The position numbers and the translations under genes were made by a program. Below the pieces are notes generated by a model. That model did no database searches, was not told the DNA's origin, and saw nothing but the letters and a program-made list of their open reading frames with translations. Positions 1 to 64,000 of a stretch of 64,000 nt of DNA are shown here, one piece after another. Every line of letters starts with the position of its first letter. Position 1 is the stretch's first letter. The DNA is taken from the NCBI GenBank assembly GCA_037783545.1, contig JBBELK010000543.1, positions 62,001 through 126,000 on the forward strand, written 5' to 3'. This DNA is from Henricia sp. BOLD:AAB3569. Its lineage: Eukaryota; Echinodermata; Asteroidea; Spinulosida; Echinasteridae.

Positions 1-1303
1 GACAGCCACGGTTTGCGCGAGAGCAGTCAGGAAGCCTCAACCCAGTTTTTTCTAAACTTTGAAATTTTTCTGCCATTTCCCGGCGAAAGTCTGTCAATTT
101 TTTATGACAAGTGCGCAATATAGAGAGTTAAGGGCATGCAAAATTTGAAGTTCGTCGGAACATTTTTCGACCTCCAAATTTGCCGACGTTTGGACCACAC
201 TTTGACCAAATTGCCGAGCCAAACTGCGGTGCGTTAACGACAGTCCGAATGACTGAGCATGCGCACAACTGAGGAGTACCCCAAAGAGGTGTGTACAGAC
301 AGCCACGGTTTGCGCGAGAGCAGTCAGGAAGCCTCAACCCAGTTTTTTCTAAACTTTGAAATTTCTCTGCCATTTCCCGGCGAAAGTCTGTCAATTTTTT
401 ATGACAAGTGCGCAATATAGAGAGTTTAGGGCATGCAAAATTTGAAGTTCGTCGGAACATTTTTCGACCTCCAAATTTGCCGACGTTTGGACCACACTTT
501 GACCAAATTGCCGAGCCAAACTGCGGTGCGTTAACGACAGTCCGAATGACTGAGCATGCGCACAACTCAGAAGTACCCCAAAGAGGTGTGTACAGACAGC
601 CACGGTTTGCGCGAGAGCAGTCAGGAAGCCTCAACCCAGTTTTTTTTCTAAACTTTGAAATTTCTCTGCCATTTCCCGGCGAAAGTCTGTCAATTTTTTT
701 ATGACAAGTGCGCAATATAGAGAGTTTAGGGCATGCAACATTTGAAGTTCGTCGGAACATTTTTCGACCTCCAAATTTGCCGACGTTTGGACCACACTTT
801 GACCAAATTGCCGAGCCAAACTGCGGTGCGTTAACGACAGTCCGAATGACTGAGCATGCGCACAACTCAGTAGTACCCCAAAGAGGTGTGTACAGACAGC
901 CACGATTTGCGCGAGAGCAGTCAGGAAGCCTCAACCCAGTTTTTTTCTAAACTTTAAAATTTATCTGCCATTTCCCGGCGAAAGTCTGTCAATTTTTTTA
1001 TGACAAGTGCGCAATATAGAGAGTTTAGGGCATGCAAAATTTGAAGTTCGTCGGAACATTTTTCGACCTACAAATTTGCCGACGTTTGGACCACACTTTG
1101 ACCAAATTGCCGAGCCAAACTGCGGTGCGTTAACGACAGTCCGAATGACTGAGCATGCGCACAACTCAGGAGTACCCCAAAGAGGTGTGAACAGACAGCC
1201 ACGGTTTGCGCGAGAGCAGTCAGGAAGCCTCAACCCAGTTTTTTCTAAACTTTGAAATTTCTCTGCCATTTCCCGGCGAAAGTCTGTCAATTTTTTATGA
1301 CAA

Positions 1304-1600
1304 GTGCGCAATATAGAGAGTTTAGGGCATGCAAAATTTGAAGTTCGTCGGAACATTTTTCGACCTCCAAATTTGCCGACGTTTGGACCACACTTTGACC
1401 AAATTGCCGAGCCAAACTGCGGTGCGTTAACGACAGTCCGAATGACTGAGCATGCGCACAACTCAGGAGTACCCCAAAGAGGTGTGTACAGACAGCCACG
1501 GTTTGCGCGAGAGCAGTCAGGAAGCCTCAACCCAGTTTTTTCTAAACTTTGAAATTTAGCTGCCATTTCCCGGCGAAAGTCTGTCAATTTTTTATGACAA
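1304..1600. repeat. Representative satellite monomer (297 bp)
   Basis: A typical unit, phased at GTGCGCAATATAGAGAG. Its length is exactly 3 x 99, so reading frames are kept between neighbours. It has short inverted repeats: CGTCGG/CCGACG with a 24-nt loop, GTTTGG/CCAAAC, and GCAAAATTT facing AAATTTGC. There are two GCATGC sites. A TTCGTCGGAA word resembles the left half of the mammalian CENP-B box, but the right half is absent. I do not recognise the family by name. Confidence 0.9.
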
Positions 1601-4600
1601 GTGCGCAATATAGAGAGTTTAGGGCATGCAAAATTTGAAGTTCGTCGGAACATTTTTCGACCTCCAAATTTGCCGACGTTTGGACCACACTTTGACCAAA
1701 TTGCCGAGCCAAACTGCGGTGCGTTAACGACAGTCCGAATGACTGAGCATGCGCACAACTCAGGAGTACCCCAAAGAGGTGTGTACAGACAGCCACGGTT
1801 TGCGCGAGAGCAGTCAGGAAGCCTCAACCCAGTTTTTTCTAAACTTTGAAATTTTTCTGCCATTTCCCGGCGAAAGTCTGTCAATTTTTTATGACAAGTG
1901 CGCAATATAGAGAGTTTAGGGCATGCAAAATTTGAAGTTCGTCGGAACATTTTTCGACCTCCAAATTTGCCGACGTTTGGACCACACTTTGACCAAATTG
2001 CCGAGCCAAACTGCGGTGCGTTAACGACAGTCCGAATGACTGAGCATGCGCACAACTGAGGAGTACCCCAAAGAGGTGTGTACAGACAGCCACGGTTTGC
2101 GCGAGAGCAGTCAGGAAGCCTCAACCCAGTTTTTTCTAAACTTTGAAATTTCTCTGCCATTTCCCGGCGAAAGTCTGTCAATTTTTTATGACAAGTGCGC
2201 AATATAGAGAGTTTAGGGCATGCAAAATTTGAAGTTCGTCGGAACATTTTTCGACCTCCAAATTTGCCGACGTTTGGACCACACTTTGACCAAATTGCCG
2301 AGCCAAACTGCGGTGCGTTAACGACAGTCCGAATGACTGAGCATGCGCACAACTCAGAAGTACCCCAAAGAGGTGTGTACAGACAGCCACGGTTTGCGCG
2401 AGAGCAGTCAGGAAGCCTCAACCCAGTTTTTTCTAAACTTTGAAATTTTTCTGCCATTTCCCGGCGAAAGTCTGTCAATTTTTTATGACAAGTGCGCAAT
2501 ATAGAGAGTTTAGGGCATGCAAAATTTGAAGTTCGTCGGAACATTTTTCGACCTCCAAATTTGCCGACGTTTGGACCACACTTTGACCAAATTGCCGAGC
2601 CAAACTGCGGTGCGTTAACGACAGTCCGAATGACTGAGCATGCGCACAACTGAGGAGTACCCCAAAGAGGTGTGTACAGACAGCCACGGTTTGCGCGAGA
2701 GCAGTCAGGAAGCCTCAACCCAGTTTTTTCTAAACTTTGAAATTTCTCTGCCATTTCCCGGCGAAAGTCTGTCAATTTTTTATGACAAGTGCGCAATATA
2801 GAGAGTTTAGGGCATGCAAAATTTGAAGTTCGTCGGAACATTTTTCGACCTCCAAATTTGCCGACGTTTGGACCACACTTTGACCAAATTGCCGAGCCAA
2901 ACTGCGGTGCGTTAACGACAGTCCGAATGACTGAGCATGCGCACAACTGAGGAGTACCCCAAAGAGGTGTGTACAGACAGCCACGGTTTGCGCGAGAGCA
3001 GTCAGGAAGCCTCAACCCAGTTTTTTCTAAACTTTGAAATTTCTCTGCCATTTCCCGGCGAAAGTCTGTCAATTTTTTTATGACAAGTGCGCAATATAGA
3101 GAGTTTAGGGCATGCAACATTTGAAGTTCGTCGGAACATTTTTCGACCTCCAAATTTGCCGACGTTTGGACCACACTTTGACCAAATTGCCGAGCCAAAC
3201 TGCGGTGCGTTAACGACAGTCCGAATGACTGAGCATGCGCACAACTCAGGAGTACCCCAAAGAGGTGTGTACAGACAGCCACGGTTTGCGCGAGAGCAGT
3301 CAGGAAGCCTCAACCCAGTTTTTTCTAAACTTTGAAATTTTTCTGCCATTTCCCGGCGAAAGTCTGTCAATTTTTTATGACAAGTGCGCAATATAGAGAG
3401 TTAAGGGCATGCAAAATTTGAAGTTCGTCGGAACATTTTTCGACCTCCAAATTTGCCGACGTTTGGACCACACTTTGACCAAATTGCCGAGCCAAACTGC
3501 GGTGCGTTAACGACAGTCCGAATGACTGAGCATGCGCACAACTGAGGAGTACCCCAAAGAGGTGTGTACAGACAGCCACGGTTTGCGCGAGAGCAGTCAG
3601 GAAGCCTCAACCCAGTTTTTTCTAAACTTTGAAATTTCTCTGCCATTTCCCGGCGAAAGTCTGTCAATTTTTTATGACAAGTGCGCAATATAGAGAGTTT
3701 AGGGCATGCAAAATTTGAAGTTCGTCGGAACATTTTTCGACCTCCAAATTTGCCGACGTTTGGACCACACTTTGACCAAATTGCCGAGCCAAACTGCGGT
3801 GCGTTAACGACAGTCCGAATGACTGAGCATGCGCACAACTCAGAAGTACCCCAAAGAGGTGTGTACAGACAGCCACGGTTTGCGCGAGAGCAGTCAGGAA
3901 GCCTCAACCCAGTTTTTTTCTAAACTTTGAAATTTCTCTGCCATTTCCCGGCGAAAGTCTGTCAATTTTTTTATGACAAGTGCGCAATATAGAGAGTTTA
4001 GGGCATGCAAAATTTGAAGTTCGTCGGAACATTTTTCGACCTCCAAATTTGCCGACGTTTGGACCACACTTTGACCAAATTGCCGAGCCAAACTGCGGTG
4101 CGTTAACGACAGTCCGAATGACTGAGCATGCGCACAACTCAGGAGTACCCCAAAGAGGTGTGAACAGACAGCCACGGTTTGCGCGAGAGCAGTCAGGAAG
4201 CCTCAACCCAGTTTTTTCTAAACTTTGAAATTTCTCTGCCATTTCCCGGCGAAAGTCTGTCAATTTTTTATAACAAGTGCGCAATATAGAGAGTTTAGGG
4301 CATGCAAAATTTGAAGTTCGTCGGAACATTTTTCGACCTCCAAATTTGCCGACGTTTGGACCACACTTTGACCAAATTGCCGAGCCAAACTGCGGTGCGT
4401 TAACGACAGTCCGAATGACTGAGCATGCGCACAACTCAGGAGTACCCCAAAGAGGTGTGTACAGACAGCCACGGTTTGCGCGAGAGCAGTCAGGAAGCCT
4501 CAACCCATTTTTTTCTAAACTTTGAAATTTCTCTGCCATTTCCCGGCGAAAGTCTGTCAATTTTTTATGACAAGTGCGCAATATAGAGAGTTTAGGGCAT

Positions 4601-7082
4601 GCAAAATTTGAAGTTCGTCGGAACATTTTTCGACCTCCAAATTTGCCGACGTTTGGACCACACTTTGACCAAATTGCCGAGCCAAACTGCGGTGCGTTAA
4701 CGACAGTCTGAATGACTGAGCATGCGCACAACTCAGGAGTACCCCAAAGAGGTGTGTACAGACAGCCACGGTTTGCGCGAGAGCAGTCAGGAAGCCTCAA
4801 CCCAGTTTTTTCTAAACTTTGAAATTTCTCTGCCATTTCCCGGCGAAAGTCTGTCAATTTTGTTATGACAAGTGCGCAATATAGAGAGTTTAGGGCATGC
4901 AAAATTTGAAGTTCGTCGGAACATTTTTCGACCTCCAAATTTGCCGACGTTTGGACCACACTTTGACCAAATTGCCGAGCCAAACTGCGGTGCGTTAACG
5001 ACAGTCCGAATGACTGAGCATGCGCACAACTCAGGAGTACCCCAAAGAGGTGTGTACAGACAGCCACGGTTTGCGCGAGAGCAGTCAGGAAGCCTCAACC
5101 CAGTTTTTTCTAAACTTTGAAATTTCTCTGCCATTTCCCGGCGAAAGTCTGTCAATTTTTTATGACAAGTGCGCAATATAGAGAGTTTAGGGCATGCAAA
5201 ATTTGAAGTTCGTCGGAACATTTTTCGACCTCCAAATTTGCCGACGTTTGGACCACACTTTGACCAAATTGCCGAGCCAAACTGCGGTGCGTTAACGACA
5301 GTCCGAATGACTGAGCATGCGCACAACTCAGGAGTACCCCAAAGAGGTGTGTACAGACAGCCACGGTTTGCGCGAGAGCAGTCAGGAAGCCTCAACCCAG
5401 TTTTTTTCTAAACTTTGAAATTTCTCTGCCATTTCCCGGCGAAAGTCTGTCAATTTTTTATGACAAGTGCGCAATATAGAGAGTTTAGGGCATGCAAAAT
5501 TTGAAGTTCGTCGGAACATTTTTCGACCTCCAAATTTGCCGACGTTTGGACCACACTTTGACCAAATTGCCGAGCCAAACTGCGGTGCGTTAACGACAGT
5601 CCGAATGACTGAGCATGCGCACAACTCAGGAGTACCCCAAAGAGGTGTGTACAGACAGCCACGGTTTGCGCGACAGCAGTCAGGAAGCCTCAACCCAGTT
5701 GTTTCTAAACTTTGAAATTTCTCTGCCATTTCCCGGCGAAAGTCTGTCAATTTTTTATGACAAGTGCGCAATATAGAGAGTTTAGGGCATGCAAAATTTG
5801 AAGTTCGTCGGAACATTTTTCCACCTCCAAATTTGCCGACGTTTTTACCACACTTTGACCAAATTGCCGAGCCAAACTGCGGTGCGTTAACGACAGTCCG
5901 AATGACTGAGCATGCGCACAACTCAGGAGTACCCCAAAGAGGTGTGTACAGACAGCCACGGTTTGCGCGAGAGCAGTCAGGAAGCCTCAACCCAGTTTTT
6001 TTCTAAACTTTGAAATTTCTCTGCCATTTCCCGGCGAAAGTCTGTCAATTTTTTTATGACAAGTGCGCAATATAGAGAGTTTAGGGCATGCAAAATTTGA
6101 AGTTCGTCGGAACATTTTTCGACCTCCAAATTTGCCGACGTTTGGACCACACTTTGACCAAATTGCCGAGCCAAACTGCGGTGCGTTAACGACAGTCCGA
6201 ATGACTGAGCATGCGCACAACTCAGGAGTACCCCAAAGAGGTGTGTACAGACAGCCACGGTTTGCGCGAGAGCAGTCAGGAAGCCTCAACCCAGTTTTTT
6301 CTAAACTTTGAAATTTCTCTGCCATTTCCCGGCGAAAGTCTGTCAATTTGTTTATGACAAGTGCGCAATATAGAGAGTTTAGGGCATGCAAAATTTGAAG
6401 TTCGTCGGAACATTTTTCGACCTCCAAATTTGCCGACGTTTGGACCACACTTTGACCAAATTGCCGAGCCAAACTGCGGTGCGTTAACGACAGTCCGAAT
6501 GACTGAGCATGCGCACAACTCAGGAGTACCCCAAAGAGGTGTGAACAGACAGCCACGGTTTGCGCGAGAGCAGTCAGGAAGCCTCAACCCAGTTTTTTCT
6601 AAACTTTGAAATTTCTCTGCCATTTCCCGGCGAAAGTCTGTCAATTTTTTATGACAAGTGCGCAATATAGAGAGTTTAGGGCATGCAAAATTTGAAGTTC
6701 GTCGGAACATTTTTCGACCTCCAAATTTGCCGACGTTTGGACCACACTTTGACCAAATTGCCGAGCCAAACTGCGGTGCGTTAACGACAGTCCGAATGAC
6801 TGAGCATGCGCACAACTCAGGAGTACCCCAAAGAGGTGTGTACAGACAGCCACGGTTTGCGCGAGAGCAGTCAGGAAGCCTCAATCCAGTTTTTTCTAAA
6901 CTTTGAAATTTCTCTGCCATTTCCCGGCGAAAGTCTGTCAATTTTTTATGACAAGTGCGCAATATAGAGAGTTTAGGGCATGCAAAATTTGAAGTTCGTC
7001 GGAACATTTTTCGACCTCCAAATTTGCCGACGTTTGGACCACACTTTGACCAAATTGCCGAGCCAAACTGCGGTGCGTTAAC

Positions 7083-7100
7083 GACATGCGCACAACTCAG
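7083..7100. other. Satellite monomer with 17-bp internal deletion
   Basis: The sequence goes directly from GCGTTAACGACA to TGCGCACAAC, losing 17 bp present in other monomers. The deletion ends share CA, as in a microhomology deletion. An extra C follows in the CCCC run. The same deletion with the same extra C recurs near 8845, so the two monomers share ancestry. Confidence 0.85.
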
Positions 7101-7836
7101 GAGTACCCCCAAAGAGGTGTGTACAGACAGCCACGGTTTGCGCGAGAGCAGTCAGGAAGCCTCAACCCAGTTTTTTCTAAACTTTGAAATTTCTCTGCCA
7201 TTTCCCGGCGAAAGTCTGCCATTTTTTTATGACAAGTGCGCAATATAGAGAGTTTAGGGCATGCAAAATTTGAAGTTCGTCGGAACATTTTTCGACCTCC
7301 AAATTTGCCGACGTTTGGACCACACTTTGACCAAATTGCCGAGCCAAACTGCGGTGCGTTAACGACAGTCCGAATGACTGAGCATGCGCACAACTCAGGA
7401 GTACCCCAAAGAGGTGTGTACAGACAGCCACGGTTTGCGCGAGAGCAGTCAGGAAGCCTCAACCCAGTTTTTTCTAAACTTTGAAATTTCTCTGCCATTT
7501 CCCGGCGAAAGTCTGTCAATTTTTTATGACAAGTGCGCAATATAGAGAGTTTAGGGCATGCAAAATGTGAAGTTCGTCGGAACATTTTTCGACCTCCAAA
7601 TTTGTCGACGTTTGGACCACACTTTGACCAAATTGCCGAGCCAAACTGCGGTGCGTTAACGACAGTCTGAATGATTGAGCATGCGCACAACTCAGGAGTA
7701 CCCCAAAGAGGTGTGTACAGACAGCCACGGTTTGCGCGAGAGCAGTCAGGAAGCCTCAACCCAGTTTTTTCTAAACTTTGAAATTTCTCTGCCATTTCCC
7801 GGCGAAAGTCTGTCAATTTTTTTATGACAAGTGGGC

Positions 7837-7849
7837 AATATAGAGAGTT
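7837..7849. repeat. Left target-site duplication of the SINE
   Basis: AATATAGAGAGTT is normal satellite sequence immediately before the SINE and is repeated exactly at 8132-8144 immediately after it. Removing the insert and one copy restores a normal monomer. A preceding C makes 14 bp if the last C of the SINE is counted as target. Confidence 0.95.
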
Positions 7850-8064
7850 GTTGTTGTTGTATATTTTATGGCATCTTCGGCAACTAAGGCCCTTTATGCC
7901 ATTAACTATACGGTTTTAGCTTTAACTATACTATATTATCAACTTGAGATGACGAAGAAGGAGTTGCAGTTTTAGAAGTGGGAGGAAAACCCCCAGAGAA
8001 ATGCCCCAGGGGAAAACCCACGCGGTCAAGTAGGGACTGCAAACCCAATCCACATACACGCCCC

Positions 8065-8075
8065 GGATTCGAACC
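8065..8075 (-). promoter_or_regulatory. Pol III B box of the SINE
   Basis: On the minus strand this reads GGTTCGAATCC, a perfect match to the B-box consensus GGTTCGANNCC, placed about 55 nt after the SINE 5' end as in a tRNA gene. Confidence 0.9.
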
Positions 8076-8107
8076 CGGGACCCCAGAGGTGAAAGGCGAG
8101 GAAAGAA

Positions 8108-8118
8108 CCCGTACGCCA
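8108..8118 (-). promoter_or_regulatory. Pol III A box of the SINE (degenerate)
   Basis: On the minus strand this reads TGGCGTACGGG, a partial match to the A-box consensus TGGCNNAGTGG, lying 13 nt inside the SINE 5' end. Its spacing to the B box at 8065-8075 is tRNA-like. Confidence 0.7.
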
Positions 8119-8131
8119 ACCCGACCGCCCC

Positions 8132-8144
8132 AATATAGAGAGTT
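8132..8144. repeat. Right target-site duplication of the SINE
   Basis: An exact second copy of AATATAGAGAGTT from 7837-7849. The satellite resumes here in the same orientation and phase. Confidence 0.95.
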
Positions 8145-8844
8145 TAGGGCATGCAAAATTTGAAGTTCGTCGGAACATTTTTCGACCTCCAAATTTGCCG
8201 ACGTTTGGACCACACTTTGACCAAATTGCCGAGCCAAACTGCGGTGCGTTAACGACAGTCCGAATGACTGAGCATGCGCACAACTCAGGAGTACCCCAAA
8301 GAGGTGTGTACAGACAGCCACGGTTTGCGCGAGAGCAGTCAGGAAGCCTCAACCCAGTTTTTTCTAAACTTTGAAATTTCTCTGCCATTTCTCGGCGAAA
8401 GTCTGTCAATTTTTTATGACAAGTGCGCAATATAGAGAGTTTAGGGCATGCAAAATTTGAAGTTCTTCGGAACATTTTTCGACCTCCAAATTTGCCGACG
8501 TTTGGACCACACTTTGACCAAATTGCCGAGCCAAACTGCGGTGCGTTAACGACAGTCCGAATGACTGAGCATGCGCACAATTCAGGAGTACCCCAAAGAG
8601 GTGTGTACAGACAGCCACGGTTTGCGCGAGAGCAGTCAGGAAGCCTCAACCCAGTTTTTTCTAAACTTTGAAATTTCTCTGCCATTTCCCGGCGAAAGTC
8701 TGTCAATTTTTTATGACAAGTGCGCAATATAGAGAGTTTAGGGCATGCAAAATTTGAAGTTCGTCGGAACATTTTTCGACCTCCAAATTTGCCGACGTTT
8801 GGACCACACTTTGACCAAATTGCCGAGCCAAACTGCGGTGCGTT

Positions 8845-8862
8845 AACGACATGCGCACAACT
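8845..8862. other. Second monomer with the shared 17-bp deletion
   Basis: It has the same 17-bp loss and the same extra C as the monomer near 7083. The interval is 1,762 bp. Removing the SINE and one TSD (about 294-295 bp) leaves 1,468 bp, which is five monomers minus one 17-bp deletion. Confidence 0.85.
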
Positions 8863-10172
8863 CAGGAGTACCCCCAAAGAGGTGTGTACAGACAGCCACG
8901 GTTTGCGCGAGAGCAGTCAGGAAGCCTCAACCCAGTTTTTTCTAAACTTTGAAAATTCTCTGCCATTTCCCGGCGAAAGTCTGTCAATTTTTTATGACAA
9001 GTGCGCAATATAGAGAGTTTAGGGCATGCAAAATTTGAAGTTCGTCGGAACATTTTTCGACCTCCAAATTTGCCGACGTTTGGACCACACTTTGACCAAA
9101 TTGCCGAGCCAAACTGCGGTGCGTTAACGACAGTCCGAATGACTGAGCATGCGCACAACTCAGGAGTACCCCAAAGAGGTGTGTACAGACAGCCACGGTT
9201 TGCGCGAGAGCAGTCAGGAAGCCTCAACCCAGTTTTTTCTAAACTTTGAAATTTCTCTGCCATTTCCCGGCGAAAGTCTGTCAATTTTTTTATGACAAGT
9301 GCGCAATATAGAGAGTTTAGGGCATGCAAAATTTGAAGTTCGTCGGAACATTTTTCGACCTCCAAATTTGCCGACGTTTGGACCACACTTTGACCAAATT
9401 GCCGAGCCAAACTGCGGTGCGTTAACGACAGTCCGAATGACTGAGCATGCGCACAACTCAGGAGTACCCCAAAGATGTGTGTACAGACAGCCACGGTTTG
9501 CGCGAGAGCAGTCAGGAAGCCTCAACCCAGTTTTTTCTAAACTTTGAAATTTATCTGCCATTTCCCGGCGAAAGTCTGTCAATTTTTTATGACAAGTGCG
9601 CAATATAGAGAGTTTAGGGCATGCAAAATTTGAAGTTCGTCGGAACATTTTTCGACCTCCAAATTTGCCGACGTTTGGACCACACTTTGACTAAATTGCC
9701 GAGCCAAACTGCGGTGCGTTAACGACAGTCCGAATGACTGAGCATGCGCACAACTCAGGAGTACCCCAAAGAGGTGTGTACAGACAGCCACGGTTTGCGC
9801 GAGAGCAGTCAGGAAGCCTCAACCCAGTTTTTTCTAAACTTTGAAATTTCTCTGCCATTTCCCGGCGAAAGTCTGTCAATTTTTTATGACAAGTGCGCAA
9901 TATAGAGAGTTTAGGGCATGCAAAATTTGAAGTTCGTCGGAACATTTTTCGACCTCCAAATTTGCCGACGTTTGGACCACACTTTGACCAAATTGCCGAG
10001 CCAAACTGCGGTGCGTTAACGACAGTCCGAATGACTGAGCATGCGCACAACTCAGGAGTACCCCAAAGAGGTGTGTACAGACAGCCACGGTTTGCGCGAG
10101 AGCAGTCAGGAAGCCTCAACCCAGTTTTTTCTAAACTTTGAAATTTCTCTGCCATTTCCCGGCGAAAGTCTG

Positions 10173-11362
10173 TCAATTTGTTATGACAAGTGCGCAATAT
10201 AGAGAGTTTAGGGCATGCAAAATTTGAAGTTCGTCGGAACATTTTTCGACCTCCAAATCTGCCGACGTTTGGACCACACTTTGACCAAATTGCCGAGCCA
10301 AACTGCGGTGCGTTAACGACAGTCCGAATGACTGAGCATGCGCACAACTCAGGAGTACCCCAAAGAGGTGTGTACAGACAGCCACGGTTTGCGCGAGAGC
10401 AGTCAGGAAGCCTCAACCCAGTTTTTTCTAAACTTTGAAATTTCTCTGCCATTTCCCGGCGAAAGTCTGTCAATTTTGTTATGACAAGTGCGCAATATAG
10501 AGAGTTTAGGGCATGCAAAATTTGAAGTTCGTCGGAACATTTTTCGACCTCCAAATTTGCCGACGTTTGGACCACACTTTGACCAAATTGCCGAGCCAAA
10601 CTGCGGTGCGTTAACGACAGTCCGAATGACTGAGCATGCGCACAACTCAGGAGTACCCCAAAGAGGTGTGTACAGACAGCCACGGTTTGCGCGAGAGCAG
10701 TCAGGAAGCCTCAACCCAGTTTTTTCTAAACTTTGAAATTTCTCTGCCATTTCCCGGCGAAAGTCTGTCAATTTGTTATGACAAGTGCGCAATATAGAGA
10801 GTTTAGGGCATGCAAAATTTGAAGTTCGTCGGAACATTTTTCGACCTCCAAATCTGCCGACGTTTGGACCACACTTTGACCAAATTGCCGAGCCAAACTG
10901 CGGTGCGTTAACGACAGTCCGAATGACTGAGCATGCGCACAACTCAGGAGTACCCCAAAGAGGTGTGTACAGACAGCCACGGTTTGCGCGAGAGCAGTCA
11001 GGAAGCCTCAACCCAGTTTTTTCTAAACTTTGAAATTTCTCTGCCATTTCCCGGCGAAAGTCTGTCAATTTTGTTATGACAAGTGCGCAATATAGAGAGT
11101 TTAGGGCATGCAAAATTTGAAGTTCGTCGGAACATTTTTCGACCTCCAAATTTGCCGACGTTTGGACCACACTTTGACCAAATTGCCGAGCCAAACTGCG
11201 GTGCGTTAACGACAGTCCGAATGACTGAGCATGCGCACAACTCAGGAGTACCCCAAAGAGGTGTGTACAGACAGCCACGGTTTGCGCGAGAGCAGTCAGG
11301 AAGCCTCAACCCAGTTTTTTCTAAACTTTGAAATTTCTCTGGCATTTCCCGGCGAAAGTCTG
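10173..11362. repeat. Two-copy dimer HOR (595 bp)
   Basis: A monomer with CAATTTGTTATGAC and CCAAATCTGCCG is followed by a monomer with CAATTTTGTTATGAC. The pair is repeated once at exactly 595 bp (C at 10259 and 10854 in the AATCT word). The two dimers look identical along their length, which indicates a recent tandem duplication. Confidence 0.85.
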
Positions 11363-12830
11363 TCAATTTTTTATGACAAGTGCGCAATATAGAGAGTTTA
11401 GGGCATGCAAAATTTGAAGTTCGTCGGAACATTTTTCGACCTCCAAATTTGCCGACGTTTGGACCACACTTTGACCAAATTGCCGAGCCAAACTGCGGTG
11501 CGTTAACGACAGTCCGAATGACTGAACATGCGCACAACTCAGGAGTACCCCAAAGAGGTGTGTACAGACAGCCACGGTTTGCGCGAGAGCAGTCAGGAAG
11601 CCTCAACCCAGTTTTTTCTAAACTTTGAAATTTCTCTGCCATTTCCCGGCGAAAGTCTGTCAATTTTTTATGACAAGTGCGCAATATAGAGAGTTTAGGG
11701 CATGCAAAATTTGAAGTTCGTCGGAACATTTTTCGACCTCCAAATTTGCCGACGTTTGGACCACACTTTGACCAAATTGCCGAGCCAAACTGCGGTGCGT
11801 TAACGACAGTCCGAATGACTGAGCATGCGCACAACTCAGGAGTACCCCAAAGAGGTGTGTACAGACAGCCACGGTTTGCGCGAGAGCAGTCAGGAAGCCT
11901 CAACCCAGTTTTTTCTAAACTTTGAAATTTCTCTGCCATTTCCCGGCGAAAGTCTGTCAATTTTTTATGACAAGTGCGCAATATAGAGAGTTTAGGGCAT
12001 GCAAAATTTGAAGTTCGTCAGAACATTTTTCGACCTCCAAATTTGCCGACGTTTGGACCACACTTTGACCAAATTGCCGAGCCAAACTGCGGTGCGTTAA
12101 CGACAGTCCGAATGACTGAGCATGCGCACAACTTAGGAGTACCCCAAAGAGGTGTGTACAGACAGCCACGGTTTGCGCGAGAGCAGTCAGGAAGCCTCAA
12201 CCCAGTTTTTTCTAAACTTTGAAATTTCTCTGCCATTTCCCGGCGAAAGTCTGTCAATTTTTTATGACAAGTGCGCAATATAGAGAGTTTAGGGCATGCA
12301 AAATTTGAAGTTCGTCGGAACATTTTTCGACCTCCAAATTTGCCGACGTTTGGACCAGACTTTGACCAAATTGCCGAGCCAAACTGCGGTGCGTTAACGA
12401 CAGTCCGAATGACTGAGCATGCGCACAACTCAGGAGTACCCCAAAGAGGTGTGTACAGACAGCCACGGTTTGCGCGAGAGCAGTCAGGAAGCCTCAACCC
12501 AGTTTTTTCTAAACTTTGAAATTTCTCTGCCATTTCCCGGCGAAAGTCTGTCAATTTTTTATGACAAGTGCGCAATATAGAGAGTTTAGGGCATGCAAAA
12601 TTTGAAGTTCGTCGGAACATTTTTCGACCTCCAAATTTGCCGACGTTTGGACCACACTTTGACCAAATTGCCGAGCCAAACTGCGGTGCGTTAACGACAG
12701 TCCGAATGACTGAGCATGCGCACAACTCAGGAGTACCCCAAAGAGGTGTGTACAGACAGCCACGGTTTGCGCGAGAGCAGTCAGGAAGCCTCAACCCAGT
12801 TTTTTCTAAACTTTGAAATTTCTCTGCCAT

Positions 12831-13580
12831 TTCCGGCGAAAGTCTGTCAATTTTTTATGACAAGTGCGCAATATAGAGAGTTTAGGGCATGCAGAATTTG
12901 AAGTTCGTCGGAACATTTTTCGACCTCCAAATTTGCCGACGTTTGGACCACACTTTGACCAAATTGCCGAGCCAAACTGCAGTGCGTTAACGACAGTCCG
13001 AATGACTGAGCATGCGCACAACTCAGGAGTACCCCCAAAGAGGTGTGTACAGACAGCCACGGTTTGCGCGAGAGCAGTCAGGAAGCCTCAACCCAGTTTT
13101 TTCTAAACTTTGAAATTTCTCTGCCATTTCCCGGCGAAAGTCTGTCAATTTTTTATGACAAGTGCGCAATATAGAGAGTTTAGGGCATGCAAAATTTGAA
13201 GTTCGTCGGAACATTTTTCGACCTCCAAATTTGCCGACGTTTGGACCACACTTTGACCAAATTGCCGAGCCAAACTGCGGTGCGTTAACGACAGTCCGAA
13301 TGACTGAGCATGCGCACAACTCAGGAGTACCCCAAAGAGGTGTGTACAGACAGCCACGGTTTGCGCGAGAGCAGTCAGGAAGCCTCAACCCAGTTTTTTC
13401 TAAACTTTGAAATTTCTCTGCCATTTCCGGCGAAAGTCTGTCAATTTTTTATGACAAGTGCGCAATATAGAGAGTTTAGGGCATGCAGAATTTGAAGTTC
13501 GTCGGAACATTTTTCGACCTCCAAATTTGCCGACGTTTGGACCACACTTTGACCAAATTGCCGAGCCAAACTGCAGTGCG
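12831..13580. repeat. Two-copy dimer HOR (594 bp)
   Basis: The linked variants CATTTCCGGCG (one C lost), GGCATGCAGAATTTG and ACTGCAGTGCG occur together at 12.83-12.98 kb and again 594 bp later at 13.43-13.58 kb, with a normal monomer between. Only the first copy has an extra C in the CCCC run. Confidence 0.8.
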
Positions 13581-14610
13581 TTAACGACAGTCCGAATGAC
13601 TGAGCATGCGCACAACTCAGGAGTACCCCAAAGAGGTGTGTACAGACAGCCACGGTTTGCGCGAGAGCAGTCAGGAAGCCTCAACCCAGTTTTTTCTAAA
13701 CTTTGAAATTTCTCTGCCATTTCCCGGCGAAAGTCTGTCAATTTTGTTATGACAAGTGCGCAATATAGAGAGTTTAGGGCATGCAAAATTTGAAGTTCGT
13801 CGGAACATTTTTCGACCTCCAAATTTGCCGACGTTTGGACCACACTTTGACCAAATTGCCGAGCCAAACTGCGGTGCGTTAACGACAGTCCGAATGACTG
13901 AGCATGCGCACAACTCAGGAGTACCCCAAAGAGGTGTGTACAGACAGCCACGGTTTGCGCGAGAGCAGTCAGGAAGCCTCAACCCAGTTTTTTCTAAACT
14001 TTGAAATTTCTCTGCCATTTCCCGGCGAAAGTCTGTCAATTTTTTTATGACAAGTGCGCAATATAGAGAGTTTAGGGCATGCAAAATTTGAAGTTCGTCG
14101 GAACATTTTTCGACCTCCAAATTTGCCGACGTTTGGACCACACTTTGACCAAATTGCCGAGCCAAACTGCGGTGCGTTAACGACAGTCCGAATGACTGAG
14201 CATGCGCACAACTCAGGAGTACCCCAAAGAGGTGTGTACAGACAGCCACGGTTTGCGCGAGAGCAGTCAGGAAGCCTCAACCCAGTTTTTTCTAAACTTT
14301 GAAATTTCTCTGCCATTTCCCGGCGAAAGTCTGTCAATTTTTTATGACAAGTGCGCAATATAGAGAGTTTAGGGCATGCAAAATTTGAAGTTCGTCGGAA
14401 CATTTTTCGACCTCCAAATTTGCCGACGTTTGGACCACACTTTGACCAAATTGCCGAGCCAAACTGCGGTGCGTTAACGACAGTCCGAATGACTGAGCAT
14501 GCGCACAACTCAGGAGTACCCCAAAGAGGTGTGTACAGACAGCCACGGTTTGCGCGAGAGCAGTCAGGAAGCCTCAACCCAGTTTTTTCTAAACTTTGAA
14601 ATTTCTCTGC

Positions 14611-17600
14611 CATTTCCAGGCGAAAGTCTGTCAATTTTTTATGACAAGTGCGCAATATAGAGAGTTTAGGGCATGCAAAATTTGAAGTTCGTCGGAACAT
14701 TTTTCGACCTCCAAATTTGCCGACGTTTGGACCACACTTTGACCAAATTGCCGAGCCAAACTGCCGTGCGTTAACGACAGTCCGAATGACTGAGCATGCG
14801 CACAACTCAGGAGTACCCCAAAGAGGTGTGTACAGACAGCCACGGTTTGCGCGAGAGCAGTCAGGAAGCCTCAACCCAGTTTTTTCTAAACTTTGAAATT
14901 TCTCTGCCATTTCCCGGCGAAAGTCTGTCAATTTGTTATGACAAGTGCGCAATATAGAGAGTTTAGGGCATGCAAAATTTGAAGTTCGTCGGAACATTTT
15001 TCGACTTCCAAATTTGCCGACGTTTGGACCACACTTTGACCAAATTGCCGAGCCAAACTGCGGTGCGTTAGCGACAGTCCGAATGACTGAGCATGCGCAC
15101 AACTCAGGAGTACCCCAAAGAGGTGTGTACAGACAGCCACGGTTTGCGCAAGAGCAGTCAGGAAGCCTCAACCCAGTTTTTTCTAAACTTTGAAATTTCT
15201 CTGCCATTTCCCGGCGAAAGTCTGTCAATTTTTTATGACAAGTGCGCAATATAGAGAGTTTAGGGCATGCAAAATTTGAAGTTCGTCGGAACATTTTTCG
15301 ACCTCCAAATTTGCCGACGTTTGGACCACACTTTGACCAAATTGCCGAGCCAAACTGCGGTGCGTTAACGACAGTCCGAATGACTGAGCATGCGCACAAC
15401 TCAGGAGTACCCCAAAGAGGTGTGTACAGACAGCCACGGTTTGCGCGAGAGCAGTCAGGAAGCCTCAACCCAGTTTTTTCTAAACTTTGAAATTTCTCTG
15501 CCATTTCCCGGCGAAAGTCTGTCAATTTTTTATGACAAGTGCGCAATATAGAGAGTTTAGGGCATGCAAAATTTGAAGTTCGTCGGAACATTTTTCGACT
15601 TCCAAATTTGCCGACGTTTGGACCACACTTTGACCAAATTGCCGAGCCAAACTGCGGTGCGTTAACGACAGTCCGAATGACTGAGCATGCGCAAAACTCA
15701 GGAATACCCCAAAGAGGTGTGTACAGACAGCCACGGTTTGCGCGAGAGCAGTCAGGAAGCCTCAACCCAGTTTTTTCTAAACTTTGAAATTTCTCTGCCA
15801 TTTCCCGGCGAAAGTCTGTCAATTTTTTATGACAAGTGCGCAATATAGAGAGTTTAGGGCATGCCAAATTTGAAGTTCGTCGGAACATTTTTCGACCTCC
15901 AAATTTGCCGACGTTTGGACCACACTTTGACCAAATTGCCGAGCCAAACTGCGGTGCGTTAACGACAGTCCGAATGACTGAGCATGCGCACAACTCAGGA
16001 GTACCCCAAAGAGGTGTGTACAGACAGCCACGGTTTGCGCAAGAGCAGTCAGGAAGCCTCAACCCAGTTTTTTCTAAACTTTGAAATTTCTCTACCATTT
16101 CCCGGCGAAAGTCTGTCAATTTTTTATGACAAGTGCGCAATATAGAGAGTTTAGGGCATGCAAAATTTGAAGTTCGTCGGAACATTTTTCGACCTCCAAA
16201 TTTGCCGACGTTTGGACCACACTTTGACCAAATTGCCGAGCCAAACTGCGGTGCGTTAACGACAGTCCGAATGACTGAGCATGCGCACAACTCAGGAGTA
16301 CCCAAAGAGGTGTGTACAGACAGCCACGGTTTGCGAGAGAGCAGTCAGGAAGCCTCAACCCAGTTTTTTCTAAACTTTGAAATTTCTCTGCCATTTCCCG
16401 GCGAAAGTCTGTCAATTTTTTATGACAAGTGCGCAATATAGAGAGTTTAGGGCATGCAAAATTTGAAGTTCGTCGGAACATTTTTCGACTTCCAAATTTG
16501 CCGACGTTTGGACCACACTTTGACCAAATTGCCGAGCCAAACTGCGGTGCGTTAACGACAGTCCGAATGACTGAGCATGCGCACAACTCAGGAGTACCCC
16601 AAAGAGGTGTGTACAGACAGCCACGGTTTGCGCGAGAGCAGTCAGGAAGCCTCAACCCAGTTTTTTCTAAACTTTGAAATTTCTCTGCCATTTCCCGGCG
16701 AAAGTCTGTCAATTTTTTATGACAAGTGCGCAATATAGAGAGTTTAGGGCATGCCAAATTTGAAGTTCGTCGGAACATTTTTCGACCTCCAAATTTGCCG
16801 ACGTTTGGACCACACTTTGACCAAATTGCCGAGCCAAACTGCGGTGCGTTAACGACAGTCCGAATGACTGAGCATGCGCACAACTCAGGAGTACCCCAAA
16901 GAGGTGTGTACAGACAGCCACGGTTTGCGCGAGAGCAGTCAGGAAGCCTCAACCAGTTTTTTCTAAACTTTGAAATTTCTCTGCCATTTCCCGGCGAAAG
17001 TCTGTCAATTTTTTATGACAAGTGCGCAATATAGAGAGTTTAGGGAATGCAGAATTTGAAGTTCGTCGGAACATTTTTCGACCTCCAAATTTGCCGACGT
17101 TTGGACCACACTTTGACCAAATTGCCGAGCCAAACTGCGGTGCGTTAACGACAGTCCGAATGACTGAGCATGCGCACAACTCAGGAGTACCCCAAAGAGG
17201 TGTGTACAGACAGCCACGGTTTGCGCGAGAGCAGTCAGGAAGCCTCAACCCAGTTTTTTCTAAACTTTGAAATTTCTCTGCCATTTCCCGGCGAAAGTCT
17301 GTCAATTTTTTATGACAAGTGCGCAATTTAGAGAGTTTAGGGCATGCAAAATTTGAAGTTCGTCGGAACATTTTTCGACCTCCAAATTTGCCGACGTTTG
17401 GACCACACTTTGACCAAATTGCCGAGCCAAACTGCGGTGCGTTAACGACAGTCCGAATGACTGAGCATGCGCACAACTCAGGAGTACCCCAAAGAGGTGT
17501 GTACAGACAGCCACGGTTTGCGCGAGAGCAGTCTGGAAGCCTCAACCCAGTTTTTTCTAAACTTTGAAATTTCTCTGCCATTTCCCGGCGAAAGTCTGTC

Positions 17601-18172
17601 AATTTTTTATGACAAGTGCGCAATATAGAGAGTTTAGGGCATGCAAAATTTGAAGTTCGTCGGAACATTTTTCGACCTCCAAATTTGCCGACGTTTGGAC
17701 CACACTTTGACCAAATTGCCGAGCCAAACTGCGGTGCGTTAACGACAGTCCGAATGACTGAGCATGCGCACAACTCAGGAGTACCCCAAAGAGGTGTGTA
17801 CAGACAGCCACGGTTTGCGCGAGAGCAGTCAGGAAGCCTCAACCCAGTTTTTTCTAAACTTTGAAATTTCTCTGCCATTTCCCGGCGAAAGTCTGTCAAT
17901 TTTTTATGACAAGTGCGCAATATAGAGAGTTTAGGGCATGCAAAATTTAAAGTTCGTCGGAACATTTTTCGACTTCCAAATTTGCCGACGTTTGGACCAC
18001 ACTTTGACCAAATTGCCGAGCCAAACTGCGGTGCGTTAACGACAGTCCGAATGACTGAGCATGCGCATAACTCAGGAGTACCCCAAAGAGGTGTGTACAG
18101 ACAGCCACGGTTTGCGCGAGAGCAGTCAGGAAACCTCAACCCAGTTTTTTCTAAACTTTGAAATTTCTCTGC
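14611..18172. repeat. 12-monomer HOR, copy 1
   Basis: A block of 12 monomers (3,562 bp) starting at the variant CATTTCCAGGCG. It carries ordered rare variants: ACTGCCGTGCG, GCGTTAGCGACAG, GCGCAAAACTCAGGAATACC, GGGCATGCCAAATTTG, TCTCTACCATTT, GCGAGAGAGCAG, GGGAATGCAGAATTTG, GCGCAATTTAGAG, CAGTCTGGAAG, and finally GCGCATAACTCAG with GGAAACCTC. The same order recurs in the next block. Confidence 0.88.
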
Positions 18173-21100
18173 CATTTCCAGGCGAAAGTCTGTCAATTTT
18201 TTATGACAAGTGCGCAATATAGAGAGTTTAGGGCATGCAAAATTTGAAGTTCGTCGGAACATTTTTCGACCTCCAAATTTGCCGACGTTTGGACCACACT
18301 TTGACCAAATTGCCGAGCCAAACTGCCGTGCGTTAACGACAGTCCGAATGACTGAGCATGCGCACAACTCAGGAGTACCCCAAAGAGGTGTGTACAGACA
18401 GCCACGGTTTGCGCGAGAGCAGTCAGGAAGCCTCAACCCAGTTTTTTCTAAACTTTGAAATTTCTCTGCCATTTCCCGGCGAAAGTCTGTCAATTTGTTA
18501 TGACAAGTGCGCAATATAGAGAGTTTAGGGCATGCAAAATTTGAAGTTCGTCGGAACATTTTTCGACTTCCAAATTTGCCGACGTTTGGACCACACTTTG
18601 ACCAAATTGCCGAGCCAAACTGCGGTGCGTTAGCGACAGTCCGAATGACTGAGCATGCGCACAACTCAGGAGTACCCCAAAGAGGTGTGTACAGACAGCC
18701 ACGGTTTGCGCAAGAGCAGTCAGGAAGCCTCAACCCAGTTTTTTCTAAACTTTGAAATTTCTCTGCCATTTCCCGGCGAAAGTCTGTCAATTTTTTATGA
18801 CAAGTGCGCAATATAGAGAGTTTAGGGCATGCAAAATTTGAAGTTCGTCGGAACATTTTTCGACCTCCAAATTTGCCGACGTTTGGACCACACTTTGACC
18901 AAATTGCCGAGCCAAACTGCGGTGCGTTAACGACAGTCCGAATGACTGAGCATGCGCACAACTCAGGAGTACCCCAAAGAGGTGTGTACAGACAGCCACG
19001 GTTTGCACGAGAGCAGTCAGGAAGCCTCAACCCAGTTTTTTCTAAACTTTGAAATTTCTCTGCCATTTCCCGGCGAAAGTCTGTCAATTTTTTATGACAA
19101 GTGCGCAATATAGAGAGTTTAGGGCATGCAAAATTTGAAGTTCGTCGGAACATTTTTCGACTTCCAAATTTGCCGACGTTTGGACCACACTTTGACCAAA
19201 TTGCCGAGCCAAACTGCGGTGCGTTAACGACAGTCCGAATGACTGAGCATGCGCAAAACTCAGGAATACCCCAAAGAGGTGTGTACAGACAGCCACGGTT
19301 TGCGCGAGAGCAGTCAGGAAGCCTCAACCCAGTTTTTTCTAAACTTTGAAATTTCTCTGCCATTTCCCGGCGAAAGTCTGTCAATTTTTTATGACAAGTG
19401 CGCAATATAGAGAGTTTAGGGCATGCCAAATTTGAAGTTCGTCGGAACATTTTTCGACCTCCAAATTTGCCGACGTTTGGACCACACTTTGACCAAATTG
19501 CCGAGCCAAACTGCGGTGCGTTAACGACAGTCCGAATGACTGAGCATGCGCACAACTCAGGAGTACCCCAAAGAGGTGTGTACAGACAGCCACGGTTTGC
19601 ACGAGAGCAGTCAGGAAGCCTCAACCCAGTTTTTTCTAAACTTTGAAATTTCTCTGCCATTTCCCGGCGAAAGTCTGTCAATTTTTTATGACAAGTGCGC
19701 AATATAGAGAGTTTAGGGCATGCAAAATTTGAAGTTCGTCGGAACATTTTTCGACTTCCAAATTTGCCGACGTTTGGACCACACTTTGACCAAATTGCCG
19801 AGCCAAACTGCGGTGCGTTAACGACAGTCCGAATGACTGAGCATGCGCAAAACTCAGGAATACCCCAAAGAGGTGTGTACAGACAGCCACGGTTTGCGCG
19901 AGAGCAGTCAGGAAGCCTCAACCCAGTTTTTTCTAAACTTTGAAATTTCTCTGCCATTTCCCGGCGAAAGTCTGTCAATTTTTTATGACAAGTGCGCAAT
20001 ATAGAGAGTTTAGGGCATGCCAAATTTGAAGTTCGTCGGAACATTTTTCGACCTCCAAATTTGCCGACGTTTGGACCACACTTTGACCAAATTGCCGAGC
20101 CAAACTGCGGTGCGTTAACGACAGTCCGAATGACTGAGCATGCGCACAACTCAGGAGTACCCCAAAGAGGTGTGTACAGACAGCCACGGTTTGCGCAAGA
20201 GCAGTCAGGAAGCCTCAACCCAGTTTTTTCTAAACTTTGAAATTTCTCTACCATTTCCCGGCGAAAGTCTGTCAATTTTTTATGACAAGTGCGCAATATA
20301 GAGAGTTTAGGGCATGCAAAATTTGAAGTTCGTCGGAACATTTTTCGACCTCCAAATTTGCCGACGTTTGGACCACACTTTGACCAAATTGCCGAGCCAA
20401 ACTGCGGTGCGTTAACGACAGTCCGAATGACTGAGCATGCGCACAACTCAGGAGTACCCCAAAGAGGTGTGTACAGACAGCCACGGTTTGCGAGAGAGCA
20501 GTCAGGAAGCCTCAACCCAGTTTTTTCTAAACTTTGAAATTTCTCTGCCATTTCCTGGCGAAAGTCTGTCAATTTTTTATGACAAGTGCGCAATATAGAG
20601 AGTTTAGGGCATGCAAAATTTGAAGTTCGTCGGAACATTTTTCGACTTCCAAATTTGCCGACGTTTGGACCACACTTTGACCAAATTGCCGAGCCAAACT
20701 GCGGTGCGTTAACGACAGTCCGAATGACTGAGCATGCGCACAACTCAGGAGTACCCCAAAGAGGTGTGTACAGACAGCCACGGTTTGCGCGAGAGCAGTC
20801 AGGAAGCCTCAACCCAGTTTTTTCTAAACTTTGAAATTTCTCTGCCATTTCCCGGCGAAAGTCTGTCAATTTTTTATGACAAGTGCGCAATATAGAGAGT
20901 TTAGGGCATGCCAAATTTGAAGTTCGTCGGAACATTTTTCGACCTCCAAATTTGCCGACGTTTGGACCACACTTTGACCAAATTGCCGAGCCAAACTGCG
21001 GTGCGTTAACGACAGTCCGAATGACTGAGCATGCGCACAACTCAGGAGTACCCCAAAGAGGTGTGTACAGACAGCCACGGTTTGCGCGAGAGCAGTCAGG

Positions 21101-21970
21101 AAGCCTCAACCCAGTTTTTTCTAAACTTTGAAATTTCTCTGCCATTTCCCGGCGAAAGTCTGTCAATTTTTTATGACAAGTGCGCAATATAGAGAGTTTA
21201 GGGAATGCAGAATTTGAAGTTCGTCGGAACATTTTTCGACCTCCAAATTTGCCGACGTTTGGACCACACTTTGACCAAATTGCCGAGCCAAACTGCGGTG
21301 CGTTAACGACAGTCCGAATGACTGAGCATGCGCACAACTCAGGAGTACCCCAAAGAGGTGTGTACAGACAGCCACGGTTTGCGCGAGAGCAGTCAGGAAG
21401 CCTCAACCCAGTTTTTTCTAAACTTTGAAATTTCTCTGCCATTTCCCGGCGAAAGTCTGTCAATTTTTTATGACAAGTGCGCAATTTAGAGAGTTTAGGG
21501 CATGCAAAATTTGAAGTTCGTCGGAACATTTTTCGACCTCCAAATTTGCCGACGTTTGGACCACACTTTGACCAAATTGCCGAGCCAAACTGCGGTGCGT
21601 TAACGACAGTCCGAATGACTGAGCATGCGCACAACTCAGGAGTACCCCAAAGAGGTGTGTACAGACAGCCACGGTTTGCGCGAGAGCAGTCAGGAAGCCT
21701 CAACCCATTTTTTTCTAAACTTTGAAATTTCTCTGCCATTTCCCGGCGAAAGTCTGTCAATTTTTCTATGACAAGTGCGCAATATAGAGAGTTTAGGGCA
21801 TGCAAAATTTGAAGTTCGTCGGAACATTTTTCGACCTCCAAATTTGCCGACGTTTGGACCACACTTTGACCAAATTGCCGAGCCAAACTGCGGTGCGTTA
21901 ACGACAGTCCGAATGACTGAGCATGCGCACAACTCAGGAGTACCCCAAAGAGGTGTGTACAGACAGCCAC
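16949..21970 (-). other. Long open frame across 17 monomers, probably not a gene
   Basis: A minus-strand frame stays open for 1,673 codons, giving a 99-residue repeat with blocks such as LRLPDCSRANRGCLYTPLWG and KMFRRTSNFACPKLSILRTC. It exists because the monomer is 3 x 99 bp. It begins at GTG with no ATG-led start. A second minus frame and a plus frame are also open in each monomer. One-base T-tract changes close the frame in many other places. I see no signal peptide, domain or splice structure, and call it a by-product of monomer length. Confidence 0.7.
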
Positions 21971-22625
21971 GGTTTGCGCGAGAGCAGTCTGGAAGCCTCA
22001 ACCCAGTTTTTTCTAAACTTTGAAATTTCTCTGCCATTTCCCGGCGAAAGTCTGTCAATTTTTTATGACAAGTGCGCAATATAGAGAGTTTAGGGCATGC
22101 AAAATTTGAAGTTCGTCGGAACATTTTTCGACCTCCAAATTTGCCGACGTTTGGACCACACTTTGACCAAATTGCCGAGCCAAACTGCGGTGCGTTAACG
22201 ACAGTCCGAATGACTGAGCATGCGCACAACTCAGGAGTACCCCAAAGAGGTGTGTACAGACAGCCACGGTTTGCGCGAGAGCAGTCAGGAAGCCTCAACC
22301 CAGTTTTTTCTAAACTTTGAAATTTCTCTGCCATTTCCCGGCGAAAGTCTGTCAATTTTTTATGACAAGTGCGCAATATAGAGAGTTTAGGGCATGCAAA
22401 ATTTAAGTTCGTCGGAACATTTTTCGACTTCCAAATTTGCCGACGTTTGGACCACACTTTGACCAAATTGCCGAGCCAAACTGCGGTGCGTTAACGACAG
22501 TCCGAATGACTGAGCATGCGCATAACTCAGGAGTACCCCAAAGAGGTGTGTACAGACAGCCACGGTTTGCGCGAGAGCAGTCAGGAAACCTCAACCCAGT
22601 TTTTTCTAAACTTTGAAATTTCTCT
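18173..22625. repeat. HOR copy 2, expanded to 15 monomers
   Basis: It repeats the ordered variants of 14611-18172, ending again with GCGCATAACTCAG and GGAAACCTC near 22520-22590. It is three monomers longer: one extra dimer (see 19084-20271) and one extra monomer near 21775. The offset to copy 1 is 3,562 bp at the start and 4,156 bp at TCTCTACCATTT (16091 versus 20247), as expected once the dimer is inserted. Confidence 0.85.
19084..20271. repeat. Nested dimer duplication inside HOR copy 2
   Basis: The two-monomer set GCGCAAAACTCAGGAATACC plus GGGCATGCCAAATTTG occurs twice in a row, 594 bp apart. HOR copy 1 has it only once (15.52-16.11 kb). The duplication therefore happened after the 12-mer duplication. 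Confidence 0.82.
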
Positions 22626-25600
22626 GCCATTTCCCGGCGAAAGTCTGTCAATTTTTTATGACAAGTGCGCAATATAGAGAGTTTAGGGCATGCAAAATTT
22701 GAAGTTCGTCGGAACATTTTTCGACCTCCAAATTTGCCGACGTTTGGACCACACTTTGACCAAATTGCCGAGCCAAACTGCGGTGCGTTAACGACAGTCC
22801 GAATGACTGAGCATGCGCACAACTCAGGAGTACCCCAAAGGGTGTGTACAGACAGCCACGGTTTGCGCGAGAGCAGTCAGGAAGCCTCAACCCAGTTTTT
22901 TCTAAACTTTGAAATTTCTCTGCCATTTCCCGGCGAAAGTCTGTCAATTTTTTATGACAAGTGCGCAATATAGAGAGTTTAGGGCATGCAAAATTGGAAG
23001 TTCGTCGGAACATTTTTCGACCTCCAAATTTGCCGACGTTTGGACCACACTTTGACCAAATTGCCGAGCCAAACTGCGGTGCGTTAACGACAGTCCGAAT
23101 GACTGAGCATGCGCACAACTCAGGAGTACCCCAAAGAGGTGTGTACAGACAGCCACGGTTTGCGCGAGAGCAGTCAGGAAGCCTCAACCCAGTTTTTTCT
23201 AAACTTTAAAATTTCTCTGCCATTTCCCGGCGAAAATCTGTCAATTTGTTATGACAAGTGCGCAATATAGAGAGTTTAGGGCATGCAAAATTTGAAGTTC
23301 GTCGGAACATTTTTCGACCTCAAAATTTGCCGACGTTTGGACCACACTTTGACCAAATTGCCGAGCCAAACTGCGGTGCGTTAACGACAGTCCGAATGAC
23401 TGAGCATGCGCACAACTCAGGAGTACCCCAAAGAGGTGTGTACAGACAGCCACGGTTTGCGCGAGAGCAGTCAGGAAGCCTCAACCCAGTTTTTTCTAAA
23501 CTTTGAAATTTCTCTGCCATTTCCCAGCGAAAGTCTGTCAATTTTTTATGACAAGTGCGCAATATAGAGAGTTTAGGGCATGCAAAATTTGAAGTTCGTC
23601 GGAACATTTTTCGACCTCCAAATTTGCCGACGTTTGGACCACACTTTGACCAAATTGCCGAGCCAAACTGCGGTGCGTTAACGACAGTCCGAATGACTGA
23701 GCATGCACACAACTCAGGAGTACCCCAAAGGGTGTGTACAGACAGCCACGGTTTGCGCGAGAGCAGTCAGGAAGCCTCAACCCAGTTTTTTCTAAACTTT
23801 GAAATTTCTCTGCCATTTCCCGGCGAAAGTCTGTCAATTTTTTATGACAAGTGCGCAATATAGAGAGTTTAGGGCATGCAAAATTTGAAGTTCGTCGGAA
23901 CATTTTTCGACCTCCAAATTTGCCGACGTTTGGACCACACTTTGACCAAATTGCCGAGCCAAACTGCGGTGCGATAACGACAGTCCGAATGACTGAACAT
24001 GCGCACAACTCAGGAGTACCCCAAAGAGGTGTGTACAGACAGCCACGGTTTGCGCGAGAGCAGTCAGGAAGCCTCAACCCAGTTTTTTCTAAACTTTGAA
24101 ATTTCTCTGCCATATCCCGGCGAAAGTCTGTCAATTTTTTATGACAAGTGCGCAATATAGGGAGTTTAGGGCATGCAAAATTTGAAGTTCGTCGGAACAT
24201 TTTTCGACCTCCAAATTTGCCGACGTTTGGACCACACTTTGACCAAATTGCCGAGCCAAACTGCGGTGCGTTAACGACAGTCCGAATGACTGAGCATGCG
24301 CACAACTCAGGAGTACCCCAAAGAGGTGTGTACAGACAGCCACGGTTTGCGCGAGAGCAGTCAGAAAGCCTCAACCCAGTTTTTTTCTAAACTTTAAAAT
24401 TTATCTGCCATTTCCCGGCGAAAGTCTGTCAATTTTTTATGACAAGTGCGCAATATAGAGAGTTTAGGGCATGCAAAATTTGAAGTTCGTCGGAACATTT
24501 TTCGACCTCCAAATTTGCCGACGTTTGGACCACACTTTGACCAAATTGCCGAGCCAAACTGCGGTGCGATAACGACAGTCCGAATGACTGAACATGCAAA
24601 CAACTCAGGAGTACCCCAAAGAGGTGTGTACAGACAGCCACGGTTTGCGCGAGAGCAGTCAGGAAGCCTCAACCCAGTTTTTTCTAAACTTTGAAATTTC
24701 TCTGCCATTTCCCGGCGAAAGTCTGTCAATTTTTTATGACAAGTGCGCAATATAGAGAGTTTAGGGCATGCAAAATTTGAAGTTCGTCGGAACATTTTTC
24801 GACCTCCAAATTTTCCGACGTTTGGACCACACTTTGACCAAATTGCCGAGCCAAACTGCGGTGCGATAACGACAGTCCGAATGACTGAACATGCACACAA
24901 CTCAGGAGTACCCCAAAGAGGTGTGTACAGACAGCCACGGTTTGCGCGAGAGCAGTCAGGAAGCCTCAACCCAGTTTTTTTCTAAACTTTGAAATTTCTC
25001 TGCCATTTCCCGGCGAAAGTCTGTCAATTTTTTATGACAAGTGCGCAATATAGAGAGTTTAGGGCATGCAAAATTTGAAGTTCGTCGGAACATTTTTCAA
25101 CCTCCAAATTTGCCGACGTTTGGACCATACTTTGACCAAATTGCCGAGCCAAACTGCGGTGCGTTAACGACAGTCCGAATGACTGAGCATGCGCACAACT
25201 CAGGAGTACCACAAAGAGGTGTGTACAGACAGCCACGGTTTGCGCGAGAGCAGTCAGGAAGCCTCAACCCAGTTTTTTCTAAACTTTGAAATTTCTCTGC
25301 CATTTCCCGGCGAAAGTCTGTCAATTTTTTATGACAAGTGCGCAATATAGAGAGTTTAGGGCATGCAAAATTTGAAGTTCGTCGGAACATTTTTCGACCT
25401 CCAAATTTGCCGACGTTTGGACCACACTTTGACCAAATTGCCGAGCCAAACTGCGGTGCGTTAACGACAGTCCGAATGACTGAGCATGCGCACAACTCAG
25501 GAGTACCCCAAAGAGGTGTGTACAGACAGCCACGGTTTGCGCGAGAGCAGTCAGGAAGCCTCAACCCAGTTTTTTCTAAACTTTGAAATTTCTCTGCCAT

Positions 25601-28600
25601 TTCCCGGCGAAAGTCTGTCAATTTTTTATGACAAGTGCGCAATATAGAGAGTTTAGGGCAAGCAAAATTTGAAGTTCGTCGGAACATTTTTCGACCTCCA
25701 AATTTGCCGACGTTTGGACCACACTTTGACCAAATTGCCGAGCCAAACTGCGGTGCGTTAACGACAGTCCGAATGACTGAGCATGCGCACAACTCAGGAG
25801 TACCCCAAAGAGGTGTGTACAGACAGCCACGGTTTGCGCGAGAGCAGTCAGGAAGCCTCAACCCAGTTTTTTCTAAACTTTGAAATTTCTCTGCCATTTC
25901 CCGGCGAAAGTCTGTCAATTTCTTATGACAAGTGCGCAATATAGAGAGTTTAGGGCATGCAAAATTTGAAGTTCGTCGGAACATTTTTCGACCTCCAAAT
26001 TCGCCGACGTTTGGACCACACTTTGACCAAATTGCCGAGCCAAACTGCGGTGCGTTAACGACAGTCCGAATGACTGAGCATGCGCACAACTCAGGAGTAC
26101 CCCAAAGAGGTGTGTACAGACAGCCACGGTTTGCGCGAGAGCAGTCAGGAAGCCTCAACCCAGTTTTTTCTAAACTTTGAAATTTCTCTGCCATTTCCCA
26201 GCGAAAGTCTGTCAATTTTTTTATGACAAGTGCGCAATATAGAGAGTTTAGGGCATGCAAAATTTGAAGTTCGTCGGAACATTTTTCGACCTCCAAATTC
26301 GCCGACGTTTGGACCACACTTTGACCAAATTGCCGAGCCAAACTGCGGTGCGTTAACGACAGTCCGAATGACTGAGCATGCGCACAACTCAGGAGTACCC
26401 CAAAGAGGTGTGTACAGACAGCCACGGTTTGCGCGAGAGCAGTCAGGAAGCCTCAACCCAGTTTTTTCTAAACTTTGAAATTTCTCTGCCATTTCCCGGC
26501 GAAAATCTGTCAATTTGTTATGACAAGTGCGCAATATAGAGAGTTTAGGGCATGCAAAATTTGAAGTTCGTCGGAACATTTTTCGACCTCCAAATTTGCC
26601 GACGTTTGGACCACACTTTGACCAAATTGCCGAGCCAAACTGCGGTGCGTTAACGACAGTCCGAATGACTGAGCATGCGCACAACTCAGGAGTACCCCAA
26701 AGAGGTGTGTACAGACAGCCACGGTTTGCGCGAGAGCAGTCAGGAAGCCTCAACCCAGTTTTTTCTAAACTTTGAAATTTCTCTGCCATTTCCCAGCGAA
26801 AGTCTGTCAATTTTTTATGACAAGTGCGCAATATAGAGAGTTTAGGGCATGCAAAATTTGAAGTTCGTCGGAACATTTTTCGACCTCCAAATTTGCCGAC
26901 GTTTGGACCACACTTTGACCAAATTGCCGAGCCAAACTGCGGTGCGTTAACGACAGTCCGAATGACTGAGCATGCGCACAACTCAGGAGTACCCCAAAGG
27001 GTGTGTACAGACAGCCACGGTTTGCGCGAGAGCAGTCAGGAAGCCTCAACCCAGTTTTTTCTAAACTTTGAAATTTCTCTGCCATTTCCCGGCGAAAGTC
27101 TGTCAATTTTTTATGACAAGTGCGCAATATAGAGAGTTTAGGGCATGCAAAATTTGAAGTTCGTCGGAACATTTTTCGACCTCCAAATTTGCCGACGTTT
27201 GGACCACACTTTGACCAAATTGCCGAGCCAAACTGCGGTGCGTTAACGACAGTCCGAATGACTGAGCATGCGCACAACTCAGGAGTACCCCAAAGAGGTG
27301 TGTACAGACAGCCACGGTTTGCGCGAGAGCAGTCAGGAAGCCTCAACCCAGTTTTTTCTAAACTTTGAAATTTCTCTGCCATTTCCCGGCGAAAGTCTGT
27401 CAATTTCTTATGACAAGTGCGCAATATAGAGAGTTTAGGGCATGCAAAATTTGAAGTTCGTCGGAACATTTTTCGACCTCCAAATTCGCCGACGTTTGGA
27501 CCACACTTTGACCAAATTGCCGAGCCAAACTGCGGTGCGTTAACGACAGTCCGAATGACTGAGCATGCGCACAACTCAGGGGTACCCCAAAGAGGTGTGT
27601 ACAGACAGCCACGGTTTGCGCGAGAGCAGTCAGGAAGCCTCAACCCAATTTTTTCTAAACTTTGAAATTTCTCTGCCATTTCCCGGCGAAAGTCTGTCAA
27701 TTTCTTATGACAAGTGCGCAATATAGAGAGTTTAGGGCATGCAAAATTTGAAGTTCGTCGGAACATTTTTCGACCTCCAAATTCGCCGACGTTTGGACCA
27801 CACTTTGACCAAATTGCCGAGCCAAACTGCGGTGCGTTAACGACAGTCCGAATGACTGAGCATGCGCACAACTCAGGAGTACCCCAAAGAGGTGTGTACA
27901 GACAGCCACGGTTTGCGCGAGAGCAGTCAGGAAGCCTCAACCCAGTTTTTTCTAAACTTTGAAATTTCTCTGCCATTTCCCGGCGAAAGTCTGTCAATTT
28001 TTTATGACAAGTGCGCAATATAGAGATTTTAGGGCATGCAAAATTTGAAGTTCGTCGGAACATTTTTCGACCTCCAAATTTGCCGACGTTTGGACCACAC
28101 TTTGACCAAATTGCCGAACCAAACTGCGGTGCGTTAACGACAGTCCGAATGACTGAGCATGCGCACAACTCAGGAGTACCCCAAAGAGGTGTGTACAGAC
28201 AGCCACGGTTTGCGCGAGAGCAGTCAGGAAGCTTCAACCCAGTTTTTTCTAAACTTTCAAATTTCTCTGCCATTTCCCGGCGAAAGTCTGTCAATTTTTT
28301 ATGACAAGTGCGCAATATAGAGAGTTTAGGGCATGCAAAATTTGAAGTTCGTCGGAACATTTTTCGACCTCCAAATTTGCCGACGTTTGGACCACACTTT
28401 GACCAAATTGCCGAGCCAAACTGCGGTGCGTTAACGACAGTCCGAATGACTGAGCATGCGCACAACTCAGGAGTACCCCAAAGAGGTGTGTACAGACAGC
28501 CACGGTTTGCGCGAGAGCAGTCAGGAAGCCTCAACCCAGTTTTTTCTAAACTTTGAAATTTCTCTGCCATTTCCCGGCGAAAGTCTGTCAATTTCTTATG

Positions 28601-28720
28601 ACAAGTGCGCAATATAGAGAGTTTAGGGCATGCAAAATTTGAAGTTCGTCGGAACATTTTTCGACCTCCAAATTCGCCGACGTTTGGACCACACTTTGAC
28701 CAAATTGCCTTTTTCTAAAA

Positions 28721-28744
28721 TGTTTTATTCGTCCGAATAAAACA
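28721..28744. repeat. Near-perfect palindrome
   Basis: TGTTTTATTCG and CGAATAAAACA form 11-bp inverted arms separated by only TC. Each strand therefore contains AATAAAAC. It sits 11 bp inside the left edge of the insert, near the 3' end when the insert is read on the minus strand. Confidence 0.9.
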
Positions 28745-28793
28745 CGCTAACCAGTCCAACGTTGTTACCGATAGAACCAGTGCTTCAGCCGTT

Positions 28794-29067
28794 GTCGTTG
28801 CCAGTCCAGGTCATTTATCCACTAAGCGTTCGCCGTTATTGCCAAATTTCCTCATTCGTAGTCGTTGCCAGTCCAGGTCATTTATCCACTAAGCGTTCGC
28901 CGTTATTGCCAAATTTCCTCATTCGTAGTCGTTGCCAGTCCAGGTCATTTATCCACCAATTGTTCGCCGTTATTGCCAAATTTCCTCATTCGTTGTCGTT
29001 GCCAGTCCAGGTCATTTATCCACCAAATTTCCTCATTCGTTGTCGTTGCCAATCCAGGTCATTATCC
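28794..29067. repeat. 67-bp minisatellite
   Basis: Units start with GTCGTTGCCAGTCCAGGTCA at 28794, 28861, 28928 and 28995, 67 bp apart. The fourth is 47 bp long through a 20-bp internal loss, and a decayed fifth start is at 29042. The first two full units are nearly identical. Since 67 is not a multiple of 3 and the unit lacks stops, all forward frames read through it, so the open frames here are not evidence of a gene. Confidence 0.93.
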
Positions 29068-29346
29068 GGCGAGTATTCTCCATCACAATCATCACCAATC
29101 GTGTCCGAGTATCAGGTCATATCCTTCGAGAAGCACCACAGGTACATCCTCATAAAACCACAATCGTCACCAGTCCAGGTCTGGAAGAATCAAGACCGCA
29201 GACTCGGATCCAATCGTGTTCCAAAATTGTATCGGCGTTCCCCGTGACGTATGTACTGGTCACTCCATCATTGAGCAACGTTCCAGGACATCACGGGATT
29301 CCGCGAAAAACTCCTCCAAACTACCTATGTGCAAGGGTAGTCCTTT

Positions 29347-29378
29347 GGAAAGAACCCGTACGCCAACCCGACCGCCCC
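29347..29378 (-). mobile_element. SINE 5' head fragment shared with 7850-8131
   Basis: These 32 bp are identical to 8100-8131. On the minus strand they begin GGGGCGGTCGGGTTGGCG and include the A-box-like word TGGCGTACGGG. The B box and the rest of the SINE are absent. Confidence 0.9.
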
Positions 29379-29839
29379 AAACTGCGGTGCGTTAACGACA
29401 GTCCGAATGACTGAGCATGCGCACAACTCAGGAGTACCCCAAAGAGGTGTGTACAGACAACCACGGTTTGCGCGAGAGCAGTCAGGAAGCCTCAACCCAG
29501 TTTTTTCTAAACTTTGAAATTTCTCTGCCATTTCCCAGCGAAAGTCTGTCAATTTTTTATGACAAGTGCGCAATATAGAGAGTTTAGGGCATGCAAAATT
29601 TGAAGTTCGTCGGAACATTTTTCGACCTCCAAATTTGCCGACGTTTGGACCACACTTTGACCAAATTGCCGAGCCAAACTGCGGTGCGTTAACGACAGTC
29701 CGAATGACTGAGCATGCGCACAACTCAGGAGTACCCCAAAGGGTGTGTACAGACAGCCACGGTTTGCGCGAGAGCAGTCAGGAAGCCTCAACCCAGTTTT
29801 TTCTAAACTTTGAAATTTCTCTGCCATTTCCCGGCGAAA

Positions 29840-29870
29840 GTCTGTCAATTTTTTGAACATTTTTCGACCT
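29840..29870. other. Monomer with 54-bp deletion
   Basis: Between T29854 and G29855 the sequence jumps from GTCAATTTTTT to GAACATTTTTCG, losing 54 bp that include GTGCGCAATATAGAGAG and GGGCATGC. This is the only monomer in the window seen to lack that block. Confidence 0.88.
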
Positions 29871-30087
29871 CCAAATTCGCCGACGTTTGGACCACACTTT
29901 GACCAAATTTCCGAACCAAACTGCGGTGCGTTAACGACAGTCCGAATGACTGAGCATGCGCACAACTCAGGAGTACCCCAAAGAGGTGTGTACAGACAGC
30001 CACGGTTTGCACGAGAGCAGTCAGGAAGCCTCAACCCAGTTTTTTCTAAACTTTGAAATTTCTCTGCCATTTCCCGGCGAAAGTCTG

Positions 30088-33000
30088 TCAATTTTTTATG
30101 ACAAGTGCGCAATATAGAGAGTTTAGGGCATGCAAAATTTGAAGTTCGTCGGAACATTTTCCGACCTCCAAATTTGCCGACGTTTGGACCACACTTTGAC
30201 CAAATTGCCGAGCCAAACTGCGGTGCGTTAACGACAGTCCGAATGACTGAGCATGCGCACAACTCAGGAGTACCCCAAAGAGGTGTGTACAGACAGCCAC
30301 GGTTTGCGCGAGAGCAGTCAGGAAGCCTCAACCCAGTTTTTTCTAAACTTTGAAATTTCTCTGCCATTTCCCAGCGAAAGTCTGTCAATTTTTTATGACA
30401 AGTGCGCAATATAGAGAGTTTAGGGCATGCAAAATTTGAAGTTCGTCGGAACATTTTTCGACCTCCAAATTTGCCGACGTTTGGACCACACTTTGACCAA
30501 ATTGCCGAGCCAAACTGCGGTGCGTTAACGACAGTCCGAATGACTGAGCATGCGCACAACTCAGGAGTACCCCAAAGAGGTGTGTACAGACAGCCACGGT
30601 TTGCGCGAGAGCAGTCAGGAAGCCTCAACCCAGTTTTTTCTAAACTTTGAAATTTCTCTGCCATTTCCCGGCGAAAGTCTGTCAATTTTTTATGACAAGT
30701 GCGCAATATAGAGAGTTTAGGGCATGCAAAATTTGAAGTTCGTCGGAACATTTTTCGACCTCCAAATTTGCCGACGTTTGGACCACACTTTGACCAAATT
30801 GCCGAACCAAACTGCGGTGCGTTAACGACAGTCCGAATGACTGAGCATGCGCACAACTCAGGAGTACCCCAAAGAGGTGTGTACAGACAGCCACGGTTTG
30901 CGCGAGAGCAGTCAGGAAGCCTCAACCCAGTTTTTTCTAAACTTTGAAATTTCTCTGCCATTTCCCGGCGAAAGTCTGTCAATTTTTTATGACAAGTGCG
31001 CAATATAGAGAGTTTAGGGCATGCAAAATTTGAAGTTCGTCGGAACATTTTTCGACCTCCAAATTTGCCGACGTTTGGACCACACTTTGACCAAATTGCC
31101 GAGCCAAACTGCGGTGCGTTAACGACAGTCCGAATGACTGAGCATGCGCACAACTCAGGAGTACCCCAAAGAGGTGTGTACAGACAGCCACGGTTTGCGC
31201 GAGAGCAGTCAGGAAGCCTCAACCCAGTTTTTTCTAAACTTTGAAATTTCTCTGCCATTTCCCAGCGAAAGTCTGTCAATTTTTTATGACAAGTGCGCAA
31301 TATAGAGAGTTTAGGGCATGCAAAATTTGAAGTTCGTCGGAACATTTTTCGACCTCCAAATTTGCCGACGTTTGGACCACACTTTGACCAAATTGCCGAG
31401 CCAAACTGCGGTGCGTTAACGACAGTCCGAATGACTGAGCATGCGCACAACTCAGGAGTACCCCAAAGAGGTGTGTACAGACAGCCACGGTTTGCGCGAG
31501 AGCAGTCAGGAAGCCTCAACCCATTTTTTTCTAAACTTTGAAATTTCTCTGCCATTTCCCGGCGAAAGTCTGTCAATTTCTTATGACAAGTGCGCAATAT
31601 AGAGAGTTTAGGGCATGCAAAATTTGAAGTTCGTCGGAACATTTTTCGACCTCCAAATTCGCCGACGTTTGGACCACACTTTGACCAAATTGCCGAGCCA
31701 AACTGCGGTGCGTTAACGACAGTCCGAATGACTGAGCATGCGCACAACTCAGGAGTACCCCAAAGAGGTGTGTACAGACAGCCACGGTTTGCGCGAGAGC
31801 AGTCAGGAAGCCTCAACCCAGTTTTTTCTAAACTTTGAAATTTCTCTGCCATTTCCCGGCGAAAATCTGTCAATTTGTTATGACAAGTGCGCAATATAGA
31901 GAGTTTAGGACATGCAAAATTTGAAGTTCGTCGGAACATTTTTCGACCTCCAAATTTGCCGACGTTTGGACCACACTTTGACCAAATTGCCGAGCCAAAC
32001 TGCGGTGCGTTAACGACAGTCCGAATGACTGAGCATGCGCACAACTCAGGAGTACCCCAAAGAGGTGTGTACAGACAGCCACGGTTTGCGCGAGAGCAGT
32101 CAGGAAGCCTCAACCCAGTTTTTTCTAAACTTTGAAATTTCTCTGCCATTTCCCAGCGAAAGTCTGTCAATTTTTTATGACAAGTGCGCAATATAGAGAG
32201 TTTAGGGCATGCAAAATTTGAAGTTCGTCGGAACATTTTTCGACCTCCAAATTTGCCGACGTTTGGACCACACTTTGACCAAATTGCCGAGCCAAACTGC
32301 GGTGCGTTAACGACAGTCCGAATGACTGAGCATGCGCACAACTCAGGAGTACCCCAAAGGGTGTGTACAGACAGCCACGGTTTGCGCGAGAGCAGTCAGG
32401 AAGCCTCAACCCAGTTTTTTCTAAACTTTGAAATTTCTCTGCCATTTCCCGGCGAAAGTCTGTCAATTTTTTATGACAAGTGCGCAATATAGAGAGTTTA
32501 GGGCATGCAAAATTTGAAGTTCGTCGGAACATTTTTCGACCTCCAAATTTGCCGACGTTTGGACCACACTTTGACCAAATTGCCGAGCCAAACTGCGGTG
32601 CGTTAACGACAGTCCGAATGACTGAGCATGCGCACAACTCAGGAGTACCCCAAAGAGGTGTGTACAGACAGCCACGGTTTGCGCGAGAGCAGTCAGGAAG
32701 CCTCAACCCAGTTTTTTTCTAAACTTTGAAATTTCTCTGCCATTTCCCGGCGAAAGTCTGTCAATTTCTTATGACAAGTGCGCAATATAGAGAGTTTAGG
32801 GCATGCAAAATTTGAAGTTCGTCGGAACATTTTTCGACCTCCAAATTCGCCGACGTTTGGACCACACTTTGACCAAATTGCCGAGCCAAACTGCGGTGCG
32901 TTAACGACAGTCCGAATGACTGAGCATGCGCACAACTCAGGAGTACCCCAAAGAGGTGTGTACAGACAGCCACGGTTTGCGCGAGAGCAGTCAGGAAGCC

Positions 33001-35349
33001 TCAACCCAATTTTTTCTAAACTTTGAAATTTCTCTGCCATTTCCCGGCGAAAGTCTGTCAATTTCTTATGACAAGTGCGCAATATAGAGAGTTTAGGGCA
33101 TGCAAAATTTGAAGTTCGTCGGAACATTTTTCGACCTCCAAATTTGCCGACGTTTGGACCACACTTTGACCAAATTGCCGAGCCAAACTGCGGTGCGTTA
33201 ACGACAGTCCGAATGACTGAGCATGCGCACAACTCAGGAGTACCCCAAAGAGGTGTGTACAGACAGCCACGGTTTGCGCGAGAGCAGTCAGGAAGCCTCA
33301 ACCCATTTTTTTCTAAACTTTGAAATTTCTCTGCCATTTCCCGGCGAAAGTCTGTCAATTTCTTATGACAAGTGCGCAATATAGAGAGTTTAGGGCATGC
33401 AAAATTTGAAGTTCGTCGGAACATTTTTCGACCTCCAAATTCGCCGACGTTTGGACCACACTTTGACCAAATTGCCGAGCCAAACTGCGGTGCGTTAACG
33501 ACAGTCCGAATGACTGAGCATGCGCACAACTCAGGAGTACCCCAAAGAGGTGTGTACAGACAGCCACGGTTTGCGCGAGAGCAGTCAGGAAGCCTCAACC
33601 CAGTTTTTTCTAAACTTTGAAATTTCTCTGCCATTTCCCGGCGAAAATCTGTCAATTTGTTATGACAAGTGCGCAATATAGAGAGTTTAGGACATGCAAA
33701 ATTTGAAGTTCGTCGGAACATTTTTCGACCTCCAAATTTGCCGACGTTTGGACCACACTTTGACCAAATTGCCGAGCCAAACTGCGGTGCGTTAACGACA
33801 GTCCGAATGACTGAGCATGCGCACAACTCAGGAGTACCCCAAAGAGGTGTGTACAGACAGCCACGGTTTGCGCGAGAGCAGTCAGGAAGCCTCAACCCAG
33901 TTTTTTCTAAACTTTGAAATTTCTCTGCCATTTCCCAGCGAAAGTCTGTCAATTTTTTATGACAAGTGCGCAATATAGAGAGTTTAGGGCATGCAAAATT
34001 TGAAGTTCGTCGGAACATTTTTCGACCTCCAAATTTGCCGACGTTTGGACCACACTTTGACCAAATTGCCGAGCCAAACTGCGGTGCGTTAACGACAGTC
34101 CGAATGACTGAGCATGCGCACAACTCAGGAGTACCCCAAAGGGTGTGTACAGACAGCCACGGTTTGCGCGAGAGCAGTCAGGAAGCCTCAACCCAGTTTT
34201 TTCTAAACTTTGAAATTTCTCTGCCATTTCCCGGCGAAAGTCTGTCAATTTTTTATGACAAGTGCGCAATATAGAGAGTTTAGGGCATGCAAAATTTGAA
34301 GTTCGTCGGAACATTTTTCGACCTCCAAATTTGCCGACGTTTGGACCACACTTTGACCAAATTGCCGAGCCAAACTGCGGTGCGTTAACGACAGTCCGAA
34401 TGACTGAGCATGCGCACAACTCAGGAGTACCCCAAAGAGGTGTGTACAGACAGCCACGGTTTGCGCGAGAGCAGTCAGGAAGCCTCAACCCAGTTTTTTT
34501 CTAAACTTTGAAATTTCTCTGCCATTTCCCGGCGAAAGTCTGTCAATTTCTTATGACAAGTGCGCAATATAGAGAGTTTAGGGCATGCAAAATTTGAAGT
34601 TCGTCGGAACATTTTTCGACCTCCAAATTCGCCGACGTTTGGACCACACTTTGACCAAATTGCCGAGCCAAACTGCGGTGCGTTAACGACAGTCCGAATG
34701 ACTGAGCATGCGCACAACTCAGGAGTACCCCAAAGAGGTGTGTACAGACAGCCACGGTTTGCGCGAGAGCAGTCAGGAAGCCTCAACCCAATTTTTTCTA
34801 AACTTTGAAATTTCTCTGCCATTTCCCGGCGAAAGTCTGTCAATTTCTTATGACAAGTGCGCAATATAGAGAGTTTAGGGCATGCAAAATTTGAAGTTCG
34901 TCGGAACATTTTTCGACCTCCAAATTCGCCGACGTTTGGACCACACTTTGACCAAATTTCCGAACCAAACTGCGGTGCGTTAACGACAGTCCGAATGACT
35001 GAGCATGCGCACAACTCAGGAGTACCCCAAAGAGGTGTGTACAGACAGCCACGGTTTGCACGAGAGCAGTCAGGAAGCCTCAACCCAGTTTTTTCTAAAC
35101 TTTGAAATTTCTCTGCCATTTCCCGGCGAAAGTCTGTCAATTTTTTATGACAAGTGCGCAATATAGAGAGTTTAGGGCATGCAAAATTTGAAGTTCGTCG
35201 GAACATTTTCCGACCTCCAAATTTGCCGACGTTTGGACCACACTTTGACCAAATTGCCGAGCCAAACTGCGGTGCGTTAACGACAGTCCGAATGACTGAG
35301 CATGCGCACAACTCAGGAGTACCCCAAAGAGGTGTGTACAGACAGCCAC
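30088..35349. repeat. Marker monomer pair 17 monomers apart
   Basis: The variant GAACATTTTCCGACC occurs at 30161 and 35210, exactly 5,049 bp or 17 x 297 apart. In both cases the preceding monomer carries AAATTTCCGAACC and GGTTTGCACGAG, so a stretch longer than one monomer is shared. Confidence 0.75.
31570..34840. repeat. Two-copy 6-monomer HOR (1,782 bp)
   Basis: Ordered variants recur at exactly 1,782 bp: GTTTAGGACATGC at 31910 and 33692, CCCCAAAGGGTGTG at 32359 and 34141, and CTCAACCCAATTTTTT near 33009 and 34791. A related partial set lies at 26.5-27.7 kb. The last monomer of each copy differs. Confidence 0.87.
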
Positions 35350-36309
35350 GGTTTGCGCGAGAGCAGTCAGGAAGCCTCAACCCAGTTTTTTCTAAACTTT
35401 GAAATTTCTCTGCCATTTCCCGGCGAAAGTCTGTCAATTTTTTTATGACAAGTGCGCAATATAGAGAGTTTAGGGCATGCAAAATTTGAAGTTCGTCGGA
35501 ACATTTTTCGACCTCCAAATTTGCCGACGTTTGGACCACACTTTGACCAAATTGCCGAGCCAAACTGCGGTGCGTTAACGACAGTCCGAATGACTGAGCA
35601 TGCGCACAACTCAGGAGTACCCCAAAGAGGTGTGTACAGACAGCCACGGTTTGCGCGAGAGCAGTCAGGAAGCCTCAACCCGGTTTTTTTCTAAACTTTG
35701 AAATTTCTCTGCCATTTCCCGGCGAAAGTCTGTCAATTTTTAATGATAAGTGCGCAATATAGAGAGTTTAGAGCATGCAAAATTTGAAGTTCGTCGGAAC
35801 ATTTTTCGACCTCCAAATTTGCCGACGTTTGGACCACACTTTGACCAAATTGCCGAGCCAAACTGCGGTGCGTTAACGACAGTCTGAATGACTGAGCATG
35901 CGCACAACTCAGGAGTACCCCAAAGAGGTGTGTACAGACAGCTACGGTTTGCGCGAGAGCAGTCAGGACGCCTCAACCCAGTTTGTTCTAAACTTTGAAA
36001 TTTCTCTGCCATTTCCCGGCGAAAGTCTGTCAATTGTTTATGACAAGTGCGCAATATAGAGAGTTTAAGGCATGCAAAATTTGAAGTTCGTCGGAACATT
36101 TTTCGACCTCCAAATTTGCCGACGTTTGGACCACACTTTGACCAAATTGCCGAGCCAAACTGCGGTGCGTTAACGACAGTCCGAATGACTGAGCATGCGC
36201 ACAACTCAGGAGTACCCCAAAGAGGTGTGTACAGACAGCCACGGTTTGCGCGAGAGCAGTCAGGAAGCCTCAACCCAGTTTTTTCTAAACTTTGAAATTT
36301 CTCTGCCAT

Positions 36310-38400
36310 TTCCCGGCGAAAGTCTGTCAATTTGTTATGACAAGTGCGCAATATAGAGAGTTTAGGGCATGCAAAATTTGAAGTTCGTCGGAACATTTTT
36401 CGACCTCCAAATTTGCCGACGTTTGGACCACACTTTGACCAAATTGCCGAACCAAACTGCGGTGCGTTAACGACAGTCCGAATGACTGAGCATGCGCACA
36501 ACTCAGGAGTACCCCAAAGAGGTGTGTACAGACAGCCACGGTTTGCGCGAGAGCAGTCAGGAAGCCTCAACCCAGTTTTTTCTAAACTTTGAAATTTATC
36601 TGCCATTTCCCGGCGAAAGTCTGTCAATTTTTTATGACAAGTGCGCAATATAGAGAGTTTAGGGCATGCAAAATTTGAAGTTCGTCGGAACATTTTTCGA
36701 CCTCCAAATTTGCCGACGTTTGGACCACACTTTGACCAAATTGCCGAGCCAAACTGCGGTGCGTTAACGACAGTCCGAATGACTGAGCATGCGCACAACT
36801 CAGGAGTACCCCAAATAGGTGTGTACAGACAGCCACGGTTTGCGCGAGAGCAGTCAGGAAGCCTCAACCCAGTTTTTTCCTAACTTTGAAATTTCTCTGC
36901 CATTTCCCGGCGAAAGTCTGTCAATTTTTTATGACAAGTGCGCAATATAGAGAGTTTAGGGCATGCAAAATTTGAAGTTCGTCGGAACATTTTTCGACCT
37001 CCAAATTTGCCGACGTTTGGACCACACTTTGACCAAATTGCCGAGCCAAACTGCGGTGCGTTAACGACAGTCTGAATGACTGAGCATGCGCACAACTCAG
37101 GAGTACCCCAAAGAGGTGTGTACAGACAGCCACGGTTTGCGCGAGAGCAGTCAGGAAGCCTTAACCCAGTTTTTTCTAAACTTTGAAATTTCTCTGCCAT
37201 TTCCCGGCGAAAGTCTGTCAATTTTTTATGACAAGTGCGCAATATAGAGAGTTTAGGGCATGCAAAATTTGAAGTTCGTCGGAACATTTTTCGACCTCCA
37301 AATTTGCCGACGTTTGGACCACACTTTGACCAAATTGCCGAGCCAAACTGCGGTGCGTTAACGACAGTCCGAATGACTGAGCATGCGCACAACTCAGGAG
37401 TACCCCAAAGAGGTGTGTACAGACAGCCACGGTTTGCGCGAGAGCAGTCAGGAAGCCTCAACCCAGTTTTTTCTAAACTTTGAAATTTCTCTGCCATTTC
37501 CCGGCGAAAGTCTGTCAATTTGTTATGACAAGTGCGCAATATAGAGAGTTTAGGGCATGCAAAATTTGAAGTTCGTCGGAACATTTTTCGACCTCCAAAT
37601 TTGCCGACGTTTGGACCACACTTTGACCAAATTGCCGAACCAAACTGCGGTGCGTTAACGACAGTCCGAATGACTGAGCATGCGCACAACTCAGGAGTAC
37701 CCCAAAGAGGTGTGTACAGACAGCCACGGTTTGCGCGAGAGCAGTCAGGAAGCCTCAACCCAGTTTTTTCTAAACTTTGAAATTTATCTGCCATTTCCCG
37801 GCGAAAGTCTGTCAATTTTTTATGACAAGTGCGCAATATAGAGAGTTTAGGGCATGCAAAATTTGAAGTTCGTCGGAACATTTTTCGACCTCCAAATTTG
37901 CCGACGTTTGGACCACACTTTGACCAAATTGCCGAGCCAAACTGCGGTGCGTTAACGACAGTCCGAATGACTGAGCATGCGCACAACTCAGGAGTACCCC
38001 AAAGAGGTGTGTACAGACAGCCACGGTTTGCGCGAGAGCAGTCAGGAAGCCTCAACCCAGTTTTTTCCTAACTTTGAAATTTCTCTGCCATTTCCCGGCG
38101 AAAGTCTGTCAATTTTTTATGACAAGTGCGCAATATAGAGAGTTTAGGGCATGCAAAATTTGAAGTTCGTCGGAACATTTTTCGACCTCCAAATTTGCCG
38201 ACGTTTGGACCACACTTTGACCAAATTGCCGAGCCAAACTGCGGTGCGTTAACGACAGTCTGAATGACTGAGCATGCGCACAACTCAGGAGTACCCCAAA
38301 GAGGTGTGTACAGACAGCCACGGTTTGCGCGAGAGCAGTCAGGAAGCCTTAACCCAGTTTTTTCTAAACTTTGAAATTTCTCTGCCATTTCCCGGCGAAA
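36310..38400. repeat. Two-copy 4-monomer HOR (1,188 bp)
   Basis: CAGTTTTTTCCTAAC at 36879 and 38067, GACAGTCTGAATGAC near 37071 and 38259, GCCTTAACCC near 37160 and 38348, and CAATTTGTTATG with CCGAACC near 36327 and 37515 are all 1,188 bp apart. Confidence 0.87.
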
Positions 38401-38838
38401 GTCTGTCAATTTTTTATGACAAGTGCGCAATATAGAGAGTTTAGGGCATGCAAAATTTGAAGTTCGTCGGAACATTTTTCGACCTCCAAATTTGCCGACG
38501 TTTGGACCACACTTTGACCAAATTGCCGAGCCAAACTGCGGTGCGTTAACGACAGTCCGAATGACTGAGCATGCGCACAACTCAGGAGTACCCCAAAGAG
38601 GTGTGTACAGACAGCCACGGTTTGCGCGAGAGCAGTCAGGAAGCCTCAACCCATTTTTTTCTAAACTTTGAAATTTCTCTGCCATTTCCCGGCGAAAGTC
38701 TGTCAATTTTTTATGACAAGTGCGCAATATAGAGAGTTTAGGGCATGCAAAATTTGAAGTTCGTCGGAACATTTTTCGACCTCCAAATTTGCCGACGTTT
38801 GGACCACACTTTGACCAAATTGCCGAGCCAAACTGCGG

Positions 38839-38864
38839 TGCGTTAACGACATGCGTTAACGACA
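38839..38864. repeat. 13-bp tandem duplication within a monomer
   Basis: TGCGTTAACGACA is present twice in a row. The same private duplication is found at 42419-42444, which links the two monomers by descent. Confidence 0.9.
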
Positions 38865-41800
38865 GTCCGAATGACTGAGCATGCGCACAACTCAGGAGTA
38901 CCCCAAAGAGGTGTGTACAGACAGCCACGGTTTGCGCGAGAGCAGTCAGGAAGCCTCAACCCAGTTTTTTTCTAAACTTTGAAATTTCTCTGCCATTTCC
39001 CGGCGAAAGTCTGTCAACTTTTTATGACAAGTGCGCAATATAGAGAGTTTAGGGCATGCCAAATTTGAAGTTCGTCGGAACATTTTTCGACCTCCAAATT
39101 TGCCGACGTTTGGACCACACTTTGACCAAATTGCCGAGCCAAACTGCGGTGCGTTAACGACAGTCCGAATGACTGAGCATGCGCACAACTCAGGAGTACC
39201 CCAAAGAGGTGTGTACAGACAGCCACGGTTTGCGCGAGAGCAGTCAGGAAGCCTCAACCCAGTTTTTTCTAAACTTTGAAATTTCTCTGCCATTTCCCGG
39301 CGAAAGTCTGTCAATTTTTTATGACAAGTGCGCAATATAGAGAGTTTAGGGCATGCAAAATTTGAAGTTCGTCGGAACATTTTTCGACCTCCAAATTTGC
39401 CGACGTTTGGACCACACTTTGACCAAATTGCCGAGCCAAACTGCGGTGCGTTAACGACAGTCCGAATGACTGAGCATGCGCACAACTCAGGAGTACCCCA
39501 AAGAGGTGTGTACAGACAGCCACGGTTTGCGCGAGAGCAGTCAGGAAGCCTTAACCCAGTTTTTTCTAAACTTTGAAATTTCTCTGCCATTTCCCGGCGA
39601 AAGTCTGTCAATTTTTTTATGACAAGTGCGCAATATAGAGAGTTTAGGGCATGCAAAATTTGAAGTTCGTCGGAACATTTTTCGACCTCCAAATTTGCCG
39701 ACGTTTGGACCACACTTTGACCAAATTGCCGAGCCAAACTGCGGTGCGTTAACGACAGTCCGAATGACTGAGCATGCGCACAACTCAGGAGTACCCCAAA
39801 GAGGTGTGTACAGACAGCCACAGTTTGCGCGAGAGCAGTCAGGAAGCCTCAACCCAATTTTTTCTAAACTTTGAAATTTCTCTGCCATTTCCCGGCGAAA
39901 GTCTGTCAATTTCTTATGACAAGTGCGCAATATAGAGAGTTTAGGGCATGCAAAATTTGAAGTTCGTCGGAACATTTTTCGACCTCCAAATTCGCCGACG
40001 TTTGGACCACACTTTGACCAAATTGCCGAGCCAAACTGCGGTGCGTTAACGACAGTCCGAATGACTGAGCATGCGCACAACTCAGGAGTACCCCAAAGAG
40101 GTGTGTACAGACAGCCACGGTTTGCGCGAGAGCAGTCAGGAAGCCTCAACCCAGTTTTTTCTAAACTTTGAAATTTCTCTGCCATTTCCCGGCGAAAGTC
40201 TGTCAATTTTTTATGACAAGTGCGCAATATAGAGAGTTTAGGGCATGCAAAATTTGAAGTTCGTCGGAACATTTTTCGACCTCCAAATTTGCCGACGTTT
40301 GGACCACACTTTGACCAAATTGCCGAACCAAACTGCGGTGCGTTAACGACAGTCCGAATGACTGAGCATGCGCACAACTCAGGAGTACCCCAAAGAGGTG
40401 TGTACAGACAGCCACGGTTTGCGCGAGAGCAGTCAGGAAGCCTTAACCCAGTTTTTTCTAAACTTTGAAATTTCTCTGCCATTTCCCGGCGAAAGTCTGT
40501 CAATTTTTTATGACAAGTGCGCAATATAAAGAGTTTAGGGCATGCAAAATTTGAAGTTCGTCGGAACATTTTTCGACCTCCAAATTTGCCGACGTTTGGA
40601 CCACACTTTGACCAAATTGCGGAGCCAAACTGCGGTGCGTTAACGACAGTCCGAATGACTGAGCATGCGCACAACTCAGGAGTACCCCAAAGAGGTGTGT
40701 ACAGACAGCCACGGTTTGCGCGAGAGCAGTCAGGAAGCCTCAACCCAGTTTTTTCTAAACTTTGAAATTTCTCTGCCATTTCCCGGCGAAAGTCTGTCAA
40801 TTTTTTATGATAAGTGCGCAATATAGAGAGTTTAGAGCATGCAAAATTTGAAGTTCGTCGGAACATTTTTCGACCTCCAAATTTGCCGACGTTTGGACCA
40901 CACTTTGACCAAATTGCCGAGCCAAACTGCGGTGCGTTAACGACAGTCTGAATGACTGAGCATGCGCACAACTCAGGAGTACCCCAAAGAGGTGTGTACA
41001 GACAGCCACGGTTTGCGCGAGAGCAGTCAGGAAGCCTCAACCCAGTTTGTTCTAAACTTTGAAATTTCTCTGCCATTTCCCGGCGAAAGTCTGTCAATTT
41101 TTTATGACAAGTGCGCAATATAGAGAGTTTAGGGCATGCAAAATTTGAAGTTCGTCGGAACATTTTTCGACCTCCAAATTTGCCGACGTTTGGACCACAC
41201 TTTGACCAAATTGCCGAGCCAAACTGCGGTGCGTTAACGACAGTCCGAATGACTGAGCATGCGCACAACTCAGGAGTACCCCAAAGAGGTGTGTACAGAC
41301 AGCCACGGTTTGCGCGAGAGCAGTCAGGAAGCCTCAACCCAGTTTTTTCTAAACTTTGAAATTTCTCTGCCATTTCCCGGCGAAAGTCTGTCAATTTGTT
41401 ATGACAAGTGCGCAATATAGAGAGTTTAGGGCATGCAAAATTTGAAGTTCGTCGGAACATTTTTCGACCTCCAAATTTGCCGACGTTTGGACCACACTTT
41501 GACCAAATTGCCGAACCAAACTGCGGTGCGTTAACGACAGTCCGAATGACTGAGCATGCGCACAACTCAGGAGTACCCCAAAGAGGTGTGTACAGACAGC
41601 CACGGTTTGCGCGAGAGCAGTCAGGAAGCCTCAACCCAGTTTTTTCTAAACTTTGAAATTTCTCTGCCCTTTCCCCGGCGAAAGTCTGTCAATTTTTTAT
41701 GACAAGTGCGCAATATAGAGAGTTTAGGGCATGCAAAATTTGAAGTTCGTCGGAACATTTTTCGACCTCCAAATTTGCCGACGTTTGGACCACACTTTGA

Positions 41801-42418
41801 CCAAATTGCCGAGCCAAACTGCGGTGCGTTAACGACAGTCCGAATGACTGAGCATGCGCACAACTCAGGAGTACCCCAAAGAGGTGTGTACAGACAGCCA
41901 CGGTTTGCGCGAGAGCAGTCAGGAAGCCTCAACCCAGTTTTTTCTAAACTTTGAAATTTCTCTGCCATTTCCCGGCGAAAGTCTGTCAATTTGTTATGAC
42001 AAGTGCGCAATATAGAGAGTTTAGGGCATGCAAAATTTGAAGTTCGTCGGAACATTTTTCGACCTCCAAATTTGCCGACGTTTGGACCACACTTTGACCA
42101 AATTGCCGAGCCAAACTGCGGTGCGTTAACGACAGTCCGAATGACTGAGCATGCGCACAACTCAGGAGTACCCCAAAGAGGTGTGTACAGACAGCCACGG
42201 TTTGCGCGAGAGCAGTCAGGAAGCCTCAACCCAGTTTTTTCTAAACTTTGAAATTTCTCTGCCATTTCCCGGCGAAAGTCTGTCAATTTTTTATGACAAG
42301 TGCGCAATATAGAGAGTTTAGGGCATGCAAAATTTGAAGTTCGTCGGAACATTTTTCGACCTCCAAATTTGCCGACGTTTGGACCACACTTTGACCAAAT
42401 TGCCGAGCCAAACTGCGG

Positions 42419-42444
42419 TGCGTTAACGACATGCGTTAACGACA
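42419..42444. repeat. 13-bp tandem duplication, second occurrence
   Basis: It is identical to 38839-38864 and lies 3,580 bp away, about 12 monomers plus the extra bases. In both places the next monomer has a long T-tract, GTCAACTTTTTATG and GGGCATGCCAAATTTG. Confidence 0.88.
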
Positions 42445-42544
42445 GTCCGAATGACTGAGCATGCGCACAACTCAGGAGTACCCCAAAGAGGTGTGTACAG
42501 ACAGCCACGGTTTGCGCGAGAGCAGTCAGGAAGCCTCAACCCAG

Positions 42545-45520
42545 TTTTTTTTCTAAACTTTGAAATTTCTCTGCCATTTCCCGGCGAAAGTCTGTCAACT
42601 TTTTATGACAAGTGCGCAATATAGAGAGTTTAGGGCATGCCAAATTTGAAGTTCGTCGGAACATTTTTCGACCTCCAAATTTGCCGACGTTTGGACCACA
42701 CTTTGACCAAATTGCCGAGCCAAACTGCGGTGCGTTAACGACAGTCCGAATGACTGAGCATGCGCACAACTCAGGAGTACCCCAAAGAGGTGTGTACAGA
42801 CAGCCACGGTTTGCGTGAGAGCAGTCAGGAAGCCTCAACCCAGTTTTTTCTAAACTTTGAAATTTCTCTGCCATTTCCCGGCGAAAGTCTGTCAATTTTT
42901 TATGACAAGTGCGCAATATAGAGAGTTTAGGGCATGCAAAATTTGAAGTTCGTCGGAACATTTTTCGACCTCCAAATTTGCCGACGTTTGGACCACACTT
43001 TGACCAAATTGCCGAGCCAAACTGCGGTGCGTTAACGACAGTCCGAATGACTGAGCATGCGCACAACTCAGGAGTACCCCAAAGAGGTGTGTACAGACAG
43101 CCACGGTTTGCGCGAGAGCAGTCAGGAAGCCTTAACCCAGTTTTTTCTAAACTTTGAAATTTCTCTGCCATTTCCCGGCGAAAGTCTGTCAATTTTTTTA
43201 TGACAAGTGCGCAATATAGAGAGTTTAGGGCATGCAAAATTTGAAGTTCGTCGGAACATTTTTCGACCTCCAAATTTGCCGACGTTTGGACCACACTTTG
43301 ACCAAATTGCCGAGCCAAACTGCGGTGCGTTAACGACAGTCCGAATGACTGAGCATGCGCACAACTCATGAGTACCCCAAAGAGGTGTGTACAGACAGCC
43401 ACGGTTTGCGCGAGAGCAGTCAGGAAGCCTCAACCCAGTTTTTTCTAAACTTTGAAATTTCTCTGCCATTTCCCGGCGAAAGTCTGTCAATTTTTTATGA
43501 CAAGTGCGCAATATAGAGAGTTTAGGGCATGCAAAATTTGAAGTTCGTCGGAACATTTTTCGACCTCCAAATTTGCCGACGTTTGGACCACACTTTGACC
43601 AAATTGCCGAGCCAAACTGCGGTGCGTTAACGACAGTCCGAATGACTGAGCATGCGCACAACTCAGGAGTACCCCAAAGAGGTGTGTACAGACAGCCACG
43701 GTTTGCGCGAGAGCAGTCAGGAAGCCTCAACCCAGTTTTTTCTAAACTTTGAAATTTCTCTGCCATTTCCCGGCGAAAGTCTGTCAATTTTTTATGACAA
43801 GTGCGCAATATAAAGAGTTTAGGGCATGCAAAATTTGAATTTCGTCGGAACATTTTTCGACCTCCAAATTTGCCGACGTTTGGACCACACTTTGACCAAA
43901 TTGCCGAGCCAAACTGCGGTGCGTTAACGACAGTCCGAATGACTGAGCATGCGCACAACTCAGGAGTACCCCAAAGAGGTGTGTACAGACAGCCACGGTT
44001 TGCGCGAGAGCAGTCAGGAAGCCTCAACCCAGTTTTTTTTCTAAACTTTGAAATTTCTCTGCCATTTCCCGGCGAAAGTCTGTCAACTTTTTATGACAAG
44101 TGCGCAATATAGAGAGTTTAGGGCATGCCAAATTTGAAGTTCGTCGGAACATTTTTCGACCTCCAAATTTGCCGACGTTTGGACCACACTTTGACCAAAT
44201 TGCCGAGCCAAACTGCGGTGCGTTAACGACAGTCCGAATGACTGAGCATGCGCACAACTCAGGAGTACCCCAAAGAGGTGTGTACAGACAGCCACGGTTT
44301 GCGTGAGAGCAGTCAGGAAGCCTCAACCCAGTTTTTTCTAAACTTTGAAATTTCTCTGCCATTTCCCGGCGAAAGTCTGTCAATTTTTTATGACAAGTGC
44401 GCAATATAGAGAGTTTAGGGCATGCAAAATTTGAAGTTCGTCGGAACATTTTTCGACCTCCAAATTTGCCGACGTTTGGACCACACTTTGACCAAATTGC
44501 CGAGCCAAACTGCGGTGCGTTAACGACAGTCCGAATGACTGAGCATGCGCACAACTCAGGAGTACCCCAAAGAGGTGTGTACAGACAGCCACGGTTTGCG
44601 CGAGAGCAGTCAGGAAGCCTTAACCCAGTTTTTTCTAAACTTTGAAATTTCTCTGCCATTTCCCGGCGAAAGTCTGTCAATTTTTTTATGACAAGTGCGC
44701 AATATAGAGAGTTTAGGGCATGCAAAATTTGAAGTTCGTCGGAACATTTTTCGACCTCCAAATTTGCCGACGTTTGGACCACACTTTGACCAAATTGCCG
44801 AGCCAAACTGCGGTGCGTTAACGACAGTCCGAATGACTGAGCATGCGCACAACTCATGAGTACCCCAAAGAGGTGTGTACAGACAGCCACGGTTTGCGCG
44901 AGAGCAGTCAGGAAGCCTCAACCCAGTTTTTTCTAAACTTTGAAATTTCTCTGCCATTTCCCGGCGAAAGTCTGTCAATTTTTTATGACAAGTGCGCAAT
45001 ATAGAGAGTTTAGGGCATGCAAAATTTGAAGTTCGTCGGAACATTTTTCGACCTCCAAATTTGCCGACGTTTGGACCACACTTTGACCAAATTGCCGAGC
45101 CAAACTGCGGTGCGTTAACGACAGTCCGAATGACTGAGCATGCGCACAACTCAGGAGTACCCCAAAGAGGTGTGTACAGACAGCCACGGTTTGCGCGAGA
45201 GCAGTCAGGAAGCCTTAACCCAGTTTTTTCTAAACTTTGAAATTTCTCTGCCATTTCCCGGCGAAAGTCTGTCAATTTTTTATGACAAGTGCGCAATATA
45301 AAGAGTTTAGGGCATGCAAAATTTGAATTTCGTCGGAACATTTTTCGACCTCCAAATTTGCCGACGTTTGGACCACACTTTGACCAAATTGCCGAGCCAA
45401 ACTGCGGTGCGTTAACGACAGTCCGAATGACTGAGCATGCGCACAACTCAGGAGTACCCCAAAGAGGTGTGTACAGACAGCCACGGTTTGCGCGAGAGCA
45501 GTCAGGAAGCCTCAACCCAG
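42545..45520. repeat. Two-copy 5-monomer HOR (1,488 bp)
   Basis: The T8 tract at 42545 recurs at 44033. GTCAACTTTTTATG, GGTTTGCGTGAGAG, ACAACTCATGAG, GCCTTAACCC and AAATTTGAATTTCG recur at the same 1,488-bp offset. The copies are nearly identical; 45210 has a TTAACCC that its partner lacks. Confidence 0.88.
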
Positions 45521-46020
45521 TTTTTTCTAAACTTTGGAATTTCTCTGCCATTTCCCGGCGAAAGTATGTCAATTTTTTTATGACAAGTGCGCAATATAGA
45601 GAGTTTAGGGCATGCAAAATTTGAAGTTCGTCGGAACATTTTTCGACCTCCAAATTTGCCGACGTTTGGACCACACTTTGACCAAATTGTCGAGCCAAAC
45701 TGCGGTGCGTTAACGACAGTCCGAATGACTGAGCATGCGCACAACTCAGGAGTACCCCAAAGAGGTGTGTACAGACAGCCACGGTTTGCGCGAGAGCAGT
45801 CAGGAAGCCTCAACCCAGTTTTTTCTAAACTTTGAAATTTCTCTGCCATTTCCCGGCGAAAGTCTGTCAATTTTTTATGACAAGTGCGCAATATAAAGAG
45901 TTTAGGGCATGCAAAATTTGAATTTCGTCGGAACATTTTTCGACCTCCAAATTTGCCGACGTTTGGACCACACTTTGACCAAATTGCCGAGCCAAACTGC
46001 GGTGCGTTAACGACAGTCCG

Positions 46021-46025
46021 AATGA
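46021..46025. repeat. Left target-site duplication of the DNA transposon
   Basis: AATGA is satellite sequence directly before the left TIR and is repeated at 48672-48676. Removing the element and one copy restores the normal GTCCGAATGACTGAGC. Confidence 0.9.
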
Positions 46026-46057
46026 CCATAGAGCAAGGAACAGAAGGAGTTACAACT
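46026..46057 (+). repeat. Left terminal inverted repeat
   Basis: A 32-bp repeat beginning CCATAGAGCAAGG and ending TTACAACT, identical to the reverse complement of 48640-48671. AGCC follows in both arms after a one-base offset. Confidence 0.95.
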
Positions 46058-46161
46058 AGCCAGACTTCAAATAGACATCGTGTGTTACCGCCGGTCGTAA
46101 AACTGCGAGCGCGCGACCGCAGCTAATCCGTTTAATAAACAAGCGCGCCTGCAGCGAACGA

Positions 46162-46228
46162 TGACGTCATGCAAAATTTCCCATAATGCCCTGCGTGAAG
46201 TTGCGTCCTTGGATTCCAAAATGGCGGC
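46162..46228 (+). promoter_or_regulatory. Promoter-like cluster: CRE and YY1-like words
   Basis: TGACGTCA at 46162-46169 is a perfect cAMP-response-element palindrome. AAAATGGCGGC at 46218-46228 matches the YY1 core AANATGGCGGC. The stretch between them is GC-richer than the rest of the element. In animals such words often sit at the start of broadly expressed genes, so this may be a captured host promoter and 5' end. Function is inferred only from motifs. Confidence 0.45.
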
Positions 46229-46271
46229 GAGCGAAGCGGACAACGCATGTTTCGACTGTTTTGATTTATAG
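46221..46271 (+). CDS. 16-codon ATG open frame after the YY1-like word
   Basis: The ATG of ATGGCGGCG opens a short frame reading MAASEADNACFDCFDL and then stops at TAG. It could be the start of a captured first coding exon or an upstream ORF. It is not in the frame of the PHD fragment 100 bp downstream and no domain is visible. It is listed because it is one of the few ATG-led frames next to promoter words. Confidence 0.2.
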   Translation: MAASEADNACFDCFDL

Positions 46272-46372
46272 ATTTTAGCGATTTAGCGAATTTTCCGATG
46301 AGGATATTGCCATTGGTGATAAAAAGCAACCCTGGTCTGTCTGCATCAGATGGTGAAGATATTCCCCAGTAG

Positions 46373-46747
46373 GAGACCATACCCGACGGAGACTGGTTTT
46401 GTCCCCGATGCATCTCGGCTAAAAAAGAAAACGGTATAAAGAAAAATTTGTTCTGGATTTTTTTTGGGAGGCGTATGGTTGTTTGGAGGAAGAATTTACA
46501 AACCAAACTGGACATCACTAATTAAACAAAATAAAACATGCCACAAAAAAGGCAAGAACAAATATGAAAACTTGCCTCAAAAAGTAAATAAAAGTCGGAC
46601 CTTATTTAATGTTGCTTTTTCTTTAAAAACATGAATGTCTGTAATTGACAATTTTAAATTTCCATTTATTTTTTAGCACCCCCAAGCGCCCAGAGACCGC
46701 GTTCACCAAAGAAGATGCCCTGCAATGTGCAACCATCCTCTTCATAG
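46373..46747 (+). pseudogene. PHD-finger (BAZ2-like) fragment with a plausible intron
   Basis: Codons 46373-46411 read ETIPDGDWFCPRC, the end of a PHD zinc finger (IP-x-G-x-W-x-C-P-x-C), followed by a lysine-rich stretch. From memory, the closest match is the PHD finger of the BAZ2A/BAZ2B chromatin-remodelling subunits, which bind unmodified histone H3 tails. The upstream zinc ligands are not in frame: TAG lies directly before, at the end of CCCCAGTAG, which could also be a splice acceptor. A donor-like CG|GTATAA at 46433/46434 and an acceptor TTTATTTTTTAG ending at 46676 would remove 243 bp and keep the frame (g+CA, Ala), continuing APPSAQRPRSPKKMPCNVQP to a stop at 46745-46747. It is most simply a truncated host-gene piece carried by the transposon. 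The PHD identity is fairly secure; the splicing is inference. Confidence 0.55.
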
Positions 46748-46932
46748 CGGCTCTTCAAGAAATGAAAAGCCATCCCATTTTCAACTGTGGAAGTCGAGCA
46801 TCTCTCGGTGCCATCAGCCTTATCACGCATCTTCTGCTGAATACTCAAAGAGGATGAATTTTTAGATTTTTGCAACTCATCAGTTTTAGCCTTGTGTGCT
46901 ATTCTTACATCATGTGAAAGCAAATGTCTCAA
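46666..46932 (-). CDS. Unrecognised minus-strand open frame in the transposon
   Basis: An open stretch of about 88 codons (open back to 46965) ending at the stop beside the splice-like TTTTTTAG. The translation is hydrophilic and Lys/Glu/Ser-rich (KTDELQKSKNSSSLSIQQKM, then TVENGMAFHFLKSRYEEDGC), with a composition more protein-like than the opposing frame. There is no ATG at its start, only TTG, so if real it would be an internal exon. No domain is recognised. It overlaps the putative PHD downstream exon on the other strand, so at most one of the two is coding. Confidence 0.2.
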   Translation of the reverse strand: MRHLLSHDVRIAHKAKTDELQKSKNSSSLSIQQKMRDKADGTERCSTSTVENGMAFHFLKSRYEEDGCTLQGIFFGERGLWALGGAKK

Positions 46933-47110
46933 ACCAGAACGGTATGAAGAGATGTGGCGGAACTTTCATGAATACAGAATCAGTTCTCGTTCGGAATGGC
47001 TGAAACTTTTAAACGTACTGAACATCCCTATTAAGTCGGAACAGCTTTATAACCATAGAGAAATTTACATAAAACCTTTTGTCCAACATAAAACATGTAC
47101 ATGTATTTAA
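46892..47110 (+). CDS. Unrecognised plus-strand open frame in the transposon
   Basis: A 72-codon frame opening at TTG rather than ATG. It includes CLKPERYEEMWRNFHEYRIS and SRSEWLKLLNVLNI, a charged, aromatic-rich stretch that looks like part of a folded protein. A TTTTAG just upstream (46884-46889) could be an acceptor. It may be a remnant exon of a transposon protein or of the captured gene. I cannot name a family. Confidence 0.22.
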   Translation: MCAILTSCESKCLKPERYEEMWRNFHEYRISSRSEWLKLLNVLNIPIKSEQLYNHREIYIKPFVQHKTCTCI

Positions 47111-47118
47111 TACTTCAT

Positions 47119-47169
47119 ACAATCTGTAAATTGCTTAATTGTTGGTATTTGTTTTTTTTTATACTAATG
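47119..47169. repeat. Sister repeat lacking the foldback insertion
   Basis: This stretch (CTGTAAATTGCTTAATTG, GTTGGTATTTG, a T run, ATACTAATG) is a diverged direct repeat of 47262-47287 joined to 47389-47417 (TTTGTAAATTACTT, TACTGTTGGTATTTG, TTTTTATGCTAATG). It shows what the second copy looked like before the 101-bp element entered. Confidence 0.65.
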
Positions 47170-47287
47170 TAATAATTACAGCTGCATATTCCGTGGCACA
47201 AATTTGATACTCTCATGTGCATTGACGAGTCTGTGCCTTTAAGTATAATCATATGGTATAATACAGTTTGTAAATTACTTCGCTGAA

Positions 47288-47388
47288 TAGACCAGTTGCG
47301 CGATATAGATTTGCATAAATCCTAGAGAACGCCATTGCGCAAAGGCGGGAATCTAGAATTTATGCAAATTTATCACGCAACTGGTCTA
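47288..47388. mobile_element. Nested foldback MITE with TA ends
   Basis: Arms of about 37 bp starting TAGACCAGTTGCG and ending CGCAACTGGTCTA pair along nearly the whole element. The centre CGCCATTGCGCAAAGGCG is itself palindromic. The terminal TA on both sides fits a TA target-site duplication, as made by Tc1/mariner-type transposases. At about 97 bp without the target it is a tiny miniature inverted-repeat element, nested inside the larger transposon. The sister repeat at 47119-47169 supports insertion. Confidence 0.75.
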
Positions 47389-47429
47389 CTGTTGGTATTT
47401 GGGTTTTTATGCTAATGAAAATTTAAAGC

Positions 47430-48360
47430 ACATGTGGCAGGACGAAAATTTGACCTTAAAAGTCGCTTTTATTTTAATTATTTTCTGTGGACGTTTCGGT
47501 AGTGGACTGTCGTCAATGACCAATGGACTGGACTCGTCGTTGTTACGGACATTGGCACGCTTAGAGGCTCTAATAGCCACTCTGGAAACATAAAACGCCA
47601 TCATGTTGTTGTGTCTAAACTGCTCGGCTGAGGGGTTGTCGGTTGCTTAGTAGTGCTATAGGTACTCCACATCTGGGTTCTGCAGAAAACCAAAAAAACA
47701 AATGTCACATTTGTTAAGTTCTACAAAAAATGTTGCATACGTGGGTCTCGGGTAGTGGCCGAGTATGATATTCATTCCAAGAAAGACTTCTTGTAAAAGC
47801 TAGGGCGGGGAGAAATTTTTTTTTAAATGAAAGAAATAGAACATGAAACGGCCCCCGGGCATTTTGTCCTATACAACATGCAGAAAAATAGTACTGACTA
47901 CACGACTGTTTCATGTCGAAATTTATTATTCCATTTTATTGTCATTTTGGTACAGGAAAACAGTCTAAAGCGTCAAAACAATCATAATTTTGCACTGATA
48001 ATGTTAAAAATTCAATATCAGCAATAAAAACGGGAAAACATATATTTTAGGAAGGATTTGGTCGAGGCAAGTTTCAAAAATTGACGAAAATTTTGAGATT
48101 TTCGTCGGTTTTTTTCAGCATGTGTCTCGCTGTGTCTCGATTGGAAAACACCATTTTTGGAAAGTACAAAGTCTAACGAATACATTCCACACATTTTTAG
48201 GCCTAGGAAACACACGAACGGGTGACTTTTCCATAGATTTATGAATATCATATTCATGGACTTTCCGTTGACATTATGAGAAACAAACCAACGTAACTTT
48301 CCAACCGATCGGCCGATTCTGACGGTTCAAAGTTGTGAACGAAGTCGATTTTCTTTTCTA
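47430..48360. other. AT-rich transposon interior, no gene recognised
   Basis: About 930 bp of AT-rich DNA with only short frames led by no clear ATG context. It has small structures: GACGAAAAT/ATTTTCGTC (48083-48106, 6-nt loop), a 17-bp palindrome ATGAATATCATATTCAT (48241-48257), and a doubled TGTGTCTCG near 48120. No transposase motif is seen. Confidence 0.6.
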
Positions 48361-48361
48361 C

Positions 48362-48520
48362 AAGATGGCGCAAGGACCGTACTCTTCCGGTGCATGTATG
48401 GGGTTAAATGCGCATGCGTTGTCGTTGTTTGTTCTGGCGTCTTCTCTCCAGTTATGAATGGAAAACGACGGCTACCAGTGACGCGCAGCGAAACTCGGTA
48501 ACACACGTAGGGTATAAAGC
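48362..48520 (+). promoter_or_regulatory. Promoter-like words near the right end
   Basis: AAGATGGCG (48362-48370) is YY1-like, TGCGCATGCGTT (48409-48420) matches most of the NRF-1 site YGCGCAYGCGCR, and GTATAAA (48512-48518) is TATA-like, about 150 bp from the right end and pointing out into the satellite. These are motif matches only. Such a set could drive read-through transcription of the satellite or could be a relic of a host promoter. Confidence 0.3.
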
Positions 48521-48639
48521 CAGGCTGCGGTCAGCGATGTTTGAGCGCGCAGTGGGCGATCGATAAATGGTCCGTACACTTTGCACAGGGCGAGGGAGGT
48601 GATAATTGCTCTCAATAAATCTGATTAGCGGAGGGGCTG

Positions 48640-48671
48640 AGTTGTAACTCCTTCTGTTCCTTGCTCTATGG
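48640..48671 (-). repeat. Right terminal inverted repeat
   Basis: The reverse complement equals 46026-46057 over all 32 bp. The lack of any mismatch suggests a recent insertion. Confidence 0.95.
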
Positions 48672-48676
48672 AATGA
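48672..48676. repeat. Right target-site duplication of the DNA transposon
   Basis: AATGA, matching 46021-46025. The satellite monomer resumes with CTGAGCATGCGCAC in the original phase. Confidence 0.9.
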
Positions 48677-51600
48677 CTGAGCATGCGCACAACTCAGGAG
48701 TACCCCAAAGAGGTGTGTACAGACAGCCACGGTTTGCGCGAGAGCAGTCAGGAAGCCTCAACCCAGTTTTTTCTAAACTTTGAAATTTCTCTGCCATTTC
48801 CCGGCGAAAGTCTGTCAATTTTTTTATGACAAGTGCGCAATATAGAGAGTTTAGGGCATGCAAAATTTGAAGTTCGTCGGAACATTTTTCGACCTCCAAA
48901 TTTGCCGACGTTTGGACCACACTTTGACCAAATTGCCGAGCCAAACTGCGGTGCGTTAACGACAGTCCGAATGACTGAACATGCGCACAACTCAGGAGTA
49001 CCCCAAAGAGGTGTGTACAGACAGCCACGGTTTGCGCGAGAGCAGTCAGGAAGCCTCAACCCATTTTTTTCTAAACTTTGAAATTTCTCTGCCATTTCCC
49101 GGCGAAAGTATGTCAATTTTTTTATGACAAGTGCGCAATATAGAGAGTTTAGGGCATGCAAAATTTGAAGTTCGTCGGAACATTTTTCGACCTCCAAATT
49201 TGCCGACGTTTGGACCACACTTTGACCAAATTGCCGAGCCAAACTGCGGTGCGTTAACGACAGTCCGAATGACTGAGCATGCGCACAACTCAGGAGTACC
49301 CCAAAGAGGTGTGTACAGACAGCCACGGTTGGCGCGAGAGCAGTCAGGAAGCCTCAACCCAGTTTTTTCTAAACTTTGAAATTTCTCTGCCATTTCCCGG
49401 CGAAAGTCTGTCAATTTTTTATGACAAGTGCGCAATATAGAGAGTTTAGGGCATGCAAAATTTGAAGTTCGTCGGAACATTTTTCGACCTCCAAATTTGC
49501 CGACGTTTGGACCACACTTTGACCAAATTGCCGAGCCAAACTGCGGTGCGTTAACGACAGTCCGAATGACTGAGCATGCGCACAACTCAGGAGTACCCCA
49601 AAGAGGTGTGTACAGACAGCCACGGTTTGCGCGAGAGCAGTCAGGAAGCCTCAACCCAGTTTTTGTCTAAACTTTGAAATTTCTCTGCCATTTCCCGGCG
49701 AAAGTCTGTCAATTTTTTATGACAAGTGCGCAATATAGAGAGTTTAGGGCATGCAAAATTTGAAGTTCGTCGGAACATTTTTCGACCTCCAAATTTGCCG
49801 ACGTTTGGACCACACTTTGACCAAATTGCCGAGCCAAACTGCGGTGCGTTAACGACAGTCCGAATGACTGAGCATGCGCACAACTCAGGAGTACCCCAAA
49901 GAGGTGTGTACAGACAGCCACGGTTTGCGCGAGAGCAGTCAGGAAGCCTCAACCCAGTTTTTTCTAAACTTTGAAATTTCTCTGCCATTTCCCGGCGAAA
50001 GTCTGTCAATTTTTTATGACAAGTGCGCAATATAGAGAGTTTAGGGCATGCAAAATTTGAAGTTCGTCGGAACATTTTTCGACCTCCAAATTTGCCGACG
50101 TTTGGACCACACTTTGACCAAATTGCCGAACCAAACTGCGGTGCGTTAACGACAGTCCGAATGACTGAGCATGCGCACAACTCAGGAGTGCCCCAAAGAG
50201 GTGTGTACAAACAGCCACGGTTTGCGCGAGAGCAGTCAGGAAGCCTCAACCCAGTTTTTTCTAAACTTTGAAATTTCTCTGCCATTTCCCGGCGAAAGTC
50301 TGTCAATTTTTTATGACAAGTGCGCAATATAGAGAGTTTAGGGCATGCAAAATTTGAAGTTCGTCGGAACATTTTTCGACCTCCAAATTTGCCGAGGTTT
50401 GGACCACACTTTGACCAAATTGCCGAGCCAAACTGCGGTGCGTTAACGACAGTCCGAATGACTGAGCATGCGCACAACTCAGGAGTACCCCAAAGAGGTG
50501 TGTACAGACAGCCACGGTTTGCGCGAGAGCAGTCAGGAAGCCTCAACCCAGTTTTTTCTAAACTTTGAAATTTCTCTGCCATTTCCCGGCGAAAGTCTGT
50601 CAATTTTGTATGACAAGTGCGCAATATAGAGAGTTTAGGGCATGCAAAATTTGAAGTTCGTCGGAACATTTTTCGACCTCCAAATTTGCCGACGTTTGGA
50701 CCACACTTTGACCAAATTGCCGAGCCAAACTGCGGTGCGTTAACGACAGTCCGAATGACTGAGCATGCGCACAACTCAGGAGTACCCCAAAGAGGTGTGT
50801 ACAGACAGCCACGGTTTGCGCGAGAGCAGTCAGGAAGCCTCAACCCAGTTTTTTCTAAACTTTGAAATTTCTCTGCCATTTCCCGGCGAAAGTCTGTCAA
50901 TTTTTTATGACAAGTGCGCAATATAGAGAGTTTAGGGCATGCAAAATTTGAAGTTCGTCGGAACATTTTTCGACCTCCAAATTGGCCGACGTTTGGACCA
51001 CACTTTGACCAAATTGCCGAACCAAACTGCGGTGCGTTAACGACAGTCCGAATGACTGAGCATGCGCACAACTCAGGAGTGCCCCAAAGAGGTGTGTACA
51101 GACAGCCACGGTTTGCGCGAGAGCAGTCAGGAAGCCTCAACCCAGTTTTTTCTAAACTTTGAAATTTCTCTGCCATTTCCCGGCGAAAGTCTGTCATTTT
51201 TTTATGACAAGTGCGCAATATAGAGAGTTTAGGGCATGCAAAATTTGAAGTTCGTCGGAACATTTTTCGACCTCCAAATTTGCCGACGTTTGGACCACAC
51301 TTTGACCAAATTGCCGAGCCAAACTGCGGTGCGTTAACGACAGTCCGAATGACTGAGCATGCGCACAACTCAGGAGTACCCCAAAGAGGTGTGTACAGAC
51401 AGCCACGGTTTGCGCGAGAGCAGTCAGGAAGCCTCAACCCAGTTTTTTCTAAACTTTGAAATTTCTCTGCCATTTCCCGGCGAAAGTCTGTCAATTTTGT
51501 ATGACAAGTGCGCAATATAGAGAGTTTAGGGCATGCAAAATTTGAAGTTCGTCGGAACATTTTTCGACCTCCAAATTTGCCGACGTTTGGACCACACTTT

Positions 51601-51720
51601 GACCAAATTGCCGAGCCAAACTGCGGTGCGTTAACGACAGTCCGAATGACTGAGCATGCGCACAACTCAGGAGTACCCCAAAGAGGTGTGTACAGACAGC
51701 CACGGTTTGCGCGAGAGCAG

Positions 51721-54700
51721 TCAGGAAGCCTCAACCCAGTTTTTTTCTAAACTTTGAAATTTCTCTGCCATTTCCCGGCGAAAGTCTGTCAATTTTTTAT
51801 GATAAGTGCGCAATATAGAGAGTTTAGGGCATGCAAAATTTGAAGTTCGTCGGAACATTTTTCGACCTCCAAATTTGCCGACGTTTGGACCACACTTTGA
51901 CCAAATTGCCGAGCCAAACTGCGGTGCGTTAACGACAGTCTGAATGACTGAGCATGCGCACAACTCAGGAGTATCCCAAAGAGGTGTGTACAGACAGCCA
52001 CGGTTTGCGCGAGAGCAGTCAGGAAGCCTCAACCCAGTTTTTTCTAAACTTTGAAATTTCTCTGCCATTTCCCGGCGAAAGTCTGTCAATTTTTGTATGA
52101 CAAGTGCGCAATATAGAGAGTTTAGGGCATGCAAAATTTGAAGTTCGTCGGAACATTTTTCGACCTCCAAATTTGCCGACGTTTGGACCACACTTTGACC
52201 AAATTGCCGAGCCAAACTGCGGTGCGTTAACGACAGTCCGAATGACTGAGCATGCGCACAACTCAGGAGTACCCCAAAGAGGTGTGTACAGACAGCCACG
52301 GTTTGCGCGAGAGCAGTCAGGAAGCCTCAACCCAGTTTTTTCTAAACTTTGAAATTTCTCTGCCATTTCCCGGCGAAAGTCTGTCAATTTTTTATGACAA
52401 GTGCGCAATATAAAGAGTTTAGGGCATGCAAAATTTGAAGTTCGTCGGAACATTTTTCGACCTCCAAATTTGCCGACGTTTGGACCACACTTTGACCAAA
52501 TTGCCGAGCCAAACTGCGGTGCGTTAACGACAGTCCGAATGACTGAGCATGCGCACAACTCAGGAGTACCCCAAAGAGGTGTGTACAGACAGCCACGGTT
52601 TGCGCGAGAGCAGTCAGGAAGCCTCAACCCAGTTTTTTCTAAACTTTGAAATTTCTCTGCCATTTCCCGGCGAAAGTCTGTCAATTTTTTTATGACAAGT
52701 GCGCAATATAGAGAGTTTAGGGCATGCAAAATTTGAAGTTCGTCGGAACATTTTTCGACCTCCAAATTTGCCGACGTTTGGACCACACTTTGACCAAATT
52801 GCCGAGCCAAACTGCGGTGCGTTAACGACAGTCCGAATGACTGAACATGCGCACAACTCAGGAGTACCCCAAAGAGGTGTGTACAGACAGCCACGGTTTG
52901 CGCGAGAGCAGTCAGGAAGCCTCAACCCAGTTTTTTCTAAACTTTGAAATTTCTCTGCCATTTCCCGGCGAAAGTATGTAAATTTTTTTATGACAAGTGC
53001 GCAATATAGAGAGTTTAGGGCATGCAAAATTTGAAGTTCGTCGGAACATTTTTCGACCTCCAAATTTGCCGACGTTTGGACCACACTTTGACCAAATTGC
53101 CGAGCCAAACTGCGGTGCGTTAACGACAGTCCGAATGACTGAGCATGCGCACAACTCAGGAGTACCCCAAAGAGGTGTGTACAGACAGCCACGGTTGGCG
53201 CGAGAGCAGTCAGGAAGCCTCAACCCAGTTTTTTCTAAACTTTGAAATTTCTCTGCCATTTCCCGGCGAAAGTCTGTCAATTTTTTATGACAAGTGCGCA
53301 ATATAGAGAGTTTAGGGCATGCAAAATTTGAAGTTCGTCGGAACATTTTTCGACCTCCAAATTTGCCGACGTTTGGACCACACTTTGACCAAATTGCCGA
53401 GCCAAACTGCGGTGCGTTAACGACAGTCCGAATGACTGAGCATGCGCACAACTCAGGAGTACCCCAAAGAGGTGTGTACAGACAGCCACGGTTTGCGCGA
53501 GAGCAGTCAGGAAGCCTCAACCCAGTTTTTTCTAAACTTTGAAATTTCTCTGCCATTTCCCGGCGAAAGTCTGTCAATTTTTTATGACAAGTGCGCAATA
53601 TAGAGAGTTTAGGGCATGCAAAATTTGAAGTTCGTCGGAACATTTTTCGACCTCCAAATTTGCCGACGTTTGGACCACACTTTGACCAAATTGCCGAGCC
53701 AAACTGCGGTGCGTTAACGACAGTCCGAATGACTGAGCATGCGCACAACTCAGGAGTACCCCAAAGAGGTGTGTACAGACAGCCACGGTTTGCGCGAGAG
53801 CAGTCAGGAAGCCTCAACCCAGTTTTTTCTAAACTTTGAAATTTCTCTGCCATTTCCCGGCGAAAGTCTGTCAATTTGTTATGACAAGTGCGCAATATAG
53901 AGAGTTTAGGGCATGCAAAATTTAAAGTTCGTCGGAACATTTTTCGACCTCCAAATTTGCCGACGTTTGGACCACACTTTGACCAAATTGCCGAACCAAA
54001 CTGCGGTGCGTTAACGACAGTCCGAATGACTGAGCATGCGCACAACTCAGGAGTGCCCCAAAGAGGTGTGTACAGACAGCCACGGTTTGCGCGAGAGCAG
54101 TCAGGAAGCCTCAACCCGGTTTTTTCTAAACTTTGAAATTTCTCTGCCATTTCCCGGCGAAAGTCTGTCAATTTTTTATGACAAGTGCGCAATATAGAGA
54201 GTTTAGGGCATGCAAAATTTGAAGTTCGTCGGAACATTTTTCGACCTCCAAATTTGCCGACGTTTGGACCACACTTTGACCAAATTGCCGAGCCAAACTG
54301 CGGTGCGTTAACGACAGTCCGAATGACTGAGCATGCGCACAACTCAGGAGTACCCCAAAGAGGTGTGTACAGACAGCCACGGTTTGCGCGAGAGCAGTCA
54401 GGAAGCCTCAACCCAGTTTTTTCTAAACTTTGAAATTTCTCTGCCATTTCCCGGCGAAAGTCTGTCAATTTTTTATGACAAGTGCGCAATATAGAGAGTT
54501 TAGGGCATGCAAAATTTGAAGTTCGTCGGAACATTTTTCGACCTCCAAATTTGCCGACGTTTGGACCACACTTTGACCAAATTGCCGAGCCAAACTGCGG
54601 TGCGTTAACGACAGTCCGAATGACTGAGCATGCGCACAACTCAGGAGTACCCCAAAGAGGTGTGTACAGACAGCCACGGTTTGCGCGAGAGCAGTCAGGA

Positions 54701-57700
54701 AGCCTCAACCCAGTTTTTTTCTAAACTTTGAAATTTCTCTGCCATTTCCCGGCGAAAGTCTGTCAATTTTTGTATGACAAGTGCGCAATATAGAGAGTTT
54801 AGGGCATGCAAACTTTGAAGTTCGTCGGAACATTTTTCGACCTCCAAATTTGCCGACGTTTGGACCACACTTTGACCAAATTGCCGAGCCAAACTGCGGT
54901 GCGTTAACGACAGTCCGAATGACTGAACATGCGCACAACTCAGGAGTACCCCAAAGAGGTGTGTACAGACAGCCACGGTTTGCGCGAGAGCAGTCAGGAA
55001 GCCTCAACCCAGTTTTTTCTAAACTTTGAAATTTCTCTGCCATTTCCCGGCTAAAGTATGTCAATTTTTTTATGACAAGTGCGCAATATAGAGAGTTTAG
55101 GGCATGCAAAATTTGAAGTTCGTCGGAACATTTTTCGACCTCCAAATTTGCCGACGTTTGGACCACACTTTGACCAAATTGCCGAGCCAAACTGCGGTGC
55201 GTTAACGACAGTCCGAATGACTGAGCATGCGCACAACTCAGGAGTACCCCAAAGAGGTGTGTACAGACAGCCACGGTTGGCGCGAGAGCAGTCAGGAAGC
55301 CTCAACCCAGTTTTTTCTAAACTTTGAAATTTCTCTGCCATTTCCCGGCGAAAGTCTGTCAATTTTTTATGACAAGTGCGCAATATAGAGAGTTTAGGCC
55401 ATGCAAAATTTGAAGTTCGTCGGAACATTTTTCGACCTCCAAATTTGCCGACGTTTGGACCACACTTTGACCAAATTGCCGAGCCAAACTGCGGTGCGTT
55501 AACGACAGTCCGAATGACTGAGCATGCGCACAACTCAGGAGTACCCCAAAGAGGTGTGTACAGACAGCCACGGTTTGCGCGAGAGCAGTCAGGAAGCCTA
55601 AACCCAGTTTTTTCTAAACTTTGAAATTTCTCTGCCATTTCCCGGCGAAAGTCTGTCAATTTTTTATGACAAGTGCGCAATATAGAGAGTTTAGGGCATG
55701 CAAAATTTGAAGTTCGTCGGAACATTTTTCGACCTCCAAATTTGCCGACGTTTGGACCACACTTTGACCAAATTGCCGAGCCAAACTGCGGTGCGTTAAC
55801 GACAGTCCGAATGACTGAGCATGCGCACAACTCAGGAGTACCCCAAAGAGGTGTGTACAGACAGCCACGGTTTGCGCGAGAGCAGTCAGGAAGCCTCAAC
55901 CCAGTTTTTTCTAAACTTTGAAATTTCTCTGCCATTTCCCGGCGAAAGTCTGTCCATTTTTTATGACAAGTGCGCAATATAGAGAGTTTAGGGCATGCAA
56001 AATTTGAAGTTCGTCGGAACATTTTTCGACCTCCAAATTTGCCGACGTTTGGACCACACTTTGACCAAATTGCCGAGCCAAACTGCGGTGCGTTAACGAC
56101 AGTCCGAATGACTGAGCATGCGCACAACTCATGAGTACCCCAAAGAGGTGTGTACAGACAGCCACGGTTTGCGCGAGAGCAGTCAGGAAGCCTCAACCCA
56201 GTTTTTTCTAAACTTTGAAATTTCTCTGCCATTTCCCGGCGAAAGTCTGTCAATTTTTTATGACAAGTGCGCAATATAGAGAGTTTAGGGCATGCAAAAT
56301 TTGAAGTTCGTCGGAACATTTTTCGACCTCCAAATTTGCCGACGTTTGGACCACACTTTGACCAAATTGCCGAACCAAACTGCGGTGCGTTAACGACAGT
56401 CCGAATGACTGAGCATGCGCACAACTCAGGAGTGCCCCAAAGAGGTGTGTACAGACAGCCACGGTTTGCGCGAGAGCAGTCAGGAAGCCTCAACCCAGTT
56501 TTTTCTAAACTTTGAAATTTCTCTGCCATTTCCCGGCGAAAGTCTGTCAATTTTTTATGACAAGTGCGCAATATAGAGAGTTTAGGGCATGCAAAATTTG
56601 AAGTTCGTCGGAACATTTTTCGACCTCCAAATTTGCCGACGTTTGGACCACACTTTGACCAAATTGCCGAGCCAAACTGCGGTGCGTTAACGACAGTCCG
56701 AATGACTGAGCATGCGCACAACTCAGGAGTACCCCAAAGAGGTGTGTACAGACAGCCACGGTTTGCGCGAGAGCAGTCAGGAAGCCTCAACCCAGTTTTT
56801 TTCTAAACTTTGAAATTTATCTGCCATTTCCCGGCGAAAGTCTGTCAATTTTTTATGATAAGTGCGCAATATAGAGAGTTTAGGGCATGCAAAATTTGAA
56901 GTTCGTCGGAACATTTTTCGACCTCCAAATTTGCCGACGTTTGGACCACACTTTGACCAAATTGCCGAGCCAAACTGCGGTGCGTTAACGACAGTCTGAA
57001 TGACTGAGCATGCGCACAACTCAGGAGTACCCCAAAGAGATGTGTACAGACAGCCACGGTTTGCGCGAGAGCAGTCAGGAAGCCTCAACCCAGTTTTTTC
57101 TAAACTTTGAAATTTCTCTGCCATTTCCCGGCGAAAGTCTGTCAATTTTTGTATGACAAGTGCGCAATATAGAGAGTTTAGGGCATGCAAAATTTGAAGT
57201 TCGTCGGAACATTTTTCGACCTCCAAATTTGCCGACGTTTGGACCACACTTTGACCAAATTGCCGAGCCAAACTGCGGTGCGTTAACGACAGTCCGAATG
57301 ACTGAGCATGCGCACAACTCAGGAGTACCCCAAAGAGGTGTGTACAGACAGCCACGGTTTGCGCGAGAGCAGTCAGGAAGCCTCAACCCAGTTTTTTCTA
57401 AACTTTGAAATTTCTCTGCCATTTCCCGGCGAAAGTCTGTCAATTTTTGTATGACAAGTGCGCAATATAGAGAGTTTAGGGCATGCAAAATTTGAAGTTC
57501 GTCGGAACATTTTTCGACCTCCAAATTTGCCGACGTTTGGACCACACTTTGACCAAATTGCCGAGCCAAACTGCGGTGCGTTAACGACAGTCCGAATGAC
57601 TGAGCATGCGCACAACTCAGGAGTACCCCAAAGAGGTGTGTACAGACAGCCACGGTTTGCGCGAGAGCAGTCAGGAAGCCTCAACCCAGTTTTTTCTAAA

Positions 57701-58600
57701 CTTTGAAATTTCTCTGCCATTTCCCGGCGAAAGTCTGTCAATTTTTTATGACAAGTGCGCAATATAAAGAGTTTAGGGCATGCAAAATTTGAAGTTCGTC
57801 GGAACATTTTTCGACCTCCAAATTTGCCGACGTTTGGACCACACTTTGACCAAATTGCCGAGCCAAACTGCGGTGCGTTAACGACAGTCCGAATGACTGA
57901 GCATGCGCACAACTCAGGAGTACCCCAAAGAGGTGTGTACAGACAGCCACGGTTTGCGCGAGAGCAGTCAGGAAGCCTCAACCCAGTTTTTTCTAAACTT
58001 TGAAATTTCTCTGCCATTTCCCGGCGAAAGTCTGTCAATTTTTTTATGACAAGTGCGCAATATAGAGAGTTTAGGGCATGCAAAATTTGAAGTTCGTCGG
58101 AACATTTTTCGACCTCCAAATTTGCCGACGTTTGGACCACACTTTGACCAAATTGCCGAGCCAAACTGCGGTGCGTTAACGACAGTCCGAATGACTGAAC
58201 ATGCGCACAACTCAGGAGTACCCCAAAGAGGTGTGTACAGACAGCCACGGTTTGCGCGAGAGCAGTCAGGAAGCCTCAACCCAGTTTTTTCTAAACTTTG
58301 AAATTTATCTGCCATTTCCCGGCGAAAGTATGTCAATTTTTTTATGACAAGTGCGCAATATAGAGAGTTTAGGGCATGCAAAATTTGAAGTTCGTCGGAA
58401 CATTTTTCGACCTCCAAATTTGCCGACGTTTGGACCACACTTTGACCAAATTGCCGAGCCAAACTGCGGTGCGTTAACGACAGTCCGAATGACTGAGCAT
58501 GCGCACAACTCAGGAGTACCCCAAAGAGGTGTGTACAGACAGCCACGGTTGGCGCGAGAGCAGTCAGGAAGCCTCAACCCAGTTTTTTCTAAACTTTGAA
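51721..58600. repeat. Long HOR of 17-18 monomers
   Basis: An ordered set (GATAAGTGCG with GTCTGAATGAC; CAATTTTTGTATGAC; ATATAAAGAGTTTAG; ACTGAACATGCG; GAAAGTATGT; GGTTGGCGCGAG) runs from 51.79 to 53.2 kb and again from 56.85 to 58.6 kb. The offset is 5,056 bp at the start and 5,354 bp later, because the second copy has one extra CAATTTTTGTATGAC monomer. Confidence 0.75.
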
Positions 58601-61600
58601 ATTTCTCTGCCATTTCAAGGCGAAAGTCTGTCAATTTTTTATGACAAGTGCGCAATATAGAGAGTTTAGGGCATGCAAAATTTGAAGTTCGTCGGAACAT
58701 TTTTCGACCTCCAAATTTGCCGACGTTTGGACCACACTTTGACCAAATTGCCGAGCCAAACTGCGGTGCGTTAACGACAGTCCGAATGACTGAGCATGCG
58801 CACAACTCAGGAGTACCCCAAAGAGGTGTGTACAGACAGCCACGGTTTGCGCGAGAGCAGTCAGGAAGCCTCAACCCAGTTTTTTCTAAACTTTGAAATT
58901 TCTCTGCCATTTCCCGGCGAAAGTCTGTCAATTTTTTATGACAAGTGCGCAATATAGAGAGTTTAGGGCATGCAAAATTTGAAGTTCGTCGGAACATTTT
59001 TCGACCTCCAAATTTGCCGACGTTTGGACCACACTTTGACCAAATTGCCGAGCCAAACTGCGGTGCGTTAACGACAGTCCGAATGACTGAGCATGCGCAC
59101 AACTCAGGAGTACCCCAAAGAGGTGTGTACAGACAGCCACGGTTTGCGCGAGAGCAGTCAGGAAGCCTCAACCCAGTTTTTTTCTAAACTTTGAAATTTC
59201 TCTGCCATTTCCAGGCGAAAGTCTGTCAATTTTTTATGACAAGTGCGCAATATAGAGAGTTTAGGGCATGCAAAATTTGAAGTTCGTCGGAACATTTTTC
59301 GACCTCCAAATTTGCCGACGTTTGGACCACACTTTGACCAAATTGCCGAACCAAACTGCGGTGCGTTAACGACAGTCCGAATGACTGAGCATGCGCACAA
59401 CTCAGGAGTGCCCCAAAGAGGTGTGTACAGACAGCCACGGTTTGCGCGAGAGCAGTCAGGAAGCCTCAACCCAGTTTTTTCTAAACTTTGAAATTTCTCT
59501 GCCATTTCCCGGCGAAAGTCTGTCAATTTTTTATGACAAGTGCGCAATATAGAGAGTTTAGGGCATGCAAAATTTGAAGTTCGTCGGAACATTTTTCGAC
59601 CTCCAAATTTGCCGACGTTTGGACCACACTTTGACCAAATTGCCGAGCCAAACTGCTGTGCGTTAACGACAGTCCGAATGACTGAGCATGCGCACAACTC
59701 AGGAGTACCCCAAAGAGGTGTGTACAGACAGCCACGGTTTGCGCGAGAGCAGTCAGGAAGCCTCAACCCAGTTTTTTCTAAACTTTGAAATTTCTCTGCC
59801 ATTTCCCGGCGAAAGTATGTCATTTTTTTTATGACAAGTGCGCAATATAGAGAGTTTAGGGCATGCAAAATTTGAAGTTCGTCGGAACATTTTTCGACCT
59901 CCAAATTTGCCGACGTTTGGACCACACTTTGACCAAATTGCCGAGCAAAACTGCGGTGCGTTAACGACAGTCCGAATGACTGAGCATGCGCACAACTCAT
60001 GAGTACCCCAAAGAGGTGTGTACAGACAGCCACGGTTTGCGCGAGAGCAGTCAGGAAGCCTCAACCCAGTTTTTTCTAAACTTTGAAATTTATCTGCCAT
60101 TTCCCGGCGAAAGTCTGTCAATTTTTTATGACAAGTGCGCAATATAGAGAGTTTAGGGCATGCAAAATTTGAAGTTCGTCGGAACATTTTTCGACCTCCA
60201 AATTTGCCGACGTTTGGACCACACTTTGACCAAATTGCCGAGCCAAACTGCGGTGCGTTAACGACAGTCCGAATGACTGAGCATGCGCACAACTCAGGAG
60301 TACCCCAAAGAGGCGTGTACAGACAGCCACGGTTTGCGCGAGAGCAGTCAGGAAGCCTCAACCCAGTTTTTTCTAAACTTTGAAATTTCTCTGCCATTTC
60401 CCGGCGAAAGTCTGTCAATTTTTTATGACAAGTGCGCAATATAGAGAGTTTAGGGCATGCAAAATTTGAAGTTCGTCGGAACATTTTTCGACTTCCAAAT
60501 TTGCCGACGTTTGGACCACACTTTGACCAAATTGCCGAGCCAAACTGCGGTGCGTTAACGACAGTCCGAATGACTGAGCATGCGCACAACTCAGGAGTAC
60601 CCCAAAGAGGTGTGTACAGACAGCCACGGTTTGCGCGAGAGCAGTCAGGAAGCCTCAACCCAGTTTTTTCTAAACTTTGAAATTTCTCTGCCATTTCCCG
60701 GCGAAAGTCTGTCAATTTGTTATGACAAGTGCGCAATATAGAGAGTTTAGGGCATGCAAAATTTGAAGTTCGTCGGAACATTTTTCGACCTCCAAATTTG
60801 CCGACGTTTGGACCACACTTTGACCAAATTGCCGAGCCAAACTGCGGTGCGTTAACGACAGTCCGAATGACTGAGCATGCGCACAACTCAGGAGTACCCC
60901 GAAGAGGTGTGTACAGACAGCCACGGTTTGCGCGAGAGCAGTCAGGAAGCCTCAACCCAGTTTTTTCTAAACTTTGAAATTTCTCTGCCATTTCCCGGCG
61001 AAAGTCTGTCAATTTGTTATGACAAGTGCGCAATATAAAGAGTTTAGGGCATGCAAAATTTGAAGTTTGTCGGAACATTTTTCGACCTCCAAATTTGCCG
61101 ACGTTTGGACCACACTTTGACCAAATTGCCGAGCCAAACTGCGGTGCGTTAACGACAGTCCGAATGACTGAGCATGCGCACAACTCATGAGTACCCCAAA
61201 GAGGTGTGTACAGACAGCCACGGTTTGCGCGAGAGCAGTCAGGAAGCCTCAACCCAGTTTTTTCTAAACTTTGAAATTTCTCTGCCATTTCCCGGCGAAA
61301 GTCTGTCAATTTGTTTATGACAAGTGCGCAATATAGAGAGTTTAGGGCATGCAAAATTTGAAGTTCGTCGGAACATTTTTCGACCTCCAAATTTGCCGAC
61401 GTTTGGACCACACTTTGACCAAATTGCCGAGCCAAACTGCGGTGCGTTAACGACAGTCCGAATGACTGAACATGCGCACAACTCAGGAGTACCCCAAAGA
61501 GGTGTGTACAGACAGCCACGGTTTGCGCGAGAGCAGTCAGGAAGCCTCAACCCAGTTTTTTTCTAAACTTTGAAATTTCTCTGCCATTTCCCGGCGAAAG

Positions 61601-64000
61601 TCTGTCAATTTTTTATGACAAGTGCGCAATATAGAGAGTTTAGGGCATGCAAAATTTGAAGTTCGTCGGAACATTTTTCGACCTCCAAATTTGCCGACGT
61701 TTGGACCACACTTTGACCAAATTGCCGAGCCAAACTGCGGTGCGTTAACGACAGTCCGAATGACTGAGCATGCGCACAACTCAGGAGTACCCCAAAGAGG
61801 TGTGTACAGACAGCCACGGTTTGCGCGAGAGCAGTCAGGAAGCCTCAACCCAGTTTTTTCTAAACTTTGAAATTTCTCTGCCATTTCCCGGCGAAAGTCT
61901 GTCAATTTTTTATGACAAGTGCGCAATATAGAGAGTTTAGGGCATGCAAAATTTGAAGTTCGTCGGAACATTTTTCGACCTCCAAATTTGCCGACGTTTG
62001 GACCACAGTTTGACCAAATTGCCGAGCCAAACTGCGGTGCGTTAACGACAGTCCGAATGACTGAGCATGCGCACAACTCAGGAGTACCCCAAAGAGGTGT
62101 GTACAGACAGCCACGGTTTGCGTGAGAGCAGTCAGGAAGCCTCAACCCAGTTTTTTCTAAACTTTGAAATTTCTCTGCCATTTCCCGGCGAAAGTCTGTC
62201 AATTTTTTTATGACAAGTGCGCAATATAGAGAGTTCAGGGCATGCAAAATTTGAAGTTCGTCGGAACATTTTTCGACCTCCAAATTTGCCGACGTTTGGA
62301 CCACACTTTGACCAAATTGCCGAGCCAAACTGCGGTGCGTTAACGACAGTCCGAATGACTGAGCATGCGCACAACTCAGGAGTACCCCAAAGAGGTGTGT
62401 ACAGACAGCCACGGTTTGCGCGAGAGCAGTCAGGAAGCCTCAACCCAGTTTTTTCTAAACTTTGAAATTTCTCTGCCATTTCCCGGCGAAAGTCTGTCAA
62501 TTTTTTTATGACAAGTGCGCAATATAGAGAGTTTAGGGCATGCAAAATTTGAAGTTCGTCGGAACATTTTTCGACCTCCAAATTTGCCGACGTTTGGACC
62601 ACACTTTGACCAAATTGCCGAGCCAAACTGCGGTGCGTTAACGACAGTCCGAATGACTGAGCATGCGCACAGCTCAGGAGTACCCCAAAGAGGTGTGTAC
62701 AGACAGCCACGGTTTGCGCGAGAGCAGTCAGGAAGCCTCAACCCAGTTTTTTCTAAACTTTGAAATTTCTCTGCCATTTCCCGGCGAAAGTCTGTCAATT
62801 TTTTATGACAAGTGCGCAATATAGAGAGTTTAGGGCATGCAAAATTTGAAGTTCGTCGGAACATTTTTCGACCTCCAAATTTGCCGACGTTTGGACCACA
62901 CTTTGACCAAATTGCCGAGCCAAACTGCGGTGCGTTAACGACAGTCCGAATGACTGAGCATGCGCACAACTCAGGAGTACCCCAAAGAGGTGTGTACAGA
63001 CAGCCACGGTTTGCGCGAGAGCAGTCAGGAAGCCTCAACCCAGTTTTTTCTAAACTTTGAAATTTCTCTGCCATTTCCCGGCGAAAGTCTGTCAATTTTG
63101 TTATGACAAGTGCGCAATATAGAGAGTTTAGGGCATGCAAAATTTGAAGTTTGCGGAACATTTTTCGACCTCCAAATTTGCCGACGTTTGGACCACACTT
63201 TGACCAAATTGCCGAGCCAAACTGCGGTGCGTTAACGACAGTCCGAATGACTGAACATGCGCACAACTCAGGAGTACCCCAAAGAGGTGTGTACAGACAG
63301 CCACGGTTTGCGCGAGAGCAGTCAGGAAGCCTCAACCCAGTTTTTTCTAAACTTTGAAATTTCTCTGCCATTTCCCGGCGAAAGTCTGTCAATTTTTTAT
63401 GACAAGTGCGCAATATAGAGAGTTTAGGGCATGCAAAATTTGAAGTTCGTCGGAACATTTTTCGACCTCCAAATTTGCCGACGTTTGGACCACACTTTGA
63501 CCAAATTGCCGAGCCAAACTGCGGTGCGTTAACGACAGTCCGAATGACTGAGCATGCGCACAACTCAGGAGTACCCCAAAGAGGTGTGTACAGACAGCCA
63601 CGGTTTGCGCGAGATTAGTCAGGAAGCCTCAACCCAGTTTTTTCTAAACTTTGAAATTTCTCTGCCATTTCCCGGCGAAAGTCTGTCAATTTTTTTATGA
63701 CAAGTGCGCAATATAGAGAGTTTAGGGCATGCAAAATTTGAAGTTCGTCGGAACATTTTTCGACCTCCAAATTTGCCGACGTTTGGACCACACTTTGACC
63801 AAATTGCCGAGCCAAACTGCGGTGCGTTAACGACAGTCCGAATGACTGAACATGCGCACAACTCAGGAGTACCCCAAAGAGGTGTGTACAGACAGCTACG
63901 GTTTGCGCGAGAGCAGTCAGGAAGCCTCAACCCAGTTTTTTCTAAACTTTGAAATTTCTCTGCCATTTCCCGGCGAAAGTCTGTCAATTTTTTTATGACA

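Follow-up and report, generated by a model that had tools for sequence, protein, structure and literature searches.

A PHD-finger fragment within a satellite-embedded element of Henricia sp. is very probably a remnant of a resident gene of a two-gene P-superfamily transposon family

The window analysed here is a stretch of 64,000 nucleotides from Henricia sp. BOLD:AAB3569 (G000:C543:62001-126000; C-numbers denote contigs of the window's own genome, 740.7 Mb in 2,104 contigs). It is filled by a 297-bp satellite, which is broken at 46027-48670 by an element of 2,644 bp (Table 1). The perfect terminal inverted repeats (TIRs), and the element that the first-pass annotation had drawn around a chromatin-gene fragment, are real: the TIRs are 100% complementary over 32 nt (46026-46057 and 48640-48671), and the element is flanked by a 7-bp target site duplication (TSD). 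Joining of the flanks, minus one copy of the TSD, yields a 40-mer that occurs 160 times in the window. Two further non-satellite insertions are present in the array, at 7834-8130 and 28710-29376, the latter of which holds 3.5 copies of a 67-bp repeat.

Table 1. Positions in the window of the element, its component parts and the surrounding satellite.
Feature	Position	Strand	Basis
297-bp satellite, left of element	1..46026		TRF period 297, 154.9 copies
Left TSD GAATGAC, 7 bp	46020..46026		direct repeat of element flanks
Left TIR CATAGAGCAAGGAACAGAAGGAGTTACAACT	46027..46057	+	inverted-repeat match
Gene A subterminal GGTCGTAAAAC and promoter words (CRE, AAAATGGC)	46093..46225	+	sequence reading
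Gene A exon 1 remnant (MAASEADNACFDCFDL then stop, decayed beyond)	46221..46433	+	stop at 46269-46271
98-bp deletion junction, 46371/46372	46370..46373	+	comparison with second C593 exon copy
PHD finger C-terminal end ETIPDGDWFCPRCISAKKEN, up to donor	46373..46433	+	translation, comparison with relatives
Predicted gene A intron, phase 1, acceptor TTTTTTAG	46434..46676	+	sequence reading
Gene A exon 2 remnant, frameshifted	46677..47050	+	tblastn of relatives' exon 2
Gene B (P-type transposase) C-terminal remnant	47491..47643	-	tblastn of C155, C476 C-terminal exons
Right-end region, presumed gene B promoter	48364..48639	-	GATGGCGC 48364, CTTCCGGT 48384, TGCGCATGCGT 48409 on +
Right TIR	48640..48670	-	inverted-repeat match
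Right TSD GAATGAC	48671..48677		direct repeat of element flanks
297-bp satellite, right of element	48671..64000		TRF period 297, 51.5 copies

The CRE and ATGGCGGC words reported earlier are present inside the left TIR, as TGACGTCA at 46162-46169 and AAAATGGC at 46218-46225, the second overlapping an ATG at 46221; the motif names of these and other regulatory words at the element ends, GATGGCGC, CTTCCGGT and TGCGCATGCGT included, are those that we take them to carry. The frame that opens at this ATG runs for 16 codons before a stop. The short ATG frame of the first-pass annotation was also recovered (46298-46369) and is closed by a TAG (46370-46372) immediately ahead of ETIP, with ETIPDGDWFCPRC located at 46373-46411. 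In the second exon copy of C593, a longer relative, 98 bp separate the counterparts of window bases 46371 and 46372, indicating that an internal deletion cost the window copy the first half of a C4HC3 PHD finger and left the in-frame TAG directly before ETIP. The predicted intron that follows has the donor GTATAA in the window and GTAAGA in C593, and in exon 2 the window has CACCCCCAAG in place of the CACCCAAG of C593, a 2-bp insertion of two extra C's, such that a spliced product departs from the ancestral frame. The splice sites proposed at 46433 and 46677 do coincide, by sequence reading, with an intron predicted in four related lineages, but the frame is not kept through them, given the 16-codon stop, the TAG before ETIP and the shift in exon 2. 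Indeed, the spliced translation ends in KKENAPPSAQRPRSPKKMPCNVQPSSS and a stop, about two dozen codons past the junction, and an open frame through 46433/46677 was dropped as a candidate. Because of the early stop, the 98-bp PHD deletion and the 2-bp insertion, the window copy is coding-dead and cannot make a PHD protein.

Remnants of two genes were identified by tblastn searches of the window element with 478 open frames, those of the full elements described below among them, as queries (rows at E values of 1e-5 to 1e-2 were disregarded). Exon 2 of the gene to which the PHD piece belongs, referred to here as gene A, matches 46663-47050 (+) with E values of 1.0e-21 (C476), 2.6e-15 (C155) and 4.1e-18 (C156), the remnant being frameshifted by +2 bp near 46680 and again near 46850. 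On the opposite strand, 47491-47643 (-) matches the C-terminal exons of the P-type transposases of C155 (E=9.8e-13) and C476 (E=7.1e-12) at 45-49% identity; Pfam recognises no domain in this fragment taken alone. The element ends also have words in common with the full elements. CGGTCGTAAAA, between the left end and the ATG, occurs in C476, C155 and C156 too, and with ATGGC forms the left-end words common to the window element and these parents, while ACGCATGCGCA and GCGCCATC are found at the right end of C155 on the same strand as in the window. Judged by these matches, the ancestor of the window element carried a P-type transposase, and the gene remnants on both strands, combined with the shared end words, make up the picture of an internal deletion derivative.

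Eight near-full copies of the family, including that in the window, were identified, with pairwise identities of 94.9-99.9%. The PHD fragment is retained in six of them (window, C543:29445, C366, C760, C793 and C676), and in every one of these the deletion junction recurs, as do the two extra C's of exon 2; C176 and C362 have another internal deletion, by which the PHD has been removed. A 7-bp TSD accompanies six of the eight, namely GAATGAC (window, C543:29445 and C676), GTTTATG (C366), CTGTGAC (C760) and ATGTAAC (C176), and C362 and C793 gave no resolved TSD. The copy at C543:29445 may be a duplicate of the window copy or an independent one, since its flanks slip in the satellite alignment and do not separate the two. 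The member at 1609-4132 of C676 (L014) occupies the same GAATGAC site of the 297-bp satellite in the opposite orientation, indicating that this site has probably been hit twice. In C793 (L013, 4944-7967) two family copies lie head to tail, the second being a left-end fragment that begins directly after the first copy, whose last bases are gone.

Allowing at most two mismatches, the genome contains the TIR 30-mer at 57 places, compared with none for a reversed-pattern control. Seventeen of 20 sampled single TIR ends proved to be one short solo end carried within a different repeat family, so that counting TIRs gives too high a number of elements. This solo end, of approximately 50 bp (CATAGAG...CTATGG), has been amplified along with the repeat family in which it is embedded (L022-L024, L026-L029, L031-L040). 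The other three start like the right end of the window element, and one of these, at C461 (L041), is a 95-bp miniature element with both family ends.

More of the left half survives in longer relatives of the window's own lineage, in C593 and C653, where exon 1 reads MAASEADNACFDCFDEYDFSDFS(DFS)DEDIGDESN(H/P)DLSASDGEDIPQYCVCNRPITQEMIGCDAEKCPIEWW..., i.e. MAASEADNACFDCFDEYDFSDFS..YCVCNRPITQEMIGCDAEKCPIEWW beyond the point at which the window copy stops. Neither has an intact PHD exon, the C593 copy being frameshifted within the finger and that of C653 interrupted, and no P-type transposase was recognised in 20 kb of each, both stretches being full of insertions. The link of this lineage to the transposase gene is therefore drawn from the window's own remnant, from the likeness of the TIRs and from more divergent lineages.

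A genome search with exon 2 of C593 as query led to C155, C156, C476 and C364, all of them with long open frames. Since C364 matches C476 at 99.93% identity along 13.8 kb, flanks included, these four loci amount to three independent elements. In each, gene A lies to the left in forward orientation; its exon 1 encodes an acidic stretch and a C4HC3 PHD finger, and its exon 2 encodes about 340 amino acids with a fold lacking a known counterpart (open frames of 353, 273 and 350 aa). A second gene, gene B, lies to the right in reverse orientation, convergent with gene A in C155, C156 and C476/C364, and encodes a P-type transposase. In the two transposases scanned, C155 and C156, PF21787 (RNaseH_N) was matched at 1.1e-24 and 6.1e-25 and PF21789 (RNaseH_C) at 9.1e-07 and 4.7e-08, respectively; PF21788 (the GTP-binding insertion) scored above its cut-off in C156 (2.8e-06) and just below it in C155 (5.5e-05, 24.0 versus 24.8 bits). 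On these predicted domains, RNaseH_N, GTP-binding insertion and RNaseH_C, the parent elements are assigned to the P superfamily. P-type transposases usually carry a THAP domain at the N-terminus. The Pfam scan of the C155 transposase gave no THAP row at E≤0.1, and its N-terminus (L056:1-1827 (+)) is zf-AD-like at 22.1 bits, below the cut-off of 28. The C155 element is bounded by TIRs at both ends and spans 2052 to about 10645 of the joined and reversed stretch, with the TIR CATGGAGGTAGGAAAAGATGGAGTTAGCTC, which equals that of the window at 21 of the first 26 positions, and a 7-bp TSD, GTACAAC; a closed TIR pair with TSD was found for C155 and not for C476 or C156.

In C476, C155, C156 and C593 alike, the predicted gene A intron occupies one and the same position, in phase 1, by sequence reading. 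Divergence between elements was ordered pos2<pos1<pos3 by codon position in all 12 pairwise comparisons (three of exon 1, six of exon 2, three of which involved the C593 piece, and three of the transposase), a bias in both genes that fits purifying selection. Amino acid identity among C476, C155 and C156 is 34-46% for exon 2 and 45-54% for the transposase. Gene A has the look of a conserved gene.

The regularity with which genes A and B are paired bears on whether the PHD piece was instead captured from the host. The first-pass annotation had proposed capture in the manner of Pack-type elements; on such a reading, the window element or its immediate progenitor took up a fragment of a host BAZ2 or other PHD gene. 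Such elements do exist in animals, where 370 Pack-TIRs have been reported from a set of 100 genomes (PMC8277862), so that the accompanying remark that they are rarely described in animals is not confirmed; they resemble the window element in being TIR elements with coding fragments, but the window fragment comes from the family's own gene as opposed to host sequence. A capture would also be in keeping with the decayed exon-2 loci C267 and C366:1139189, where no transposase was found in 9 kb each, and with the 21-residue window peptide, to which the BAZ2B PHD is closest in PDB. Against it, the PHD domain as a whole is ING-like, several divergent elements have gene A with a common promoter region and a predicted intron in common, facing the transposase in convergent orientation, and the window element itself holds a transposase remnant. 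Of 38 rows in the transposase search, the four that match at least 430 residues without a stop are C155, C156, C476 and C364, each with gene A; likewise, exon 2 of C476 as query gave 28 rows, of which the same four loci supply the four longest without a stop (264-350 residues), all beside a transposase. No intact alternative to the four was seen among the other exon-2 rows, several of which are known by their search row only. At C210, a PHD exon, exon 2 and the transposase C-terminus all lie within about 2.7 kb, and the exon-2 matches at C463, C305 and C1032 resemble that of C210. The capture reading appears largely contradicted by the shared gene order and is regarded as very unlikely; it was dropped following the findings of the convergent transposase in relatives and of the remnant in the window, the fragment being the 5' part of the family's own second gene.

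The window element is very probably non-autonomous, a member of a two-gene P-superfamily transposon family that has undergone internal deletion, and the PHD piece part of a resident gene. Confidence is held short of certainty because the pairing is missing at some loci. In addition to C267 and C366:1139189, no gene A was found in 8 kb at C254 or in 7 kb at C9, both broken transposase loci (that at C9 being stop-free over 328 residues), and the contigs of the distant P-type frames C882, C1280, C356, C298, C666, C175 and C258 have no exon-2 row. At C4, the fragments of the two genes share one strand and are not convergent.

The identity of the PHD finger was assessed separately for the short window string and for the whole domain of its relatives. 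The first-pass annotation had described a BAZ2-like PHD-finger end forming an H3-binding module. Short as it is, ETIPDGDWFCPRC matches the BAZ2B PHD in PDB better than chance would give (phmmer E=2.1e-05), yet the window piece taken alone has no PHD recognised by Pfam at E≤1, and the resemblance to BAZ2 is confined to this string. Searched against solved structures, an alignment of three natural sequences (A2) has ING3 as its best match (2.5e-18); the first 20 of its 33 rows at E≤1e-3 are all of ING/YNG/PHO23 type and none of the 33 is BAZ2. A composite of the domain, hand-joined from pieces of the window's own lineage, gave ING3 at 1.6e-17 versus BAZ2B at 4.7e-05, and scored 25.6 bits on the Pfam PHD model (PF00628, cut-off 24); of the single sequences, C155 passes with 26.3 bits, and C156 (22.6) and C476 (18.5) fall below. 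By sequence likeness the transposon PHD is nearest to ING proteins, not BAZ2, and homology to BAZ2 was dropped; the histone-reading class of the module is retained. The C4HC3 ligands, the Y/F before the first Cys and the M and W at aligned positions are as in ING PHD fingers, and the ligands, Met and Trp are invariant among the three A2 sequences, the Met and Trp lying at what we take, from the ING literature, to be the ING cage positions. Unlike ING proteins, gene A has no visible ING N-terminal domain, and its PHD is joined to the unknown exon-2 domain. PHD exons like exon 1 of gene A are also present at C430:222127-222405 and 209282-209497 (in frames of 382 and 136 aa, respectively), on a contig with neither an exon-2 row nor a transposase row; these may belong to a host gene, a domesticated copy or another element.

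That the string arose by chance in non-coding transposon DNA might be argued from the lack of an open frame across the PHD piece in the window copy, and from the silence of Pfam on that piece. However, the C593 and C653 copies supply, upstream, the other half of a C4HC3 finger, and the natural relative C155 scores above the PF00628 cut-off. This reading is refuted by the relatives, and can hardly be credited at all.

A different question is where gene A itself came from. A P-type element may have gained an ING-type PHD exon from a host gene long before the lineages split, and kept it as a working second gene, a history that is compatible with the resident-gene explanation and that we consider slightly better than evenly balanced. 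It is favoured by the nearness of the PHD to ING proteins. No convincing relative of exon 2 emerged from Pfam, NCBIfam or PDB, and the two exons may therefore differ in origin: searches of PDB gave nothing at E≤1, those of viral contigs and GTDB genomes gave no relatives, and those of Pfam, NCBIfam and PHROGs gave a lone FANCF row (E=0.029) below its cut-off. Against it, no host donor was identified in the window's genome, and the present data give neither direction nor date.

Under the resident-gene explanation, the parent element would make two proteins: from gene A, one in which an acidic stretch and an ING-like PHD finger are joined to a conserved domain with no recognised fold, and from gene B, at the right end in reverse, the P-type transposase. 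Internal deletions would have taken most of both genes while sparing both ends with their TIRs and promoter regions, and transposase made elsewhere could mobilise such deleted copies in trans, one of which would have inserted into the 297-bp satellite. The RAG2 PHD is thought to steer or regulate RAG1. By analogy, the gene A protein may be a partner of the transposase, and its PHD may bind H3K4me, thereby steering or regulating transposition.

Among known systems, P-superfamily elements (Drosophila P, Galileo/1360, zebrafish Pdre2) share with the parent transposase the RNaseH_N, GTP-binding insertion and RNaseH_C domains. The Pdre2 TIR, CATACCTGTCAAC, starts with CAT (PMC10983969), as does that of the present family, and Pdre, like the window family, has internally deleted copies. 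Most Galileo copies have a 7-bp TSD, with the consensus GTATTAC (PMC4168063), and a 7-bp TSD is likewise seen in the window family and in C155. The present parents differ in adding a second, convergent PHD-finger gene, and in the N-terminus of the C155 transposase, which looks zf-AD-like at a sub-threshold score and gave no THAP row. RAG-like transposons are reported to have convergent genes too, with a RAG2 that carries an acidic hinge and a PHD, and the PHD of a sea urchin RAG2L to bind H3 methylated at K4 (PMC7204232). RAGL/ProtoRAG elements, which are of Transib type, accordingly match the parents in placing two convergent genes, for a transposase and a PHD-finger protein, between TIRs. 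However, the present transposase is of P and not Transib type, and the TSD is of 7 bp, not 5 bp; moreover, the RAG2-like PHD follows kelch repeats, whereas that of gene A is near the N-terminus with the unknown domain after it. Membership of the RAG-like transposons was rejected, the P-type domains and 7-bp TSD standing against the Transib/RAG1-type transposase and 5-bp TSD. The parent family resembles the RAG1L-RAG2L arrangement, and thereby the ancestor of the RAG1-RAG2 immune recombinase, yet sits in the P superfamily. Tentatively, and with a little less than even confidence, it may represent a two-component P-superfamily lineage in which a transposase works together with the element's own PHD protein, reading H3K4me via an ING-type cage, as an independent invention of a RAG1/RAG2-like plan of convergent genes, an acidic stretch with a PHD, and transposition tied to the reading of chromatin.

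P-type elements, internally deleted derivatives and animal Pack-TIRs are already known. No P-superfamily lineage equipped with a further, convergent PHD gene turned up in the open literature, a scope outside which Repbase reports and subscription papers lie, and this is not proof of its being unpublished. The parent family is a more interesting result than the window copy, which itself serves as a reminder that a chromatin-gene fragment between TIRs need not mean host capture where that gene is part of the parent element. In immune evolution, the retention of a PHD-finger partner by the RAG transposon still calls for an explanation. With a second, unrelated superfamily built on a similar two-gene plan, one could test whether the recruitment of H3K4me readers, for sensing or targeting open chromatin, has happened repeatedly among DNA transposons.
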